DNA of 64,000 nt from Roseomonas aeriglobus. GTDB lineage: Bacteria > Pseudomonadota > Alphaproteobacteria > Sphingomonadales > Sphingomonadaceae. The notes under the pieces were generated by a model, which had not been told where the DNA came from, did not search any database, and saw only the letters and a list, made by a program, of their open reading frames with translations. A program made the position numbers and the translations under genes. The first letter of the stretch is position 1. Each line of letters opens with the position of its first letter. The DNA is taken from the NCBI GenBank assembly GCA_016937575.1, contig JAFHKN010000002.1:2480001-2544000 (forward strand), read 5' to 3'. This document shows, in pieces, positions 1 to 64,000 of this stretch.

Positions 1-3000
1 TTGGCGGGCACGCTGCCGTCGAACCGGATATTGCCGCGGTCGATCTCGAACTCGCGACCGGCGAATTCGTAATCGCCGCGAACCAGATCGAGACGGCCGG
101 TGATCTTCGGATTGGTCGGCTCGCCGGCAATCTTGAGATTTCCCGACCACACGCTGTCGAGGCCAAGCCCCTGGACGACGAACCCTTCGCCGATCCGTGC
201 ATCGAGATCGAGCTGCCAGGGCTCGGCGGGCTGGTCGTCTTCGTCTCCGCCGCCCGGCACATTGATCTCGCGGATGTTGAGCCGCGGGATGGGCACCGTC
301 TGCGCAGCCTGGCCCAACCGGTAGCGTCCGCGGTTGACGGTAACCTGACCCGAGATGGTGCCGCCCACACCGTCCGAACGGAACCGCAAGGGGCCACTGA
401 CCGTCGCCGAGATATCGTCGCGGCCGATCAGCCGGGCATTGTCGGCCTGAACCGACAGGTCGATGCCGAGCCCGCGCGCGGCGGCGAAATCGAAACTGCC
501 GCTGCCCGATACGCGGCCGGCGCCGCTGTCCTGCGCGGTAAACTGATCGATGACCAGTCGCGACCCGCCGAAGCGCCCGCTCGCCGCCAGGTTGCGCAGC
601 ACGGTGCCGGTGACGCTGCTCTCGATCCGCGCGGTCTGGGTGCGCAGCGAGCCGCGGATCTGCGGGCTTGCCAGCCGACCGGTCACGTCGGCGCCGATCG
701 CGACGGGACCCGACAGGTCGAACAGCTCGACGCCCGTCAGTCGCCACAAGGTGTCGGCGGGACCCGAATACCGAATCTGCCCGAACAGCGGCGCATTCAT
801 CAGCCGCGTCATCAGGTCGCCCCCGCCAAGCGGCGACAGCAGCATCTGCGCGCGGCCGATCGTCTGCCCGCCGCTCGCCATGACCGCGCGGACGCCCGCC
901 TTGCCAGCGTCGAGCGTGCCGGCGATGCCGACATCGATCGGGCGGGAGGACAGGACGAGGCCCGATCGGGTGAGCCCGCGTATCGTCATGTCGATCGTAC
1001 CGGTCGGGGCCGCCCCGGTGCGATCGACGTAACGGAGGTTGCCCGTCGCGCTGCCGCCGAGGCCGAGGCCGGGATAGCCGATGTCGAGCACCGACAGCGG
1101 CATGCGGGTGAGACTTGCGTCGATCGCGGTCTCGACGCCTGAGAAACGCCCGCCGACCTGGGCTTCGCCGCCCGCGAACGTCAGTCGCGTCGGCTCCAGA
1201 CGCCAGCCATCGCCATCGCGGATGATCACCGCAGGCGCCTGAAGGGCGATCGGCCGGCGGTCGACGGTTCCTTGTGCCTGAACGGTGTAGCGGTCCGTTG
1301 CGACGCCGATGACCGATTGAATCGCGAACGCGCGCCCGCGGCTGCCGGCGATCGAGGCGCGGATCTCCCCGACGCCGCCGACCAGCTTCGCGTTCGCCGC
1401 GAGCCGGGCGAGCGATAGCGATCCGCGGCGCAGGCCTTGCGCGGTCACCGTCGCCTCGATCGAGGTGCCGGCAGGGTCGAGCAGCACGGCCGCCTCGACA
1501 TGCCCGCGGCGGATCCGCAGTCCGTTCAAATCGGCGGCCTGTGCGTCGAGCAGAATGTCGATCCGCTGGACGTCGCCCTGCGGCCGGAACGCGAGATTGC
1601 CGCTCAGCCCGCGCCCGGCGACGTCGAGCTTGCCGGCGAACCCACCGTCGACGACGTCGAGCACACCGGTCGATCGCGTGCCGGCCACGTCCAGCCGGGC
1701 GATCTGGATCCGCGCGTCGCTGCCCTGCGGTAGCAGGATCGCTCCTGCCGCCTGGAACGCGCCGAGCCGCGACCCGCCCGCAGCGGTGAAATCGAAGCCT
1801 TGCGCCGTGGGGTCGAGGTGGGCGCGCACGTCGCTCAGCCCCAATGCATCGGCAGGGCGGCGCAACAGCAGGTCGATCGTCGGCCGCTCGATCCGCCCGT
1901 CGAGGCGCAGCGTGAGCGGACCATAGCGCGCCTGGCTACCCGAACCTTCGAAGAAAAAGGTCCCGTCGCGGCGGCGATAGCCGTTGCCGCTCAGCTTCAG
2001 CCCCGGCGAGATCAGTTGGAGCCCGCGCAGATAGAGGATGCCGTCGTTGCCGCGTTCGAGTCCCGTCACGATCCGCGGCAGGCCATTCGTCAGACTGGCG
2101 AAGAAGGCATTGTCGAGACGCACCACCGTGGCTTGTCCGCGCCCGACGACGCGGGTGCCCTTGCCCCCCGGCCCGGGCACGACGGTCAGGCGCGACTCCA
2201 CGTCGACCAGACCAATGCCGGGGATCAGGTAGCGCCTCAGCCCGCCACTCAGGCCGACCTCGTAGCGCCCGGTGCGCAGGTCCAGGAACAGAGTGATCCG
2301 GCCGTTGAGTTTGTCGGAGCGCAGGATCAGGCCGTCGCCGGTCAGCTCGCGGGCGGTGACGCGCAGCGGGCCGGTGACATGCAGGTTGCGCAGGATGCCG
2401 CCGGCAACGTCGCCGACTCCGGTCACGCGCGCTGCGGTCAGGTCGACCGGCACGATCACCGGCGGATCGGACAGGCGCAGCCGCCCGGCGGCGCGGACGA
2501 CCTCGAACCCGGTGTCGTCGAACTGCACCTGGGCCGCGGTCAGACGGTAATCGACCCCGGCGGTCGCGAACGCGCCATCGACGATCGCGCGCAGCTGAAT
2601 GTCCCGGCCGGTCATGTTGGGGAACAGTGCAGGCGGGCGAAGCAGGCGGCCCGCGATGCGGACGTTGCGGAAGCGGCTGGCGGCAAGATCGATCTCGCCC
2701 GTCGCGTCGAGGCTAAGCGCGGGCGAGCGGAGCGACAGGTTGCCGTCGAGCTGGCGCCGGGCGAGCGTGGCGGCACCGTTGACCAGAATACGCGGGCTGC
2801 TCAGCCGCTGGAGCTTGCCGCCGACCAGGCTTGCAGGCGCGATCATGCCGGTCAGCGCATAGCGGCCAGCGTCGTTGGCCAGCGCCAGATCGACGATCCG
2901 CGCCCGAGCGGCATCCATTCGCGCGTTACCGCGCCATTGCTGCCAGTCGCCGTCGCCATGGATTTCGGCGGCGAGCGGACGGGCGATGCCGGTCAGCTTC

Positions 3001-3689
3001 GCCAATACGCCCTGCGCCGTCCCGCGGGCGGAGACATCGACGTCGAAGCGATTGCGGTCGGGCTCGGCATCGAGGAACAGCCGCAACCGGTCGCTGCCCT
3101 GCACGACCGCATCGAGCTTGGCCATCGCGCGCCCGGAGCGGATCACGGCGTTGCCGCTGAGCGACCCCGTCCGCGCGACACCCGTCACCGCCGGCGCGAT
3201 GTCGAGCCGGTCGATCCTGAGCTGCCCGATCGCAATGTCGATCTTCGGCAGGATCGGACCCTTCTTACCCGTCTTCAACGTCCGCGGCAGCTTGTGGAGG
3301 GTGGCCTGCGGTATCGCCAGCGTGCGGATATCGAGCCTTTCGGCAACCAACGCGAACGGTCGCCAGTCGAGCTCGGCGCGCGGCACTTGCAACACCAGGC
3401 CATCGGGGTCGCGCAGGCGGACGTCGATCAGCCGCGCCTTGCCGTACAGCGACCCTTCGATCCGGCCGACCGAATAGCGCAGGCCGTTCGACGGCCGTTG
3501 CGCCGCGATCCGGTCGGCGACGAAGCGGTGCCCCATCTGCGTGTCGAGCAGCGCAGCGGCGGCCAGCAGCACCGCGACGACCAGCAGCGCCGCGACCAGG
3601 AACCGCCCGATCCACAACCGATGCGCCGGGCGTGGCGGGGGCGAATAGTCCTCGGGCGCCCCGTTCCCGCTCAAGACGTCGTCGCTCAA
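1..3689 (-). CDS. tamB: TamB, translocation and assembly module inner-membrane subunit (partial)
   Basis: Inner-membrane-anchored subunit that spans the periplasm and works with TamA in moving material to the outer membrane. The frame is open for about 1,229 codons and leaves the window at its left edge, so the C-terminus is missing; family members are usually 1,200-1,450 residues. One membrane anchor is visible at about residues 25-46 (FLVAALLVVAVLLAAAALL), followed by long repetitive beta-rich sequence. The last visible residues (FEIDRGNIRFDGSVPA) resemble the conserved DUF490 end. The start is a TTG at 3689 overlapping the tamA stop codon; it was chosen because the anchor follows about 25 residues later and no ATG is better placed. 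Adjacency to tamA is the classic arrangement. Confidence 0.93.
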   Translation of the reverse strand, partial: MSDDVLSGNGAPEDYSPPPRPAHRLWIGRFLVAALLVVAVLLAAAALLDTQMGHRFVADRIAAQRPSNGLRYSVGRIEGSLYGKARLIDVRLRDPDGLVLQVPRAELDWRPFALVAERLDIRTLAIPQATLHKLPRTLKTGKKGPILPKIDIAIGQLRIDRLDIAPAVTGVARTGSLSGNAVIRSGRAMAKLDAVVQGSDRLRLFLDAEPDRNRFDVDVSARGTAQGVLAKLTGIARPLAAEIHGDGDWQQWRGNARMDAARARIVDLALANDAGRYALTGMIAPASLVGGKLQRLSSPRILVNGAATLARRQLDGNLSLRSPALSLDATGEIDLAASRFRNVRIAGRLLRPPALFPNMTGRDIQLRAIVDGAFATAGVDYRLTAAQVQFDDTGFEVVRAAGRLRLSDPPVIVPVDLTAARVTGVGDVAGGILRNLHVTGPLRVTARELTGDGLILRSDKLNGRITLFLDLRTGRYEVGLSGGLRRYLIPGIGLVDVESRLTVVPGPGGKGTRVVGRGQATVVRLDNAFFASLTNGLPRIVTGLERGNDGILYLRGLQLISPGLKLSGNGYRRRDGTFFFEGSGSQARYGPLTLRLDGRIERPTIDLLLRRPADALGLSDVRAHLDPTAQGFDFTAAGGSRLGAFQAAGAILLPQGSDARIQIARLDVAGTRSTGVLDVVDGGFAGKLDVAGRGLSGNLAFRPQGDVQRIDILLDAQAADLNGLRIRRGHVEAAVLLDPAGTSIEATVTAQGLRRGSLSLARLAANAKLVGGVGEIRASIAGSRGRAFAIQSVIGVATDRYTVQAQGTVDRRPIALQAPAVIIRDGDGWRLEPTRLTFAGGEAQVGGRFSGVETAIDASLTRMPLSVLDIGYPGLGLGGSATGNLRYVDRTGAAPTGTIDMTIRGLTRSGLVLSSRPIDVGIAGTLDAGKAGVRAVMASGGQTIGRAQMLLSPLGGGDLMTRLMNAPLFGQIRYSGPADTLWRLTGVELFDLSGPVAIGADVTGRLASPQIRGSLRTQTARIESSVTGTVLRNLAASGRFGGSRLVIDQFTAQDSGAGRVSGSGSFDFAAARGLGIDLSVQADNARLIGRDDISATVSGPLRFRSDGVGGTISGQVTVNRGRYRLGQAAQTVPIPRLNIREINVPGGGDEDDQPAEPWQLDLDARIGEGFVVQGLGLDSVWSGNLKIAGEPTNPKITGRLDLVRGDYEFAGREFEIDRGNIRFDGSVPA

Positions 3690-5656
3690 AAGGCTTGTCC
3701 CAGAGAAACATAGACCCCGATCTTGGGATCGCCCGGCTGCGGGTTGAGCGGCGTGCCGACGTCGATGCGGATCGGCCCGAAGTTGGAATAATAGCGTACG
3801 CCCAGGCCCGCACCGTAACGGAAGCCCGAGAATTTCGGCAGTGGCGTCGTATAGATGTTGCCCGCGTCGAAGAAGGGTACGACGCCGAAATTGCCGAACG
3901 CCTTCACCCGCGCTTCGATCGAGAATTCGGTGATACTGCGCCCGCCGATCGGCGCGTTGTTCGGGTCGCGCGGTCCGATCGACTGGAAGCCATAGCCGCG
4001 GACCGACGCCCCGCCGCCCGCGTAGAAGCGCCGCGACGGTGCGATGGCGTCGCGGGGTGCACCGGCGATGGTCCCCAGACGAATGCGGCTCGCCAACACC
4101 ACGCTGTCGGTGACGGGCCGATACACGCTGCCGTCGAACTGGATTCGCGAATAACCGAACGCGCTGCCGACCAGCGACAGTTCGGGGCTGAACCGTCCGC
4201 TCAGGCGGAACCCGCGGGTCGGGTTGAGCAGGTCGTCGGAACCGTCATAGGTCAGGCTCGTCGGCAGGGCGCCGATGAAATAGGTCTGGCGCCGCGGCTG
4301 GCCGGTATCGGCGATCACGTCGCGCTCGTCGGTCGCGACCAGTTCCGCCCCCAGCGACCACGTCCAGGTCTTCTGAAAGAAGATGTTGGTCTGGCGTTCG
4401 AGCGAGGCCGCGAGTTGCAGCGTATCGGCCTCATAGGCGTCGCGCTCGGTATGCGCGGCGCTCAGTTGCGCGGTCAGCACGCGGTCGCGACCATGGAAGT
4501 TGTTGCGCCGGAAGACGAGGCTGCCGAGCTGTTCGCGCGTGCCGAGCACGCCGCGGACGGTCAGTGCGCCTTCGGGCGGGAACAGATTGCGGTGCGTCCA
4601 GCTGAGTTCGGCACGCGCGCCTTCGCCGGTGCCGTAGCCGAGCTCGCCCGCAATGGTGCGCGGCGGGGCGGGTTCCAGCGCGACTGCGATGTCGACCGTG
4701 CCGGGCGTCTGCCCCTCGACCGTATCGACCCTTGCGGAGGAGACCAGCCCGGTCTGGATCAGCGCGCGGCGCAGGTCGATCAGCGCGCTTTCGGTGAACG
4801 CCTGGCCGGGCTTGAACCGGGCGATGTCCTGGACGTGCTCGGGACCGAAGATGCGCGTGTCGGTCATCGTCACCCGGCCGAAGCGGCGCTCGGTGCCGGG
4901 CGCGACCGCCAGGTCGAGCGTCGCGGTGCGCGCCGCGCGATCGACGACGATTTCGGGCTCGCCGACGGTGCCGAACGCGAAGCCCTCCTCGCCGACGGCC
5001 GTGCGCAGCCGGTCGGTCGCCGCCGCGATCGCGTCGCTGTTGACCGGCGCCCGCGGCTCGAGGCCGAAGGCGGCGCGCAGGTCGTCGGCCTTGGGCCCCG
5101 CCTGGTCTACGCCGGCCAGGGTCACGCCGCCGAAACGATACAGCGGGCCGGCATCGACATCGAGCGTCACCGCCACCGCGCCGCCGTTTGGCTCGACCCG
5201 CGTCGCGATGCGGGCGTCGTAATAGCCCTCCGCCTTCAACAGCGTCTCCAGCAGGCCGGCGTCCTCGCGTGCGCGGCGGTCGATCTGCGCGGCGTTGGCC
5301 GGGTCGCCGCGGTTGGCGCGTAGGGCAGAGGCGGCGTCGAACCGTTGCCGTAGCAGCGGGCTGGCGATGTCGTCGATGCCGGTGACGGTGTAGCTATAGC
5401 GCGTTTCCGCGGCGAGATCGGCGCGCGCATCGGACGCCGCATCGGTATCGGCCGGCGCCTTCGACAGATCGGGCCAGTCGACGCCGATGCCGGGAATGTC
5501 GGTCATCGGCGACATCGGGTCGAGTGTGTCCTGGCCGCCCGGCACGGCAGGCGCAGGCGGTTGCGGCGCGGGCGGCACGCTCTGGGCAAGGGCGGGAAAC
5601 GGCAGGAGCACCAGGCAACAGGCCAGCGCACGATGCCGGCGGACGGGCCCGGTCAT
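3686..5656 (-). CDS. tamA: TamA, Omp85-family outer-membrane assembly protein
   Basis: Outer-membrane beta-barrel partner of TamB. The 656-residue protein begins with a signal peptide (ALACCLVLLPFPALAQ), then a proline-rich linker, POTRA-type domains over roughly residues 60-340 (for example the YRFGGVTLAG and RRFGRVTMTDTRIFG segments), and a 16-strand Omp85 barrel to the C-terminus. Barrel hallmarks include the ARFYAGGG-like RRFYAGGGASVRGYGFQ segment and the terminal VYVSLGQAF with final Phe. It sits directly upstream of tamB and the genes overlap by a few bases, implying translational coupling. Length and domain order match TamA rather than BamA, which has five POTRA domains and is about 800 residues long. 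Confidence 0.93.
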   Translation of the reverse strand: MTGPVRRHRALACCLVLLPFPALAQSVPPAPQPPAPAVPGGQDTLDPMSPMTDIPGIGVDWPDLSKAPADTDAASDARADLAAETRYSYTVTGIDDIASPLLRQRFDAASALRANRGDPANAAQIDRRAREDAGLLETLLKAEGYYDARIATRVEPNGGAVAVTLDVDAGPLYRFGGVTLAGVDQAGPKADDLRAAFGLEPRAPVNSDAIAAATDRLRTAVGEEGFAFGTVGEPEIVVDRAARTATLDLAVAPGTERRFGRVTMTDTRIFGPEHVQDIARFKPGQAFTESALIDLRRALIQTGLVSSARVDTVEGQTPGTVDIAVALEPAPPRTIAGELGYGTGEGARAELSWTHRNLFPPEGALTVRGVLGTREQLGSLVFRRNNFHGRDRVLTAQLSAAHTERDAYEADTLQLAASLERQTNIFFQKTWTWSLGAELVATDERDVIADTGQPRRQTYFIGALPTSLTYDGSDDLLNPTRGFRLSGRFSPELSLVGSAFGYSRIQFDGSVYRPVTDSVVLASRIRLGTIAGAPRDAIAPSRRFYAGGGASVRGYGFQSIGPRDPNNAPIGGRSITEFSIEARVKAFGNFGVVPFFDAGNIYTTPLPKFSGFRYGAGLGVRYYSNFGPIRIDVGTPLNPQPGDPKIGVYVSLGQAF

Positions 5657-5696
5657 GGCCCTTCTCTAGCCCGCGGCAGCGACGGGCGACAATATT

Positions 5697-5930
5697 TTAG
5701 TGGACGGTGCCGACCACGTCTCCACTCGCCAGCAGCACGATCAGCCGCTCGATCTGCCGCCAGTGGCAGAATTGCGCGGCATTGCCCTGGTCGCGGCTGC
5801 GCTCGGCACGGATCGCGGCTTCGAAACAGGCGTCGTCGCCATGTTTGTCGAGCAGTGCGGTCGCATCGGCAACGGCCTGGGGACCTGCCAGATACGGCAG
5901 GGGCGTCTCGAGGATTTCGTCGAAGAACAT
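5697..5930 (-). CDS. Small conserved hypothetical protein upstream of tamA
   Basis: A 77-residue acidic, soluble-looking protein beginning MFFDEILETPLPYL, without signal peptide or membrane segment. It is rich in Ala, His, Cys and Asp (CFEAAIRAERSRDQGN; FCHWRQIERLI) and predicted to be mainly helical. It is transcribed in the same direction as tamA, ending 40 bases before it, so it may be the first gene of the tam transcript. Codon use fits the surrounding genes. No function can be assigned from sequence; the call as a gene rests on coding character and operon position. Confidence 0.7.
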   Translation of the reverse strand: MFFDEILETPLPYLAGPQAVADATALLDKHGDDACFEAAIRAERSRDQGNAAQFCHWRQIERLIVLLASGDVVGTVH

Positions 5931-6091
5931 CGCCGATGACCTATCAAGCCGCGTGCCAGAACCGGCGGTTCGACGCAGGTCTGCGGGCGACGAGGGTTAA
6001 CGTGCAGCGTGCCGCCCCCCGCCCCGCGTCCCGCCGATCCCGCAACGGGACGGTGGCGTCCGGATGCGGGACATGGCAAAGGCGCCTGACG

Positions 6092-6274
6092 ATGGCCGAG
6101 CTTCCCCCTGACCGTAACCCGATCGGCGCCGGTGCGCCGTTCATCCTGCTGCTGATCGCGGGCGTCGTCATCGGTTTGGTGACGGGCCAGGTGACGCTGG
6201 GATTCCTGGGCGGCGCCGCGGCGGGGATATTGGTCGGCGTGCTGCTGTACCTGAACGACCGGCGGCGGGGCTGA
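6092..6274 (+). CDS. Small inner-membrane protein, 60 residues
   Basis: Begins MAELPPDRNPIGAG and contains two hydrophobic helices (about residues 16-34 and 36-53, FILLLIAGVVIGLVTG and LGFLGGAAAGILVGVLLYL) joined by a short turn, ending in a basic tail (NDRRRG). This is the layout of a hairpin inner-membrane protein with both ends in the cytoplasm. The ATG at 6092 is chosen because the sequence upstream in this frame is Arg/Pro-rich and non-coding in character. It lies convergent to the repressor gene ending at 6402. Function unknown. Confidence 0.65.
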   Translation: MAELPPDRNPIGAGAPFILLLIAGVVIGLVTGQVTLGFLGGAAAGILVGVLLYLNDRRRG

Positions 6275-6401
6275 AGCGCCACGGCGCATCGGTTTGCGCG
6301 CGACTGTTGCGAATGTTTTCCGCCGCCACTGTTTCGACGTGCCGCGGCCTCCGCCGGGGCACCGGCATGAGACCAAGGACCAGCTGAGCGAATACGGCGG
6401 C

Positions 6402-7016
6402 TCATAGACGCCGCACGAGCTCCACGACGCGGCCGAGCACCTCGACGTCCGCCAGCGGCACGCTGCGTTCCGCGGCATTGTCGCTCAGAATCCGCCACCG
6501 GTCGTCGTCGCGGACCAGGCGCTTGACCAGCAGCTCGTCGCCGCAGCGTAGCACCCAGATCGCCGCCTTCTTTCCCGGCGTGCGCTGGCCGCGGTCGACC
6601 AGGATGCGGTCGCCATCGATCAGTGTCGGCTGCATCGAATCGCCGCGCACGTCGAGGATCGCGGCGTCGGTCGCGCGGATACCGAGCCGGGCAAGATCCT
6701 CCGCCGCATAGCCCGCGCTCGCCACCGTCGCTTCGCTGGTAACCAGCCGGCCCGGCCCGGCCGATACCGACACCGCCAGCCGCGGCACGCGAATGATCAC
6801 GGACGGAGTCGCGCCGCCCAGTACCGCATCGTCCACGCCGAAGAAGCCGGCGATCAGCCCCCGCTCCCGCTCCGGCAACAGCTTGGGCGTACCCCGGCGC
6901 ATATATTGCTGCATCCACGCCGGGTTACGCCCGACGACGCGCGACAGGGTCGACAGGCTGACACCGTCACGGGCGATCAGGCCGTCCAGCACGGCGCGTT
7001 GGTCGATTGGGTCCAT
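6402..7016 (-). CDS. S24/LexA-family repressor with helix-turn-helix
   Basis: Transcriptional repressor of the cI/LexA type, 204 residues. The N-terminus (about 1-60) carries a helix-turn-helix (LSTLSRVVGRNPAWMQQYMR). The C-terminal half is an S24 peptidase fold with the catalytic dyad visible as Ser127 in GDSMQPTL and Lys165 in LLVKRL. An Ala-Gly pair at about residues 101-102 could be a self-cleavage site, though this is inference. The gene is divergent from a small DNA-binding-like protein starting at 7113; two palindromic sites lie in the 96 bases between them, suggesting autoregulation. No phage structural genes are nearby, so this is not evidence of a prophage. Confidence 0.9.
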   Translation of the reverse strand: MDPIDQRAVLDGLIARDGVSLSTLSRVVGRNPAWMQQYMRRGTPKLLPERERGLIAGFFGVDDAVLGGATPSVIIRVPRLAVSVSAGPGRLVTSEATVASAGYAAEDLARLGIRATDAAILDVRGDSMQPTLIDGDRILVDRGQRTPGKKAAIWVLRCGDELLVKRLVRDDDRWRILSDNAAERSVPLADVEVLGRVVELVRRL

Positions 7017-7032
7017 AGCGGCACAATATGCG

Positions 7033-7046
7033 TAGGAAATATCCTA
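7033..7046. promoter_or_regulatory. Candidate operator 1 for the S24 repressor
   Basis: Inverted repeat TAGGA-N4-TCCTA located 17 bases upstream of the repressor start codon, in the divergent intergenic region. Its core GGAAATATCC resembles a second site 9 bases further on. Operator function is inferred from position and symmetry only. Confidence 0.45.
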
Positions 7047-7054
7047 GACAAGTT

Positions 7055-7063
7055 GGAAATTCC
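7055..7063. promoter_or_regulatory. Candidate operator 2 for the S24 repressor
   Basis: Palindrome GGAA-A-TTCC between the repressor and the divergent small gene. It shares the GGAAAT...TCC core with the palindrome at 7033-7046. Two similar sites between divergent regulator genes is the usual arrangement for a cI/LexA-type switch. Confidence 0.4.
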
Positions 7064-7112
7064 CGAGAACATTAGTGGAACATTTGGTCTGCGAGTCTCG
7101 GGAGGGTTCACG

Positions 7113-7295
7113 ATGTTGGTCAGCAAGGTGCGAGGGTATCTCAAGCGGACGGGTATGCCGCGAACGCAATTCGGGCGCTGCACGATCAACGACCCCCGGC
7201 TGGTCGACGATCTGATCGCCGGCCGCCAGCCGCGCCCGCACACGAAGGCGAAGATCGAAGCCTTCATCGAATCGCATCCGGAGGGCGTGCAGTGA
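7113..7295 (+). CDS. Small DNA-binding-like protein, divergent from the repressor
   Basis: A 60-residue basic protein (MLVSKVRGYLKRTGMPRTQF) with the pattern of a short helix-turn-helix protein: RTQFGRCTINDPRLVDDLIAGRQP followed by a helix KAKIEAFIE. The TQFGR...DPRLVDDL...GR segment resembles small XRE-like proteins seen in sphingomonads (recognition from memory, not a search). A Shine-Dalgarno-like GGAGGG lies 7 bases before the ATG. Its last four bases overlap the start of the next gene (GTGA), indicating coupling. It is divergent from the S24 repressor and probably under its control. Confidence 0.7.
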   Translation: MLVSKVRGYLKRTGMPRTQFGRCTINDPRLVDDLIAGRQPRPHTKAKIEAFIESHPEGVQ

Positions 7296-7606
7296 GCGGC
7301 CGGGCGACCGCCGCGACGCGGCTGGAGCGGACGCTGGTCAGGCACGCGGCGGCAGGCGGCGTCGGGTTGACGATTGACGGGATGACGTCGACGCGCTGGG
7401 CGAGCGCGACCTTCGTCGGCGCGCGGCATCGGCTGGAGCTGACGGTGGCAGGGGCGACCGCACGGACGTGGCTGGACGATCTGTTGGAGGCCGATCTACC
7501 GATCCCCGGTCATCTGGTCGCGGACGTGGCGATGGTTCACCAGCGCCATGGTCCGGCGGGATCGACCGCGATCGTGGAAATGCTGACCGTCGAGGACGGG
7601 GGGTGA
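7292..7606 (+). CDS. Conserved hypothetical protein coupled to the small DNA-binding protein
   Basis: A 104-residue soluble protein with a GTG start overlapping the upstream stop codon. It has no signal peptide or membrane helix. Visible segments are an N-terminal helix (LERTLVRHAAA), a beta-rich middle (SATFVGARHRLELTVAG) and an acidic C-terminus ending EMLTVEDGG. The pattern of alternating hydrophobic strands and the coupling to a DNA-binding-like protein suggest a small alpha/beta protein in the same regulatory unit. Function not recognised. Confidence 0.65.
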   Translation: MSGRATAATRLERTLVRHAAAGGVGLTIDGMTSTRWASATFVGARHRLELTVAGATARTWLDDLLEADLPIPGHLVADVAMVHQRHGPAGSTAIVEMLTVEDGG

Positions 7607-7720
7607 GGCCGTCGGCCCTAGGGGAACGGCGAAAGCGACCCCGGACAGGCCGAAGTTCCGGTAGGCGACGGGCTGCGACCCCGAAGGCTCCGGCCTGCGC
7701 CGAAACGCGATCGCAAGGAT

Positions 7721-8524
7721 CTAGCGCGTGGCGAGCCGGCGAAGTTCGTCGAGCGTGCCGGCGACCGACGGCTTGGCGGCGTCGCCCTGGCGCCGCGCCG
7801 CAACGCCGCGTTCGAGCCGGTCGAGCAGCGCGTGAATCGTCGCATCGGTCCGCGGCGCGGCGATCGGGGCCGAATCGGCCTGGACCGCCGGGCGCGGCAG
7901 TTCGAACGCCTCGATCCGCTCGCCCGGTTCGAGGTCGGGCTTGATCGGCCGCGGCTGGAGCGGCGCGACGACAGGCTGGGGTTCGGCCGGCACCGGCGGA
8001 ATCGCGGTAGGATCGAAGGCCGCGAGCGGAGCGTCCAGATCCTTGGGTAGCGCGCGCTCGACCGGCGGCGGAGCCGGCTGCGGCGCGACCGGCGCATCGT
8101 GGAACCAGGCGCCGAGTTCCTGCGCGGCGTTGAGCGGGGCGCGGGCCGGGGCGTCGGGATGCGCATCGGCCCGACGCAGGATCGGGGCGGGCGCGGCCGA
8201 CTCGACGGTCGATACCGGCTTTGCCCGGGCGGCGCGCGGCCTCAGCGTGACCACGCCCTCCCCGCCGAAGGCCAGGAAGGCCGCGAGCCAGACGATGGCG
8301 CCGGCCGCACCGCCGGTGATCATCGCCAGCGCAACGCGCGCGGTATAGCCGAGCGGCGGTTCGGCCGCAGGCAGGATCGCCGGAATGCCGCTGTTCAGGA
8401 CCAGCGCCTCGAGAGTCGCCGAGGGCAGGACCAGACAGATCGTCGCCGCGCACGTCGCCGCCGCGACGCCCAGCGACGGGGTCAGCGACAGCGTTACTGG
8501 CCGGTGAATCGGTAACGTAACCAT
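7721..8524 (-). CDS. Hypothetical membrane protein with Pro/Ala-rich tail
   Basis: A 267-residue protein with two membrane segments near the N-terminus (about residues 12-40 and 61-86, the second FLAFGGEG-terminated) and a long low-complexity Pro/Ala/Arg-rich remainder, probably cytoplasmic. The C-terminus has a short conserved-looking helical stretch (LLDRLERGVAARRQ, LDELRRLATR). The start overlaps the end of the glycosyltransferase gene by 31 bases on the same strand, so the two are probably co-transcribed. No family recognised; the link to surface glycan synthesis is by position only. Confidence 0.65.
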   Translation of the reverse strand: MVTLPIHRPVTLSLTPSLGVAAATCAATICLVLPSATLEALVLNSGIPAILPAAEPPLGYTARVALAMITGGAAGAIVWLAAFLAFGGEGVVTLRPRAARAKPVSTVESAAPAPILRRADAHPDAPARAPLNAAQELGAWFHDAPVAPQPAPPPVERALPKDLDAPLAAFDPTAIPPVPAEPQPVVAPLQPRPIKPDLEPGERIEAFELPRPAVQADSAPIAAPRTDATIHALLDRLERGVAARRQGDAAKPSVAGTLDELRRLATR

Positions 8525-9732
8525 GGGGTTGTCCTTACATCCTGGCTCGTCACCTTTTGGTAAACGGGGTCGTAGCGCGCAACATTGGTCGCCCAGTCGC
8601 GCTCCGCCTCGACGAAGGCGCGGCCGGCGGCGCGGCGCGCGTCCCAGCTCGACCGATCGGCGAAGACGCCGGCAACGGCGGCGGCCAGCGCCGCCGGATC
8701 GTCGGGCGCGAACAGGGTGCCGGTGATGCCGTCGCGGATCAGCTCGCGGTGCCCGCCGACGTCGGAAGCGGCGACCAACCGACGCTGCGCCATCGCCTCC
8801 AGCGGCTTCAGCGGCGTAACGAGATCGGTCAGGCGCATGTGGCGGCGCGGATAGACCAGCAGGTCGATGACGCCGTAATAGCGCACCACCTCGCTATGGG
8901 CGACGCGACCGACGAAGCGGATCGCGTCCGCCGCGCTCGACGCTGCAGCCTGCGCGCGCAACGCGCCTTCCATCGGACCGCCGCCGACCAGGACCAGTTT
9001 CAGCTTCGGTCGCCGCGCGACCAGATCGGGCATCGCAGCGATCAGATGATCGAGCCCTTCATAATCGTAGAAGCTCCCGACGAAGCCGATCGTCTCGCCC
9101 GACAGGCCCAGGTCCGCCGCCAGCGCGTCGTCGCGCGCGGGCGGTTCGCCGAACAGGGTCAGGTCGACGCCGTTGGGCGACACCATGATCTTGTCACCGT
9201 CGATTCCGCGCGCAATCAGGTCGCCGCGCAGCCCTTCGCAAATGACCGCGACCGCATCCGCCCGACGGACGGCGAACGTCTCCAGCGCGCGGGTCGCACG
9301 ATATTTCGCCGAACCCTCGCGCCCCGTTCCATTGCCGACCGCCGCATCCTCCCAGAAGGCGCGAATCTCATAGACGATAGGAATGGCGCGCCGCGCCGAC
9401 ACGGCAAGGCCCGCCAGCGCATCGAGCACCGGCGAATGTGCGTGGAGCACGTCGGGGCGGAACTCGTCGACAACCTGACCGATGCGCCTGGCAAAGGCGG
9501 CGATCTCGGCGATCTCCCCCAGCGGCGCCGGCCAGCGGGGCGTGTAGGACGTGCGATAGAAATCGATTCCCTCGATCGTTTCGCGCGGCACGCGCGCATC
9601 ACCGTGGCGCGGGCCGGTCACCGCGGCGACGACATGCCCGCGACGCATCTGCGCCGACAGGATCGCACGGGTGCGAAAAGTGTAGCCGCTGTGGAGCGGC
9701 AGACCGTGATCGAGCAGGTGAAGGATGCGCAT
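8494..9732 (-). CDS. GT4 glycosyltransferase, exosortase A/PEP-CTERM-associated type
   Basis: Glycosyltransferase of 412 residues with the opening MRILHLLDHGLPLHSGYTF that is characteristic of the exosortase-A-associated family TIGR04063 (recognised from memory). It has a GT-B fold layout: an N-terminal acceptor domain and a C-terminal nucleotide-sugar domain with GFVGSFYDYEGLDHLI, LVLVGGGPMEGAL and the E-x7-E region around YPRRHMRLTDLVTPLKPLEAMA. It probably adds a sugar to a lipid-linked exopolysaccharide or O-glycan intermediate at the cytoplasmic face. It is divergent from the exosortase-A-associated ligase group across a REP-like repeat. Confidence 0.88.
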   Translation of the reverse strand: MRILHLLDHGLPLHSGYTFRTRAILSAQMRRGHVVAAVTGPRHGDARVPRETIEGIDFYRTSYTPRWPAPLGEIAEIAAFARRIGQVVDEFRPDVLHAHSPVLDALAGLAVSARRAIPIVYEIRAFWEDAAVGNGTGREGSAKYRATRALETFAVRRADAVAVICEGLRGDLIARGIDGDKIMVSPNGVDLTLFGEPPARDDALAADLGLSGETIGFVGSFYDYEGLDHLIAAMPDLVARRPKLKLVLVGGGPMEGALRAQAAASSAADAIRFVGRVAHSEVVRYYGVIDLLVYPRRHMRLTDLVTPLKPLEAMAQRRLVAASDVGGHRELIRDGITGTLFAPDDPAALAAAVAGVFADRSSWDARRAAGRAFVEAERDWATNVARYDPVYQKVTSQDVRTTPWLRYRFTGQ

Positions 9733-9796
9733 CTCAGCGCGGGTCCTGCCATGCGGGTGTTTAACGTCGCGCTAACCCGACCGGGGTAATCACGAT

Positions 9797-9887
9797 CCGT
9801 TCGTCCTGAGCCTGTCGGCGGACCGTTCTTCTTGACCGCGCGTCTCGCCGAAGAAGAGCGATGCTTCGACAGGCTCAGCACGAACGG
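9797..9887. repeat. REP-like intergenic inverted repeat
   Basis: Two 21-base arms at 9797-9817 and 9867-9887 are inverted copies of each other with one mismatch (arm core TCCTGAGCCTGTCG). They are separated by about 49 bases that contain a further weaker inner complementarity (TTCTTC / GAAGAA). Sequences of this type, translating as RAEPVEAS or LSLSKH, are familiar as dispersed repeats in sphingomonad genomes. It occupies the gap between the divergent glycosyltransferase and ligase genes and could form a large hairpin in transcripts. Confidence 0.75.
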
Positions 9888-9912
9888 TATTCCTTCGCAG
9901 GCCGGGCAACGC

Positions 9913-10065
9913 ATGATCGACAATTTCTCGCTCGGCCTGACGCATGGCCTGATGGCACTGGCGGTCTGGTATCTGCTCCGCCGCCCCGACCTCGATCGCG
10001 AGGGCACCGCAGGCGACGACACCCGCGCGCCCAAGCGATCGAAATGGGGGCGCCGCGATGCGTGA
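9913..10065 (+). CDS. Small membrane protein upstream of the O-glycosylation ligase
   Basis: A 50-residue protein (MIDNFSLGLTHGLMALAVWYLL) with one membrane helix at about residues 5-23 followed by a charged tail (RRPDLDREG...KRSKWGRRDA). It overlaps the start of the ligase gene by eight bases, so the two are co-translated. Comparable tiny proteins accompany the ligase in exosortase-A gene sets, which supports it being real despite its size. It may be a subunit or stabiliser of the ligase; this is inference from coupling. Confidence 0.7.
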   Translation: MIDNFSLGLTHGLMALAVWYLLRRPDLDREGTAGDDTRAPKRSKWGRRDA

Positions 10066-11413
10066 CCTCGTCTTCGTCGCCTTCCTGGGCGCCTTCTTCG
10101 CGGCGGGCTTTCGGCGGCCGTTCATTTTCGTGCTGGCCTATGTCTACATCGACATCGTCTCGCCGCAGCGGCTGACCTATTATCTGCTGAACGCCGTGCC
10201 GATCTCGGCGATGGCGGTCGCTCTGGCGATCGGGGCCTGGCTGGCGGTCGACGACAAATCCGACACGCGGCTCGCCCCGCGCCAGGGGCTGCTTGCGATC
10301 CTGCTGCTCTACTGCTGGTACACGACCATTCACGCCGATTTCCCGGTCGACGCTCTGTCGAAATGGGAATGGGTTTGGAAAGCGCTGGCCTTTGCAATCT
10401 TTCTGCCGCTGACGCTGCGCACCAAACTCAGGATCGAGGCGCTGCTGCTGTTCATGATCCTGTCGGCAGCGTCGATCATCATCGTCGGCGGGATCAAGAC
10501 CTTGGGCTCGGGCGGCGGGTACGGCCAGCTCAACCTGATGGTCGACAACAACTCCGGGCTTTACGAGGGCTCGACCATCTCGATGGTCGCGATTGCGATC
10601 ATCCCCATCATCCTGTGGTTCACGAAGTTCGGGACCATTTTCATCCCCGACTGGCGGGTGAAGGCGTTCAGCTTCGCGCTGATCTTCGCCTGCCTGCTGA
10701 TCCCCATCGGCACGTCGACCCGGACCGGCCTGCTGTGCATCGGCCTGCTCGCGGTGCTGCTGCTGCGCGATACCAAGCGGCGCATCCTCTACCTCAGCCT
10801 GATGGCCGCGGCCACCCTGGCGGCGGTGCCGTTCCTGCCGTCGTCGTTCACCGAACGCATGGGGACGATCAAGACCTACCAGGCCGATGCCTCGGCCTCG
10901 ACCCGCCTCGCGGTGTGGCAGTGGACGATGGACTATGTGAAGACCCACCCGATGGGCGGCGGGTTCGAGGCGTATCGCCAGAACAAGATCCGCTATGACA
11001 AGGTGAAGGTCGAAGGCGCGCCCGCCAACGCCACCGTCGACACGCAGCTGGAGGTCGATTCGGGCCGCGCCTATCATAGCGCCTATTTCGAGATGCTGGG
11101 CGAACAGGGCTATTTCGGGCTCGGCCTGTGGCTGCTCATCCAGGTGATCGGCCTGCTCCGGATGGAAGTGCTGCGTCGCCGGTACGCGAGGGAGACGGGC
11201 GAGCTCGCCTGGGTCGCGCCGCTGGCGGCCGCGTTGCAGAACGCACATTTCGTCTATCTGCTCGGCGCAGCCTTTATCGCCATTGCCTTCCAGCCCTTCG
11301 TCTACATGCTGATCGGCGCGCAGATCGGGCTCGACACCTATGTCGCGCGCAAGCGCAGCGAGACGGCGTGGGTCGGCTTCGGCAAGCGCCGCACGGTGAC
11401 GGCACCGGCATGA
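10058..11413 (+). CDS. Putative O-glycosylation ligase, exosortase A-associated (Wzy/WaaL-like)
   Basis: Polytopic inner-membrane protein of 451 residues with about ten to eleven hydrophobic segments. It has a large periplasmic loop near residues 280-345 holding the conserved GGGFEAYRQNKIRYD and HSAYFEMLGEQGYFG segments typical of the O-antigen ligase/polymerase superfamily. The start MRDLVFVAFLGAFFAAGFRRP with YIDIVSPQRLTYYLL is the signature of the exosortase-A-associated ligase family (TIGR03097, from memory). It would transfer or polymerise lipid-linked glycan in the periplasm. Coupled upstream to the 50-residue protein and downstream (ATGA overlap) to an acyltransferase. Confidence 0.88.
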   Translation: MRDLVFVAFLGAFFAAGFRRPFIFVLAYVYIDIVSPQRLTYYLLNAVPISAMAVALAIGAWLAVDDKSDTRLAPRQGLLAILLLYCWYTTIHADFPVDALSKWEWVWKALAFAIFLPLTLRTKLRIEALLLFMILSAASIIIVGGIKTLGSGGGYGQLNLMVDNNSGLYEGSTISMVAIAIIPIILWFTKFGTIFIPDWRVKAFSFALIFACLLIPIGTSTRTGLLCIGLLAVLLLRDTKRRILYLSLMAAATLAAVPFLPSSFTERMGTIKTYQADASASTRLAVWQWTMDYVKTHPMGGGFEAYRQNKIRYDKVKVEGAPANATVDTQLEVDSGRAYHSAYFEMLGEQGYFGLGLWLLIQVIGLLRMEVLRRRYARETGELAWVAPLAAALQNAHFVYLLGAAFIAIAFQPFVYMLIGAQIGLDTYVARKRSETAWVGFGKRRTVTAPA

Positions 11414-12474
11414 CCGAGCTGCGTGCGCTGACCAGCGTCCGCGGAATCGCCGCGTGGCTGGTCGTGCTGTACCATATCCGCGCGTCGATCGCGGGGCTGC
11501 CCGCGCAGGTCGTCCACGCCCTGTCCTACGGCTATCTTGCGGTCGATTTCTTCTTTCTGCTGTCGGGCTTCGTGATCTGGCTGGCCTGGGGCGCGCGGCT
11601 TCGCGAGGGCGGGCCCGGCACGGCGGCCGAGTTCCTGCGGCGGCGCATCGCGCGAATCTGGCCGCTCCACGCGGTCGTGCTGACCGGCACCGTGCTGATG
11701 GCGGTCGCGCTCGCTGCAACGGGGCGTACGAACCCTGAGCAATATCCCTTCGCCGATCTGCCGCTCCATTATCTGCTCGTCCAGAATTGGGGGCTCGCCG
11801 ATCTCGCCTGGAACGACCCGGCGTGGTCGATCAGCTGCGAATTGTTCGCCTATCTGCTGTTCGTCGCTGTTGCCGGCGCGATCGACCTGCGGCGGCTTTC
11901 GACGCCGGCGCTGATCGCAGCGGCGGTCGGACTATTGGTCGTGCTGCATGGCGTGTTCCGGGTGCGCGGCCTCGCCCATCTGGGTGATCTCATTCCGCAG
12001 ATGGGGATCATCCGCTGCGTACTGCAATTCGCCTGCGGTGCGACGATCGCGGCACTATGGCTGCGGTGGCGGGACCGGTCGCGGGTGCCGGCCGTAAGCG
12101 CGGCCTGTATCGCGGTGGCCGCCGCCGTGCTGACGTTGAGCGGATGGGTGCCCGAGACGCTGGGCGTGCCGCTCGCCTTCGCCGCGCTGCTGCTGATGCT
12201 CGCACTCACCGCCGGGATACCCGGAAACCCGGTGGAGGGGCGCATGCTCCACTACCTCGGCGAGATCAGTTTCGCGACCTATCTGGCGCATTATCCGCTG
12301 TGGACCGCGTTCAAGCTGGTCTTCGTGCGCGATGCCGACGCCGTGCCCCCCCGCCTGATCGCGCTCTACCTCGCCATGGTGCTGGTGGCGTCGGTCATCC
12401 TCTATCATGGCGTCGAGCGCCCGGCGCAGCGTGCGATCAATGGGTGGCGCCGCCGCGAAACCGCGACCGCCTGA
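11410..12474 (+). CDS. Acyltransferase 3 family membrane protein
   Basis: A 354-residue polytopic enzyme of the acyltransferase-3 family, which O-acetylates or otherwise acylates glycans using the conserved His in the first membrane helix (LVVLYHIRAS, His at about residue 19). Further family marks are FFFLLSGFVIWL and the arginine-rich RRRIARIWPLHAV segment. About ten membrane helices follow. The start ATG overlaps the ligase stop codon, so the enzyme probably modifies the glycan handled by the ligase. It ends one base from the convergent DMT transporter gene, leaving no room for a separate terminator. Confidence 0.9.
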   Translation: MTELRALTSVRGIAAWLVVLYHIRASIAGLPAQVVHALSYGYLAVDFFFLLSGFVIWLAWGARLREGGPGTAAEFLRRRIARIWPLHAVVLTGTVLMAVALAATGRTNPEQYPFADLPLHYLLVQNWGLADLAWNDPAWSISCELFAYLLFVAVAGAIDLRRLSTPALIAAAVGLLVVLHGVFRVRGLAHLGDLIPQMGIIRCVLQFACGATIAALWLRWRDRSRVPAVSAACIAVAAAVLTLSGWVPETLGVPLAFAALLLMLALTAGIPGNPVEGRMLHYLGEISFATYLAHYPLWTAFKLVFVRDADAVPPRLIALYLAMVLVASVILYHGVERPAQRAINGWRRRETATA

Positions 12475-12475
12475 G

Positions 12476-13360
12476 TCAGCCCGCCGCCGGCTTCGATCGC
12501 GCCGCGACCATCGACCCCGCGACGATCGCAACGGCACCGGCGATGGTCCAGGGCGACAGCGTCTCGCCAAACACCAGCCAGCCGAGCGCCGCAGCCCAGA
12601 CGAACGACGTATATTCGGTCGGCGCCAGGTAACTTGCCGGCCCGTGGCGATAGGCCCAGCCCAGCAGCAGCAGCGACGTGACGGCCAGCACCGCGGCGCC
12701 GGCGATGACCGGCCAGTGTTCGGGCCCCGGCACGCTCGCGAACCACGGCGCGGCGGGCGCCAGGCAGGCGCCGACGATGACGCTCTGCCAGAAGGCGACT
12801 TCCACCGGTTCCGCCACCTGCGCCTGGGCGCGCATCAGGACGATGTTGAACGCATAGCAGACCGCGCTGGCCAACACCGCGATCGTGCCGTCGATCGCGT
12901 CGGCACCCAGATCGGCGCGCGCTTGCCCGGTCAGGATCAGTCCGACGCCGACCGCGGCACAGGCGCAGGCGATGATCGATCCGCGCGGCACCCGTTCCTT
13001 CAGGATCGCGGCGGCGAGGAACAGCGACAGGATCGGGGCGATGAATGCGAGCGCGATCGCCTGCGCCATCGGCACGCGCGCCAGCCCCCAGAAAAAGGCC
13101 AGCGCCATCACCGTAGACACCAGCCCGCGGACGATATGCAGCCGCATCGCCGGCCGCGACGGCCACGGGCTGCGCACCGTTGCATAGAGCGCCCCCGACA
13201 CCAGGATACCGGCGAGCGAACGCCACAGTATCGTCGTATAGACGCCCAGCGCGATGACCAGGCCTTTCATGACCGCGTCCATGCCGGAAAACACGAGGAT
13301 GCCGAGTGCCGCTGCGGCGAAGGCGAGCGGCAGTGGCACAGGCCTGCTATTGGTCGTCAT
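12476..13360 (-). CDS. EamA/DMT-family transporter
   Basis: A 294-residue inner-membrane protein with ten predicted helices arranged as two EamA repeats (first beginning AFAAAALGILVFSGMDAVMK, second GTIAVLASAVCYAFNIVLMR). The typical segment LPMAQAIALAFIAPI-like is present as VPMAQAIALAFIAPILSLF. Such proteins export amino acids, purines or other metabolites. The start at 13360 is preceded by a strong GGGAGGGG ribosome site; a longer upstream frame is Arg-rich and not credible. Divergent from the DUF1345 gene with a 41-base gap. Substrate unknown. Confidence 0.9.
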   Translation of the reverse strand: MTTNSRPVPLPLAFAAAALGILVFSGMDAVMKGLVIALGVYTTILWRSLAGILVSGALYATVRSPWPSRPAMRLHIVRGLVSTVMALAFFWGLARVPMAQAIALAFIAPILSLFLAAAILKERVPRGSIIACACAAVGVGLILTGQARADLGADAIDGTIAVLASAVCYAFNIVLMRAQAQVAEPVEVAFWQSVIVGACLAPAAPWFASVPGPEHWPVIAGAAVLAVTSLLLLGWAYRHGPASYLAPTEYTSFVWAAALGWLVFGETLSPWTIAGAVAIVAGSMVAARSKPAAG

Positions 13361-13401
13361 CGCCCCTCCCCGGCCGGTTCGCGGGCGGCTATAGCAGCGT
13401 G

Positions 13402-14055
13402 ATGTCTGCGCACCAGCCGACCATCGGCAACCGCCTTGCCCCGCCTCGCTTCCTCGCCTTTTGTGGCATCGCGCTCGTCGCCGTGCCGCTGGCGATTGCG
13501 CGCTCCGACTGGTCGACGGGCACGATGGTCGGCTTCGACATCGCCGCAGCGGTCTTCCTCGTCTCGATCGTGCCCTTGCTGCGACGGGCCGACAGTGCCG
13601 CGATCCGCGCATCGGCGGCGCGTAACGACGCCAACCGGGCGATGCTGCTGGCGCTTACCGCCGCGACCTCGCTTGCGATCCTGGCAGCGGTGACCGGCGA
13701 ATTGATCGCAAAGGGCGCAGTGCCAGCACCGAAGATCGCGCTGGTGCTGACGACGCTGGCGCTGTCCTGGCTGTTCGCCAACACCGTCTATGCGCTGCAC
13801 TATGCCCACATGTTCTACCGCCGCGACGAGGAGCAGGGCGGGGACGAGGGCGGGCTGGACTTTCCGGGCTGCGACGAGCCCGACTATTCGGACTTCCTCT
13901 ATTTCGCCTTCACGCTCGGCATGACGTTCCAGACCAGCGACGTCAGCATCACCGATCGCAGCCTGCGCCGGACGGTGACGGTCCACAGCCTGGCGGCGTT
14001 TGTCTTCAACCTCGGGATCGTGGCGTTCACGATCAACGTGCTGGGGGGTGGCTGA
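13402..14055 (+). CDS. DUF1345 integral membrane protein
   Basis: A 217-residue membrane protein with about five hydrophobic helices. The C-terminal half carries the family hallmarks: YALHYAHMFYRRDE, then YFAFTLGMTFQTSDVSITD and SLAAFVFNLGIVAFTINVL. The latter two are the typical ion-channel-like end of DUF1345 proteins. Biochemical function is unknown for the family. The start at 13402 follows a short spacer from the divergent transporter promoter region. Confidence 0.88.
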   Translation: MSAHQPTIGNRLAPPRFLAFCGIALVAVPLAIARSDWSTGTMVGFDIAAAVFLVSIVPLLRRADSAAIRASAARNDANRAMLLALTAATSLAILAAVTGELIAKGAVPAPKIALVLTTLALSWLFANTVYALHYAHMFYRRDEEQGGDEGGLDFPGCDEPDYSDFLYFAFTLGMTFQTSDVSITDRSLRRTVTVHSLAAFVFNLGIVAFTINVLGGG

Positions 14056-14061
14056 CCCTCC

Positions 14062-14078
14062 GAATATCGACTATATTC
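14062..14078. promoter_or_regulatory. Candidate operator of the toxin-antitoxin pair
   Basis: Perfect inverted repeat GAATAT-N5-ATATTC, 24 bases upstream of the antitoxin start codon. Ribbon-helix-helix antitoxins normally repress their own operon from such AT-rich palindromes just before the gene. Binding is inferred. Confidence 0.5.
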
Positions 14079-14101
14079 CGAGGTAGTACCGGAGACTATA
14101 G

Positions 14102-14374
14102 ATGGCGACTTCGCTGAAGATCGACGACGTGACCAAGGACCGGATCCGCCGTTTGGCCGATGCCCGCGAACGCACGCCACATTGGATTATGCGCGAAGCG
14201 ATACGCGAGTATCTCGAGCGCGAAGAGGCACGGGAAAGCTTCGTCGCCGACGCGGTGCTTGCTTGGGAGGGCTATCGTGAAACCGGGCGGCATCTGTCGG
14301 GTGACGACGCGTTCGCCTGGCTTGCGACCTGGGGCACCCCGGGCGAGCGGCCGGCGCCAAAGTGCCGCGACTGA
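14102..14374 (+). CDS. ParD/CopG-like ribbon-helix-helix antitoxin
   Basis: A 90-residue protein whose N-terminus (MATSLKIDDVTKDRIRRLAD, then ERTPHWIMREAIREYLE) is a ribbon-helix-helix DNA-binding domain, as in TraY/CopG/ParD antitoxins. The C-terminal part (FVADAVLAWEGYRETGRHL) would wrap the toxin. It overlaps the toxin gene by 13 bases, the standard order antitoxin then toxin, and a palindrome lies just upstream. It should neutralise the ParE-like toxin and autoregulate. Confidence 0.88.
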   Translation: MATSLKIDDVTKDRIRRLADARERTPHWIMREAIREYLEREEARESFVADAVLAWEGYRETGRHLSGDDAFAWLATWGTPGERPAPKCRD

Positions 14375-14655
14375 TCCTGACCGAACGCGCCGTTGCGGAT
14401 GTCGAGCGGTGCCGCCTGTTTCTGTCCGCCCGAGACGAAGCCGCTTCGGCGCGGGCAGCAGCATCGATAGCGGCAGCGCTTCGCAAACTGACGGAAGCGC
14501 CGGTCATCGGCCGCCCGCTGCGCACCCACCCGCCTTTTCGCGAACTCGTCATTCCCTTCGGCACGACCGGATATGTCGCGCTCTATGTACACGATGTCGC
14601 TGATGACGCGGTCGTCAGCCTCGCGCTCCGCCATCAGCGCGAAGCAGGCTATTGA
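14362..14655 (+). CDS. RelE/ParE-family toxin
   Basis: A 97-residue basic protein of the ParE/RelE superfamily: MPRLILTERAVADVERCRLF, then a helical hairpin, then the beta-sheet core RTHPPFRELVIPFGTTGYVALY and the C-terminal [14 protein letters not shown] that is typical for the family (LRHQREAGY). It uses a GTG start inside the antitoxin gene. Toxins of this family either poison DNA gyrase (ParE) or cleave mRNA (RelE); which applies cannot be decided here. Its 3' end overlaps the convergent small gene ending at 14649 by seven bases. Confidence 0.9.
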   Translation: MPRLILTERAVADVERCRLFLSARDEAASARAAASIAAALRKLTEAPVIGRPLRTHPPFRELVIPFGTTGYVALYVHDVADDAVVSLALRHQREAGY

Positions 14656-14945
14656 GGGGGTTGGGAGCCAATGCCCACCTTGGCGAGTCGAAAACCGCGA
14701 CTTTGAATCCCGTACACAGCGCCACCGACGCAGCGGTAGGTGAGTGTTTCATAGCCCACGATTTCGATGACATACCGCTTTGCATCGTACCGCGACAGCA
14801 CGGCCGAAACCGCCGTATCGTCGCGTTGATCGACGCGGTCCTTGCCGATCGTCATCATGCACGTATCGCCAGCCTGATGCAGCTTGATGCGCAGAACGGA
14901 TGGTCCGGCCTCTGCGAACGCGAGCAGGGCCGCCCAGGCGATCAT
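14649..14945 (-). CDS. Small putative exported protein coupled to ispG
   Basis: A 98-residue protein ([20 protein letters not shown]) with a short hydrophobic N-terminus that could be a signal peptide ending at about residue 14, followed by a small alpha/beta domain ([38 protein letters not shown]). It has two or three cysteines that might form a disulfide. Its ATG overlaps the ispG stop codon (ATGA), so it is translated together with ispG. No family recognised; a role linked to isoprenoid synthesis is not implied beyond the coupling. Confidence 0.65.
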
Positions 14946-16060
14946 GCCGCCTGCGCCGGCGCTCCGCTCGCTTCCATCTCCGCGGCCTTCGCCTCGACCA
15001 GCTTGACGATGTGGTCGAGCATGTCGGCATCCTCGACCGTATGATCGGTCACGCCCGACAGATAGACCATGTGCTTGCCGTTGCCGCCGCCGGTGAGTCC
15101 AATGTCGGTTTCGCGCGCTTCGCCGGGGCCGTTGACGACGCAGCCGAGGACCGACAGCGACAGCGGCGTGCGGATGTGCTGCAGGCGGTCTTCCAGTGCC
15201 TGGACGGTGCGGATCACGTCGAAGCCCTGCCGTGCGCACGACGGACACGACACGACGCGGACGCCGCGGTTGCGGATACCCAAAGCCTTCAGGATTTCGA
15301 AGCCGACGCGCACCTCTTCCTCCGGCTCGGCCGACAGCGACACGCGGATGGTGTCGCCGATGCCGAACCACAACAGGCTGCCGATGCCGATTGCCGACTT
15401 GACCGTACCTCCGACGAATCCGCCGGCTTCGGTGATTCCCAGGTGCAGCGGGCAATCGACCGCTTCGGCGAGCTGCTGGTAGGCGGCGACCGCCAGGAAG
15501 ATGTCGCTCGCTTTCACCGCCACCTTGAATTCGTGGAAATCATGGTCCTGCAGCAGCTTGATATGGTCGAGCGCGCTTTCGACCAGCGCTTCCGGACAAG
15601 GCTCGCCATATTTCTCGAGCAGGTCCTTCTCGAGGCTGCCGGCATTCACGCCGATGCGGATCGCGCAGCCATTGGCCTTGGCGGCGTTGACGACTTCCTT
15701 CACCCGCTCGGACGACCCGATGTTGCCCGGGTTGATCCGCAGGCAGGCCGCGCCCGCGTCGGCAGCCTCCAGCGCGCGCTTGTAGTGGAAGTGGATGTCG
15801 GCGACGATCGGCACGCGCGAGGCGCGGACGATGCCCTTGAGCGCCGCGGTGCTTTCGACGTCGGGGCAGCTGACGCGGATGATGTCGACGCCGGCATCCT
15901 CGCAACGGCGGATCTGGTCGATCGTCGCCACCGCGTCGCTGGTCGGGGTGTTGGTCATCGTCTGCACGGTAACCGGCGCATCGCCACCGACGGGGACGTT
16001 GCCGACCATGATCTGGCGGCTGGGGCGGCGCACGATATCGCGCCAGGGACGAACGGACAT
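14942..16060 (-). CDS. ispG: 4-hydroxy-3-methylbut-2-enyl diphosphate synthase (flavodoxin)
   Basis: Penultimate enzyme of the MEP isoprenoid pathway; converts methylerythritol cyclodiphosphate to HMBPP using a [4Fe-4S] cluster. The 372-residue protein has the N-terminal TIM-barrel ([28 protein letters not shown]) and C-terminal ferredoxin-reductase-like domain with cluster cysteines in [13 protein letters not shown] and [10 protein letters not shown]. The ATG at 16060 ([20 protein letters not shown]) is chosen over an upstream in-frame start because it matches the usual N-terminus. It is followed by a coupled small gene. Confidence 0.96.
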
Positions 16061-16181
16061 GGGATTGGATTCCTGTGGGGCTCGCGGGCCATATAGCGTC
16101 CCGGCGAAACGAGCGTAAGCCTCTCCCACTTTTGGTGGTGTCCGGGTGGCCCGCCCGGTCCAAACCCGCTACCGGCCGGGA

Positions 16182-17342
16182 ATGGCACGACATTACGGCA
16201 TGGACTGGTTGCGGATCGGGGCGTTCGCGCTGTTGATCCTCTACCACATCGCCATGGTGTTCGTACCGTGGCCCTATCATGTGAAGGCGGTACGGACGGT
16301 CGATTGGGTAACGGTGCCGATGGCGCTGACCAGCCCCTGGCGCCTGACCCTGCTGTTTCTCGTCTCGGGCTATGCCAGTCGCGCGATCGTTACCCGGTCG
16401 CCCGGACTGTGGCGCTTCGTCCGCTCCCGCACCAGCCGCCTGCTGCTGCCGCTGGCGTTCGGCATCGCCATCATCGTGCCGCCCCAGGCCTGGGTCGAAC
16501 TCGTCACCCAGCATGGCTATACCCGCGGCTATCTGCATTTCTGGGCGAGCGAGTTCTTCGATTTCGATACGCTCGCCGGGACCATCCTGCCGACCTGGAA
16601 CCATCTGTGGTTCGTCGGTTACCTGTGGATCTACACGCTCGCGCTCGCGCTGCTGCTCGCCCTGCCACGACCGCGGGCCTTGCAGGTCGGGTTCGACCGG
16701 CTGTTCGGCGGGGTCAGCGTCCTGTGGCTGCCGATCCTCTACCTGCTGCTGGCCCAGGTGTTCGTGTTCACGCGCTGGACCGATACGCACGACGTGCTGC
16801 ACGACGGCATTGCGCACCTGGGCTTCTTCCCGGCGTTCGTCTTCGGCTTCCTGCTCGCCGCTGCGCCCAACACGATGGCGGCGCTGGTACGATGGCGCTG
16901 GGTGTCGCTCGCGCTTGCCGCTGCCAGCTTCGCGATCGTCGGCGGAGTCGCGCTGGTCTGGCCCGGTGTCAGTTCGCCGCCGCAATGGATCGCCGACCAG
17001 ACGCTATGGGCGCGGCAGGTCCAGTGCTGGGCGACGATCGCCGCCCTGATCGGTATCGCCGAGGCCCATTTGAACCGCGATCACCCCGCCCGCGCACTGC
17101 TGGCGGAGGCGGTGTTTCCCTTCTACCTCGTCCACCAGACGATCATCGTCGTCGTCGGCTATTGGCTGCGGTCGACGAACCTGCCGCTGTGGTCGCAGTT
17201 CCTGGTCCTGCTGGTGACAACCTGCGCCGGCTGCTGGGCCTTCTACCGCATCGGCCGCGACGTGCGGCTGTTGCGTCCGCTGATCGGCCTCAGGCCCCGC
17301 CCCGCCGCCGCCGCCCGGCACACCCCGCACCCGTCCTTCTGA
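16182..17342 (+). CDS. Acyltransferase 3/OpgC-like membrane protein
   Basis: A 386-residue polytopic protein starting MARHYGMDWLRIGAFALLILYHIAMVF, with the conserved acyltransferase-3 His in LYHIAM and the following VSGYASRAIV and RTSRLLLPLAFGI segments. About ten to eleven helices are predicted. The WLRIGAF...YHxxMVFVPW opening is of the kind found in OpgC/MdoC-like and other polysaccharide-modifying acyltransferases; the acceptor is unknown. An alternative GTG start at 16146 would add 12 residues. The isoaspartyl peptidase gene follows after 16 bases, probably on the same transcript. Confidence 0.87.
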   Translation: MARHYGMDWLRIGAFALLILYHIAMVFVPWPYHVKAVRTVDWVTVPMALTSPWRLTLLFLVSGYASRAIVTRSPGLWRFVRSRTSRLLLPLAFGIAIIVPPQAWVELVTQHGYTRGYLHFWASEFFDFDTLAGTILPTWNHLWFVGYLWIYTLALALLLALPRPRALQVGFDRLFGGVSVLWLPILYLLLAQVFVFTRWTDTHDVLHDGIAHLGFFPAFVFGFLLAAAPNTMAALVRWRWVSLALAAASFAIVGGVALVWPGVSSPPQWIADQTLWARQVQCWATIAALIGIAEAHLNRDHPARALLAEAVFPFYLVHQTIIVVVGYWLRSTNLPLWSQFLVLLVTTCAGCWAFYRIGRDVRLLRPLIGLRPRPAAAARHTPHPSF

Positions 17343-17358
17343 CCTCGGAGCCCCGCGA

Positions 17359-18309
17359 ATGACCGCCTCCTCCCCTGCGCCTGCCGCCACCGGCTGGGCG
17401 ATCGCCGTTCACGGCGGCGCCGGCATCATCCCGCGTGGGCAGCTGACCCCGGAGCAGGACGCCGCGGCCCGTGCCGGGCTGAACGCGGCGCTCGATGCGG
17501 GGCAGGCGATCCTGGCGGCGGGCGGCAGCGCGCTCGACGCGGTCGAGGCCGCGGTGCGCGTTCTGGAGGACGATCCCGCCTTCAACGCCGGTCGCGGCGC
17601 GGTCTTTACCTATGAGGGCACGCAGGAGCTCGACGCCGCGATCATGGACGGCCGCACGCGTGCCGCCGGGGCCGTGGCCGGAGTCACCGCGACGAAAAAC
17701 CCCGTCCGCCTCGCCCGCGCGGTGATGGACCATAGCCCCCACGTCCTGCTGGCCGGCAGCGGCGCCGACGCGTTCAGCCGCGACCAGGGGCTGGAGCAGG
17801 TCGGGCCCGACTGGTTCGCCATCCCCGAGCGACGCGACCAGCTCGAACGGATGAAGGCGAGCTCCGCGACCGGCTTCGACGTCGACATGAAATACGGCAC
17901 GGTCGGGGCGGTCGCGTGCGATGCCGAGGGGCATGTCGCCGCGGCGACCTCGACCGGCGGGGTGACCGGCAAGCGCTGGGGACGCATCGGCGACTCACCC
18001 CTGATCGGGGCCGGAACCTTCGCCGACGATCGCGCGGGCGCCGTCAGCGCGACCGGATCGGGCGAGTTCTTCATTCGCGCGGGCGTCGCGCACGAAATCT
18101 GCGCCCGCGTGCGATTCCTCGGCGAAACCCTGCAAGCCGCCGGCGACGTGGTCATGGCCGAAACCCGCGCGCTGGGCGGCACCGGCGGAATCATCCTGAC
18201 CGGCCCGACCGGCGAGATCGCATGGAGCATGACGACGTCGGGCATGTACCGCGGCAAGGCGTCGGCGCGCGGAGACAGGGTCGTGGCGATCTACGGCGAC
18301 GAGGCGTGA
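17359..18309 (+). CDS. iaaA: Isoaspartyl peptidase/L-asparaginase (Ntn hydrolase, family T2)
   Basis: Removes isoaspartyl residues from peptides and hydrolyses L-asparagine. The 316-residue precursor autocleaves before Thr181 (KYG|TVGAV), giving two subunits. Visible family motifs are HGGAGIIPRG near the start, NAGRGAVFTYEG, LDAAIMDG, and SATSTGGVTGKRWGRIGDSPLIGAG-like sequence after the nucleophile, which binds substrate carboxylate. No signal peptide is evident, so it is cytoplasmic. It follows the acyltransferase gene closely. Confidence 0.92.
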   Translation: MTASSPAPAATGWAIAVHGGAGIIPRGQLTPEQDAAARAGLNAALDAGQAILAAGGSALDAVEAAVRVLEDDPAFNAGRGAVFTYEGTQELDAAIMDGRTRAAGAVAGVTATKNPVRLARAVMDHSPHVLLAGSGADAFSRDQGLEQVGPDWFAIPERRDQLERMKASSATGFDVDMKYGTVGAVACDAEGHVAAATSTGGVTGKRWGRIGDSPLIGAGTFADDRAGAVSATGSGEFFIRAGVAHEICARVRFLGETLQAAGDVVMAETRALGGTGGIILTGPTGEIAWSMTTSGMYRGKASARGDRVVAIYGDEA

Positions 18310-18515
18310 ACCGCTCCATCCCGAAACGGGCTGCACGGCGCTGATCCGGCCCCAATGTCATCGACGACGACGCCTGCGCCGCCAGAGCAGGCCTGGCTGG
18401 AGCGCTTTGTTCGCGGCCCCACCCCTTCGCATTTTTACGTAATTTCGCGTTAATCCCGTTTGAACGGAAATCTGTCAAAAAGGAGTCGCAAGCGACTAGA
18501 TTATTGAGATAAATT

Positions 18516-20561
18516 ATGGCCTGGAGCCGCCGAAAGCCTAACGATCCGACGCAGCGCGGCATTCTGATGCGGTTGCTTCGCGACGTCCGAGGCAACACCC
18601 TGGCCATCATGACCGCGACGCTGATCCCGCTTGCCGGTCTGGTCGGTGGCGGCATCGACCTCAGCCGGATGTATATTCTGAAGACCCGCCTGCAGCATGC
18701 GTGCGATGCGGGCTCGCTGGCCGGTCGCAAGTCGATGGGCGGCGGCAACTGGTCGTTCAACAATTACTATGCCCGCACCCAGGCCGAGAAATTCTTCGAC
18801 GCCAATTTCCAAAGCGGGTCGTTCGCCTCGACGGGCCTGATCCGCACCTTCACCGAAGAGGCCGGCAAGGTGACCGGCACCGCGCAGGCGACGATCCCGA
18901 TGACGTTGATGCGGATCTTCGGCAAGACCAGCGAAGACATCGCGGTCAGCTGCGACGCCGAAATGCGGCTGCCCAACACCGACGTCATGTTCGTGCTCGA
19001 TACCACCGGGTCGATGAACGACCCGCAGCCCGGCGACATCGTCAACAAGATGTCGGCGCTGAAGACCGCGGTGAAGTGCTTTTACGAAATCGTGGCGAAG
19101 ATCGACAGCAACGCGACCTGCACCACCGGCGTGCCGTCGGGGGGGACCAGCGATCAGGTCCAGATCCGCTTCGGCTTCGTCCCCTATGCGACCAACGTCA
19201 ACGTCGGGCGGCTGTTGCCGACCAATTGGTTCGTCGACAGCTGGACCTATCAGACGCGCGAGGCGCAATTCACCAATCAGACGACCACGTCGTCGACCAC
19301 GCCGTCGGTGACGGGCACGACCTTCGTCAATCCCGACCCCCAGGGCTATTTCGACTATCAGGGCGTCGGCTTTATCTCGTCATCGAGCTGTACGAATTAC
19401 GCCGTTCCGCCCCAGACGGCGTTCGAGGCGATCGGCGTGGAAGGTCCGCAGGTCGAACGGACGACCACCGGCGGAAATCCGGAAACCATAACCTGGGCCA
19501 CCTATCAGTACGGCCGCGTCTACGTCTTCAAGACGCGGCGCACCCAGGGCGGATATTGCTGGATCCAGCGCCAGGAAATCCGCGGCGACCTGCGGCGTCA
19601 ATATTCGCAGACCCGGTCATCGACGACGGCGACCGTCTTCAGCGGTTGGCGCTACGCCGCGCTGCCCGTCACCGTCAGCCTGCTGAAGAACGGGACCGAC
19701 TGGCGCGACAGCTTCCAATGGCCGATCGGCGCAAATGGCACCGCCGCCACGATCAGCTGGAAAGGCTGTATCGAGGAACGCGATACGGTGCGTCAGACCA
19801 GCTACGATCCGATCCCGTCGGGGGCAAAGGATCTCGACATCGACCTGATCCCCAGCAGCGACGCCACCCGGTGGAAGCCGGCGCTGCCCGACCTGCTCTA
19901 TGCCCGCGGATCCTTCCTCGGGTACGACGACCCGAGCTTCATTTTCGGGCCGGTCAATCGGTCGGCGACCGACAGCAGCTATTCGCGGCCGTATTCCGCC
20001 TTCTGCCCGCAGGCGGCGCGCAAGATGCAATCCTACGGCGCCGGCAGCGACTTCGACAGCTATGTCGATTCGCTCTTCCCCGAAGGCAACACCTATCATG
20101 ACATCGGCCTGCTGTGGGGTGCGCGGCTGATGTCGCCGACCGGCATCTTCGGCAGCGAAAATGCCAAGACCGCGCGGGGCGGCGACATCGAACGGCACAT
20201 GATCTTCATGACCGACGGCGACGCCTGCGCGCAATCCTACGACTATACCGCGTACGGCTATAACTGGTGGGATCGACGCCAGACCTCGGCCAGCAGCGCT
20301 CCTACCGGCGGCTGCACGTTCAACGCCTTCACGCTGGTCGAACAGGTCAACAAGCGGACCGAGGCGCTGTGCAGCGCGATCAAGAACAAGAACATCACCT
20401 TGTGGGTCGTCGCGTTCGGCACGCTGGCACCGGAGACGATCACCCGCCTGACCACATGCGCATCGTCGGGCAAATATTTCACCGCGGCCAACTCGGCCGA
20501 ATTGCAGCAGACGTTCAAGACGATCGCCGAACAGATATCACAGCTCAGACTGTCCCGGTGA
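18516..20561 (+). CDS. TadG-like pilus assembly protein with VWA domain
   Basis: A 681-residue protein with a TadE/TadG-type N-terminus: a short cytoplasmic stretch, RGNTLAIMTATLIPLAGLVGGGIDLSRMY as membrane/processing segment (about residues 30-58), then a large exported region. A von Willebrand A domain begins near residue 150 with the MIDAS-like VMFVLDTTGSMND and continues in the C-terminal part (HMIFMTDGDACAQ, ITLWVVAFGTLAPETI). The alternative start at 18567 (MRLLRDVRG) fits the family better at the N-terminus. Between the VWA halves is a Thr/Ser/Tyr-rich insertion. It stands alone, without other tad genes nearby. Confidence 0.87.
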   Translation: MAWSRRKPNDPTQRGILMRLLRDVRGNTLAIMTATLIPLAGLVGGGIDLSRMYILKTRLQHACDAGSLAGRKSMGGGNWSFNNYYARTQAEKFFDANFQSGSFASTGLIRTFTEEAGKVTGTAQATIPMTLMRIFGKTSEDIAVSCDAEMRLPNTDVMFVLDTTGSMNDPQPGDIVNKMSALKTAVKCFYEIVAKIDSNATCTTGVPSGGTSDQVQIRFGFVPYATNVNVGRLLPTNWFVDSWTYQTREAQFTNQTTTSSTTPSVTGTTFVNPDPQGYFDYQGVGFISSSSCTNYAVPPQTAFEAIGVEGPQVERTTTGGNPETITWATYQYGRVYVFKTRRTQGGYCWIQRQEIRGDLRRQYSQTRSSTTATVFSGWRYAALPVTVSLLKNGTDWRDSFQWPIGANGTAATISWKGCIEERDTVRQTSYDPIPSGAKDLDIDLIPSSDATRWKPALPDLLYARGSFLGYDDPSFIFGPVNRSATDSSYSRPYSAFCPQAARKMQSYGAGSDFDSYVDSLFPEGNTYHDIGLLWGARLMSPTGIFGSENAKTARGGDIERHMIFMTDGDACAQSYDYTAYGYNWWDRRQTSASSAPTGGCTFNAFTLVEQVNKRTEALCSAIKNKNITLWVVAFGTLAPETITRLTTCASSGKYFTAANSAELQQTFKTIAEQISQLRLSR

Positions 20562-20613
20562 GGCACGTCGACCAGGTGGGGTGAAACGCCACGAGCAGAC
20601 GAGGCGGCCGTCG

Positions 20614-20646
20614 GAAGCGCCCCTGATCGCCCGGTCAGGCGCTTTC
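20614..20646. terminator. Hairpin between convergent tadG-like and MFS genes
   Basis: Imperfect stem GAAGCGCC(CC)TGA with TCAGGCGCTTTC, loop of eight bases, and the right arm overlapping the MFS stop codon. Its position between two convergent genes suggests a bidirectional terminator. There is no clear T-run on the plus side, so strength is uncertain. Confidence 0.4.
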
Positions 20647-21945
20647 GCCGATCCGTCGAATGGACCCGACCAGCAAGAGCACGGCGAGTGCCGCGAAAAG
20701 CGCGGATCCCGCCACCAGCGCAAGGACGAGATCGAACGACCCGGTTTCCTTCAGGATATACCCGATCAGGATCGGCGTGACGATGGAGGAGAGGTTGCCG
20801 AACATGTTGAAGATGCCCCCCGACAGGCCGGCGCTGTCGCGCGGGGCGACGTCGCTCATGATCGCCCAGCCCAGGGCGCCGATACCTTTGCCGAAGAACG
20901 CCAGGCTCATGAACACGAGGATCATGGTGTTCGACTGTGCCGTGATGCAGCCGAGGATCATCAGCGCCAGGATCATGCCGCTCACCACCGGGATCTTTCG
21001 CGCCGCCGTCAGGCTGTAGCCGCGCCGCAGCAGCCAGTCCGAAAGGACGCCGCCCAGCACGCCGCCGATGAAGCCGCAAATTGCCGGCACGGTGGCGAAC
21101 AGCCCCGCCTTGACCACCGACAGTCCGCGCTCCTCGACGAGATACACCGGGAACCAGGTGATGAAGAAATAGGTCAGAGTGTTGATGAAGAATTGCGCGA
21201 GGTAGAGCCCCCAGAGCGTGCGATGCCCCAGCAGCACGCGCAATTTGCGCCCCAGCTCACCGTCTTGCCGGGCGCCCGTGTGGGGAGCCTGACGCAAGGC
21301 GCCGCCGGCTTCGATCATCGCACGTTCGGGCGCGCCCAGACGGGGGTGATCTTCCGGATCGCGCACCACCCTCGTCCAGACCACGGCTGCGATCAGCCCG
21401 GCCACGCCCATGAAAACGAACACCCATGGCCAGCCGAAGCCGGCGATGATCCACCCCATGATCGGCGCGAACAGTACGGTTGCGAAATACTGCGCCGAAT
21501 TGAAGATCGCGCTGGCCGTGCCGCGTTCGGCCGAGGGAAACCAGGCAGCGACCAGGCGGGCGTTGCCGGGAAACGAAGGCGCCTCCGCCACGCCGACCAG
21601 GAAGCGGAAGGCGAACAGGGTGGTGATCGCGGTCGCGCCGCTCAGCCACACCACGCCGCCCTGTGCCATCGTGAAGAGCGACCAGACGATGATGGCGATC
21701 AGGTAGACGCGAGGCGTACCGAACCGGTCGAGCAGCCAGCCACCGGGGACCTGCGACGCGACATAGGCCCAGCCGAAGGCCGAGAACACGATGCCGAGTT
21801 GCAGCTTGTCGATGCCCAGGTCGAGCGATAGCGATGGTGCCGCCAGCGACAGCGTCGCGCGGTCGGCGTAATTGATGACGGTGACGGCAAAGAGCACCGC
21901 CAACACGCCCCAACGGACACGTCCGACCTTCTGCGATTCCGGCAT
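20635..21945 (-). CDS. MFS transporter, anion:cation symporter (glucarate/galactonate) type
   Basis: A 436-residue major facilitator with 12 predicted helices. The opening VLAVLFAVTVINYADRATLSL, the AYVASQVPGGWLLDRFG loop and the FPGNARLVAAWFPSAERGTA segment are typical of the ACS family that imports glucarate, galactarate and galactonate with protons. It lies 138 bases downstream of the talarate/galactarate dehydratase gene and next to glucarate dehydratase, which supports aldarate uptake across the inner membrane. Exact substrate not proven. Confidence 0.9.
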   Translation of the reverse strand: MPESQKVGRVRWGVLAVLFAVTVINYADRATLSLAAPSLSLDLGIDKLQLGIVFSAFGWAYVASQVPGGWLLDRFGTPRVYLIAIIVWSLFTMAQGGVVWLSGATAITTLFAFRFLVGVAEAPSFPGNARLVAAWFPSAERGTASAIFNSAQYFATVLFAPIMGWIIAGFGWPWVFVFMGVAGLIAAVVWTRVVRDPEDHPRLGAPERAMIEAGGALRQAPHTGARQDGELGRKLRVLLGHRTLWGLYLAQFFINTLTYFFITWFPVYLVEERGLSVVKAGLFATVPAICGFIGGVLGGVLSDWLLRRGYSLTAARKIPVVSGMILALMILGCITAQSNTMILVFMSLAFFGKGIGALGWAIMSDVAPRDSAGLSGGIFNMFGNLSSIVTPILIGYILKETGSFDLVLALVAGSALFAALAVLLLVGSIRRIGESA

Positions 21946-22083
21946 CTATCCCGCTCCTGTCGAGCCTGTTGCCGTCGATTCCCGTCGGGAGCCGCCGGCA
22001 CGGTCGATTTTCTCTCTTGGCAGGCTAGCGAGCAAATCGCGCGGCCGTCCAATCCGTCGTGGCAATTCAGCGATGCCGCAACG

Positions 22084-23235
22084 CTATCGATGCAGGCCGT
22101 CGGCGATCCCGCCGGCATCGATACGGCAGGAGGCGACCGTCCAGGCCCGGGCCTGTTCCGACAAGGTGACACCCAGCCCCGGTCGGTCCGATATCAGCAT
22201 CTTGCCGTCGCGGATCGTCTGGCGTTCGTTGAACAGCGGGTCGAGCCAGTCGAAATGTTCGACCCAGGCGGCGTGCGCATAGGCTGCCGAAAGATGGACG
22301 TGCAGTTCCATGGCGAAATGCGGCGCGAGACTGAGCTGCGCTTCCTCGGCCATGGCGGCGACGCGCAGGAATTGGGTGATGCCCCCTACCCGTGCCGCGT
22401 CGGGCTGAACGAAGTCGATCGCCCGGCTGCGGATCATCGCGAAATGCTCGGGCGCGCTGACCAGCATTTCGCCCGACGCGATCGGCGTGTCGAAACTTCC
22501 CGCCAGGGCCGCGTGCCCTTCGATGTCATAGGCGTCCAGCGGCTCTTCGATCCACACCAGGCCGTGGGCCTCCATCGCCCGGCACATCCGCTGCGCGGCG
22601 TCACGCGACCATTGCTGGTTGGCATCGACCATCAGCGCCACGCGTCCATCGATCTGCCGCGCGACCGCGTCGAGGCGGGCGAGATCGACCTTGGGGTCGG
22701 GATGGCCGACCTTGATCTTGATGCCGCCGATCCCGCTCGCGATCGACGCCTCGACATTGTCGAGCACCTCTTCCAGCGGCGAGGACAGAAATCCCCCCGA
22801 GGTGTTGTAGCAGTTCACACCGTCGCGGCGGCAGCCGAGCAGCTTGGCGAGCGGCAACCCGGCGCGTTTCGCCTTCATGTCCCACAACGCATTGTCGAAC
22901 GCGGCGACGGCCTGGGTCGACAGCCCCGCGCGTCCGACCGACGCGCCGGCCCAGACCAGCTTGGTCCAGAGGCGGGCGATGTCGTTGGGATCCTCGCCGA
23001 GCAGCTCGGCCCCGACTTCGCGCGCATGGGCGAACAGGCCGGGGCCACCGGCGCGTTTGGAATAGGAAAAGCCGAAGCCTTCGCGTCCGTCGCGCGTGAC
23101 GATCTCGGCGAACAGCATGGCGACCTGGGTCAGCGGTTTCTGCCGCCCGGTGAGCACCTTCGCGTCGCTGATCGGCGTGGCCAGGGGAAGATTCGCCAGA
23201 CTGATCCTGATCTCGCTGATCCGATCGTCGCTCAT
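22084..23235 (-). CDS. L-talarate/galactarate dehydratase (enolase superfamily)
   Basis: Mandelate-racemase-group enzyme that dehydrates L-talarate or galactarate to 5-keto-4-deoxyglucarate. In the 383-residue sequence the acid/base Lys pair is K173/K175 (GIKIKVGHPD), metal ligands are D204 (VDANQQW), E230 (WIEEPLDAYDIEGHA) and E256 (GEM), and the second catalytic base is H306 (LAPHFAMELH) next to D279 (VQPDAARVGG). The WIEEPLDAYDIEGHA, FVQPDA-RVGGI and LHVHLSAAY stretches closely match the Salmonella enzyme as I recall it. It overlaps the hydrolase gene by four bases and belongs to the kdgD-gudD operon. Confidence 0.88.
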   Translation of the reverse strand: MSDDRISEIRISLANLPLATPISDAKVLTGRQKPLTQVAMLFAEIVTRDGREGFGFSYSKRAGGPGLFAHAREVGAELLGEDPNDIARLWTKLVWAGASVGRAGLSTQAVAAFDNALWDMKAKRAGLPLAKLLGCRRDGVNCYNTSGGFLSSPLEEVLDNVEASIASGIGGIKIKVGHPDPKVDLARLDAVARQIDGRVALMVDANQQWSRDAAQRMCRAMEAHGLVWIEEPLDAYDIEGHAALAGSFDTPIASGEMLVSAPEHFAMIRSRAIDFVQPDAARVGGITQFLRVAAMAEEAQLSLAPHFAMELHVHLSAAYAHAAWVEHFDWLDPLFNERQTIRDGKMLISDRPGLGVTLSEQARAWTVASCRIDAGGIADGLHR

Positions 23236-24485
23236 CGGCCGTGATCGCCGACGGTGCAGTCCGACGTGACCGGTCGACCGGCCAGCACGTCGCGTGCGAA
23301 GGCGACGGCATCGTCGGCCGACCGGCTCAAAGTCTCCCCGTGACGCGCGTCCGGGTAACCGCGAAACCGGACGATGTTGCCCTGCTGGCAGATCCGCGCC
23401 AGCGCCAGCTTCTGACGCTCCGGCGCGATGAGTTCGTCGCCGAGGCCGATGCCGATCATCAGCGGCACGCGGGTCCGGAACGGGTCCATCGCGCCGGCCG
23501 GCCCCAGCAGTCGGTCGATCTCGGCAACCGGCCGGGTAAAGGCGTTGTCGAGGGTTATGCCATTGGCCTCGGCGACGACGCGCGGATCGCAGCGCGTGCG
23601 CGCCGCGGCCAGCAGGATCCGGCCCTTGTCGGTCAGCAGTGTCTCGGGCGCGGGTGCACCATCGGGCAGGCTGCCCGACATCATGCGATAGACCAGATAA
23701 TAGGGCGAGCCGCCGGGGGTCTGGTTCGACAGCGGGACCGCCGGATCGGGGAAGGTCGTCACCAGCGCCGTCGCGATCGTGCCGCGGACCGCCAGATCAG
23801 GCGCATAGGTGGCGGCAAGACGTGCCGCGCCCAGCGCCGCCCCGGAGCCCTGCGACTGGCCGGTGACGATGACCTGATTGGCGATGCCCTCACCGGTCCG
23901 CAACGCGGCGCGCCCCGCATCCAGGACCGATCGCCCCTCCGCCTGCCAGATGAGATAGGGATGCGGACCCGGCCCGCCGAGCCCCTGGTAATCGGGCGCG
24001 ACCACGGCAAAGCCGTCATCGAGCCAGCGAGCGATATAGGCGCGATCGCGGGCGTTGGCGCCGGTCCAGGATGGAGCACAGCTGTCGGCGACACCCAGCG
24101 TCCCGTGCGACCAGACCACCAGCGGCCAGCCGCCCCGCGGTCGCCGCCCGTGCGGCAGGTAGAGCGCGCCGCTGACCGGGAGCGTGCCGCTGCCCCACCG
24201 GGCATCGGTCGATGTATAGAGGATACGAAGCGCCTTGCTCGCCTGACGCGGCATCAGGTCAGCAGGCAGCGGCTCGGTCCGCAGGACGCGCCCCGGCCGG
24301 CCTGCCAGGGGACCGTTCCAGCGGTAGAATGGATCGATCGGCTGGTCGCCGACGATGGCGCCTTGCGGGAGGGGATTGCGGTCTTGGGCAAGGACGGGCC
24401 CGGCCGTGGCCAGTGCGGTGAGTGCGGCCGTTACGGCAAGCGCAATCGCTCGCCGGCCGAATTTCTTCAGATCGAAACGGCCCAT
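23232..24485 (-). CDS. Exported alpha/beta hydrolase (secretory lipase-like)
   Basis: A 417-residue protein with a signal peptide (IALAVTAALTALATAGPVLAQ) and an alpha/beta hydrolase fold. The nucleophile is Ser211 in VTGQSQGSGAAL, the oxyanion segment is SHGTLGVAD, and an acidic residue (GLGDELIAPE) and a His (YPDARHGETL) near the end complete the triad. The architecture resembles the secretory lipase family (PF03583-like). It is embedded between glucarate and talarate dehydratase genes with a 4-base overlap to the latter, so it probably frees an aldaric acid from an ester or lactone in the periplasm; this is inference from context. Confidence 0.85.
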   Translation of the reverse strand: MGRFDLKKFGRRAIALAVTAALTALATAGPVLAQDRNPLPQGAIVGDQPIDPFYRWNGPLAGRPGRVLRTEPLPADLMPRQASKALRILYTSTDARWGSGTLPVSGALYLPHGRRPRGGWPLVVWSHGTLGVADSCAPSWTGANARDRAYIARWLDDGFAVVAPDYQGLGGPGPHPYLIWQAEGRSVLDAGRAALRTGEGIANQVIVTGQSQGSGAALGAARLAATYAPDLAVRGTIATALVTTFPDPAVPLSNQTPGGSPYYLVYRMMSGSLPDGAPAPETLLTDKGRILLAAARTRCDPRVVAEANGITLDNAFTRPVAEIDRLLGPAGAMDPFRTRVPLMIGIGLGDELIAPERQKLALARICQQGNIVRFRGYPDARHGETLSRSADDAVAFARDVLAGRPVTSDCTVGDHGR

Positions 24486-24507
24486 TCCCCCTCCGCCAGC
24501 CTCTGCC

Positions 24508-25836
24508 CTAACGCACCATGCACGGGCGCTTGTTGTCGAACGTCCACCCGGGGATCAGATATTGCATGGCCTGCGCGTCATCCCGTGCGCCCAGACCGTG
24601 ATCGACGTACAGCCGATGCGCCCGCGCGAGCGCGTCCTCGTCCAGTTCCACGCCCAGGCCCGGGCGTTGCGGAAGGTCGACATGACCATCGACGATCCGC
24701 GGCGCCTCGATGGTCAGGTTATCGCCGTCCTGCCAGATCCAGTGCGTATCGATCGCCGTTACCTGCCCGGGCGCAGCGGCCGCGCAATGCGTGAACATCG
24801 CCAGGCTGATGTCGAAATGGTTGTTCGAATGCGAGCCCCAGGTCAGCCCCCAGTCGCGGCAGGTCTGCGCCACCCGCACCGAACCCGCCATCGTCCAGAA
24901 ATGCGGGTCGGCCAGCGGGATGTCGACGGCTTGCAGGCGTAGCGCCTCGACCATCTGTGGCCAATCGGTCGCCACCATGTTCGTCGCGGTTGGCAGCCCC
25001 GTCCTGCGACGAAATTCGGCCATGACGTCGCGCCCGTTGCGCCCGCCTTCGGCCCCGCAAGGATCCTCGGCATAGGCCAGCACATCGGTCAGCCCCGACG
25101 CGACCCGCACCGCCTCTTCCAGGCTCCAGGCGCCATTGGGATCGAGCGTGATGCGCGCCTCGGGAAAGGCATCCTTCAATGCGCGTACCGCAGCCGCTTC
25201 TTCGTCGGCCGCGAAGACGCCCCCCTTCAGCTTGAAGTCGCGAAAGCCATATCGCTGCTGCGCGGCGCGAGCGAGCGCCACCACGGCCGCAGGCGTCACG
25301 GCCTCCTCGTTACGAAGCCGCGCCCATGCATCGGCCGAACCGCTCTCGTCCCGATACGGCAGATCGGTCCGGTGCCGGTCCCCGATGTAGAACAGGTACC
25401 CCAGCATCTCGACCCGGTCGCGCTGCCGCCCCTCGCCCAGAAGGTCCGCGACCGCGCAGCCGAGGTGCTGGCCGAGCAGGTCGAGCATCGCGCTTTCGAC
25501 CGCTGTCTGCACGTGGATCGTGGTCCGCAGATCGAAGGTCTGCAGCCCGCGGCCGCCCGCATCCCGGTCGCCGAAGCGCCGGCCGATCTCGGTCACGATC
25601 CGGGCATGCGTACCGACGGTCGCGCCGACGACGATGGTCCGGCAATCCTCCAGCGTCTGCCTGATCGCTTCGCCGCCGGGCACCTCGCCCAGTCCGGTGT
25701 TCCCGCTTTCGTCGGTCAGCACCACGACGTTGCGCGTGAAATAGGGACCGTGCGCCCCGCTCAGGTTGAGCAGCATGGAGTCCTGACCGGCGACCGGGAC
25801 GACCCGCATCGACGCGATCTTGGGTGCTCGGCTCAT
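24508..25836 (-). CDS. gudD: Glucarate dehydratase
   Basis: Converts D-glucarate (and L-idarate) to 5-keto-4-deoxyglucarate. All expected active-site residues are present in the 442-residue sequence: K202 and K204 (DFKLKGG), D232/N234 (LDPNGAW), E257/D258 (AEDPC), N286 (ATNMVAT), D310 (LADPHFW) and H336 with N338 ([11 protein letters not shown]). The C-terminus [19 protein letters not shown] is almost identical to the enterobacterial enzyme. It overlaps the kdgD gene by four bases and precedes the exported hydrolase by 22 bases. Confidence 0.96.
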
Positions 25837-26762
25837 GCCGCGGCAGCCACCACGGCCTGCGCCCGCTGGATTAGCATATCCAGTTCCGCCAGCTCGGATT
25901 CGAGCAGGCCGGTGAGCGGGGGGCGCACCGCGCCGGCAGGCCGACCGACCAGGTCGCAGCCCGCCTTGACGATCGACACGGCATAGCCACGACCGCGGTT
26001 GCGCAACGCGATATAGGGCAGGACGAAATTGTTGAGCTCGCGCACGATCGTCGCCTTGTCGCGGGCGCGAACCGCCCGGTAGAAATTCACCGCCCAGTCC
26101 GGCATGAAATTGAAGATCGCCGACGAATAGGTCGTCACCCCCATCTCCAGATAGGCCGGGGCGAAGGTCTCCGCGGTCGGCAGCCCGCCGACGTAGGTCA
26201 GCCGGTCACCCAGCTTGCAATAGATCCGCATCATCAGTTCGACGTCGCCCACCCCGTCCTTGTAACCGATCAGGTTCGGGTTGCGATCGCACAGGCGAGC
26301 GAGCGTATCTTCGGTCACCACGGCGTTGTCGCGGTTGTAGACGATCACCCCCAGCGAGGTCGCGCGGCAGACCGCCTCGATATGCTCGGCCAGGCCCTCC
26401 TGCCCCGGCACCATCAGATAGGGCGGCAGCAGCAGCAGGCCGTCGGCACCGACCCGTTCCGCCTGGCGGGCGAGGTCGACGGCGATCGCCGTGCCATATC
26501 CGCAGCCCGCGATCACCGGTACGCGCCCTGCGGTTTCGGCGACGGCGGCCTCGACCACCGCGACGACCTCCGCCGGCTGAAGCGAAAAGAACTCGCCGGT
26601 CCCCCCCGCGGCGAACAGGCCCGCCACGTCATGCTCCAGCATCCAGCTACAGTGCCGGCGATAGGGTTCGACTTCGAACTGCATGTCGGCATCGAAATGC
26701 GTGACCGGGAAAGACAGCAGGCCCGACCCGATTTTCGCAGCCATTTCTTGGGAAGACATCAT
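25833..26762 (-). CDS. kdgD: 5-dehydro-4-deoxyglucarate dehydratase (decarboxylating)
   Basis: DapA-superfamily enzyme that turns 5-keto-4-deoxyglucarate into 2-oxoglutarate semialdehyde with loss of CO2 and water. The 309-residue TIM barrel has the Schiff-base Lys168 ([11 protein letters not shown]), catalytic Tyr142 (GVIVYNRDN) and the substrate loop [11 protein letters not shown]. The start [13 protein letters not shown] is typical for the family. It is the first gene of the operon kdgD-gudD-hydrolase-talarate dehydratase and takes the product of both dehydratases. The 2-oxoglutarate semialdehyde dehydrogenase that would follow is not in this window. Confidence 0.93.
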
Positions 26763-26833
26763 CTTGAAGTTCCGTCTGAGGTTTGGTGAGCAGCGCTATC
26801 ATCGGCGCACGAACCCCGTCCAAACCCGATCGG

Positions 26834-26846
26834 CTCTCGATCGATA
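26834..26846. promoter_or_regulatory. 13-bp element upstream of kdgD, shared with the operon at 34.4 kb
   Basis: CTCTCGATCGATA lies 72-84 bases upstream of the kdgD start. The same 13 bases occur inverted at 34596-34608, upstream of the metallo-hydrolase operon that encodes the LysR regulator. Neighbouring bases are also alike at both sites (CGATCGG on one side, TATGATC / CATGGATC on the other). Proposed LysR-type binding site; inferred, not tested. Confidence 0.5.
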
Positions 26847-26893
26847 GCGCTTTGCTATGATCCGGCCGGACCGGTGGCGGGGCGAGATCGGGA

Positions 26894-29797
26894 TCAGAAC
26901 CTGGCCCGCACGCCGACCCGGTAGGAACGACCGATGCCGTCATAAAGGACCGGGTTGAACGGCGGCGTGCTCGACGCATTGCCGGCCGCGACGGGCGGAT
27001 CCTTGTCGAACAGGTTCTCGACCGCGAAATACAGTTCGGTCTTGTTGCGCCCCTGGCCGAACAGCGTGTAATTGCCGCCGAGGTCGAAATATTTCGCACC
27101 GGCGATATAGTTGCGGTCGATGTCGACCCCGCTGACCCAGGTCACGTCATAGACCCCCGCGGAGATCGTCCGCATGGTGAGGGTCAGCGAAGCCTGGTCG
27201 CTATCGTACCCCAGCGACGTGAACGTGCGCCACTTGGGGATCGACGGCGCGGCATTCGGCCCGCCGTTCTCGCCCACGGCCTCGTTGGTCACATTGTTGT
27301 TCGTGAAGCTGTAGTTGAGCGCCCGGTTGGCGAGGAAGCGCAGCACGATATTGCCGGCCGCGTCGCGGAAGAGGCCGTCGAAGGGCACGCGGTACGACGC
27401 ATCGATGTCGAAGCCGCGAACGCGCTGGGATGCGACGTTGACCGGCACGCGGCGGATTTCGGTGATCGTCCCGGCCGCATTGCGAGTGATCAGGGCGCAC
27501 AGCTCGGATTCGCCGCCGATGCAGCGCGCGACGATGTCGTTGACCGCCAGCGTGGTGATCGCGTCGCTGAGCTTGATGTTGTAATAGTCGAACGATGCGC
27601 TGAAGCCGGGCAGGAACCGCGGCGACACCACCACGCCCAGGCCAAGCGTGTTGGCCTTTTCCGGACGCAGCGCGCGGTTGCCGTCGGTGATCTGGGTGAT
27701 GCGGGTGGGATTGACCGTCGCCAGCGGGTCGGTGACGTCGACCGCCTGCGACGCGCCGGCGGCATAGAGTTCCTGCAGGTTGGGCGCGCGAATGTCCCGC
27801 GAGCGGACGACGCGGAACTTGATGTCGCGGATCGGCTCGTAGGTCACGCCCGCCTTCCACGTGGTCACGCGCCCCGAGGTCGAATAATCGGTGATGCGTG
27901 CGGCGCCGTTGAAGTCGGCGGTACCGATCCCGCTGTCCTTGAGAAGCGGGACGACGACCTCGGCAAAACCTTCGGTGACGGTATATTTGCCGGCATTGCT
28001 TTTGAAATTGCCGGTGAAGAAGCCGCCGAGCGTCGTCGGATAGAGCGCAGGCCCCGACACGAAGGTAGCCGACACGGGATCGCCGACGGCGGTCACGGAT
28101 TCGCTGCGACGCTCGACGCCGGCCGCAAAGGACACGGGCCCGGCCCACAGATCGAACGGCTCGCCGGTGATCGACAGCGAGCCGACCTTCTGCGTGATGG
28201 CCTGGGTCTGAGAGGCAGTACCCTTGACATAGGCGATCGCGGCCGGGCTGGCGACACCCGTGCCGAAGATGTTGAGCGGCACGCAGCCGTCGTTCGGATT
28301 GGTGAGCGTCGAGCGGCAGACGATCTGGCCCGAGGCGTTGGTGACGGCGTCGATCGCGTTGCTGAACTTGATGTTGTCGGTGGTATTGAGCAGCTTGATG
28401 TCCAGATTGGTGCGGCCGTACTGATAATAGGCCTGCCACTTCCACCCCTGGCCCAGCTCGCCCGCCAATGTGCCGACGAGGCGGTAGTTCTCCCGCTCGA
28501 TGTCGTTGACCATCCGCCCGAGATCGACGGACCCATAGCCGACGCGGAACGAGGTGATGTTGTTGGCCGCTGCCGTCGCACGGACGCTTGCGGGCAGGAA
28601 GGCGTTGTTGGCGCTGACGTCGATGTTGTTGACGTTGCGCTGATAGGCCGCCGGACCGACCGTGTGCGTCTTGCCGTAGGATGCCTCGATGGTGGCGGTC
28701 ACGGCCGGGCTGAATTCGTAGCTGAGCATCCCCCAGCCGTTGGTCCGGTCGATCCGCGGGGTCAGCGTGCCGAAATTCCCCTCGTTCCACGGATTGCCGC
28801 CGATCATGAAGTTGCCGGCAATCGTGCCATAGACGAACGGCGTCACCGCCCCACCCGCGCCGAAGCTGGTACCGAAGAAGGGGTTGGTCGTGTTGGTCAG
28901 CGCCCCGCTGGTGATGAAGTTCCGGCGCACGCCGTTCTGTACGACACTGTTGATGACGGTGCCTTGGGCGACGTTGTTGTAATGGACGTTGTCCGCCACG
29001 ATCTGGCGCGGCTGGCCGTTCCCCGCCACGAACGCCGGGTTGGTGACCAGATATGTCTCCCTGTACCATTTGCGCTTGGCAGGATCGATCTGGAAGATCC
29101 CGTCCTCGTGCTGGTGCTCGCCGGAGACGATCACATGTCCCCGGCCATCGGCGAACGCTTTCCCGAACGACCCGGTGAATTGGTAGTTCTTGTTGTCGCC
29201 CCGGCTGGTCACGCCGCCCATGACGTTCAGCTTCACGCCTTCGAACTTCCGGTCGATCACGAAGTTGACGACGCCGGCGACGGCATCCGACCCATAGGCC
29301 GCCGATGCGCCGCCGGTGACGATGTCGACGCGGCTGAGCAATGCGGTCGGAATGTTGTTGACGTCGACCGCGCCGGTCTGGGTCGAAGGGGCGACGCGCT
29401 GACCATCGATCAGGACCAGCGTCCGGTTCGAACCCAGGCCGCGCAGGTCGAGCAGGTTGAGGCCGGCGGTACCGGTCGAGGTGGCGCCATTCCCGGCGCG
29501 GGAGGTGGCGGTACCGGTCAGCTGCGGCAGCTGGTTCAGATAATTGGCGACATTGGTCGGCGCGGATTTGGAAATCAGCGAGGCATCGACCACCGTCAGC
29601 GGCGTCGGGGCGTCATATCCGTCACGCTGGACACGGCTGCCGGTCACGATGACCTCTTGGGTCGCGGTCTGTGCGGCCGCTTCGCTTTCCTCGATCGGCG
29701 GCGTCGGAACGGTCTGCGCAGCGGCAACGGATGACCACAGGGCCAACGGCAGGCTGACACCGGTCAGTAACAGCGGACGCGCGAAATTCCTTGGCAT
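26894..29797 (-). CDS. TonB-dependent outer-membrane receptor in the aldarate locus
   Basis: A 967-residue receptor: signal peptide (LTGVSLPLALWSSVAAAQ), TonB-box-like EVIVTGSRVQRDG, plug domain (about 50-170, with VANYLNQLPQLTG, LDLRGLGSNRTLVLIDGQR and GGASAAYGSDAVAGVVNFV), and a 22-strand barrel ending in YRVGVRARF. The start at 29797 follows a GGGAGGGGAGG ribosome site; a longer frame upstream is not credible. It has its own leader region (29798-29968) and lies between the two enzyme operons, so it most likely imports the sugar-acid compound that the locus degrades. Confidence 0.93.
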   Translation of the reverse strand: MPRNFARPLLLTGVSLPLALWSSVAAAQTVPTPPIEESEAAAQTATQEVIVTGSRVQRDGYDAPTPLTVVDASLISKSAPTNVANYLNQLPQLTGTATSRAGNGATSTGTAGLNLLDLRGLGSNRTLVLIDGQRVAPSTQTGAVDVNNIPTALLSRVDIVTGGASAAYGSDAVAGVVNFVIDRKFEGVKLNVMGGVTSRGDNKNYQFTGSFGKAFADGRGHVIVSGEHQHEDGIFQIDPAKRKWYRETYLVTNPAFVAGNGQPRQIVADNVHYNNVAQGTVINSVVQNGVRRNFITSGALTNTTNPFFGTSFGAGGAVTPFVYGTIAGNFMIGGNPWNEGNFGTLTPRIDRTNGWGMLSYEFSPAVTATIEASYGKTHTVGPAAYQRNVNNIDVSANNAFLPASVRATAAANNITSFRVGYGSVDLGRMVNDIERENYRLVGTLAGELGQGWKWQAYYQYGRTNLDIKLLNTTDNIKFSNAIDAVTNASGQIVCRSTLTNPNDGCVPLNIFGTGVASPAAIAYVKGTASQTQAITQKVGSLSITGEPFDLWAGPVSFAAGVERRSESVTAVGDPVSATFVSGPALYPTTLGGFFTGNFKSNAGKYTVTEGFAEVVVPLLKDSGIGTADFNGAARITDYSTSGRVTTWKAGVTYEPIRDIKFRVVRSRDIRAPNLQELYAAGASQAVDVTDPLATVNPTRITQITDGNRALRPEKANTLGLGVVVSPRFLPGFSASFDYYNIKLSDAITTLAVNDIVARCIGGESELCALITRNAAGTITEIRRVPVNVASQRVRGFDIDASYRVPFDGLFRDAAGNIVLRFLANRALNYSFTNNNVTNEAVGENGGPNAAPSIPKWRTFTSLGYDSDQASLTLTMRTISAGVYDVTWVSGVDIDRNYIAGAKYFDLGGNYTLFGQGRNKTELYFAVENLFDKDPPVAAGNASSTPPFNPVLYDGIGRSYRVGVRARF

Positions 29798-29968
29798 CAG
29801 GTGCCTCCCCTCCCGTAGCGCAGCCGCTTTGGCGGCATGCCTTTTCTTCGCGTCACAGACTTCCCCGGCGAACCCCCTGAGTCCAATTCCGGCTGGCAAT
29901 CAAACGATGCCAGGCAGGTATGCATGGGCCGGCCGCGTGTCGGTGGTCCCTCGTGCCGGCGCCCGCGC

Positions 29969-31117
29969 TTACGACCGCGCGAGAAAATGCTCCGCCGCCT
30001 GCATCAGGCCCCGGGTGTGCCCATAGGCGAAGGCGAAGCTCTGGAGCCCTGCCTCGGGATGTCCGGGCACCTCGGGCACATGGTCGGGCATCAGCATGCC
30101 GTCATAGCCGACCTCGTGATAGGTCAGCAGCGCCCGGAACATGTCGACGTCGCCTTCGTCCGGGAAGGCTTCCCGGAAATGCCCTCGCCCGCCGACGATA
30201 TTGCGGAAATGCACGTTGAAGATCTTCTTCCGCGACCCGAACCAGCGGATCACGTCGAAGATCTCGACCGCCGGACGCGCCAGATTCTCGCTGACCGTTC
30301 CCTGGCAGAAATTCAGGCCATGGAAGCGGCTTTCGCGGATCGACACGAAGCGCTTCAGTCCGTCGATCGTGCCGAGCACGCGGTGAACCCCCTGATAGCC
30401 CTCGGGCGGCGTGCCCGGATCGTGCGGGTGGCAGGCGATGCGGATCTTATATTCCTCGGCCACGGGAACGACACGGTCGAGGAACCATGTGATGCGTTCC
30501 CAGAACGCGTCTTCGCTGACGGTACCGGCGCGGGTGAGCGGCGTCGGCGGCGCGGCCTTGCGCGCATCCCATTCACCGAATTGCACCGATCCGCCGCGTC
30601 CGGTGACATGCCCCGTGCGCAACACGCCCAGGATCGACATATTATATTTGATGCAGGGGATCCCCGCCCGCGCGCAGTTGCGGATCAGGGTCTGGAACGC
30701 CTCCACCTCGCGCTCGCGTTCGGGACTCTGTGCCAGCATGATGCCCGGATTGCGCTCGCGGTCGATGTGCGACGACGGCAGGAGCACGGGGTCGAGGATG
30801 TCGAGCTTGAGCCCCCTCGCCTCGGCCATGGCCCTGACGCCGGTCAACTCGTCGACCGTCGAGTACAGCCGCCCGGCAGACACCGGCGCACGGGCGGCGA
30901 TATGGGTCACGCCGTAGCGGGCGAGATATTCGAAATGCTCGTCGGTAGCCGGCCCGCTCTGGCAGCCGAGCTTGAACTTCAGTCGCCCGCTCGGCCGCTG
31001 CCCGACGGGCGTCGTTCGCGCCTGCGGCCTTGCCGCGGCCATGTCGCTCGCGCCGGTCGTCGCGGAAAGGGCAAGGCCCGTGCCCAGGCCCGTCAGAAAC
31101 TGCCGCCGTTCGATCAT
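29969..31117 (-). CDS. Exported UxuA-like (mannonate dehydratase family) protein with Tat signal
   Basis: A 382-residue TIM-barrel protein of the mannonate dehydratase/xylose isomerase-like group. The N-terminus MIERRQFLTGLGTGLALSATTG is a twin-arginine signal, unusual for a family that is normally cytoplasmic. The UxuA metal ligands are all there: His in IACHPHDPG, Cys in LNFCQGTVSE, His in NVHFRNIVGG and Asp-His in LMPDHVPEV; HFREAFPDEGDVDMF is also typical. It is the last gene of the metallo-hydrolase/GlucD-like/LysR operon. It may act on a sugar acid or its derivative in the periplasm; a true mannonate dehydratase role is not proven. Confidence 0.8.
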   Translation of the reverse strand: MIERRQFLTGLGTGLALSATTGASDMAAARPQARTTPVGQRPSGRLKFKLGCQSGPATDEHFEYLARYGVTHIAARAPVSAGRLYSTVDELTGVRAMAEARGLKLDILDPVLLPSSHIDRERNPGIMLAQSPEREREVEAFQTLIRNCARAGIPCIKYNMSILGVLRTGHVTGRGGSVQFGEWDARKAAPPTPLTRAGTVSEDAFWERITWFLDRVVPVAEEYKIRIACHPHDPGTPPEGYQGVHRVLGTIDGLKRFVSIRESRFHGLNFCQGTVSENLARPAVEIFDVIRWFGSRKKIFNVHFRNIVGGRGHFREAFPDEGDVDMFRALLTYHEVGYDGMLMPDHVPEVPGHPEAGLQSFAFAYGHTRGLMQAAEHFLARS

Positions 31118-31187
31118 CCTCTCCCCTTCGTTTTGTTCGTCGCCGGGATGGTCCCAGGCCGGCAGGGCGGCACCGGGATCCGCTGCG

Positions 31188-32126
31188 CTATCCGCCGCCC
31201 CCCGTGCCTCCCCCGCCACCGTGTTCGCCGGTCCATCGCCGAAGGTTCGTCAGCAACAGGCGCAGGGCCGGATTGACATTGTCCTGGCGCCACGCGGCGT
31301 GCAGTTCGACGATCGGATCGGTATTCTCGAGTTCCGAAAACACCACATTGTCCGGATGAAGATGCGTGGACGCCTCCGGCACCAGCGCATAGCCATGCCC
31401 GGCGCCGACCAGCGTCAGGATGGTATGGATCTGCGCGACATGCTGGACGAGTTGCGGAGAGGCATGGGCATTGGCGAACAGCCCGGTCACCAGATCGTGA
31501 AAATAGCGCGCCTTGTCGGGCGCATACATGATGATCGGCAGGCCGTCGAAGTCGGCAAGCGTGCGTGGGCATGCATGCGCCGGGATCGAATCGTGCCGGC
31601 ACACGACAAACCGTTCCGTCAGGACTCGCATCGACGCCAGTTCCGTCCCGCGCACCGGTGGACGCAACAGACCGATGTCGAGCCGGCCGGTCTGCAACGA
31701 TTCGAGCTGCTCCCCGGTGACCATTTCCTTCAGCAGCAGCTTCACGTCGGGCATGTCGATCCGCATGCGTCCGAAGAAACTCGGCAGGAAACTGTACCCC
31801 GATGCCGCGGTGAAGCCGAGTGCGACCATGCCGCGCTGGCCCTCCGCTGCGGCGCGCGCGGTCGCTACCGCGCTGTCGGACAGTTCGACGATCCGGCGAG
31901 CCTCGGCGAGGAAGACCACGCCGGCGGCGGTCAGGCGGACCGACCGGCTCGATCGCGCCACCAGTTCCAGCCCGACGATCCGTTCCAGGACCTGGATATG
32001 CCGGCTGAGCGGAGGCTGCGTCATGTTGAGACGGGCCGCGGCGCGCCCGAAGTGCAGTTCCTCGGCCACGGCGACGAAGCAGCGCAGCTGGATCAGTTCA
32101 AACATGGTGCGGAACCACGCGCTCAA
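31188..32126 (-). CDS. LysR-family transcriptional regulator
   Basis: A regulator of 312 residues with N-terminal winged helix-turn-helix (LRCFVAVAEELHFGRAAARLNMTQPPLSRHIQ) and a C-terminal periplasmic-binding-type effector domain (MVALGFTAASGYSFLPSFF). The C-terminus ends in a Gly-rich tail. The ATG at 32126 overlaps the upstream stop codon (ATGA); an alternative ATG at 32105 (MFELIQLRCF) matches the family length better. Sitting among aldarate catabolism genes, it probably activates them in response to a sugar acid, perhaps through the 13-bp element found at 26834 and 34596. Confidence 0.92.
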   Translation of the reverse strand: MSAWFRTMFELIQLRCFVAVAEELHFGRAAARLNMTQPPLSRHIQVLERIVGLELVARSSRSVRLTAAGVVFLAEARRIVELSDSAVATARAAAEGQRGMVALGFTAASGYSFLPSFFGRMRIDMPDVKLLLKEMVTGEQLESLQTGRLDIGLLRPPVRGTELASMRVLTERFVVCRHDSIPAHACPRTLADFDGLPIIMYAPDKARYFHDLVTGLFANAHASPQLVQHVAQIHTILTLVGAGHGYALVPEASTHLHPDNVVFSELENTDPIVELHAAWRQDNVNPALRLLLTNLRRWTGEHGGGGGTGGGG

Positions 32127-33394
32127 TACCTCGGTTTGACGGGTGAGAACGCGGGATCATATTTGCGCATCTGGCCCGTGTCATCGCGCGTGCGGATCGC
32201 GATCCGATCGAATGTCGCCTTCCCCCGCGCCAGCCGCACCGGATCGATGGCCAGGCCCAGCCCCGGCCGGTCGCCGACCCGTACACAGCCGTTCATGAAC
32301 GCGATCTTCCCGCCGCGCACGACCTCGTCCGCATCCTCGACCCAAGGGTAATGGGTGTCGCAGGCATAGGTCAGGTTCGGCGTCGCTGCGGCGAGGTGCG
32401 CCATGGCCATCAGGCTGATCGCCAGATGCGAGTCGGAATGCATCGACAACCCGAGGCCGAAGGTGGCGCACATCGCGCCGAGCGACTGGCTGTCCCGCAA
32501 ACCGCCCCAATAATGATGGTCGGACAACACGATCTGCACCGCGTTCAGGGCGACGCTGCGGCGCAGGTGATCGAAGCAGGTCACCACCATGTTGGTGGCG
32601 AGCGGCAGACCGGTGCGACGATGCAGTTCGGCCATCGCCTCCAGTCCGTTGACCGGGTCTTCGTAATATTCGATCAGGCCACGCAGCCGATCTGCCGCTG
32701 CGATCGCGGTCTCCATCGACCACGCCCCGTTCGGATCGATCCGGAGGGGATAGTCGGGGAAGGCGTCGGCCAGCGCCTCGATCGTCGCGATCTCGACCGA
32801 CGGGGGCAGCGTGCCGGCCTTCAGCTTGATGCTGCCGAATCCATGGCGATCGATCATGCGCCGGGCCTGGGCCACCATCTGCGCGGGGGTGATCGCCTCG
32901 CCCCAGCTGTCGGCCGGCTCCTCGGGCTCGATGTGGCGGGCGTATTTGTAGAAGAGATAGGCGCTGAAGGGCACGTCGTCGCGAACCGCTCCGCCGAGCA
33001 GCGCATGCAGCGGAACGCCCGATGCTTGCGCCTGCAGGTCGAGCATCGGGACTTCGAACGCCGAACAGCAATTGGCCCCCTGTCGCGCGGGGTCGGAGCC
33101 TGGCGCCAGTTCGGCCCCGGGCGGCGGCGGCGGCAGCCCGCTCAGCGTTTCGGCGACGATCCGGCGCAGCCCGTTCAGATCGTGCACCGACAGCCCGACC
33201 AGCCGCGGCGTCACCGCCTGCAGCGCGGCGAGCGCGGCCGCATCGCCATAGCCCTCGCCAAGGCCGGTCTCGCCGTTTTCCGCGACGACCTCGATAATCG
33301 AGCGCAGCGCATAGGGTTCGTGGATTCCGGCCGCATTCAGCAGCGGCGGATCGCGAAACGCGATCGGCGTGACCCGGACGTCGGCGATCCTCAC
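32123..33394 (-). CDS. Glucarate dehydratase-related protein (enolase superfamily)
   Basis: A 423-residue mandelate-racemase-group protein related to GudD. It keeps the Lys pair (SIKLKAG), the metal ligand region (RIDPNGAW, YYEDPVNG, ATNMVVT, LSDHHYW) and the catalytic His (MHSDSH), but the GudD HSNNH motif reads HSDSH, so the residue that hydrogen-bonds substrate (Asn in E. coli GudD) is Asp. This resembles the divergent GudX-type paralogues and suggests altered or reduced activity, or another acid-sugar substrate. It starts 24 bases after the metallo-hydrolase gene and overlaps the LysR gene. Confidence 0.83.
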   Translation of the reverse strand: MRIADVRVTPIAFRDPPLLNAAGIHEPYALRSIIEVVAENGETGLGEGYGDAAALAALQAVTPRLVGLSVHDLNGLRRIVAETLSGLPPPPPGAELAPGSDPARQGANCCSAFEVPMLDLQAQASGVPLHALLGGAVRDDVPFSAYLFYKYARHIEPEEPADSWGEAITPAQMVAQARRMIDRHGFGSIKLKAGTLPPSVEIATIEALADAFPDYPLRIDPNGAWSMETAIAAADRLRGLIEYYEDPVNGLEAMAELHRRTGLPLATNMVVTCFDHLRRSVALNAVQIVLSDHHYWGGLRDSQSLGAMCATFGLGLSMHSDSHLAISLMAMAHLAAATPNLTYACDTHYPWVEDADEVVRGGKIAFMNGCVRVGDRPGLGLAIDPVRLARGKATFDRIAIRTRDDTGQMRKYDPAFSPVKPRY

Positions 33395-33418
33395 CGTGCG
33401 GCCCCGACGGCTGCTCGG

Positions 33419-34441
33419 TCAGTCACCGGTCTCTCCCATCCGCGCCAGCTGTACGCGCGAGCAGGCCTCCATCACCTTGGCGAACCGCTGCGCCCGGTCC
33501 TTGCCATAGATGAACGGATTGACGTCACCCGGGTCGGCATGGGTCAGCAGCTGGATCTTCTCGATCGCGGCGATGTGCGCGGGATGGTTGCTGATCACCG
33601 CATCGACGCCGGCCTGCCGGGTCAGGCCGCTCCAGCGCTGGAGCGATGCGATCTGGTCGTGGATCGCGGCGCTGGTCGAACCGCCGCCGGTCCCGCCCAT
33701 CAGCCCGACCACGTGCGGCCGCCCCCGATCGGTGACGGGGAAGATCGCCGACAGCGTTCCCGGCGTATGGCCGGGCGTGACGTAGAGTTTCACGCTGGTC
33801 CGGCCGAGCGTGATGCTATCCCCGTCGCGCACGACGATGTCGCGGCGCGGCGGTACGAGGTCGCGGAACGGCCCGCCGCCGCGATCCGGGCTTTCGAGCA
33901 TTTTCCAGTCCGCGTCCGACAAGGCGACCCGGGCACCGAAATTATCCTGGAAATATTTGGCGCCGCCCCAGTGGTCGCCGTGGCCGTGCGTGACGATCAC
34001 ATATTTGATACGCTTGGGGTCGAGCCCGAGACGGATCATGTTCGGCACCATGATGTCGCGCGCTTCGGCTTCGTTGTTCAGCGCATCGATCAGGATGATC
34101 CCATCGGACGTATCGAGCGCCCAGGCCGATACGGCGTTCTGGCCGATCGAATAGAGCTGGTCGAAAACCTTGGCTTCCTGAACCAGGCCGTCGTGCTGGA
34201 TCGCAAACACCGTCTTCCGGTCCAGCGGGCTCGTCATGCACCGCCAGTAGAATTCCGGCAGAAGGTCGGGATCGGCCCATTTCCGCGCGGCGGACAGGTG
34301 TTTTGCGACAGCCTTCCCGTTGGCGTTCGGGAAGGTCGCTTGCGCTGAATAGCCCGCCGGGGGGGGCGTCTGCGCGGGTCCCCCGACCGGGGCAACAAGC
34401 ACGGCCGAAGCCGCAATGGCTGACAGGACTCGCCGCATCAC
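33419..34441 (-). CDS. Exported metallo-beta-lactamase-fold hydrolase (B3-like)
   Basis: A 340-residue protein with a signal peptide (VLSAIAASAVLVAPVGG) and an MBL fold. Zinc ligands visible are H152, H154, D156 and H157 (VTHGHGDHWGG), H225 (TPGHTPG) and H286 or H289 (ISNHPAHI). The sequence between is like the B3 subgroup (DGIILIDALNNEAEA; PNMIRLGLDPKRIKYVIV). Genes of this kind are often labelled beta-lactamases, but here it opens an operon with a GlucD-like enzyme, the LysR regulator and a UxuA-like protein, so a lactonase or esterase acting on an aldarate derivative is at least as likely. Confidence 0.82.
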   Translation of the reverse strand: MMRRVLSAIAASAVLVAPVGGPAQTPPPAGYSAQATFPNANGKAVAKHLSAARKWADPDLLPEFYWRCMTSPLDRKTVFAIQHDGLVQEAKVFDQLYSIGQNAVSAWALDTSDGIILIDALNNEAEARDIMVPNMIRLGLDPKRIKYVIVTHGHGDHWGGAKYFQDNFGARVALSDADWKMLESPDRGGGPFRDLVPPRRDIVVRDGDSITLGRTSVKLYVTPGHTPGTLSAIFPVTDRGRPHVVGLMGGTGGGSTSAAIHDQIASLQRWSGLTRQAGVDAVISNHPAHIAAIEKIQLLTHADPGDVNPFIYGKDRAQRFAKVMEACSRVQLARMGETGD

Positions 34442-34595
34442 CTCTCCTCCGCGCGCGCTTCATTCGGCAATTGGCCGGTCCGCGACGGGTTTCATGCGCC
34501 CGGTCCGGCACAGCGCTCTCTATGCGGGAAGAGATAGATCAGCGCAGCGCCGATGCTGTCCAGCCCCGATCGCGGATCGATCCATGCTCTAGCCG

Positions 34596-34608
34596 TATCG
34601 ATCGAGAG
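34596..34608. promoter_or_regulatory. 13-bp element upstream of the metallo-hydrolase operon
   Basis: TATCGATCGAGAG, the inverted copy of the element at 26834-26846, lies 155-167 bases upstream of the metallo-hydrolase start and just outside the TolC gene end. The extended surroundings are also similar to those at 26.8 kb. Candidate site for the LysR regulator encoded in this operon. Confidence 0.45.
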
Positions 34609-34640
34609 GAGGCCCGATCGGCAGTGCCGCCCGTCGGCGC

Positions 34641-36032
34641 TCAAAGGCCCAACTGCGCTCTGTCGACCGTCGCGGCGACCAGCTCTGCCCGTGCGGCCGA
34701 GCGGCGGAATTCCGCGTCGAGCTGGCGCAGGCGGGCGTCGGCGGCACTCTCTTCGCGCAGATTCACCACCAGAAAGTCACTAGCCCCCAGCTGAAAACGA
34801 CGACGCTCTGCCGCGGCCATGCGGTCGGCGAGTGCCGTTTCGTCGGCGGCGAGGGCGACCAGGCGATCCGCCGTCGTCGCCTGGATGGCGAGGCCGTTCA
34901 CCTCGACGAGGATCTGGTCCTCGATCAATTTCCGGCGGTATCGCAGGCCGTCGGCTTCGGCGGCGGCCTCCGCGATCTTGCCGCGTGCGGACCGACGTTC
35001 GAGCGGCAGCGAGAAGCGCACACCGACGATGCCTTCCGCCGGCGTGCGGTTGGGGCCGCCCAGACCGATGGGGCCGATATCCTTCGCGGCTTCCGCCCGG
35101 ACGTCCAGACGTGGGCGAAGCTCGTTTTCGGCGAGCAAACGCTTCACCTCGACCTGATCGAGGCGAACGAGGATCGCCTCCAGGTCCGGGCGCTCGATGC
35201 GCTGGGCAAGGTCGGGGCCGAGGAGAGGCAGGCGAAGGTCGGGCAGCTTTGCCGGCAGCCGGTCCGGTGACGGAACGACCCGCTCCCCCGATGGATCGCG
35301 TAGATAGAAGGACAAGGCGTTGGCGGCGGCGGCGAGGTCCTGTTCGGCCCGCACCAGCAACGTCTGGCGCCGCACGATGTTCTGGCGGTTTTCCGTACCC
35401 AATATGTCCGGCCGCGCGCCGAGCTGGATCTGCCGCTCGATCGAGGCCTGCCGTTCGGTGGCAAGGCTGAGCAGGTCCCGATAGACCTGCATGCGCAGTC
35501 CGGCGACGACCCAGGCCTGGTACGCGTCGATGGCGCGGCGCTGGACGCCGATCGCGATCATCTCGCGTTCGAGACGTGCGAGTTGGATGTCGCCGCCCGC
35601 CAGCCCCAGGCGACCGCGCCGCTCGTCGATCAGCCGGTCCCGCATCAGCGAGAAGACGGCGCCGACCTTCACTTCGCCCAGTCGATTGGTGAACGACTTG
35701 TCCTCGTAGACGGGAAAGGTGCCGCGCGAGACGCGGTAGCCGCCGTACAACGCACCGCCGTTGTTCGCGAGCGGGCGGGTGGCGCGAGCCTCCGCGACGG
35801 TGCCATCGTAATAGCCGAGCAGACGCGACTGGGCGTCGCCCTCGAACAGCAGGTCGAACGCGCCTTCGGCCGTCAGGCGACGGCCGTCCGCCTGGCGTTC
35901 CTTGGTCATCGCCTCCAGAATGGCCGGGGCATAGGTTGCCGACGAGCGCAGGACGTCGTCCAACATCAGCGTCTGGGCGACCGCCGGCGCTGCGGCGAAC
36001 AGCGACGCGGCGATGGCGACGAAGCGGATCAT
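34641..36032 (-). CDS. TolC-family outer-membrane channel
   Basis: Outer-membrane exit duct of a tripartite export system. The 463-residue protein has a signal peptide (VAIAASLFAAAPAVAQ), then the alternating long coiled-coil helices and short strands of OEP proteins, for example DLLFEGDAQSRLLGYYDG, GVQRRAIDAYQAWVVAGLRM, NRQNIVRRQTLLVRAEQDLAAAANAL and the C-terminal FLVVNLREESAADARLRQLDAEFRRS. Its start overlaps the HlyD stop by four bases, so it is the third gene of an ABC-HlyD-TolC operon. Confidence 0.9.
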   Translation of the reverse strand: MIRFVAIAASLFAAAPAVAQTLMLDDVLRSSATYAPAILEAMTKERQADGRRLTAEGAFDLLFEGDAQSRLLGYYDGTVAEARATRPLANNGGALYGGYRVSRGTFPVYEDKSFTNRLGEVKVGAVFSLMRDRLIDERRGRLGLAGGDIQLARLEREMIAIGVQRRAIDAYQAWVVAGLRMQVYRDLLSLATERQASIERQIQLGARPDILGTENRQNIVRRQTLLVRAEQDLAAAANALSFYLRDPSGERVVPSPDRLPAKLPDLRLPLLGPDLAQRIERPDLEAILVRLDQVEVKRLLAENELRPRLDVRAEAAKDIGPIGLGGPNRTPAEGIVGVRFSLPLERRSARGKIAEAAAEADGLRYRRKLIEDQILVEVNGLAIQATTADRLVALAADETALADRMAAAERRRFQLGASDFLVVNLREESAADARLRQLDAEFRRSAARAELVAATVDRAQLGL

Positions 36033-37093
36033 TTCTTCACCTTCGCGACGGGTTCGGGTGCTGCCGCCGCGCCCTTGCTTTCGTCGGCCGGACGGCGGAA
36101 TTCGAGCGGGAAGTCGTTGAGCTGGCGCCAGAGTTCATAGCCGACGCTGACCGTTTCCATCTGGATCCAGCCACGCACCTTGCCGCCCAGACGAACATAG
36201 TCGGCACTCGGCCACGGCAATTTGCCCGGCATCGGTTCGACGATGACCCGGAACAGGCCCGACACCTGCGCCGACGGATCGATCGAGCGGACGCGCCCGT
36301 CGAACATACCGTGGGCGACCGAGGGCCAGCCGCTGAACTGGACCGCCGGCCAGCCCTCGAACGCCAGACGGACCGGGCGGCCGGGGCGGATGACGGCGAT
36401 ATCGCGACCATCGACCATCAGCTCGACGATCCGGACCGGTGCCTCGGGTGCCAGCGTCGCCAGCTGGTCGCCCGCGGCGACGAGCGTCGCGCTCGCGGCG
36501 GCGTTGATCGACTGGATCCGACCATCGCGCGGGGCGCGAACGGTCTGGGCCGACTGGCGATTGAGCGTCACGTCGACGCGGCTGAGTTTGGCCCGCGCCT
36601 CGGCCAGCTTCGCCCGCTGGTCGGCCACCTTGATCTGCGCGGCCTCGTAATCGCGGCGGGCGGCCAGCCCCTCGGCCAGCAACTGGCCCGAGCGGCCGAC
36701 ATCGATCTGCGATACCGCCATCGCCTGTTCGGCCGCGGCGATCTCGGCCAGCACCTGCGCGCGTTCGGCGGCCAGGCGGGCAAGCAGATTGGGGTCATTG
36801 TCAACGATCCGCGCGATCGGCTGGCCGCGGCGCACGCGGTCGCCGTCGCGGACGTACCAACGCTCGACCCGACCGGGGACCAGCGCGGTCACGTCCTGCA
36901 CGCGATCTTCGGGGTCGAGCGCGGCGACCTGGCCGGTCCCGGCCGACGTCTGCACCCAGGGCACGAGGAAGAGGATGGCGGCCACGATGGCGATGCCGAT
37001 GGTGATCAGCCACGCGATGACCCGCGCGATCCGGGGCGGGCGGATGCGTGTCAGCGTCGGGAAATGACCGATATGATCAGGCTGAAAGGGCAT
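36029..37093 (-). CDS. HlyD-family periplasmic adaptor
   Basis: Membrane-fusion protein joining the inner-membrane ABC protein to TolC. The 354-residue sequence has one N-terminal membrane helix (about 26-48, VIAWLITIGIAIVAAILFLVP), a biotinyl-lipoyl split domain (VTALVPGRVERWYVRDGDRV and VRAPRDGRIQSINAAASAT), a coiled-coil hairpin (LARLAAERAQVLAEIAAAEQ to KVADQRAKLAEARAKL) and a C-terminal beta domain. The ATG at 37093 overlaps the ABC gene by 17 bases. The C-terminus has a Lys/Ala-rich tail. Confidence 0.9.
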   Translation of the reverse strand: MPFQPDHIGHFPTLTRIRPPRIARVIAWLITIGIAIVAAILFLVPWVQTSAGTGQVAALDPEDRVQDVTALVPGRVERWYVRDGDRVRRGQPIARIVDNDPNLLARLAAERAQVLAEIAAAEQAMAVSQIDVGRSGQLLAEGLAARRDYEAAQIKVADQRAKLAEARAKLSRVDVTLNRQSAQTVRAPRDGRIQSINAAASATLVAAGDQLATLAPEAPVRIVELMVDGRDIAVIRPGRPVRLAFEGWPAVQFSGWPSVAHGMFDGRVRSIDPSAQVSGLFRVIVEPMPGKLPWPSADYVRLGGKVRGWIQMETVSVGYELWRQLNDFPLEFRRPADESKGAAAAPEPVAKVKK

Positions 37094-38759
37094 CGCTGCC
37101 TCCATCGCTGGCAAGGGCGATAAGTTCGTCCAGGGTGTCGCAGCGGCGCTGGTGCTGCGCATCCATCCACAGCGCCCCGTCCCGTATCAGCCCCTGGGGG
37201 CGGCGGGTGAACTGAAGGACGGTCGTGCCGCCGCGCAGCTGGGCAAGCGCGGCGTCGATGCGCTCCGGCGGCAGCAGGTCGTAGAGGGGCGACAGCACGA
37301 GCACTTTGGGTCGGGCGAGCAGCGCCGCCGCGAGCTTCAGCGCCATCAGCTCGCCAACCGAGAGCGGCCAGCCTGACGTGGACACGACGGTATCGAGCCC
37401 GTCGTCCAGCCCGCTCAGCCGCTCGGCCAGCCCGACCGTCTCCAGCGCCTCGACCATCCGCGCGCCGTTGCCCGATGCCGCAAGCGTCAGGTAATCGCGG
37501 ATCGACATCTCGACGAAGCTGGGTCGATCGAGGACCATCACCTCCGCGCGGAGACGATAGGTGTCGAACCCGCCGATGTCCTGCCCGCCCACGACGACCA
37601 GGCCGCGGTCCGGCGCCAGATGCCGTTTGAGCAGCATGGCCAGCACCCGGTCGACGCCGGCGGCGGCGACCACGGCGAGCTGCTCGCCGGTCGACACCTC
37701 GAAGTCGAACCGATGTCCGTCGATCTCGACCCGCGACAGGCGGATCGATCCATCGGCGGGGCCGTCACCTTTCACCTTGCCCGCCTCCTGCGGGACGGCC
37801 CAGAACAGCGATAGCTCCTCAAGACCCGCTGCAAGGTCGTACAGCGCTTCGAGATAGGTCCCGAACTGCGCAATGCCGTAGAAGACGCCGGACAGAATGA
37901 GCTCCGCCGCGACCAGCTGCCCGATCGACAGCTGGCCCTGGATGATGAGCCAGCCGCCGAGCGCGAGCAGGGCCGCGCTGGCGGTCGCATAGACGAACAG
38001 CAGCGCGCAGGTCTGGGCGAAGGTGTAGCGGAAATGGCGACGATGCGCGGTGACGTAATTCGCCGTTACCGCCTCCGACCGGTCCATCGCGAAGTTCAGG
38101 TGACGGCTGGACTTGTAGAAGCCGTTCGATCCGCCGACACTCTCCAACCAATGCGCAGCCGCATGTTTGACGTGGCTCTTGGCGACCGCGGTCCGGATCG
38201 CGCCCGACGCCCAGATCTGCCAGATCAGAAACAGCGCGAGCACCAGCACGCCGTTGAAGGCCAGGAAGAACGGGTGATAGAAACTCGTCACGACCAGCCC
38301 GACCAGCCCTTGCAGCATGATGGTGAAACCGCCGATCAGCAGACTGGGCAGGGCTTTCTGAACGGTCATCAGGTCGAAGAAGCGATTGAACAGGTCGCCG
38401 CGGCGTGAATCGGCGAAGAATGGGTTCTGCGCATGCACCGCGCGGATGGTGATCTCGGCGACGACGCGCGCGAACAGCCGCTGTTCGAACAGCGCAAGCA
38501 GATGGACCCGCAGCGCGGCGAGCACCCCCGCCACGAAGAGCAGCAGGAACAACAGACCGGCTAGCGTGAACAATGGTGTCGGCAGCGCGGTGTTCGCGAC
38601 CGAATTGATCAGCAGCTGGACCGAAATCGGCGTCGCCAGCGAAAGCAGCGAGATCGCGACGCCATAGACGACCGCCAGACGCACGAAAGCGGCATCGGGC
38701 GAGAGTACCAACCTCGTCCAGCCCAGGAAGGCCCGGATGCCCGGGCGCGTGTCCGCCAT
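37077..38759 (-). CDS. ABC exporter-like protein with degenerate nucleotide-binding domain
   Basis: A 560-residue protein with a complete type I exporter membrane domain (about residues 1-320, six helices, no peptidase domain) and a C-terminal ABC-fold domain whose catalytic motifs are lost. Walker A (normally GPSGSGKS) reads AAAGVDRV at 365-372, with Arg371 for the essential Lys. The Q-loop Gln is Asp411. The signature is LSVGE (466-470). Walker B/Glu (DE) is SP at 490-491, and the H-loop His is Arg519. ATP hydrolysis is therefore very unlikely. The start at 38759 follows a GGGAGA ribosome site. It leads the HlyD-TolC operon, so it may be a non-hydrolytic channel, a heterodimer half, or a sensor. 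Confidence 0.9.
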   Translation of the reverse strand: MADTRPGIRAFLGWTRLVLSPDAAFVRLAVVYGVAISLLSLATPISVQLLINSVANTALPTPLFTLAGLLFLLLFVAGVLAALRVHLLALFEQRLFARVVAEITIRAVHAQNPFFADSRRGDLFNRFFDLMTVQKALPSLLIGGFTIMLQGLVGLVVTSFYHPFFLAFNGVLVLALFLIWQIWASGAIRTAVAKSHVKHAAAHWLESVGGSNGFYKSSRHLNFAMDRSEAVTANYVTAHRRHFRYTFAQTCALLFVYATASAALLALGGWLIIQGQLSIGQLVAAELILSGVFYGIAQFGTYLEALYDLAAGLEELSLFWAVPQEAGKVKGDGPADGSIRLSRVEIDGHRFDFEVSTGEQLAVVAAAGVDRVLAMLLKRHLAPDRGLVVVGGQDIGGFDTYRLRAEVMVLDRPSFVEMSIRDYLTLAASGNGARMVEALETVGLAERLSGLDDGLDTVVSTSGWPLSVGELMALKLAAALLARPKVLVLSPLYDLLPPERIDAALAQLRGGTTVLQFTRRPQGLIRDGALWMDAQHQRRCDTLDELIALASDGGSDALSA

Positions 38760-39152
38760 CGCCAATTCTCCCGCATGAAAAGGGTCGTCGGTGCAACTCA
38801 GATCAGCGCCGAAACGCGATCGTCGCGATGCTTTCAATAGCGTTGCTGCACTGCGCAACAATTCGTAAGAAATCGGCAATTCGCGGACACGCCGCAACGC
38901 CTGCTCGTCCGCATCTTGCGATTTTCAGGGACACGGTCTGTCGGGTTTCCGAACCGCGGAATACGACCCGCCGCCGCGATTCGGCGGCCCGATCGCAGGC
39001 TGTATGCGACGCGCGGTCGGCGTTACGGCATTCGACCGGGACGTGTCTTCGAGGTTGCGACAGGATCGCCGTTGGTGGAGGATGCCGACGATACCGTCCC
39101 CGTCCGCGCGGGCGCATATGTCCTCGAATCGCTTCTATCGGAAAGTCTAAAA
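38760..39152. other. Intergenic region between divergent ABC-like and peptidase genes
   Basis: No convincing gene is seen in these 393 bases. Reading frames present are Arg-rich shadows. The segment should hold both divergent promoters; there is a slightly AT-richer part around 38850-38880 (CAACAATTCGTAAGAAATCGG) but no clear -35/-10 pair or long palindrome. Confidence 0.5.
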
Positions 39153-41486
39153 ATGCGTTTGCTACCCTGCAGCCTTACGATGTTCCTGCTCGCCGGCACC
39201 GCGGCGGCGCAGCAACGGCCGATGGTGACGGACGCCGACTATACGCGTGCGATGCACCAGCTGGGACCGTGGACGGCGCCACTGGTCGACCACGCGGTGC
39301 GTGCGGCAACGTGGGTCGATACGCGGCGCTTCTGGTATGTCGATACCGACCGCGGCATTCCGACGATCATGCTGGTCGACGCGGAAAAGCGTACGAAGGC
39401 GCCGGCGTTCGATACCAAGCTGCTGCTGGGCGCGCTGAATGCGGCCGGCATGAAGGAACAGGATGCGACGAAGCTGGGCCTGAGCGGCTTCGAACCGGAT
39501 TTTGCGAAGAACAGCGCGATCGTGACCGTCCGCGGTGAGCGATATTCCTGTGCGCTCGCCCAGCCCTATGGATGCGCCAAGGTGGCTGAGCCGCAGGCCG
39601 CCCAGGTCGGTCGGCGCGGTCAGCCGGCGGCGGTGGTATCGCCGGACGGCAAACGCGCGGTCTTCCAGCGTGACTGGAACCTGTGGGTCCGCGACATCGC
39701 CAGTGGCGCGGAGCGACAGCTGACGACCGACGGCGTGAAGGACTTCGGCTACGCGACCGACAATGCCGGCTGGCGTCATTCGGATCAGGCGATCGTCATC
39801 TGGTCGCCGGATTCGACGAAAGTGGCGACCTTTCAGCAGGATCAGCGGGGTGTGGCCGATTTCTCGACCACGACCACCCAGGTCGGCCATTCGGTCGTCG
39901 AAACGTGGAAATATCCGTTCGTCGGCGACAAGGAGATCTTCAAGATCCACCGCGTCATCGTCGATGTCGACGCAGGCAAGGTCACGCGTCTGGACATGCC
40001 GGCGGATCTGCACCGGTCGTCGCTGTGCGACGACGTGGTTTGCGGCGACGGTCCGCAGGACATGCAATGGGCCAAGGACAGCCGCACGCTTGCCTTCGTG
40101 TCCACCTCGCGCGACCACAAGGTCGAAACGATGCGCATCGCCGACGCGGCGACCGGCGCGGTGCGCGACGTGTTCACCGAAACCGTGCCGACCTGGTTTG
40201 ACAGCGGGTACAACGACGAAGGGATCAACTGGCGCTATCTGTCTGAGCGCGGCGAAATCCTGTGGTGGTCGCAGCGCGACGACTGGGGACATTATTATCT
40301 TTACAGCGCCGCCACCGGCAAACTCCTGCGGCAGGTGACGCGGGGGCAATGGAATGTCGATCACCCGATCCACATCGATGAGCGGACGGGCAAGATGCTG
40401 ATCGCCGGTGTCGGGCGGGAGCCCGGCGTCGATCCCTATTATCGCAGCATCTATGCGATCGATCTGAAAGGCGGCACGCCAAAACTGCTGACGCCGGAGC
40501 GGCAGGATCATATCGCCATCCCGTCGAGCGACGGGCGCTATTTCGTCGACATCTATTCGACCCCGCAGCAGGCGCAGACGGCGGTTCTGCGGCGCGCGGA
40601 CGGCGCGGTCGTGCAGCAGCTTGCGAAGGGCGACCTGACGCGCCTGCGCGCGGCGGGCTGGCAAGCGCCAGAGAGCATCGCGGTCAAATGCAGCGACGGC
40701 AAGACGCTGTGCCACGGGCTGCTGTTCAAGCCGGCAGGGCTCGATCCGACGCGGAAGTATCCGGTGATCGATTACATCTATCCGGGACCGTTCACGGGTA
40801 CGATCTCGTCCCGCCAGTTTTCCCCGGCGATGGGGGATGCGGGGGCACTGGCCCAGCTGGGCTTCGCCGTCGTCGAAATCGACGGGATGGGAACGCCGCG
40901 CCGCTCGAAGGCTTTCCAGGACTATTATTACCGTGACATGGGCCGCCAGGCCGTGCCCGATCAGGTTACCGGGATCCAGGATCTCGCGACACGTTACGCC
41001 TGGCTGGATATCGATCGCGTGGGCATCTGGGGCCATTCGGGTGGCGGAAATGCGACCGCGGCGGCCATGTTCCGCTACCCCGATTTCTTCAAGGTCGGCA
41101 TCGCCGAAAGCGGAAACCACGACAACCGCAACTATGAGGACGATTATTACGAGAAGTATCTCGGGTTGCTCGAAACCGACGGCAAGACGACCAACTACGA
41201 CCTGCAGGCCAATCAGGACTTCGCCAAGAACCTGAAGGGCAAACTGTTGCTCGCGCACGGGATGCTCGACGACAACGTGCCGGTGTCGAACACACTGCTG
41301 GTCGTCGATGCGCTGCAGAAGGCGAACAAGGACTTCGACCTGATCCTCTTCCCCCGCGCACGCCACGGCTTCGGCGACCAGTCCAGCTATATGATGCGGA
41401 AGCGGTGGGACTATTTCGTCGAGCACCTGATGGGCGCGACCCCGCCGACGGAATTCAAGATCGTGGGACCTGGCGCCGGCCGGTAG
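39153..41486 (+). CDS. Dipeptidyl-peptidase IV-like serine peptidase (S9B)
   Basis: Exported peptidase of 777 residues that would release dipeptides from peptide N-termini, preferring Pro or Ala at position two. A signal peptide (LPCSLTMFLLAGTAAAQ) is followed by an eight-bladed propeller (to about residue 500; RGVADFSTTTTQVGHSVVETWKYP-like region) and an alpha/beta hydrolase domain. The triad is Ser629 (IWGHSGGGNAT), Asp706 (HGMLDDNVP) and His738 (RARHGFG), spaced almost exactly as in human DPP4. The nucleophile elbow is GHSGG rather than the common GWSYG. The ATG at 39153 is chosen for the signal peptide; the long upstream extension is non-coding in style. Confidence 0.92.
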   Translation: MRLLPCSLTMFLLAGTAAAQQRPMVTDADYTRAMHQLGPWTAPLVDHAVRAATWVDTRRFWYVDTDRGIPTIMLVDAEKRTKAPAFDTKLLLGALNAAGMKEQDATKLGLSGFEPDFAKNSAIVTVRGERYSCALAQPYGCAKVAEPQAAQVGRRGQPAAVVSPDGKRAVFQRDWNLWVRDIASGAERQLTTDGVKDFGYATDNAGWRHSDQAIVIWSPDSTKVATFQQDQRGVADFSTTTTQVGHSVVETWKYPFVGDKEIFKIHRVIVDVDAGKVTRLDMPADLHRSSLCDDVVCGDGPQDMQWAKDSRTLAFVSTSRDHKVETMRIADAATGAVRDVFTETVPTWFDSGYNDEGINWRYLSERGEILWWSQRDDWGHYYLYSAATGKLLRQVTRGQWNVDHPIHIDERTGKMLIAGVGREPGVDPYYRSIYAIDLKGGTPKLLTPERQDHIAIPSSDGRYFVDIYSTPQQAQTAVLRRADGAVVQQLAKGDLTRLRAAGWQAPESIAVKCSDGKTLCHGLLFKPAGLDPTRKYPVIDYIYPGPFTGTISSRQFSPAMGDAGALAQLGFAVVEIDGMGTPRRSKAFQDYYYRDMGRQAVPDQVTGIQDLATRYAWLDIDRVGIWGHSGGGNATAAAMFRYPDFFKVGIAESGNHDNRNYEDDYYEKYLGLLETDGKTTNYDLQANQDFAKNLKGKLLLAHGMLDDNVPVSNTLLVVDALQKANKDFDLILFPRARHGFGDQSSYMMRKRWDYFVEHLMGATPPTEFKIVGPGAGR

Positions 41487-41566
41487 CGATACCAGGCGCC
41501 GTATCGCAATTCTTTGAAGTCGCGACGGCAGGGCGGAAACCAGGGCACGCCTGCCAGACGCGCAAT

Positions 41567-41591
41567 CCCCCCGGCCGAGAGGACCGGGGGG
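41567..41591. terminator. GC hairpin downstream of the peptidase gene
   Basis: Perfect inverted repeat CCCCCCGG-N9-CCGGGGGG located 80 bases after the peptidase stop codon, between convergent genes. A stable stem without a T-run; probably a bidirectional transcription end. Confidence 0.5.
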
Positions 41592-41710
41592 ACGCGGGCG
41601 GCCGCGGGTTGTGACGGTCGGGAAGGGTCCGTCCCCGGCAGCCGGCTCGTAGTCCTCCCCAGGGGGCGGGGGGAGGATCCGGGGCGGGCGGCGGCAGGCC
41701 GCCCTGAGGT

Positions 41711-42640
41711 CTACCGCGCCAAGCCGATCGTCACTCGACCGGTGTAACCGGCCGCGACCGATCCGCTGAGCGCAGGCGTCTGCTGCGCGAGCTGGGCGGC
41801 ACTGTTGTCGGCGAACACGTTATCGCTCGCGATCGCAATACGGGCGAAGTTCGTGGATCCGTTGGTATAGGTGCTTACCGCTCCGGAATAGACCTCCGTG
41901 CACGCGGCGGCCGGCATTGCCAGCTGCCCGACCAGGCTGGCGAACCGCCCGCTGGTCGCGACCGCGGTCGATGAAAACACCTCCAGATGGATGTGGGGAT
42001 AGCGGCCGAGATAACAGCCGGGGAAGATCGTCGTGAACGTCACTTCGCCGTTGGCATCCGTCACCAACGCGCCGCGAAGCCAGCTCGCGGTGGGGACGTC
42101 GTACAGCGAATAGCGCCCCGTCGCGTCGCAATGCCAGATATAGACGAGATAGCCGGCCAGGGCGGCGCAGGCGGCATTCACGTTGACGACCTTCAGTGTC
42201 AGGGTCAGCGGAACGCCGGCGGCGGTCGCTGTCTGACCGCTGACGAAGCTGGAGCGGATGTCACTGCGGACGACGCCTGTCGTGGTCAGCACGTTGCTCG
42301 TCGGCCCGCTCGACGTATTGGTGCCGTCCGCCGGATAGGGGCCATTGGTTTCGGTCGGGTCCGCAACGCACACGGTGCTGGTCGACGTCGCGGTGGCACT
42401 CGGCGTGGGTGTCGGCGTCGCGGTGGCCGTCGACGTCGGTGTCGGCGTGACCGTGGAGGCGCCGGTGCTCGTCACCGTGCCCGCGCTTCCGTCGCCACCA
42501 CAGCCCGCGACCATGGCTGCCGTCCCGACCCCCGCAAACAGGCCCAGCGCTCGACGGCGGTTCGCGAGCGCGGCCAGCATCTTCAGGTCATGGGCCAGGC
42601 CCAGGTCGTGGTTGTCGCTCTCGTGCGCCGCAAGGGTCAC
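41711..42640 (-). CDS. Exported intradiol ring-cleavage dioxygenase-like protein
   Basis: A 309-residue protein with the intradiol dioxygenase fold in its C-terminal two thirds. Iron ligands appear as Tyr in GRYSLYDV, Tyr in GCYLGRYPHIH and the two His of the same motif. The N-terminus contains twin-Arg-like NRRRALGLFAGVGTAAMVAGC with a lipobox (VAGC), followed by a Thr/Pro/Ala-rich linker (about residues 50-85). This suggests a Tat-exported, lipid-anchored protein, unlike the cytoplasmic enzymes of aromatic catabolism. The GTG start at 42640 is chosen because GGGAGA lies eight bases upstream and the HESDNHDLGLAHDL segment matches exported homologues from memory. Confidence 0.85.
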   Translation of the reverse strand: MTLAAHESDNHDLGLAHDLKMLAALANRRRALGLFAGVGTAAMVAGCGGDGSAGTVTSTGASTVTPTPTSTATATPTPTPSATATSTSTVCVADPTETNGPYPADGTNTSSGPTSNVLTTTGVVRSDIRSSFVSGQTATAAGVPLTLTLKVVNVNAACAALAGYLVYIWHCDATGRYSLYDVPTASWLRGALVTDANGEVTFTTIFPGCYLGRYPHIHLEVFSSTAVATSGRFASLVGQLAMPAAACTEVYSGAVSTYTNGSTNFARIAIASDNVFADNSAAQLAQQTPALSGSVAAGYTGRVTIGLAR

Positions 42641-42728
42641 GGTGGTATCTCCCGTTTGCTGTGCCGGGAGGATTAGGCGGCGGATCGTGCCGCCATATTT
42701 CGCCGGATGGCGCGAATGTTTCGGCGTG

Positions 42729-44012
42729 TTACGCCAGCGGCAGCGTGACGGAGGCAACGCCGCCGCCCCCGACCGCCGTGCTTAGTGTCACGCTGCCACC
42801 GTGAATCTCTGCGATCGACCGCACGATGGCGAGACCCAGTCCGGTGCCGCCCGTCGCCCGGCTGCGCGACGGATCCCCGCGGACGAAGGGTTCGAACAGC
42901 CGGTCGCCCAGGACAGGATCGAAGCCTGTCCCGCGATCGGTGACGGTCACGCACACCTCGCGCTCGCTGCGCGTCCAGGCGACGTCGGCGGCATCGCCGT
43001 AGCGCACGGCATTCTCGACCAGGTTGGCGAACAGCCGCCGAAGCGCCGCTGCGTCCCCGCGCACGACGGCACGCTCGCCGGGCCGGACCGTGACCGGCTG
43101 GCCGGCGACCGACAGATCGTCGACCAGCGCGTCGAGCACGCTGCCCAGGTCCACGCGTGTCGTCTCGACCATCCGCTCGTCGCGGGCGAAGCGCAGCACG
43201 TCGCCCAGCATCGCCCGCATTTCATCGAGATCCGCCGACGCCCGCAGCCGCGCCGCATCCGGCAATTGCTCGACCCAGAAGGCGATGCGCGAAAGCGGCG
43301 TGCCCAGGTCGTGCGCGATCGCGGCGAGCATCGCCGTCCGGCTTTCGGCGTGTCGCGCCAGCCGCCCGTGCATCGCCGACAAGGCATCGCCAAGCTCGCG
43401 AACCTCGCGCGGGCCGCCGGCCGGGGCGGCGAAATCCCGCCCGACGCGTCCGTGCGCGGCCGCCTGGGCCAGCTGACGCAAGGGGCGCGTGATCGCCCGC
43501 GTGATCAGCCAGGCGGCGATCCCGAGCACGATGCACGCGACACCCATCGCCTGCAGCGTCCACCAATGCCATTTCGAGAACAGCCGCGGCGGGCGGGTGG
43601 AGAGCACGCGCCATCCGCCGTCGTGCCGGACGGCGGCGGAGAACGGGCCACGCAGGGCAAAGGGATCGTGCTGGCCCTCGAACGCCACGACGCGGACCGA
43701 CGCGCGCGGCACCCGCAGCATCTGCGCCAGCACGTCCTCCGCCATCGGCATCCGTTCGGCGTGTGGCGGAAGGCCCGACCAGCGCGCGCCGGTGACCAAC
43801 GTCATTGGCTGATCCGACAGGGGCGGCGCGATGCCCATGCGCAAGGCGGTCGCGACCGTTTCCAAGCGCACCGGCGCCGGGCGGGGCGGCGGGCCGCGAA
43901 AGGTAACCGCAAATAACAGCAGCGCGGTCAGGATCACCGAAATGATCGTCAACGCGAAGATCGGCAGCGCGATCGAGACGCGCCGCGACCGGCGGGCGGG
44001 CGCCGCCGTCAT
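42729..44012 (-). CDS. Sensor histidine kinase (EnvZ-like)
   Basis: A 427-residue kinase with membrane helices at about 12-38 and 152-172, enclosing a periplasmic sensor of roughly 110 residues, then a HAMP domain (to about 225), a dimerisation domain with phospho-acceptor His234 (AAIAHDLGTPLSRI) and an HATPase domain (NLVENAVRYGDAAD N-box, VTDRGTGFDP, GTGLGLAIVRSIAEIHGG). Its start overlaps the response regulator gene by four bases. The pair controls unknown targets; the divergent Pro/Gly-rich secreted protein is one candidate. Confidence 0.94.
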   Translation of the reverse strand: MTAAPARRSRRVSIALPIFALTIISVILTALLLFAVTFRGPPPRPAPVRLETVATALRMGIAPPLSDQPMTLVTGARWSGLPPHAERMPMAEDVLAQMLRVPRASVRVVAFEGQHDPFALRGPFSAAVRHDGGWRVLSTRPPRLFSKWHWWTLQAMGVACIVLGIAAWLITRAITRPLRQLAQAAAHGRVGRDFAAPAGGPREVRELGDALSAMHGRLARHAESRTAMLAAIAHDLGTPLSRIAFWVEQLPDAARLRASADLDEMRAMLGDVLRFARDERMVETTRVDLGSVLDALVDDLSVAGQPVTVRPGERAVVRGDAAALRRLFANLVENAVRYGDAADVAWTRSEREVCVTVTDRGTGFDPVLGDRLFEPFVRGDPSRSRATGGTGLGLAIVRSIAEIHGGSVTLSTAVGGGGVASVTLPLA

Positions 44013-44761
44013 GCGCGGATCACGTCGGCGTTGAACAGATAGCCTTCGTTGCGGATCGTGCGGATCAGCTCCTCGCCATCCGCTCGCGCCAGCTTCTTGC
44101 GCAGCCGGCTCATCTGCACGTCGATCGCGCGGTCGAAATGCTCGGCGTTCACGCCCCGCGACAGGTCGAGCAACTGATCGCGGCTCAAGACGCGACGGGG
44201 ATGTTCGACGAGCGCCAGCAGCAGGCGGAATTCGCCATCCGACAGGTTGATGACGACGTCCTCCGGATCGAACAGCTGGCGCCCCACCGCATCGAGCCGC
44301 CAGCCAGCGAAGCGATGAAAGGCGCGCGCCGATGGCGTCACCGCCGGTGCTGCGGCCTCTCCCCCGCTCGCCCGGCGCAGCACAGATCGGATCCGCGCGA
44401 GCAATTCGCGCGGGTTCGCGGGCTTGGCGATATAATCGTCCGCGCCCATCTCCAGTCCGACGATCTTGTCGACCTCCGTTCCGATCACCGACAGCATGAT
44501 CACGGCCGGGCCGTTGCGTCGGTCGAGCGTTCGCAGCACCGCCAGCCCATCCTCGCCCGGCATCATCACGTCCAGAACGATCAGGTCATATTGGGCCACG
44601 GACAGGGCCGCGCGCATTTCGGCCGCGTCGGCGGCAGTGTCGACCAGATAGCCGTGCTGTTCCAGAAATCCGGCCGTCAGCTCGCGGATTCCGGGGTCGT
44701 CATCGACGATGAGCAGGCGGGTGGCAAGGTCCACGGGGCTGTCCAATCGGGTCATCAGCAT
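44009..44761 (-). CDS. OmpR-family response regulator
   Basis: A 250-residue regulator: receiver domain with the acidic pocket DDD near residue 20, phospho-acceptor Asp64 (LIVLDVMMPGEDG) and Lys113 (YIAKPANPREL), followed by a winged-helix output domain (RLLLALVEHPRRVLSRDQLLDLS, HFDRAIDVQMSRLRKKL, IRTIRNEGYLF). The start ATG at 44761 or 44755; upstream sequence is not coding. Coupled with the kinase downstream and divergent from the secreted protein gene at 44958 across a 196-base region. Confidence 0.94.
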   Translation of the reverse strand: MLMTRLDSPVDLATRLLIVDDDPGIRELTAGFLEQHGYLVDTAADAAEMRAALSVAQYDLIVLDVMMPGEDGLAVLRTLDRRNGPAVIMLSVIGTEVDKIVGLEMGADDYIAKPANPRELLARIRSVLRRASGGEAAAPAVTPSARAFHRFAGWRLDAVGRQLFDPEDVVINLSDGEFRLLLALVEHPRRVLSRDQLLDLSRGVNAEHFDRAIDVQMSRLRKKLARADGEELIRTIRNEGYLFNADVIRA

Positions 44762-44957
44762 GGGTGCCTGACTTGACGATCGTGCGTATCCGCGTCGTTG
44801 CAGCGCTGCAATCCAGTGTAATCTGCCAGAGCGTTGCAAATTTGCCGCAGTGGGCATGCCGGTCCGGGCGCGCGCGTCGCAGAGCTGAAAGGTCCGGCAA
44901 TGTGCAGGCAAAACGCAGGCCCTAGCCACGGCAAGACGTCAAACCCTGGAGACGATC

Positions 44958-45605
44958 ATGCTGACCTCGCTTTTGTCCGCCCTCCTGGCGCAAACCCTCT
45001 ACGGCCCCACCGCGCCGCCCCCGCCCCCGCCCCCGCCCCCGCCCGCTGTTTCAGCTTCCGACCCGACGGAGGTTTCCCCGACAAGTTCGGCGGCGGTTTT
45101 TCGCGCCAACGGCATGACCGAGGCCGGGCTGGCCGCCCTTCGGGCGATTCCCGAACCGGCGATTGCTCGCGGGGCAACCCGCGCGGCGCAGTGCGCCGTC
45201 GAACAGTTGAGCGCGCAGACTCCGTTGCCGCTCGGCGACCTGTCGGCCGCGCTGCGGGAACGCGATGCGACGGCGGCGGCACAGGCATCGGCACAGACCG
45301 ACTATCTGGTAGCCGCGCTGCGCGTGCTGCAGCCGGCCGACCAGCGCGTGCTGCTGGGTGTGATGGGTACCGGCGGCACGATCCTCGGCACGGCGCCGCC
45401 GCCACGCCCGCAAGCCGCGCGCGCGGGCGACGGCGAAATGGCGCGCCGCGGTCCGGGGGGCCCCGGCGGGCCCGGTGGAAAGCCTGGCGCCGGCGGCCCG
45501 CCCGGTGGTGACCGCATGGCGCGCGCCGAACGCCGCGGGCCGCCGCCCGTCGCGCCGACGGCACCGCGCGGCGGGCAACCCTGCGATATCATGCTCGGCG
45601 ATTGA
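44958..45605 (+). CDS. Pro/Gly-rich secreted hypothetical protein
   Basis: A 215-residue protein with a short hydrophobic N-terminus (MLTSLLSALLAQTLYG), a run of ten prolines encoded by a repeated GCCCCC hexamer (45017-45044), a helical middle (residues 45-130, MTEAGLAALRAIPEP to RVLQPADQRVLLGVMG) and a collagen-like Gly/Pro-rich C-terminus (GPGGPGGPGGKPGAGGPPGG). Probably exported to the periplasm or surface. It is divergent from the two-component system, so it may be controlled by it. No family recognised. Confidence 0.65.
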   Translation: MLTSLLSALLAQTLYGPTAPPPPPPPPPPAVSASDPTEVSPTSSAAVFRANGMTEAGLAALRAIPEPAIARGATRAAQCAVEQLSAQTPLPLGDLSAALRERDATAAAQASAQTDYLVAALRVLQPADQRVLLGVMGTGGTILGTAPPPRPQAARAGDGEMARRGPGGPGGPGGKPGAGGPPGGDRMARAERRGPPPVAPTAPRGGQPCDIMLGD

Positions 45606-45698
45606 GGTGACGGCGAACGACCGCGGTCGGAATGACGGCCTACCGCGATCGTCGTCGTGCCCGCCGGGCAATATCGTTAGGTGGTGCTTGGCGTCCGT

Positions 45699-45720
45699 GG
45701 GAGGGCGGTACCGCCCTCCC
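45699..45720. terminator. Perfect palindrome between convergent genes
   Basis: A 22-base perfect palindrome with arms GGGAGGGCGGT / ACCGCCCTCCC and no loop spacer. It lies between the convergent secreted-protein gene (ending 45605) and the small gene ending at 45731. Likely a bidirectional terminator. Confidence 0.55.
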
Positions 45721-45730
45721 GTCACGTAAT

Positions 45731-45925
45731 TCAGCTGCGGCCGCGAAGGGTGTTCAACACGGCCATGGCTGCGACCCCGGCCAGCGCCGCGCTGGTCCAC
45801 GGCCGCGCCTTGGCGAAATTGGTCGCTTTCTGTGCGATTGGCGCGTCGCCCGAGAAATGCTCCCGGAACGCGTCGGACAAGCCGGTTTTACCGTTGGATT
45901 TCGTGGCAGTGGTTGCGTCGGTCAT
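45731..45925 (-). CDS. Small membrane-anchored hypothetical protein
   Basis: A 64-residue protein starting MTDATTATKSNGKTGLSDAF, with a hydrophilic N-terminal half and a C-terminal hydrophobic segment (PWTSAALAGVAAMAVLNTLRGRS). The layout recalls ElaB/DUF883-type proteins, which tether soluble helices to the inner membrane, but the similarity is limited. The ATG at 45925 is preferred to one 36 bases upstream because of sequence character. Confidence 0.6.
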   Translation of the reverse strand: MTDATTATKSNGKTGLSDAFREHFSGDAPIAQKATNFAKARPWTSAALAGVAAMAVLNTLRGRS

Positions 45926-46215
45926 TTGAACTCCGTCGATGCGCGAAAGTGCGCCTGGCAACCCTAACGATCAGACCGGCTGAGCGGTTCAAACGGACGG
46001 AGGTCGGCCATCGCGTGGAGCATGACACCATAGTTTTGAGCGATCGTGATCGCGCCGGGCAGGTTGCACGCCGGCCAGCGCAGCGCTGACAACCATTCCA
46101 CGTCCGGACGATCGAAGCCCTGGCCGCACGGTGCGGCATGGCCGGAGACTTCGGACAAAAACGGCGGGCCGTCGCTCGCGCGTCGACCCGCCAGTCAGGA
46201 GGAAAGCGTGGGGCG
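45926..46215. other. Intergenic region without a clear gene
   Basis: 290 bases between the small membrane protein gene and the end of the TonB receptor gene. Short frames on both strands are unconvincing. It should include the promoter of the small gene; nothing distinctive was seen. Confidence 0.5.
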
Positions 46216-49179
46216 TCAGAACTGTACGTTGACGCCGACGTTGATCGTGCGGCCGATCCGCGTCTCGAACAGCGTGTCCTCGCGCTTGCTGTCGATGTAG
46301 AGGCGGTTTCGCTCGTCCGTCAGATTGGTTGCCTCGACGATCAGCTTGATGCCGTCGGTGATGTTGTACGAAGCGGAGGCATCGACGTAGAGCGTCGGCG
46401 CATTGCCTTGCAGATCGCTGCCCGGCGACGCCGGGATGCCGCGAATGAAGCGATCGCGGTAATTGGCGGTCCCGCGGATGCTGAACCTGCTGTCTTCGTA
46501 ATATAGCGTTCCCGACGCGGTGTTCTTCGACAGGCCGACCAGATCGGCCGTCGTCGTCACCGTCGGGACGCCGCCGGCACTCGCCAGAATATATTGGATG
46601 CGCGACGTGACATGGGTGTAGTTCGCCAGCACGCCGAAGTTGCGCAGGAAGCTTCCGCCCAGGAAGGTGAACGGAATCTGTGCATTCACTTCCACGCCCT
46701 TCAGCGGGCCGCCCGGCGTGTTGAACGGCTGGCTGATCGTGAAGATTTCGGTCGGGGCGGTGTTGGTGCCGGTCAGCAGCGCATCGGGCAGGCCCAGCTG
46801 ATTGAACGGGATCTGGCTGCTGACGTTCTGGATGAAGCTCTTGATGTCCTTGTAGAAGAAGGCTGCCGACAGGATCGAACCCGGGCGGAAATACCATTCG
46901 ACTGCCGCATCGAACGTGTTGGCACGGATGGGGTCGAGCAGCGGGTTGTTGATCGTGCCGTTACGCGTGGTCGCGGTAACGCCGCTGGTCGGGGCCAGCA
47001 GACCGAGCTCTGGCCGCGACATGACCTTTGCGCCCGAGAACCGCAGCAACAGGTTCTGCATCGGCTCGACGACGATATTGGCCGACGGCAGCCAGTCCTC
47101 ATAGCTGTTGCGAACATTGGCATATTGCCCGACCAGGTTGGTGGGCGAGGTCGTGCCGGCCGGTGGCGCGACGGTGATGATGCCCGCCGTATTCAGGTCG
47201 GTGCGGACATACCGCACGCCGGCATCACCCCGCAGCCCGAAGCCGACCGCGTCGGCCAGGTTGAACGTGCCCATGACATAGGCGCCCTTGACCGATTCCA
47301 GAATGCGCGTGCGCCCACCGCCGCATTCGACGCCGCAGAAGCGAGTCTGATCGAACCCGAAGGTTTGCGCCCATTTGTCGGGATCGATCGCCGCCCAGCT
47401 GTTGGGTGCGCCGTTGCCCCACAGGTCGCCGACCCCGGTGATCTGACGCGTGATGCTGGACAGCGACGTGCCCGCCGGCAGTGCCCGCACGATCGTGTCG
47501 GCAAGGTAGGGGCGCAGGAACGTGCTGCGGAAATCGCTCTCGCGATACTGCCCCCCGGCCTTCAGCGTGAAGACATCGCCCAGCGCCCAGGCGACGTTGA
47601 CCTCGCCGGTGAAATTATCGGTCGTGTTCGTCTGGGGACGGCCCTGGAAGCTGAACCCGCCGAGCACCGTGCCGTCCGCCAGCGACGGCGCGTAGGAGAA
47701 GTTCGCCGGATTGGCGACGTCGAACCCGAAGCCGAGCAACGGCGTCGTGCCGCCGCCGCGGAAATCGATCGAGGCGCCGCGCGCGTCGATCACGTCCATG
47801 AAGGTCTGCAGGCGCTTCTTGCCGTCCCAGACCGACCGGTTCTTGCCGACCAGCATCGTCACTTCCAGATCGTCGGTCAGGCGGCGCTTCAGGTTGAAAT
47901 TGACCTGTTTGAAATCGGACACGAACTGATCGACCAACCCCTCCGATCGCACGTCGACACCGTCGAACAGGCCGTAGGTGAGCGAGCCGAGCGAATCGAA
48001 CTGCGCATCGCGCACCGACACCATCGGCTGACCGTTGTTGGTGATCGAGCGGCCGAACGACAGCAGCGCGATGTAATTGTCCTTCCGCGTCACTTCGAAG
48101 CGCGAATACAGGCCCTCGACGGAGATGTCGGTGTCGTCGTCAGGCTGGAACTGCAGCGTCAGCGTGCCGCCGATCCGCTCCTGCGTCTGTTCCGAATTCA
48201 CATAGCGTGGGATGCGCGGGAAGAAGGCGCCCGAACCCGGCGTGTTGGGCAGGTCGGCGCGACGCAAGCCGAGAATGGTGTTGTACGCCGCGACCGAACC
48301 CGTACGCGGATTGTTGGTGCTGCAATTCGCCGCATCGGTGCCCTTGGCCGCGTTGACCGCCGGATTGATCGGGGTCACGCCGACCGGCGAGCAGAAGCCG
48401 CCGTTGGTGTTCGACGACAGGATGTCGACGGCGGCATAACCGACCTCGCGCAGATGGCGCTTCTGGTAGGCGACCGACCCCAGGACGCCGAACCCCGAAT
48501 CTCCGAACTTCTTCGATACCAGCAGCGACGCGCGGGGATCGACCCGCTTCGACAACTCGTTCCACGTCCCACGCGCGGTCGCGCTCAGCACGAAATCCTG
48601 GCGCTGGCTCATCGGCCGCGGCGCCGACAGGTCGACCGTCGCCCCAAGCGAACCCTCTTCGAGATCGGCGGACGGCGTCTTGCGGACGGCAAGCGCGGAG
48701 AAGATCTCGGTCGGGAAGACGTTGAAGTCGAAGCTGCGGCCGTTGTTGCCCGCACCGAAGATGTCGGAGCCTCCGGTCTGCGACGTGCCTTCCAGCCCGT
48801 TCACCCGGACACGGGTAAAGGCCGCGCCCAGACCGCGGACGGAGATGTTGCGGCCCTCGCCACCGTCGCCGCGAGCGAGCGCGACGCCCGGAATGCGCTG
48901 CATCGATTCAGCCAGGTTCGAATCCGGGAACTTGCCGATGTCTTCGGCAACGATCGTATCGATCGCCGCCGTCTCCGTTCGCTTCTGGTTGAGGGCACTT
49001 GCGAGTGACGCCCGAAAGCCGGTGACGACGATCTCGGCGCCTTCGTCCGCAGGCGTCTGCGCAGCCGCATCGGTCGCGGGCGTGGTCTGCGCTGAGACGG
49101 CGGTGGGGAACCAGACGGCGGCAGCAAGAGCCATGCCCGAAGTCCCCAACCGAAACGCGCGCGATCGTAAAGCTTTCAC
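46216..49179 (-). CDS. TonB-dependent receptor, Xanthomonas/Caulobacter type
   Basis: A 987-residue receptor: signal peptide (LGTSGMALAAAVWFPTAVSAQ), TonB-box-like AEIVVTGFRASLASALNQKR, plug with DTIVAEDIGKFPDSNLAESMQRIPGV and ISVRGLGAAFTRVRVNGLE, and a barrel ending in GRTINVGVNVQF. The ALNQKR...GKFPDSNLAE opening is the hallmark of the TonB-Xanth-Caul subfamily (TIGR01782), often linked with uptake of plant or algal carbohydrates. It uses a GTG start at 49179 preceded by a GAGGAGGGGG ribosome site. It is divergent from uxuA, pointing to uronate-derived substrates. Confidence 0.94.
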   Translation of the reverse strand: MKALRSRAFRLGTSGMALAAAVWFPTAVSAQTTPATDAAAQTPADEGAEIVVTGFRASLASALNQKRTETAAIDTIVAEDIGKFPDSNLAESMQRIPGVALARGDGGEGRNISVRGLGAAFTRVRVNGLEGTSQTGGSDIFGAGNNGRSFDFNVFPTEIFSALAVRKTPSADLEEGSLGATVDLSAPRPMSQRQDFVLSATARGTWNELSKRVDPRASLLVSKKFGDSGFGVLGSVAYQKRHLREVGYAAVDILSSNTNGGFCSPVGVTPINPAVNAAKGTDAANCSTNNPRTGSVAAYNTILGLRRADLPNTPGSGAFFPRIPRYVNSEQTQERIGGTLTLQFQPDDDTDISVEGLYSRFEVTRKDNYIALLSFGRSITNNGQPMVSVRDAQFDSLGSLTYGLFDGVDVRSEGLVDQFVSDFKQVNFNLKRRLTDDLEVTMLVGKNRSVWDGKKRLQTFMDVIDARGASIDFRGGGTTPLLGFGFDVANPANFSYAPSLADGTVLGGFSFQGRPQTNTTDNFTGEVNVAWALGDVFTLKAGGQYRESDFRSTFLRPYLADTIVRALPAGTSLSSITRQITGVGDLWGNGAPNSWAAIDPDKWAQTFGFDQTRFCGVECGGGRTRILESVKGAYVMGTFNLADAVGFGLRGDAGVRYVRTDLNTAGIITVAPPAGTTSPTNLVGQYANVRNSYEDWLPSANIVVEPMQNLLLRFSGAKVMSRPELGLLAPTSGVTATTRNGTINNPLLDPIRANTFDAAVEWYFRPGSILSAAFFYKDIKSFIQNVSSQIPFNQLGLPDALLTGTNTAPTEIFTISQPFNTPGGPLKGVEVNAQIPFTFLGGSFLRNFGVLANYTHVTSRIQYILASAGGVPTVTTTADLVGLSKNTASGTLYYEDSRFSIRGTANYRDRFIRGIPASPGSDLQGNAPTLYVDASASYNITDGIKLIVEATNLTDERNRLYIDSKREDTLFETRIGRTINVGVNVQF

Positions 49180-49521
49180 GTGATCCCCCTCCTCAGGTGC
49201 CCGTTACGCACTATTCCCATTTTATGGGATACTATTTCATTATATTTATTCGGAACGGAGGCTATCGGCAAGCGGAAGTTGCGTGAGCGATAATCTGATG
49301 AAACAAGGCTTTAGAGATCACGCTTGGCACAAAGCTTTGAGCAAGCGCTTCCACTCGACCGCGTGTCTGGAGCCACTGCGGGCGTCTGCCTCGGAACGAC
49401 CAAACGTCGCCTTTCAGCATCTTAGCTGCAACGCTCACACCGGCTGAGGTGCCGACCGATATTTCGCACTAGCGCGACGAGATTATACAGGCGTTTTGCT
49501 CCCCCCCTCGCAAGGAATCGC
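49180..49521. other. Divergent control region between TonB receptor and uxuA
   Basis: 342 bases without a gene. The receptor-proximal part (49211-49256) is unusually AT-rich for this DNA and contains the palindrome annotated separately. The remainder shows no clear promoter or long repeat; two short look-alike stretches (AAGGCTTTAG and AAAGCTTTGA) occur around 49305-49345. Confidence 0.5.
49215..49229. promoter_or_regulatory. Candidate operator in the receptor/uxuA control region
   Basis: Palindrome TCCCAT-TTT-ATGGGA, 36-50 bases upstream of the receptor start, inside an AT-rich stretch. It is the sort of site used by GntR- or LacI-type regulators of uronate genes, but no such regulator is in the window and binding is inferred. 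Confidence 0.45.
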
Positions 49522-50694
49522 ATGTCCACCGTCCTGATGATCCAGACGATGCGCTGGTTCGGCCCGGCCGATCCGGTGACGTTGACCGCCATCCGTCAGT
49601 GCGGCGCGACCGGTATCGTCACGGCGTTGCACGAGGTGCCGAACGGTGCCGTCTGGTCGCAGGCCGCGATCGGCGAGCGCAAGGCGATGATCGAGGCCGC
49701 CGGCCTGACCTGGGACGTCGTCGAAAGCCTGCCCGTTCACGACGATATCAAGCGCGGGGCGCCGACGTCGGACCAACGGATCGCGGCCTATGTCGAAAGC
49801 CTGCGCAATCTCGCCGCGTGCGGCATCCGCACCGTCACCTATAATTTCATGCCGCTGCTCGACTGGACGCGTACCGATCTGGCCTGGGAGCTTCCCGATG
49901 GCGCGCGGGCGCTGCGCTTCGAGCTTGAGGCCGTCGCCGCCTTCGATCTCCATCTCCTGCGCCGTCCGGGCGCCGAACGGGACTATAGCGCCGCGATGAT
50001 CGAAGCCGCGGGCGCGCGGTTTGCGCGTATGAGCGAGGCCGAACGTCACCGTTTGGAGCGGACGATCATCGCTGGTCTGCCAGGCAGCGAAGAACATTTC
50101 ACCACCGCGCAATTTCTGGAGGCGATCCAGGGATATGACGGCGTGGATGTCGCCACACTTCGGCAGAACCATGTCGCGTTCCTCGACGCAGTGTGTCCGG
50201 TCGCGCGTGCACTCGGGATCCAGCTTGTCGTCCATCCCGACGACCCGCCCTTCCCGATCTTCGGCCTGCCGCGCGCCGTCAGCACTCAGGACGATCTCGC
50301 CGCGCTGTTCGACGCCGTGCCCGATCCCTCGAACGGCCTGTGCTTCTGCGCCGGCTCGTTCGGCGCCCGCCCCGACAACGACCTGCCGGCCATGATCCGC
50401 CGCTTCGGCGACCGGATCGGCTTCCTGCATCTGCGCTCGGTCCAGCGCGAGGAAAACGACGCCTTACACGAAGCCGCCCATCTCGAAGGCGATGCCCAGA
50501 TGCCCATGCTCGTCGCGGAAATCCTGGCCCTGCAGGCGAGGACCGGCCGGAGCATCCCGATGCGCCCCGACCACGGCCACCAGTTGCTCGACGACCTCAC
50601 GCGTCCGTGCAATCCGGGCTATTCGCTCCTGGGCCGGATGCGTGGCCTTGCGGAACTGCGCGGGCTGGAGCGCGGGTTGGCGGCATCGATGTGA
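49522..50694 (+). CDS. uxuA: Mannonate dehydratase
   Basis: Converts D-mannonate, an intermediate of glucuronate breakdown, to 2-keto-3-deoxygluconate. The 390-residue TIM barrel has the family's opening (IQTMRWFGPADPVTLTAIRQCGATGIVTAL) and metal ligands: His in LVVHPDDPPFPIFGLPR, Cys in NGLCFCAGSFG, His in GFLHLRSVQRE, and the Asp-His in PMRPDHGHQLLDD. No signal peptide, so cytoplasmic, in contrast to the exported relative at 30-31 kb. Divergent from a carbohydrate-type TonB receptor; an AAGGA ribosome site precedes the ATG. Confidence 0.95.
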   Translation: MSTVLMIQTMRWFGPADPVTLTAIRQCGATGIVTALHEVPNGAVWSQAAIGERKAMIEAAGLTWDVVESLPVHDDIKRGAPTSDQRIAAYVESLRNLAACGIRTVTYNFMPLLDWTRTDLAWELPDGARALRFELEAVAAFDLHLLRRPGAERDYSAAMIEAAGARFARMSEAERHRLERTIIAGLPGSEEHFTTAQFLEAIQGYDGVDVATLRQNHVAFLDAVCPVARALGIQLVVHPDDPPFPIFGLPRAVSTQDDLAALFDAVPDPSNGLCFCAGSFGARPDNDLPAMIRRFGDRIGFLHLRSVQREENDALHEAAHLEGDAQMPMLVAEILALQARTGRSIPMRPDHGHQLLDDLTRPCNPGYSLLGRMRGLAELRGLERGLAASM

Positions 50695-50943
50695 CCGGCG
50701 GAGGCCCGCCTGCTCGACACATCAGCCGGTGAGGAAACCGCGTAAAGCCGGTCGGCATTCTCCATCGTGCGGCGCGCCGGCGTGACGCGGTATCGAGAAA
50801 AAATATCTCGTGACGAAATTGCGCTTCGTTGTTGGCCGCGGCGATATCGCTTAGTTCGAACGTACGGGATCAATTGGCCTCCCGTTCAGGCGTTCCCCGC
50901 CCAAGCGCCGCGGTGTGATGGCCCTTTGGCCAGGGGGAATGCT

Positions 50944-52299
50944 GTGCGCCTTAACCGAACCTCTCTGCTTTCCGCTGCCTGTATCCTCGCCTGGAGTCCG
51001 ACATCCCTTTGGGCGCAAACGCGAAGTGCACCGGTGCCGCGGTTGTCCGTAAGCGGCTCGACCCGCGTCCGCTACGAAATCATCGAGGGACAGCCTCGGG
51101 CGGGATTCAACGACAGCGACGACCTGCTCAGCGTTCGCACCACCTTGGCGGCGCAATGGACCGATGCGCAGTGGACCATCATGGGCGAGGTGTACGACAG
51201 TCGCGCTTATCTTGCCGATCGGGGTGCGCCGCTGACCACGGGCGAGGTCAATGCGGTCGAACTGGTTCAGGCCTATGTCGGCCGGACGGTGCCGCTCGCT
51301 TCGAAAGCGACGCTGTCGCTGCAGGCCGGCCGGATGATGCTGAACCTCGGATCGCGGCGCCTTGTGGCAGCCGACGACTATCGGAACACCACGAACAGCT
51401 ACACCGGCGTTCGCGCCGACCTGAAGATCGCCAATGGCTGGAGCGGGACCGCCATCTATAAGCTTCCGCAACAGCGCTTGCCGGACCGCTCCGACTCGCT
51501 GAGGCGGAATGCTGTCCGCATCGACCGCGAAAGCTTTGATCTCGTGCTGTGGGGTGGCCTGCTCACCAAGGCGAACGTGCTGTCGGCAGTTTCGGTCGAA
51601 GCCAGTTTCTTCCACCTGGGCGAACGCGATTCCCCGCGGCTGGCGACGCGCGACCGCGCGCTCGACACCTTCGGCCTGCGCGTGTTCGAAGACCCGAAAG
51701 CGCGACATTTCGACTATGACGTCGAAGCCTTCATCCAGCACGGCCGGGCGAGCCCCTCCACGACAGCCACCAGTTCGCGTGCCCAGGTAAGCGCGAGCTT
51801 TGTCCACGCCGAGATCGGCTACAGCTGGGCCAGTGGCTGGAAGCCGCGACTGTCGATCGAATATGACCGGGCGAGCGGCGACGCTCCCGGTGGGCGTATC
51901 GGCCGCTTCGACACGCTCTTCGGCATGCGCCGCGCTGAACTTGCGCCGTCGGGGCTGTACAACGCCGTTGGGCGGGCAAACATGTCGTCCCCGGCGCTGC
52001 GTCTCGAGGTGACGCCGGACAAACGCTCCGACGCCTTCCTGTCCTTTCGTCCCCTCTTTCTGGCCGAGCGTACCGACGCCTTCTCGACGACCGGCGTGCG
52101 CGATCAGACCGGCCGCGCCGGGCGCTATGCCGGCGAGCAGATCGACGCCCGTTTACGCTATTGGATGATCCCGAAGCACGTGCGGCTGGAGGTCGACGGC
52201 GTGTATCTGCGGAAGAGCCGTTTCTGGCGGATCGCGCCGAACGCACCGAACTCGGCCGACACACGATACCTGTCGTTCAACATGACGGCCAGCTTCTAG
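50944..52299 (+). CDS. Alginate-export-like outer-membrane porin
   Basis: A 451-residue beta-barrel protein with a signal peptide (LLSAACILAWSPTSLWAQ). Barrel sequence alternates hydrophobic and polar residues (RLSVSGSTRVRYEIIEGQPRAG onward) and contains features of the AlgE/alginate export family: DSRAYLADRGAPLTTGEVNAVELVQAYVG, GRMMLNLGSRRLVAADDYRN and GWKPRLSIEYDRASGD; it ends NMTASF with C-terminal Phe. The GTG at 50944 follows AGGGGG and gives the signal peptide. With uxuA upstream it may pass uronate oligomers or sugar acids, but substrate is unknown. Confidence 0.83.
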   Translation: MRLNRTSLLSAACILAWSPTSLWAQTRSAPVPRLSVSGSTRVRYEIIEGQPRAGFNDSDDLLSVRTTLAAQWTDAQWTIMGEVYDSRAYLADRGAPLTTGEVNAVELVQAYVGRTVPLASKATLSLQAGRMMLNLGSRRLVAADDYRNTTNSYTGVRADLKIANGWSGTAIYKLPQQRLPDRSDSLRRNAVRIDRESFDLVLWGGLLTKANVLSAVSVEASFFHLGERDSPRLATRDRALDTFGLRVFEDPKARHFDYDVEAFIQHGRASPSTTATSSRAQVSASFVHAEIGYSWASGWKPRLSIEYDRASGDAPGGRIGRFDTLFGMRRAELAPSGLYNAVGRANMSSPALRLEVTPDKRSDAFLSFRPLFLAERTDAFSTTGVRDQTGRAGRYAGEQIDARLRYWMIPKHVRLEVDGVYLRKSRFWRIAPNAPNSADTRYLSFNMTASF

Positions 52300-52424
52300 A
52301 TTTGGCGCAAAGCAATCGCGTCACGACGCCAAACGCCGACAGGCCGTAGCATGTCACTCCTGCGCGGCAGTCGTCGTATGACGGCCGTTCAAACGACTGT
52401 ATCCACAAATCTTTTTTTGGAAAA

Positions 52425-52448
52425 TGGTGCGCCTACAGGACTCGAACC
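52425..52448 (-). other. tRNA 3'-end-like remnant, possible attachment site
   Basis: Read on the minus strand it gives GGTTCGAGTCC (T-arm core), then TGTAGGCGCACCA with a 3' CCA, as at the end of a tRNA gene. The T-stem partner upstream is imperfect and the acceptor strand is one base short, and no anticodon arm follows, so it is not a working tRNA. Such 3' ends are classic integrase attachment sites. Confidence 0.5.
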
Positions 52449-52841
52449 TTTTCTGTAACGCGCTCATAATGTTTCACAATTTTTGATGTATTTCGCTTAT
52501 GGCCCCTTATTGGCCCCCATCAGATTTTCACATTTTTGGGCATCGAACCTGCGCCGTTTTGGTCGATACTGGGTCTTCGGTGAGCATTGAAAACGCCTTG
52601 AAACCGACACATCGCTCATGCCACTCACGCAACGCTGATCAGTAAAAACTCTCGTTAAGCGCTGTCACCAGTCGCTTGATAGAGTGGGCGTCGTGAACCG
52701 CTTTGCGTCGGCTTGCGGCTGGATATACGCCACAACCGGATCCGCGGTTCCGGCTATCGCTGACCCCGCGCCTTTCTCGGCCGCTCGGAATGGCGACCGC
52801 TCTGAAGCCAGTCGTCCAACCGCCGATAATGAGAACGCAAT

Positions 52842-52862
52842 CCTGACAACGGCCTTGTCAGG
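52842..52862. terminator. Stem-loop upstream of the Lrp-type regulator
   Basis: Perfect inverted repeat CCTGACAA-CGGCC-TTGTCAGG. It may be a transcription terminator of lost flanking sequence or part of the regulator leader. No T-run follows directly. Confidence 0.35.
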
Positions 52863-52940
52863 CATAAGGGTTTGCCCCTCTCTGGGGTGTTCGATGGCAG
52901 CGATTTCTGCGAGTACGGTCAGCAGATCAGGAGATTGGGA

Positions 52941-53432
52941 ATGCCAGAGCGCTCTGCTGTCGACGACCAGGATTTGAAGATACTTGATGTCCTGCAGTTG
53001 GATGGATCCCTATCCATTGCAGCTATCGCCGAGCGGACCGGTATTTCACAAAACTCGTGCTGGCGGCGCATCAAACGCCTTGAGGATGATGGCGTGATCA
53101 CCGGCCGTGTAACACTTGTGGACCCTACGAAAATCGGCCTCGATCTCACCGTTTTCGTACACGTTAAAGCGAGCGAACACTCAGAAGAGTGGTTGAAAAG
53201 TTTTGCGGAGGCTGTCCAGGCGATTCCGGAGGTCGTTGAGTTCTATAGAATGGCTGGCGAAGTCGACTACCTTCTTAAAATGGTGGTAGAAAACATTGCC
53301 GCGTACGATGCGGTTTATAAGCGGCTAATCTCGGCCGTGAAGATCGTGGATGTCAGCTCAACCTTCGCGATGGAAGAAATCAAACGAACAACCGCCCTTC
53401 CCCTCCATCATCGTGAAGTCGTAGCCTCATGA
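52941..53432 (+). CDS. Lrp/AsnC-family transcriptional regulator
   Basis: A 163-residue regulator with N-terminal helix-turn-helix (LDGSLSIAAIAERTGISQNSCWRRIKRL) and a C-terminal RAM ligand-binding domain (TVFVHVKASEHSEEWLKSF, VEFYRMAGEVDYLLKMVV, VSSTFAMEEIKRTTALPL). Members usually sense amino acids. AGGAG lies eight bases before the ATG at 52941. Codon use is less GC-biased than genes to the left. It is convergent (16-base gap) with the amidohydrolase gene, whose operon it may control. Confidence 0.92.
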   Translation: MPERSAVDDQDLKILDVLQLDGSLSIAAIAERTGISQNSCWRRIKRLEDDGVITGRVTLVDPTKIGLDLTVFVHVKASEHSEEWLKSFAEAVQAIPEVVEFYRMAGEVDYLLKMVVENIAAYDAVYKRLISAVKIVDVSSTFAMEEIKRTTALPLHHREVVAS

Positions 53433-53448
53433 GTCTATGGAAGGTGCG

Positions 53449-54738
53449 TCAATCGGGGGGCCCGCCGCGGCTGTATCGATCAGCCAAATCTCTCAAGCGG
53501 CTCTGCAAAGGCTGTTCGACACCGGCCACGAAAATAGCTTGCGGCTGAACCAGCGGCTCGAGAGGGTCACCGTTCCATATTACAAGATCGGCTCGCTTCC
53601 CGCGCTCGATGGTACCCACCGATTTTTCGAGCCCGAACATCTTTGCCGGCCCGGAAGTGAGTGCGCGGATCGCATCGGCATACGGCAGCCCTCGCGCTAC
53701 GGCCATCCCGGCGTTCAGCCGCATTTCACGAACGCGATGATTAGAATCGTTACCGATGATCGCGATTGGGACGCCAGCGGCTGCGAGAATCCGGGCGGAA
53801 TCACTTCTCGAACCGATCACTTCGAATGATTTTGGCAGATTATCTGTTGGGTTGAGGATCACGCCTGCTCCGATGGCCGCCAACTCCGAAGCGACCCTCC
53901 ACGCTTCCTCACCGCCCCGAATCACGATCTTGAGGCCGTAATCCTTGGCCAATGCGATCGCCTGCCTGATATCAGCCGCACGATGTGCGGACACGACAAG
54001 CGGGACACGCTGATCGAGAACGGGAATGAGAGCCTCGAGGTCAGGGCGGCTGAGCGCCGTGACCTGGAAATCACCACTGTAAGTGCTTTTGTTTGTACGG
54101 TAGCGCCTGGCTTCGTCGAACGCGGCCCGGATCAAAACATGCGATGTTTCCCGTGATCCGCCGGCAAGGCCGGTCCCCGCCTCGCCCATGTCGGCGGCGA
54201 CCCCGATCTTTGGCCGTATCAAAATCGGAACATACCTGCCGAGCGATATTGCCGCCCCCTGGCCGGCGAACAGACGCGGCTCATCACCTGTCGATTGAGA
54301 GGATTCGGGAAAGACGATCGCCCCGGTGACGCCGCCCAAAAGAGCCACCGGTATGGGGGTCGCGTCCCCATCGAGAGCGTATTGCACATCAACGCCTGCA
54401 CTCAGTCTGGCGGCAGATGAGCGCACATCGTTCGAGCCATCGTCGGAATTGACTTCGACCGTGCCGAGCGCTGTGTCCGCGGCGATGAATCCAGGCGTCA
54501 GCGTGGCACCCTTCAGATCGATAATTCGTGCAGCCGCTGGCACCCGTGCGGCAGGGCCAACGTCGATGATGATTCCGTCCCGAACGATTACGCTCGCGTC
54601 GGGCATGTCGGGCCCGGCGCCAGCAAGAACACGAGCATGCACGAAAGCGACCGTCTCAGCACCGGCGGCAGCTGTCACCGCCGTGCTGGCTAGCAGCGAG
54701 ATGGCGATCCCAGACGCCTTGCGGACAATCCGGATCAT
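53449..54738 (-). CDS. Amidohydrolase-like protein lacking metal ligands
   Basis: A 429-residue exported protein (signal peptide ISLLASTAVTAAAGAE) of the amidohydrolase/imidazolonepropionase-like superfamily, recognisable from VIVRDGIIIDVG, ATLTPGFIAAD and the C-terminal GLEKSVGTIERGKRADLVIWNGDPLE. The first metal motif, normally H-x-H, reads AADTA, and the later His region is RGGEEAW instead of HHAPEAY as in its partner. It therefore probably cannot bind the usual metal pair. It overlaps the intact amidohydrolase gene by four bases, suggesting the two products form a heteromer. Confidence 0.85.
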   Translation of the reverse strand: MIRIVRKASGIAISLLASTAVTAAAGAETVAFVHARVLAGAGPDMPDASVIVRDGIIIDVGPAARVPAAARIIDLKGATLTPGFIAADTALGTVEVNSDDGSNDVRSSAARLSAGVDVQYALDGDATPIPVALLGGVTGAIVFPESSQSTGDEPRLFAGQGAAISLGRYVPILIRPKIGVAADMGEAGTGLAGGSRETSHVLIRAAFDEARRYRTNKSTYSGDFQVTALSRPDLEALIPVLDQRVPLVVSAHRAADIRQAIALAKDYGLKIVIRGGEEAWRVASELAAIGAGVILNPTDNLPKSFEVIGSRSDSARILAAAGVPIAIIGNDSNHRVREMRLNAGMAVARGLPYADAIRALTSGPAKMFGLEKSVGTIERGKRADLVIWNGDPLEPLVQPQAIFVAGVEQPLQSRLRDLADRYSRGGPPD

Positions 54739-56177
54739 CGTGTCGCCTCCTGGCCGAGTTCGAAGTCCGATACGTGATGCGTTCGCGGATCAAGCCGATC
54801 GTAGCGAAGTGTGCCGTCGATGAAGACCTTGTCCGCCATCGCGTAGATGCTGAACGGGTCCTTGTTCCAGAGCACAGCATCGGCGGCCTTGCCCACTTCT
54901 AAGGAACCGGTCCGATCTGCGATCCCCATCATCCGTGCAGGATTGGATGTGATCCATTTGATAGCCTCTGCCGGAGGCACGTCGATCCCGACCCGTCGGC
55001 CAGCCGCAATGGCGACTGCCGCCTCGACATTGAGCCGCTGCGCCAGCTCCGCCTCATCCGAATGGATGACGACGCAAACACCGGACTTGTGAAGGATTGC
55101 CGCGTTCTCTTCAATGCCGTCATAGGCCTCCATCTTGAAGCCCCAGCGCTGTGACCAAATCGCGACGCATATGCCCTCTTTCGCAAGTTGATCCTTAATT
55201 TTGTAAGCCTCCGGGGCATGATGAAATGCGGTGATCTTGTAGCCGAATTCCTTTGCCACATCGATCATGACAGACATCTCGTCGGCTCTGTAACAGTGAT
55301 TCTGCACGAGGATCCGGCCGTCGAGGACGCCAGCCTCGGTATCCAGCGCCAAGTCGCGCTTTGGCACTTCTCCGCCCTTTGTGCGAAAATTGGCCCAGCG
55401 CCGAGCATAGTCAGCCGCCTCGATCCAAGCGCGACGAAAGCCCGCGACGTTTCCCATGCGTGTCGCTGGAGAACGGCCGCGACTGCCGTACCGCCCTTTC
55501 GGATTCTCCCCACAAGCCATTTTCAGCCCATACGGCGCGCCTGGAAACTTCATCGCCTGCTCGGTTACGGCGGGCACGTTCTTGATTGTTACGGAGCGCC
55601 CACCGAACAGATTTGCCGAACCCGGAAGGACAAGCAAAGACGTCACGCCACTTGCCCGAGCCCGATCAAAAGCCGGGTCTTGCGGCCATATGGAATGTTC
55701 CGCCCATACCTGTGCGGTATTCGGATCAACGTTCTCGTTCCCGTCGGCATGCCCCTGCACCGACGGAGAGGGAAACACGCCCATATGGGTGTGGCCATCG
55801 ATGATGCCGGGCGTGACGAACCGTCCTGTGCCGTCAATCCGCTCCGCTCCGGCGGGAATTGCAACGCCGGAACCGATCGCGCTGACCCTTCCGTTTTCGA
55901 GCACCAACGTGGCGCCCTCGAAAAGGCGTCCTGTGCCGTCATAAATAGTAGCGTTCGTAATGGCCATCGTGCGAGGCCGACCCGGGTCGTAAGTGCTGGG
56001 AAACGGGTCAGGGTTTCGAAATTCATCCAGACCTGCCCTCGGTTTTGGAGGGGCGGCCGCGATCGTCTTACGCTCTGGTGTATTGGTACATGCACCGACA
56101 AAAAGCGCCGCGAGGACAAACGTCACCCCAGCTCGCGTTGATCGCAAATGTCGCACGCCCGCAATCTCCAAAGACAT
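54735..56177 (-). CDS. Exported amidohydrolase (lipoprotein-like)
   Basis: A 480-residue amidohydrolase-superfamily enzyme. The N-terminus has a lipobox-type signal (VLAALFVGAC), so it is probably anchored in a membrane facing the periplasm. Metal-binding motifs are intact: TPGIIDGHTHMG, the Lys/His region ILVQNHCYRADE, TAFHHAPEAY and VVIHSDEAE. The end GSLEVGKAADAVLWNKDPF is typical. Relatives cleave cyclic amides or Xaa-Pro-type dipeptides; exact substrate unknown. The ATG at 56177 is preferred over a TTG 18 bases upstream. Lies 89 bases downstream of a TonB receptor and is coupled to the metal-less paralogue. Confidence 0.88.
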   Translation of the reverse strand: MSLEIAGVRHLRSTRAGVTFVLAALFVGACTNTPERKTIAAAPPKPRAGLDEFRNPDPFPSTYDPGRPRTMAITNATIYDGTGRLFEGATLVLENGRVSAIGSGVAIPAGAERIDGTGRFVTPGIIDGHTHMGVFPSPSVQGHADGNENVDPNTAQVWAEHSIWPQDPAFDRARASGVTSLLVLPGSANLFGGRSVTIKNVPAVTEQAMKFPGAPYGLKMACGENPKGRYGSRGRSPATRMGNVAGFRRAWIEAADYARRWANFRTKGGEVPKRDLALDTEAGVLDGRILVQNHCYRADEMSVMIDVAKEFGYKITAFHHAPEAYKIKDQLAKEGICVAIWSQRWGFKMEAYDGIEENAAILHKSGVCVVIHSDEAELAQRLNVEAAVAIAAGRRVGIDVPPAEAIKWITSNPARMMGIADRTGSLEVGKAADAVLWNKDPFSIYAMADKVFIDGTLRYDRLDPRTHHVSDFELGQEATR

Positions 56178-56266
56178 TTCGCATCGATTCCGCAACTACG
56201 GATCTATGCTGATTTGTAAGAAGTGGCCTGCGGGTGACACAGCCGCCGCCCGCAGGGACACGATAA

Positions 56267-59200
56267 TCAGAAGGATTTGCGGACGCTCGCGTAAAGGTAG
56301 CGTCCGTATGGGGTGTAGAGGGAGCCAAGATACCCGTAGGTGCTAGACTCCAGCGGCGGCTTTTCGTTCGTGATGTTCCTCGCCCCGATGCGGAAGCTCG
56401 TCCCTTTCAGTGCGCCATCATCGAGGGCGTACTGTACGAAGAGGTTGCCGGTCACCTGAGAGTCCACCAGCCAGTTGTTGCCGGCGGCATCTGTAATTCC
56501 CGTGTCGACGACGTCGCCGGTATACTGCGTAAACCCGCTGACGGTCAGCCCGCCATATCGCCAGGTAAGCGATCCCGAAGCGCGCCACTTCGGGCGACCA
56601 TCCTGCCGAACGAGATCTCCGCCGCCGGTGATCGTGGTGCCGGCGTTAATCTGACCCGCCGTCCGAGCAGCGATCAGCGCGGCAATGTCGGGCGACGGAT
56701 CTCGGTAGAATTCGAACAGCCGTGCCGCGTTCAGGTTAAGGCTGAAGTCACCGATGCCCGTGTCGCGCAACGACCAGTCCAACCCAAGATCCAGACCCCG
56801 GACTTTCTGCGGTAGAAGATTTACGTAGCGATCATTCACGTAGCTGACGACGCCCACGGGAGCGAGTCCGGTGCCGGCGACAAGCGCAATGTCATCTGCC
56901 GTGGGGGCAAGACGGATCACGTTCGGGTTGCTCGATCCCTGCGTACGGAGAAGATAGTCGAGGATTAGGGCGTTACCCTCACCAAACAGTCCGACAATGC
57001 CTTCCTGCTTGATCTCCCAATAGTCAGCAGTGAGCGTAAGACGACCAAAGCGGGCAGGGATGAACTTCGGTTCGAGCACGCCGCCAACGGTCCAGTTCGT
57101 CGACTCCTCGGGTTTCAGGTCCGGGTTACCGGCTCGCTGAGCGGTCGCAACGAACGACTGCGCGCAATTCGCAAAGGAAGTGATGCGTCTCGCCCGAAGA
57201 TCAGCCTCGCACCGAATGTAGTCAACCCGCGTATTTCCGCGCGTGATCAGCGTAGCATTGACCTGCTCAAGGTTCGGAGCACGGAAACCCTGAGCCCACG
57301 ACCCCCGCAAGCGAACCCCATCGATGACATCCCATGCCGCCGCGACCTTTGGCTTTGCGACACTGCCAAAGTCGCTGTAATGTTCGTAGCGACCTGCCAG
57401 CTGCACATTCAGGCGTCGCACCAGCGGAATATTCATGTCAGGCGAAATGACCGGGATGGCCAGCTCCGCGAACGCCGCCGCCACCGTGCGAGAGCCCTTG
57501 GTATCGGGCGTGGGACTAACACCGTAGAGGTCGCTCGGCTGCCGGACGCCTGTAACCGTATCGAGCCACGTGATGGTCCCGTCGACACGCTGATCGCGGT
57601 CGTCGAGTTGGCTATCGCGTCGGACCTCGGCGCCAGCCGCGAAGCCCAGGTTCCCGCCGGGAAGCGATAGCAGGTCGCCTCGCGAAATTTTGAAGTCGCC
57701 CATCGCGAGGGTGGTTTTGCTTCGCCGCACGGCGATAATGCTGATCGCGTCGAGAGCAGCGGCGTTGCTTATGGTCGTATCTGGACCGGTCGGATTAGCC
57801 GCGTTTCCGCCGTTGAAGGGGTTATAGGCCGCGGCAGTCGAAAGGCCGAGGTTCCGCTGCAACAACGTCGCGCTGATAGCATTCTGCTTGTCGACAGCCT
57901 GAGCTTCTGAATAGACGGCCGCGCTTTCCCAATCGAAGCCACGGAATTGCCCCCGCAGACCTGCCAGAAAGCGGAATTGCGTATTCTCGACCTTTACATT
58001 CGTGGGTCCGAGATCGTTGAAACGATAGTTCACCAGGGTCACTGGCAGTCCCGCCGCGGGCACGTTGGTTCCGGTGATGCGACTGGGGTTGACGCTACCG
58101 TCGGCAAACGTGGTTGGACCAAATGGATTCCAGTAGTTCGACGCTGGAATCGTCATTCGGATCGATCCGATGCTGAACACGCTGTCCTGCACGCTTTCGG
58201 TCTGCGCGAGATAGAATCCGGCTTCTGTGAATAAGGTAAGATTGTCGGTCAGATCATAATGTGCGGTTGAGAACAGGTTGAGACGCTTGAGCGAGGGCAC
58301 GACCGAAAGATTATAGTTAGCCTGCGCGTCGGAGCGGAGGTCCCGATCGGCGGCGGCAGTCGCGCGATTGCCGTCATCGAGACAGATGCCCCCCCCCAGC
58401 GCGAGCTGACACCCGGCAAACGTCGTCGGCTGAATGTGGAATTGTCCCGATGCGTTTGTCAGGGCCAAACTTCCCTGGCGAATTGTGCCGGATGTCGGCG
58501 GCGTCTGGAAATCACCCCAAGGACTGAGAGTGCTCCGGCGATCGAGCCCCGCAAGCCCTGCGAAAGTTGTGTTAGCGAATAGCGGACGCTTGTCGGCCGA
58601 TGCGGTAAAATCTTGATCGCGCGATCCTAAAGCGGTGCGGTCGGTGTACGTAAACGACAGGGAGAAGTTGCCGCGATTATCTGCAAAATTATGCCCCGCC
58701 AAACCACTGATTTGCAGTTCTCGGAGATTTGTTCCCTCGGCACCGCCGTACTGTACATCGATAAACCCGCCTTCGACGTCATCACGCAGTACGGTGTTTA
58801 CAACGCCGGCAACCGCGTCAGCGCCATAAATGGCCGCCGCACCATCGCGCAGCACTTCGAGACGCGACAAACCGGCGACCGGTATTGCGTTCGTATTGTA
58901 CGTGATGACGGGAACGAGGTTGGAATCCGCCTGACTTCCGGGATGCTGAACAACGCGCCGACCGTTCAGCAACACCAGTGTGTTTCCCACACCCAAGTTC
59001 CGCAAATTGACGGAGCCGACATCGCCACGCGCGAAGTTGCTACTCGTGGCACCGTTCGTGCTGTTGAAGGACACATCGCCCATTTGCGGAATCGTGCGAA
59101 AGAGCTCGTCGCCAGAAACAGCGCCGGTTGCCGCAATCTGGGCGGCATCGATCACGGAAACTGGCAGAGCCTCGGTCGTCACTGCTCCTCGGATCTGCGT

Positions 59201-59371
59201 TCCGACCACCACGATGTCCTGCGCAGGACTGGCCTGTTGGTCGTCACCTACCGACTGATCGCTGGTCTGCAGTGGCGTAGTGGCTTGACCGAACGCCAGC
59301 CCCGGCGCGGTGATAGCAAGCATCGAACTCGCAGCGAGTGCGGAGATCTTGTGCATACGAAAGCTCTTCAT
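56267..59371 (-). CDS. TonB-dependent receptor paired with amidohydrolases
   Basis: A 1,034-residue receptor: signal peptide (ISALAASSMLAITAPGLAFGQ), TonB-box-like DIVVVGTQIRG, plug (VNLRNLGVGNTLVLLNGRRVV, LSRLEVLRDGAAAIYGADAVAGVVN) and a long barrel ending in YLYASVRKSF. The two amidohydrolase genes follow on the same strand, so it probably imports their substrate, perhaps a peptide or cyclic amide. A candidate promoter is seen at 59486-59513. Confidence 0.93.
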   Translation of the reverse strand: MKSFRMHKISALAASSMLAITAPGLAFGQATTPLQTSDQSVGDDQQASPAQDIVVVGTQIRGAVTTEALPVSVIDAAQIAATGAVSGDELFRTIPQMGDVSFNSTNGATSSNFARGDVGSVNLRNLGVGNTLVLLNGRRVVQHPGSQADSNLVPVITYNTNAIPVAGLSRLEVLRDGAAAIYGADAVAGVVNTVLRDDVEGGFIDVQYGGAEGTNLRELQISGLAGHNFADNRGNFSLSFTYTDRTALGSRDQDFTASADKRPLFANTTFAGLAGLDRRSTLSPWGDFQTPPTSGTIRQGSLALTNASGQFHIQPTTFAGCQLALGGGICLDDGNRATAAADRDLRSDAQANYNLSVVPSLKRLNLFSTAHYDLTDNLTLFTEAGFYLAQTESVQDSVFSIGSIRMTIPASNYWNPFGPTTFADGSVNPSRITGTNVPAAGLPVTLVNYRFNDLGPTNVKVENTQFRFLAGLRGQFRGFDWESAAVYSEAQAVDKQNAISATLLQRNLGLSTAAAYNPFNGGNAANPTGPDTTISNAAALDAISIIAVRRSKTTLAMGDFKISRGDLLSLPGGNLGFAAGAEVRRDSQLDDRDQRVDGTITWLDTVTGVRQPSDLYGVSPTPDTKGSRTVAAAFAELAIPVISPDMNIPLVRRLNVQLAGRYEHYSDFGSVAKPKVAAAWDVIDGVRLRGSWAQGFRAPNLEQVNATLITRGNTRVDYIRCEADLRARRITSFANCAQSFVATAQRAGNPDLKPEESTNWTVGGVLEPKFIPARFGRLTLTADYWEIKQEGIVGLFGEGNALILDYLLRTQGSSNPNVIRLAPTADDIALVAGTGLAPVGVVSYVNDRYVNLLPQKVRGLDLGLDWSLRDTGIGDFSLNLNAARLFEFYRDPSPDIAALIAARTAGQINAGTTITGGGDLVRQDGRPKWRASGSLTWRYGGLTVSGFTQYTGDVVDTGITDAAGNNWLVDSQVTGNLFVQYALDDGALKGTSFRIGARNITNEKPPLESSTYGYLGSLYTPYGRYLYASVRKSF

Positions 59372-59485
59372 TCGCTAGCCCCCTCTAATCTGCGTCTTAC
59401 GGCAGCGACCCTACCGCTCTCATAGTCCGGCGACGCCTTGCGAGCGTTCTATAAGATTTGCCCGGACCCCTCCTTAGCAGTACAA

Positions 59486-59513
59486 ATAATCTATCCATCA
59501 CCGATTAAGTCAA
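59486..59513 (-). promoter_or_regulatory. Candidate promoter of the TonB receptor-amidohydrolase operon
   Basis: On the minus strand TTGACT and GATTAT are separated by 16 bases, about 115 bases upstream of the receptor start, in locally AT-rich sequence. The match to a sigma-70-type promoter is reasonable but untested. The other part of the 283-base gap towards 59655 should hold the divergent promoter. Confidence 0.4.
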
Positions 59514-59654
59514 GAAGTTTCTTGCACAAGCGCCTTAATGTGGCATAGTTTTTTGACATGTCACTGGCCGAGGCGTGAGGGGGGCGTAGCTCCCACGCAG
59601 GGTCGGCCGTCTCGAACACCCAACCGCATCGATGCGGAGGCTGAGGTTGTGAAA

Positions 59655-60653
59655 ATGCCCGATGCGAGCTTGGATTTGGCTTCTCGGATTGTGATCGATA
59701 CGTCCTCGATCGGGCCGCGACCGATTGTTCGCGGCTTCTTCGATCCAGAGACTTTCACAATCAGCTACGTTGTTCATGACACTGCGACGCGCCGCGCCGC
59801 GGTGATCGATCCAACGCTCGGCTTCGATCCGGCGAGCGGCCGCATCGGCTACGGCGCCGTCGACGAGATCGCGACATATATCCGCGCGCATAATCTGCAG
59901 ATCGATTGGTTGCTGGAAACCCATGTTCACGCCGACCATCTCTCGGCCGCACCCTATCTGCAGCAACACTTCGGTGGGCGACTTGCGATTGGTTCGGCGA
60001 TCGTCACCGTGCAGGAGACCTTCGGGAAAGTTTTTAATTTCGGGACCGAATTCGAACGCGACGGTTCGGATTTCGACGAACTGCTAACCGACGGGTCGCG
60101 GTTTGCGTTGGGAGGCGTGCAATGCACCGCTCTTCACGTCCCAGGACATACGCCAGCCGACATGGCGTATGTCCTGGGTGACGCGGTCTTCTGCGGCGAC
60201 ACCTTGTTCATGCCGGATGTTGGAACAGCGCGCGCCGACTTTCCCGGCGGCGACGCGGCGCAGCTCTACCGCTCGATCCGTCGGCTCCTCAAACTTCCGG
60301 ACGACGCAAGGCTATTCGTCTGCCACGATTACAAGGCTCCCGGACGCGACGCCTTCGCGTGGGAAACGTCGGTGGGCGCGCAGCGCCTACACAATGTTCA
60401 GGTGAAGGAGGGCATCGACGAGCGGGCCTTCGTGATTGCGAGAAATGCGCGCGATCGCACCTTGGCCGTCCCGCGTCTGATCATCCCCTCTCTGCAAGTG
60501 AACATGCGAGGAGGGAAACTACCTCCAGCCGAGGACAACGGCCGCCGATACCTGCGTGTCCCGCTAGGGTCAGGACTCATTGGTCATAGCCAGAAGATGA
60601 CGGTGGCCGCGAGGGCGACGGCAGAGAAGAAGACGGTTGGGCAGCGGTCGTAG
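59655..60653 (+). CDS. Blh/ETHE1-like MBL-fold sulfur dioxygenase, 3' end replaced by an IS
   Basis: A metallo-beta-lactamase-fold protein of the Blh/persulfide dioxygenase type, which oxidises glutathione persulfide. Metal ligands are H90, H92, D94, H95 (ETHVHADHLSA), His in VPGHTPADM, Asp in FCGDTLF and His in FVCHDYK; the conserved tail region VNMRGGKLPPAEDNGRRYLRVP is present. At residue ~304 the frame enters an IS5-family element, so the native last residues are replaced by 28 IS-encoded ones. Joining the sequence across the IS restores a short natural end (GIKSKRRLS then stop). ATG at 59655 is chosen; GTG at 59649 is possible. Confidence 0.88.
   Translation: MPDASLDLASRIVIDTSSIGPRPIVRGFFDPETFTISYVVHDTATRRAAVIDPTLGFDPASGRIGYGAVDEIATYIRAHNLQIDWLLETHVHADHLSAAPYLQQHFGGRLAIGSAIVTVQETFGKVFNFGTEFERDGSDFDELLTDGSRFALGGVQCTALHVPGHTPADMAYVLGDAVFCGDTLFMPDVGTARADFPGGDAAQLYRSIRRLLKLPDDARLFVCHDYKAPGRDAFAWETSVGAQRLHNVQVKEGIDERAFVIARNARDRTLAVPRLIIPSLQVNMRGGKLPPAEDNGRRYLRVPLGSGLIGHSQKMTVAARATAEKKTVGQRS
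60567..60584. repeat. IS5-family left terminal inverted repeat
   Basis: GGGTCAGGACTCATTGGT, matching the right-end repeat at 61385-61402 in inverted orientation except for two positions. Confidence 0.88.
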
Positions 60654-61341
60654 CGAGTTGCGACGCGGCGCCAATCCTTCAGACGGCCGAACATGATCTC
60701 GATGCGGCTGCGGCGCCGGTAGCGGCGCTTGTCGTATCTGACCGGCTCGTTGCGCGATCTGCGGCCCGGGATGCAGGGCTGGATGCCTTTGGCTTCCAGG
60801 GCGTCTCTGAACCAATCGGCATCATAACCACGGTCGCCAAGCAGCCACTGTGCTTTCGGCAGATCGTCGAGCAAGGCTGCCGCGCCGGTGTAGTCGCTGA
60901 CCTGCCCGGCGGTCATGAAGAAGCTCAAGGGCCGCCCGTCCGCATCGCTGACGGCGTGCAGTTTGGTGTTCATGCCGCCTTTCGTGCGGCCGATCAGACG
61001 GCCGAGATCCCCTTTTTTACCCGCAGACTCGATGCCGTGCGGTGTGCCTTCAGGTAGGTCGCGTCGATCATGACGGTCTTCGGCACGGCCTCCGCTGCCG
61101 CGAGACCTTCCATCATTCGCAGGAAAATACCCCTCTCGCTCCACCGCTTCCAGCGATTGTAGAGCGTCTTGTGCGGCCCATAGTCCTTCGGTGCATCACA
61201 CCAGCGTAGCCCGTTGCGATTGACGAAAATGATGCCGCTGAGCACCCGCCGATCATCGACCCGAGGCTTGCCATGGCTCTTGGGAAAGAACGGTTGCAGA
61301 CGCGCCATCTGCTCATCCGTCAGCCAGTACAGGTCGCTCAT
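60584..61341 (-). CDS. IS5-family DDE transposase, fused by -1 frameshift (OrfAB)
   Basis: The active transposase is read from two overlapping frames. OrfB provides most of the catalytic core: Asp in LLGDRGYDADWF and Glu in RSRIEIMFGRLKDWR, while the first Asp (VMIDATYLKAHRT) is in OrfA. The frames join at a slippery A-AAA-AAG heptamer (61012-61018, minus strand) so that RVKKG continues into DLGRLIGRTKGGMNTKLHAVSD. About 250 residues in total. No stop or deletion damages either frame, so it may be functional. Confidence 0.88.
60994..61341 (-). CDS. IS5-family OrfA (N-terminal transposase part)
   Basis: A 115-residue product from the unshifted frame: MSDLYWLTDEQMARLQPFFP, RVLSGIIFVNRNGLRWCDAP (DUF4096-like DNA-binding part) and YNRWKRWSERGIF, ending shortly after the frameshift site with KKGISAV. 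In this IS group the OrfA product alone usually regulates or inhibits transposition. Confidence 0.85.
   Translation of the reverse strand: MSDLYWLTDEQMARLQPFFPKSHGKPRVDDRRVLSGIIFVNRNGLRWCDAPKDYGPHKTLYNRWKRWSERGIFLRMMEGLAAAEAVPKTVMIDATYLKAHRTASSLRVKKGISAV
61012..61018 (-). promoter_or_regulatory. Programmed -1 frameshift site in the transposase
   Basis: Heptamer A-AAA-AAG in OrfA phase (GTA AAA AAG), the canonical X-XXY-YYZ slippery form, exactly where the two transposase frames overlap. Followed by G-rich sequence. Confidence 0.75.
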
Positions 61342-61384
61342 CCACTCTCTCCTCACGGAGCCTGAATCAGATCGCGCCTCCCAC

Positions 61385-61402
61385 ATCAATGGGTCCTGAC
61401 CC
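61385..61402. repeat. IS5-family right terminal inverted repeat
   Basis: Inverted partner of 60567-60584, reading GGGTCAGGACCCATTGAT on the minus strand. Bounded by CTAG target sequence. Confidence 0.88.
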
Positions 61403-61651
61403 TAGGCATCAAATCAAAACGCCGCCTATCATGAGTATTCAGAAAACATTCGTATCGGTTATCTCGAATTAGTATAATTGTGAACTGCCGTTCACCAATC
61501 TCCAAGCCAACGGACCTGCCATTTACCCGCTCCGAGAACAGCGACGGTCGGCGCACCGTGATGAGTGCCCGCTTCGTCGGCCGTCAGACGCGGGATTGAC
61601 GGTTCGGTTTGTCAGTCCCGCGTCTGAGAGCCCGAGATCACCATGGCGCAA

Positions 61652-64000
61652 TCAAAGCTTGAGACTGGCTCGCGCATAATAATATCCGCCGTAGGCGCCG
61701 AATGGGGAGTTCGAACCGTACAGCGAGCTGCCGATGGTGTTCGCAACCGTATTTCGGTCGGGATAGGTGTCAAATATGTTGTAGGCTCCGGTAGACAGCC
61801 TCATTCGGTCCGTCACGTCGAACCCGACTTCAAGATCGGTGATCCATTTCGCGCCATAGAATTGATCGAGCGACGGGGTGTTGTTGAGAAGCGCCCACTT
61901 TCCGTAGCGGGTTTCGCGCAGGTTGATCCCGATCCGACCAAGGTTCCAGTCCAAACCGAGGATCAGCTTGTCACGCGGTGTTCCTTCCGTGAAATACCCC
62001 TGCGTCTGCCGGTCGAACAACACGAGCCCCAGTCCGGAGAGTTGGGGCGGAGTGGGCGCGATGCTCCGGATTTTGGTCTCATTGTGATTGTATCCAAGGG
62101 TCGAACGCAGACGACCTGCCGAACCGAGATTCAAGGCGTAGGACGCAACGACATCGACACCGCGGGTGCGGGTGTCGATGGCGTTGGTGAAGAAGCGGAC
62201 GAACTGATCGCCCGAGAAGCCATTGGCACGCAGAATGGTACGCACACCTGCGCTGGACAACAGTCCCGTCAGCGTTATGCGGTCATCGATATCAATCTGA
62301 TAGGCATCCGCCGTAACGGAGAGCCCTGCGACCGGCGTGAGCGCAAGACCCAGGCTGTAGTTGCGAGAACGTTCGGGGGTGAGAGGCTGCGCCCCAAGCG
62401 CATTAGCGACCGGCGAACCGCTGCGCACGATCTTGGACTCGATGAGCTGATAGGCTCCGCCCACCAGGTTGAACTGGGTCGAGGTTTGCGCATAGGCCTG
62501 TTGCGCAAGCGACGGCGAGCGGAAGCCGTTCGAGAATGCACCGCGAAGGTTCAGCCAATCGAACACCTTGTAGCGCGCGGACACTTTGCCGCTCCACACA
62601 TCCCCGGAACTGTCGTCATAGGTTTCGTATCGGACGGCACCCGTGACCAGCAAGCGGTCGGTCAAATCGAGCGCGAGATCGAGATATCCCGCCCAAACGT
62701 TCCGCTTTATGTCGGCAGCATCCGCCGGGGTAACGATGACGGCCCCCTGCGCCCCGACAGCGCCCGGCTGGCCGGCCAGCGGCGTCCCAGTCGGGAATAC
62801 GTAGCCGCCGTTCGTGTAGGCCGCGACATCGAGCGCGCGAGTGACATAGGATTCGTACCGATATTCCGCACCGGCCGAAATCTGCAGGTCGCGGTCACGG
62901 AATAGGCTGACGCCGCGCGTCAGGTCGAGATTGTTCGTCCATTGGTCGAACGCCGCGCTGAAGGTACTGAATTTCGTTGGGCTTCGCGAACCCAGCGATG
63001 CATTCAAAGATTCGTCCGCGCCGTTCCGGGTGTAGTCGCGGCCGTAGGTCGAACTGAGGTCGATGTCCCACCCCCCCGCCGTTCCCTTCAGCCCCGCGGT
63101 CGCCTGAAAGTCGGTCTCATTCAACGTGTAGAACGGCGTAAAACCATCGGGATAAATCGCGATGATGTTGCTCGTGGCATTCGGCTTTCGGCCAGCCTGA
63201 CCGACCCGCGCTTCCCGATACCCGAAGGTCACGTTGCCGTATGCCTTGACCTCGCCGAGGTCGTATTCGCCGTTCAGTGCACCCTGGACCGATCGAAGCT
63301 GCGGCAGACCGCCCTGATAGGTGCGCCGATTGACCGTGACTTCCCGTGGGTCGGGCTGTCCGTTGACAGGGAAATAGAAGGTTCCGGTGACGTCCGAGTT
63401 ACGGACCGTCGCGTTCTGATACTTGCCCTCGATCGACGCCGTCAGCGACCCCCGCTCTCCCAAAGCGAACCCGTGGCTGAGCTGGGCGTTCAAGGTTTCC
63501 CCGTCGCTGCCGTTCACCGAATCGCGATAGCGTTGGCCCGCCTCTAGATTCGCGGCGCCGCCCGATGCATTCTTTTTGAGAATGATATTGATGACGCCAG
63601 CGATCGCATCGGACCCATATTGCGCGGCGGCACCGTCGCGCAGGACTTCGATGCGATCGATCGCACTCGTCGGGATCTGGTCGAGGTCGACGGGGTTCGC
63701 CCCCGCTGACACATTACCCGAGTTCAGATTGATCAGCGCCGAATTATGCCGCCGCTTACCGTTGACAAGCACCAGAACGTGCACACCCGATAGACCGCGA
63801 AGGCCGGCGGGGCGGGCAACGCTGTCGAAGGACGAGCTGCCCACCTGCTGCGCCTGAAAGGAGGGAACGAGCTGCCCGAGCACGTCGCGCAGCTGCTGGC
63901 TTCCCGCCATGCGCGACAGCTGCTCTCCATCGATCACGTCGATCGGCGTGGGGCTGGTAGTGACGGTGCGGGACTGGCCGCGCGAACCGGTGACGACGAT
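61652..64000 (-). CDS. TonB-dependent receptor (partial, N-terminus beyond right edge)
   Basis: At least 782 residues are visible, with the frame open to the right edge. The first visible residues IVVTGSRGQSRTVTTSPTPIDVID form the TonB-box/plug start; the signal peptide lies outside. Plug hallmarks include LRGLSGVHVLVLVNGKRRH and IDRIEVLRDGAAAQYGSDAIAGVINIIL. The barrel ends YYYARASLKL, with Leu rather than the usual Phe at the end. It is on the minus strand beyond the IS, about 250 bases from it, and belongs to the same accessory region as the receptor at 56-59 kb. Confidence 0.92.
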   Translation of the reverse strand: MVVTGSRGQSRTVTTSPTPIDVIDGEQLSRMAGSQQLRDVLGQLVPSFQAQQVGSSSFDSVARPAGLRGLSGVHVLVLVNGKRRHNSALINLNSGNVSAGANPVDLDQIPTSAIDRIEVLRDGAAAQYGSDAIAGVINIILKKNASGGAANLEAGQRYRDSVNGSDGETLNAQLSHGFALGERGSLTASIEGKYQNATVRNSDVTGTFYFPVNGQPDPREVTVNRRTYQGGLPQLRSVQGALNGEYDLGEVKAYGNVTFGYREARVGQAGRKPNATSNIIAIYPDGFTPFYTLNETDFQATAGLKGTAGGWDIDLSSTYGRDYTRNGADESLNASLGSRSPTKFSTFSAAFDQWTNNLDLTRGVSLFRDRDLQISAGAEYRYESYVTRALDVAAYTNGGYVFPTGTPLAGQPGAVGAQGAVIVTPADAADIKRNVWAGYLDLALDLTDRLLVTGAVRYETYDDSSGDVWSGKVSARYKVFDWLNLRGAFSNGFRSPSLAQQAYAQTSTQFNLVGGAYQLIESKIVRSGSPVANALGAQPLTPERSRNYSLGLALTPVAGLSVTADAYQIDIDDRITLTGLLSSAGVRTILRANGFSGDQFVRFFTNAIDTRTRGVDVVASYALNLGSAGRLRSTLGYNHNETKIRSIAPTPPQLSGLGLVLFDRQTQGYFTEGTPRDKLILGLDWNLGRIGINLRETRYGKWALLNNTPSLDQFYGAKWITDLEVGFDVTDRMRLSTGAYNIFDTYPDRNTVANTIGSSLYGSNSPFGAYGGYYYARASLKL

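Follow-up and report, generated by a model that had tools for sequence, protein, structure and literature searches.

ABC exporters are defined by ATP use. What, then, could power an export operon whose ABC gene, judged by its motifs, is without all ATPase motifs? Such an operon is encoded in a 64,000-nucleotide stretch of DNA from Roseomonas aeriglobus (hereafter the window), where genes for an ABC-exporter-fold protein, a HlyD-type periplasmic adaptor, and a TolC-type outer membrane factor overlap in the order ABC–HlyD–TolC on the minus strand (38759 to 34641).

Gene organization and predicted fold

The ABC gene (37077..38759, minus strand) starts with ATG at 38759 and stops at 37077-37079, its 560 codons being free of internal stops, and encodes a 560-amino-acid protein with one six-helix membrane domain (TMD) and one cassette domain (NBD). 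It overlaps by 17 nt with the HlyD gene (36029..37093, minus strand; 354 aa), which in turn overlaps by 4 nt with the TolC-type (OEP) gene (34641..36032, minus strand; 463 aa). The clean 560-codon frame, the overlapping genes, and the intact HlyD and TolC genes described in an earlier note on this DNA were all confirmed, both partner genes being found whole and matching Pfam HlyD_3 (56.1 bits) and OEP (73.9 bits), respectively. The ABC protein itself matched ABC_membrane at 41.8 bits (cutoff 28) and ABC_tran at 24.2 bits, slightly below the cutoff of 25; an Innexin match was at chance level. AlphaFold predicted a confident and complete exporter fold for the monomer, with the first helix from residue 8, and a structural match to the ABC exporter fold (six helices per half plus cassette) extended over the full length of the protein. 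Together with the high conservation of the TMD, this bears out the earlier description of a well-kept membrane domain and ABC fold.

The operon is flanked upstream by a divergent gene for a DPP IV-type peptidase (39153-41483) and downstream by a gene for a metallo-beta-lactamase-fold protein (33419-34441). A scan of the operon for promoters and terminators gave a single promoter-like site, which lies on the other strand, and no more terminator-like sites than expected by chance. PADLOC matched the three operon proteins to none of its anti-phage defence families at E 1e-5, and a defence-system identity was rejected on this ground. The degenerate ABC gene is the single such copy in its genome; five other matches there score at most 62.4 bits, and the four of these that were aligned carry GK, DE and LSGGQ-type motifs.

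Loss of the ATPase motifs and its occurrence in near homologues

In the window protein, the Walker A position reads AAAGVDRV (A365-V372, with R371 for Lys; 37644..37667), the Q-loop Gln is replaced by D411 (37527..37529), the LSGGQ signature by LSVGE (L466-E470; 37350..37364), the Asp-Glu that ends Walker B by S490-P491 (37287..37292), and the H-loop His by R519 (37203..37205), all on the minus strand. The Walker A register may shift by one column between alignments, and the protein is without GK in every register. Translation and alignment showed that the residues named in the earlier note (R371, S490-P491, R519, and D411) were correct in every case, and the signature change adds a loss that it had not listed.

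The same losses recur in near homologues. A near set of 180 proteins, including that of the window, was assembled from the best 120 of 1700 phmmer matches and 60 further proteins from a profile search (best 120 of 1731 matches). The Walker A Lys column of this set holds Arg in 163 proteins, Gln in six, His in five, Ser in four, and Val and Gly in one each, and the Walker B Asp column holds Ser in 161, Ala in nine, Thr in five, Gly in three, and Phe and Val in one each; accordingly, a GK(S/T/N) Walker A loop, the Walker A Lys, and the Walker B Asp were each found in 0/180. A scan of named genomes gave at least 475 relatives among at least 594 pattern matches, from which the best 80 loci were used, in Sphingomonas, Novosphingobium, Sphingobium, Xanthomonas, Caulobacter, Methylobacterium, and others. 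Scored with the window as 81 rows at four positions, these loci have no Lys, no Asp, one Glu (L098), and one His (L113). Within the family of the window, 34 of 199 genomes gave a match at E 1e-20, of which 22, the window's own genome counted, hold orthologues, separated from canonical ABC proteins in the same-family genomes by a gap in identity (at least 48% vs about 27% or less). None of these 22 has Lys or Asp at the motif positions (the Walker B region is missing in one), and neither they nor the 81 rows contain a GK(S/T/N) Walker A loop or a Walker B Asp. In one locus, L020, a Lys is present one column away from the Walker A Lys, but not as part of a Walker A motif. Scans of the class (at least 3 of 385 genomes) and of the phylum (at least 11 of 398) scored at most three candidates per genome.

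Since near homologues carry identical losses, strain-specific decay and sequencing error were rejected as explanations, and the orthologues with intact Walker A and B that would have countered the earlier note were absent among those examined. The ATP sites of ABC exporters are composite, with residues from both NBDs (PMC7756269). The alignments establish, at the level of sequence, that the window's clade as a whole has substitutions at the residues needed for ATP binding and hydrolysis in both composite sites, and the motif losses exceed chance, identical positions having been lost across hundreds of homologues. Several near relatives are named 'ATP-binding protein' in public databases, a label that is probably wrong for the window's clade. 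Other public names include 'ABC transporter transmembrane domain-containing' and, in Bacteroidota, 'peptidase domain-containing'.

Gene neighbourhood in relatives

In tblastn searches, a HlyD gene lies downstream on the same strand in 80/80 named loci and a TolC gene in 77/80, so that the homologues share both the substitutions and the neighbours, as the earlier note had proposed to check. In two of the loci without TolC (L113, L115) the sequence stops shortly past the ABC gene; in the third (L083, Methylobacterium) tblastn found no TolC gene in the 21-kb locus. An ORF-based synteny count was lower (HlyD 64/80, TolC 75/80) because the ORF caller had missed genes. The ABC-HlyD-TolC arrangement is also present on annotated plasmids of Novosphingobium, Sphingomonas, Sphingobium, Aureibacter, and Riemerella, and the 18 matched plasmid records comprise 15 from sphingomonads and three from Persicobacteraceae. 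The adaptor of the Sphingobium plasmid is annotated as a biotin/lipoyl-binding protein.

The sole frequent extra neighbour across the 80 loci is an OxyR-like LysR gene (49 clustered genes at 47/80 loci, 41 of them on the ABC strand), a count taken from clustering, as a LysR regular expression matched nothing. For the three of these proteins that were tested, OxyR was the best model, its 163-168 bits falling short of the cutoff of 329. Clustering found no further conserved operon gene across the 80 loci.

Graded motif loss in the wider family

Genomes outside the window's clade supplied intermediate loci. Two of them (L126, L132) retain both Walker A and the Asp of Walker B, one (L133) has lost the Lys and keeps the Walker B Asp as Asp-Asp, and in five (L134 and L122-L125) the degeneration is complete. 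A profile built from L126, L128, and L127 was used to define a distant set, the best 120 of 1714 proteins, whose named members include Bacteroidota and Methylobacillus; with 33 others, these formed a family survey of 153 sequences. No member of the survey has all motifs intact, and the Ser-Gly of the LSGGQ signature occurs in 0/153. The Asp-Glu of Walker B is present in three of the 153 (P0211, P0244, P0280, all from the distant set), which also have the Walker A Lys, with the signature and the H-loop His gone. Walker A is distributed differently: Lys stands at its column in 118/120 distant proteins vs 5/33 others, and the G-GK(S/T/N) loop is found in 118/120 vs 3/33 (L126, L128, L132). In a membrane-domain tree of 58 rows, those without Lys fell mostly into one 16-row branch (SH-aLRT 99), L133 and P0204 being placed elsewhere; the root is uncertain because of the very long branches of the canonical outgroup, and L127 was scored as having Lys though its Walker A loop is degenerate. 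Losses of the signature and of Walker B span several classes and two phyla. The simplest reading of these sequences would be a two-step loss, in which the signature, the catalytic Glu, and the H-loop went early and Walker A later.

Selection and constraint

Synonymous and nonsynonymous rates were compared by NG86. Among the 40 least-diverged pairs with dS >0.15, dN/dS ranged from 0.043 to 0.181 in the cassette domain and from 0 to 0.130 in the membrane domain, and purifying selection in these close pairs therefore indicates that the dead cassette domain is constrained, less so than the membrane domain. Over 2612 pairs (dS 0.15-1.2) the median dN/dS was 0.41 for the NBD vs 0.23 for the TMD, with an NBD maximum of 0.83, values that saturation probably inflates. 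For the window paired with seven of the named loci nearest to it, the NBD had a dN of 0.099-0.180 at a dS of 0.66-0.87. The mean top-residue fraction is 0.68 for the NBD vs 0.81 for the TMD; taken with the all-pair dN/dS, this makes a relaxed constraint on the NBD possible. The NBD nonetheless has 37 positions conserved at ≥97.5%, and conserved residues of its own (D494 in 180/180, R520 in 178/180). The dN/dS comparison that the earlier note had called for thus found purifying selection in close pairs, and with the family-wide motif losses it agrees with the view, expressed there, of a maintained rather than a decaying protein.

A family-invariant glutamate in TM6

The membrane domain carries a glutamate in TM6, E286 (37902..37904, minus strand), within a motif that in the family is typically Gln-Leu/Phe-Val-Ala-Ala-Glu. 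Glu occupies this column in 300/300 listed proteins and in 153/153 of the survey (the sets overlap), and also in the Riemerella protein; one of the two seeding patterns included the TM6 Glu, so that the named loci are no test of its invariance. The corresponding residue is Asn in seven aligned type I secretion system-type ABC proteins and, in one alignment, Asp in L004, a canonical ABC protein. From these alignments, E286 could be either a structural swap or an ion site. A structural swap may apply because in all six canonical ABC proteins of the family alignment TM1 carries an Asp in place of the family's Asn, Gly, Ser, or Thr. Equivalence of E286 to the E314 of LmrA was rejected on spacing, the two lying 93-98 vs 74 residues before the Walker A Lys.

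Proposed mechanism and alternative explanations

As both the motif loss and the neighbouring genes are common to relatives, the operon looks like a functional export system that does without the usual ATP drive. Its products may form a tripartite exporter in which an inner-membrane ABC-fold pseudo-ATPase, presumably a homodimer, joins the HlyD adaptor and the TolC channel. The cassette domain would no longer burn ATP and would act as a structural, perhaps regulatory, latch on the membrane domain, with transport gated and driven by an ion gradient through the membrane domain (most plausibly) or by the substrate's own gradient. Relatives with the Walker A loop alone may bind ATP as a gate, and the window's clade has lost even that loop. 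The earlier label of a type I secretion-like operon held for the arrangement of ABC, HlyD, and TolC genes in one operon and failed for the ABC protein, whose NBD is without ATPase motifs and whose scores on the NCBIfam type I ABC models (104.7 bits for HlyB, cutoff 725.55, and 92.4 bits, cutoff 693.1) are far below the curated thresholds. The adaptor similarly scored 78.9 bits on the type_I_hlyD model (cutoff 208.65); the sole adaptor model that it reached, by 0.9 bit, was of the RND type (95.8 bits, cutoff 94.9). With an adaptor that barely satisfies the RND-type model and falls short of the type I model, a small molecule would seem slightly more probable as cargo than a large RTX protein. 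An RTX-like cargo ORF was found at 1/80 loci (L046) and none in the window, in a search to which non-RTX or unlinked cargo is invisible.

An energy source might also be supplied by a partner, if the protein were one half of an obligate heterodimer, the other half being an intact ABC half-exporter whose gene lies elsewhere. Exporters of this heterodimeric kind, in which one site is degenerate, are described as common (PMC7756269), and the genome of the window contains genes for further half-exporters whose motifs are intact. A search by regular expression for a canonical NBD gene covered a crude set of 1226 ORFs from the 80 loci, up to 10 kb on each side. Such a gene was found near the operon at 15/80 loci, namely 14 Xanthomonas loci and L100, and neither at the other 65 nor in the window; of the 15 Xanthomonas loci, 14 carry an intact gene for a half-exporter, about 1.1 to 1.2 kb upstream of the ABC gene. 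A linked ATPase partner was therefore rejected as a general feature. Moreover, with Walker A, Walker B, the H-loop, and the signature all missing, both faces of the site are gone, so that no complete ATP site would form in a homodimer, nor in a heterodimer whose other half is intact. The suggestion in the earlier note of an ATPase partner from elsewhere thus found little backing, and a heterodimer is judged improbable; its other suggestions, the proton-motive force, a sensor, or a gated channel, stay candidates. With no complete site and NBD genes near the operons of only Xanthomonas and L100, the favoured reading of these sequences, held with slightly better than even confidence, is an exporter that works without hydrolysing ATP, in which the cassette would serve as a latch and an ion or substrate gradient might be the drive.

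The other alternatives concern what the cassette and the membrane domain still do. A cryptic or strongly divergent ATPase, which would bind nucleotide and hydrolyse it slowly through other residues, fits the predicted folding of the cassette, its own conserved residues D494 and R520, and the existence of Walker-A-keeping relatives. ATP-bound states are also among the top structural matches, where rows within 1 Z are tied, but the conformational state of a monomer model is weak evidence; the phosphate-binding Lys, the Mg-coordinating Asp, the catalytic Glu, and the signature are all missing, and the Walker A loop varies within the window's clade, making such an ATPase as improbable as the heterodimer. 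Somewhat less improbable, though still unlikely, is a platform or gated channel, in which the ABC-fold protein would do no more than anchor and gate a HlyD-TolC conduit that serves passive flow or a different inner-membrane pump. The conservation of adaptor and channel alongside a protein with no visible energy source argues for it, as does the RND-type match of the adaptor; against it, the whole TMD, including cytoplasmic loops and TM6, seems constrained beyond the needs of an anchor, and, Xanthomonas apart, genes for other pumps are not common near the operon. A gene decaying into a pseudogene is highly improbable. One interrupted copy of the ABC gene (L025) was seen among the 22 same-family genomes, and occurrence within the family is patchy (22/199 genomes), but the matched ranges of the 80 named loci are free of stops except in L109, where the stop falls at codon 560 of 565, at the C-terminal end; purifying selection in close pairs and the loss of signature and Walker B across several classes and two phyla also speak against decay.

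The ATP-hydrolysis-free exporter can be placed in a longer history, which is offered tentatively and with distinctly less confidence: ATP hydrolysis may have been abandoned early in a family of Bacteroidota and Pseudomonadota, and an ATP-binding gate lost later in the sphingomonad/Xanthomonas line, which would now be ion-driven through a membrane domain with the TM6 Glu. If true, these proteins would be secondary transporters in an ABC body. A conserved family with the whole machine, adaptor and outer-membrane channel included, minus its catalytic motifs would provide a natural test of the non-hydrolytic roles of the cassette and of ion drive for the ABC membrane domain. The graded series, in which Walker A is kept and then lost, allows a step-by-step comparison.

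Comparison with known systems

No description of this family was found among the PMC papers searched. The window protein differs from HlyB/LssB-type type I exporters in having no ATPase motifs and no linked RTX cargo in the window, and from both these and peptidase-containing exporters (PCAT) in the absence of an N-terminal C39 peptidase-like domain, the 560 residues holding only the Pfam matches given above. TmrAB, TM287/288, BmrCD, and ABCB2/B3 are heterodimers with a degenerate site that keep one complete composite site, whereas the window gene has lost residues of both site halves and has no partner linked in the window. LmrA is an earlier case of ion coupling by the membrane domain of an ABC protein, in which the TM6 glutamate E314 serves in proton coupling; ATP hydrolysis is nevertheless compulsory for its ethidium transport, and the ATP-triggered current is absent without the NBD (PMC6155054). 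LmrA differs from the window protein in having a working NBD, which its drug transport requires, and its E314 lies elsewhere. A further likeness is to Bacteroidota proteins annotated as 'ABC transporter ATP-binding protein' or 'peptidase domain-containing ABC transporter', which belong to the same family by profile, show the same synteny in two annotated plasmid regions (Aureibacter and Riemerella), and likewise have an invariant TM6 Glu and no Ser-Gly of LSGGQ. Unlike the window's clade, these distant relatives, Methylobacillus included, almost all retain the Walker A loop (118 of the 120 listed).

Gene neighbourhood of the operon and its homologues

In Xanthomonas, an intact half-exporter gene was located upstream of the homologue of the motif-less ABC gene (37077..38759, minus strand, in the window), on the same strand and at a distance of about 1.1 kb, at 14 of the 15 loci (e.g. 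L060, L062, and L103), and, where it was called, a LysR gene lay between the two. A gene encoding a TonB-dependent receptor was found downstream of the operon on two Novosphingobium plasmids (L129 and L137) and in Aureibacter (L127), directly adjoining it except at L129, where it is one gene away, and this receptor gene is a possible hint at the cargo of the exporter. On the Sphingobium plasmid pHAL16 (L136), the ABC gene is flanked by a DUF2309 gene immediately upstream and has a gene of the LysR type on its downstream side. The Methylobacterium sp. Leaf465 locus (L083) carries both the ABC and HlyD genes, and no TolC relative was found across its 21 kb. In a same-family genome (G036, L025), the ABC orthologue is broken into two frames near residues 411-415.

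Within the window itself, positions 25833-33394 harbour genes of the DHDPS, UxuA, and mandelate racemase/enolase C-terminal families together with a gene judged by eye to resemble a LysR regulator (31188-32126), a set that perhaps forms a sugar-acid catabolic cluster. The GC content ranges from 0.565 to 0.623 in the six 2-kb blocks of positions 52001-64000, compared with 0.634-0.707 in the 26 preceding blocks, and this low-GC segment may possibly have been acquired recently.

Acidic residues of the membrane domain

In the family alignment, canonical ABC proteins carry an acidic residue in TM1, and the motif-less protein and its homologues carry a glutamate in TM6 (positions 52 and 286 in P0001 numbering, respectively), a pattern which, as aligned, looks like an exchange between two helices.
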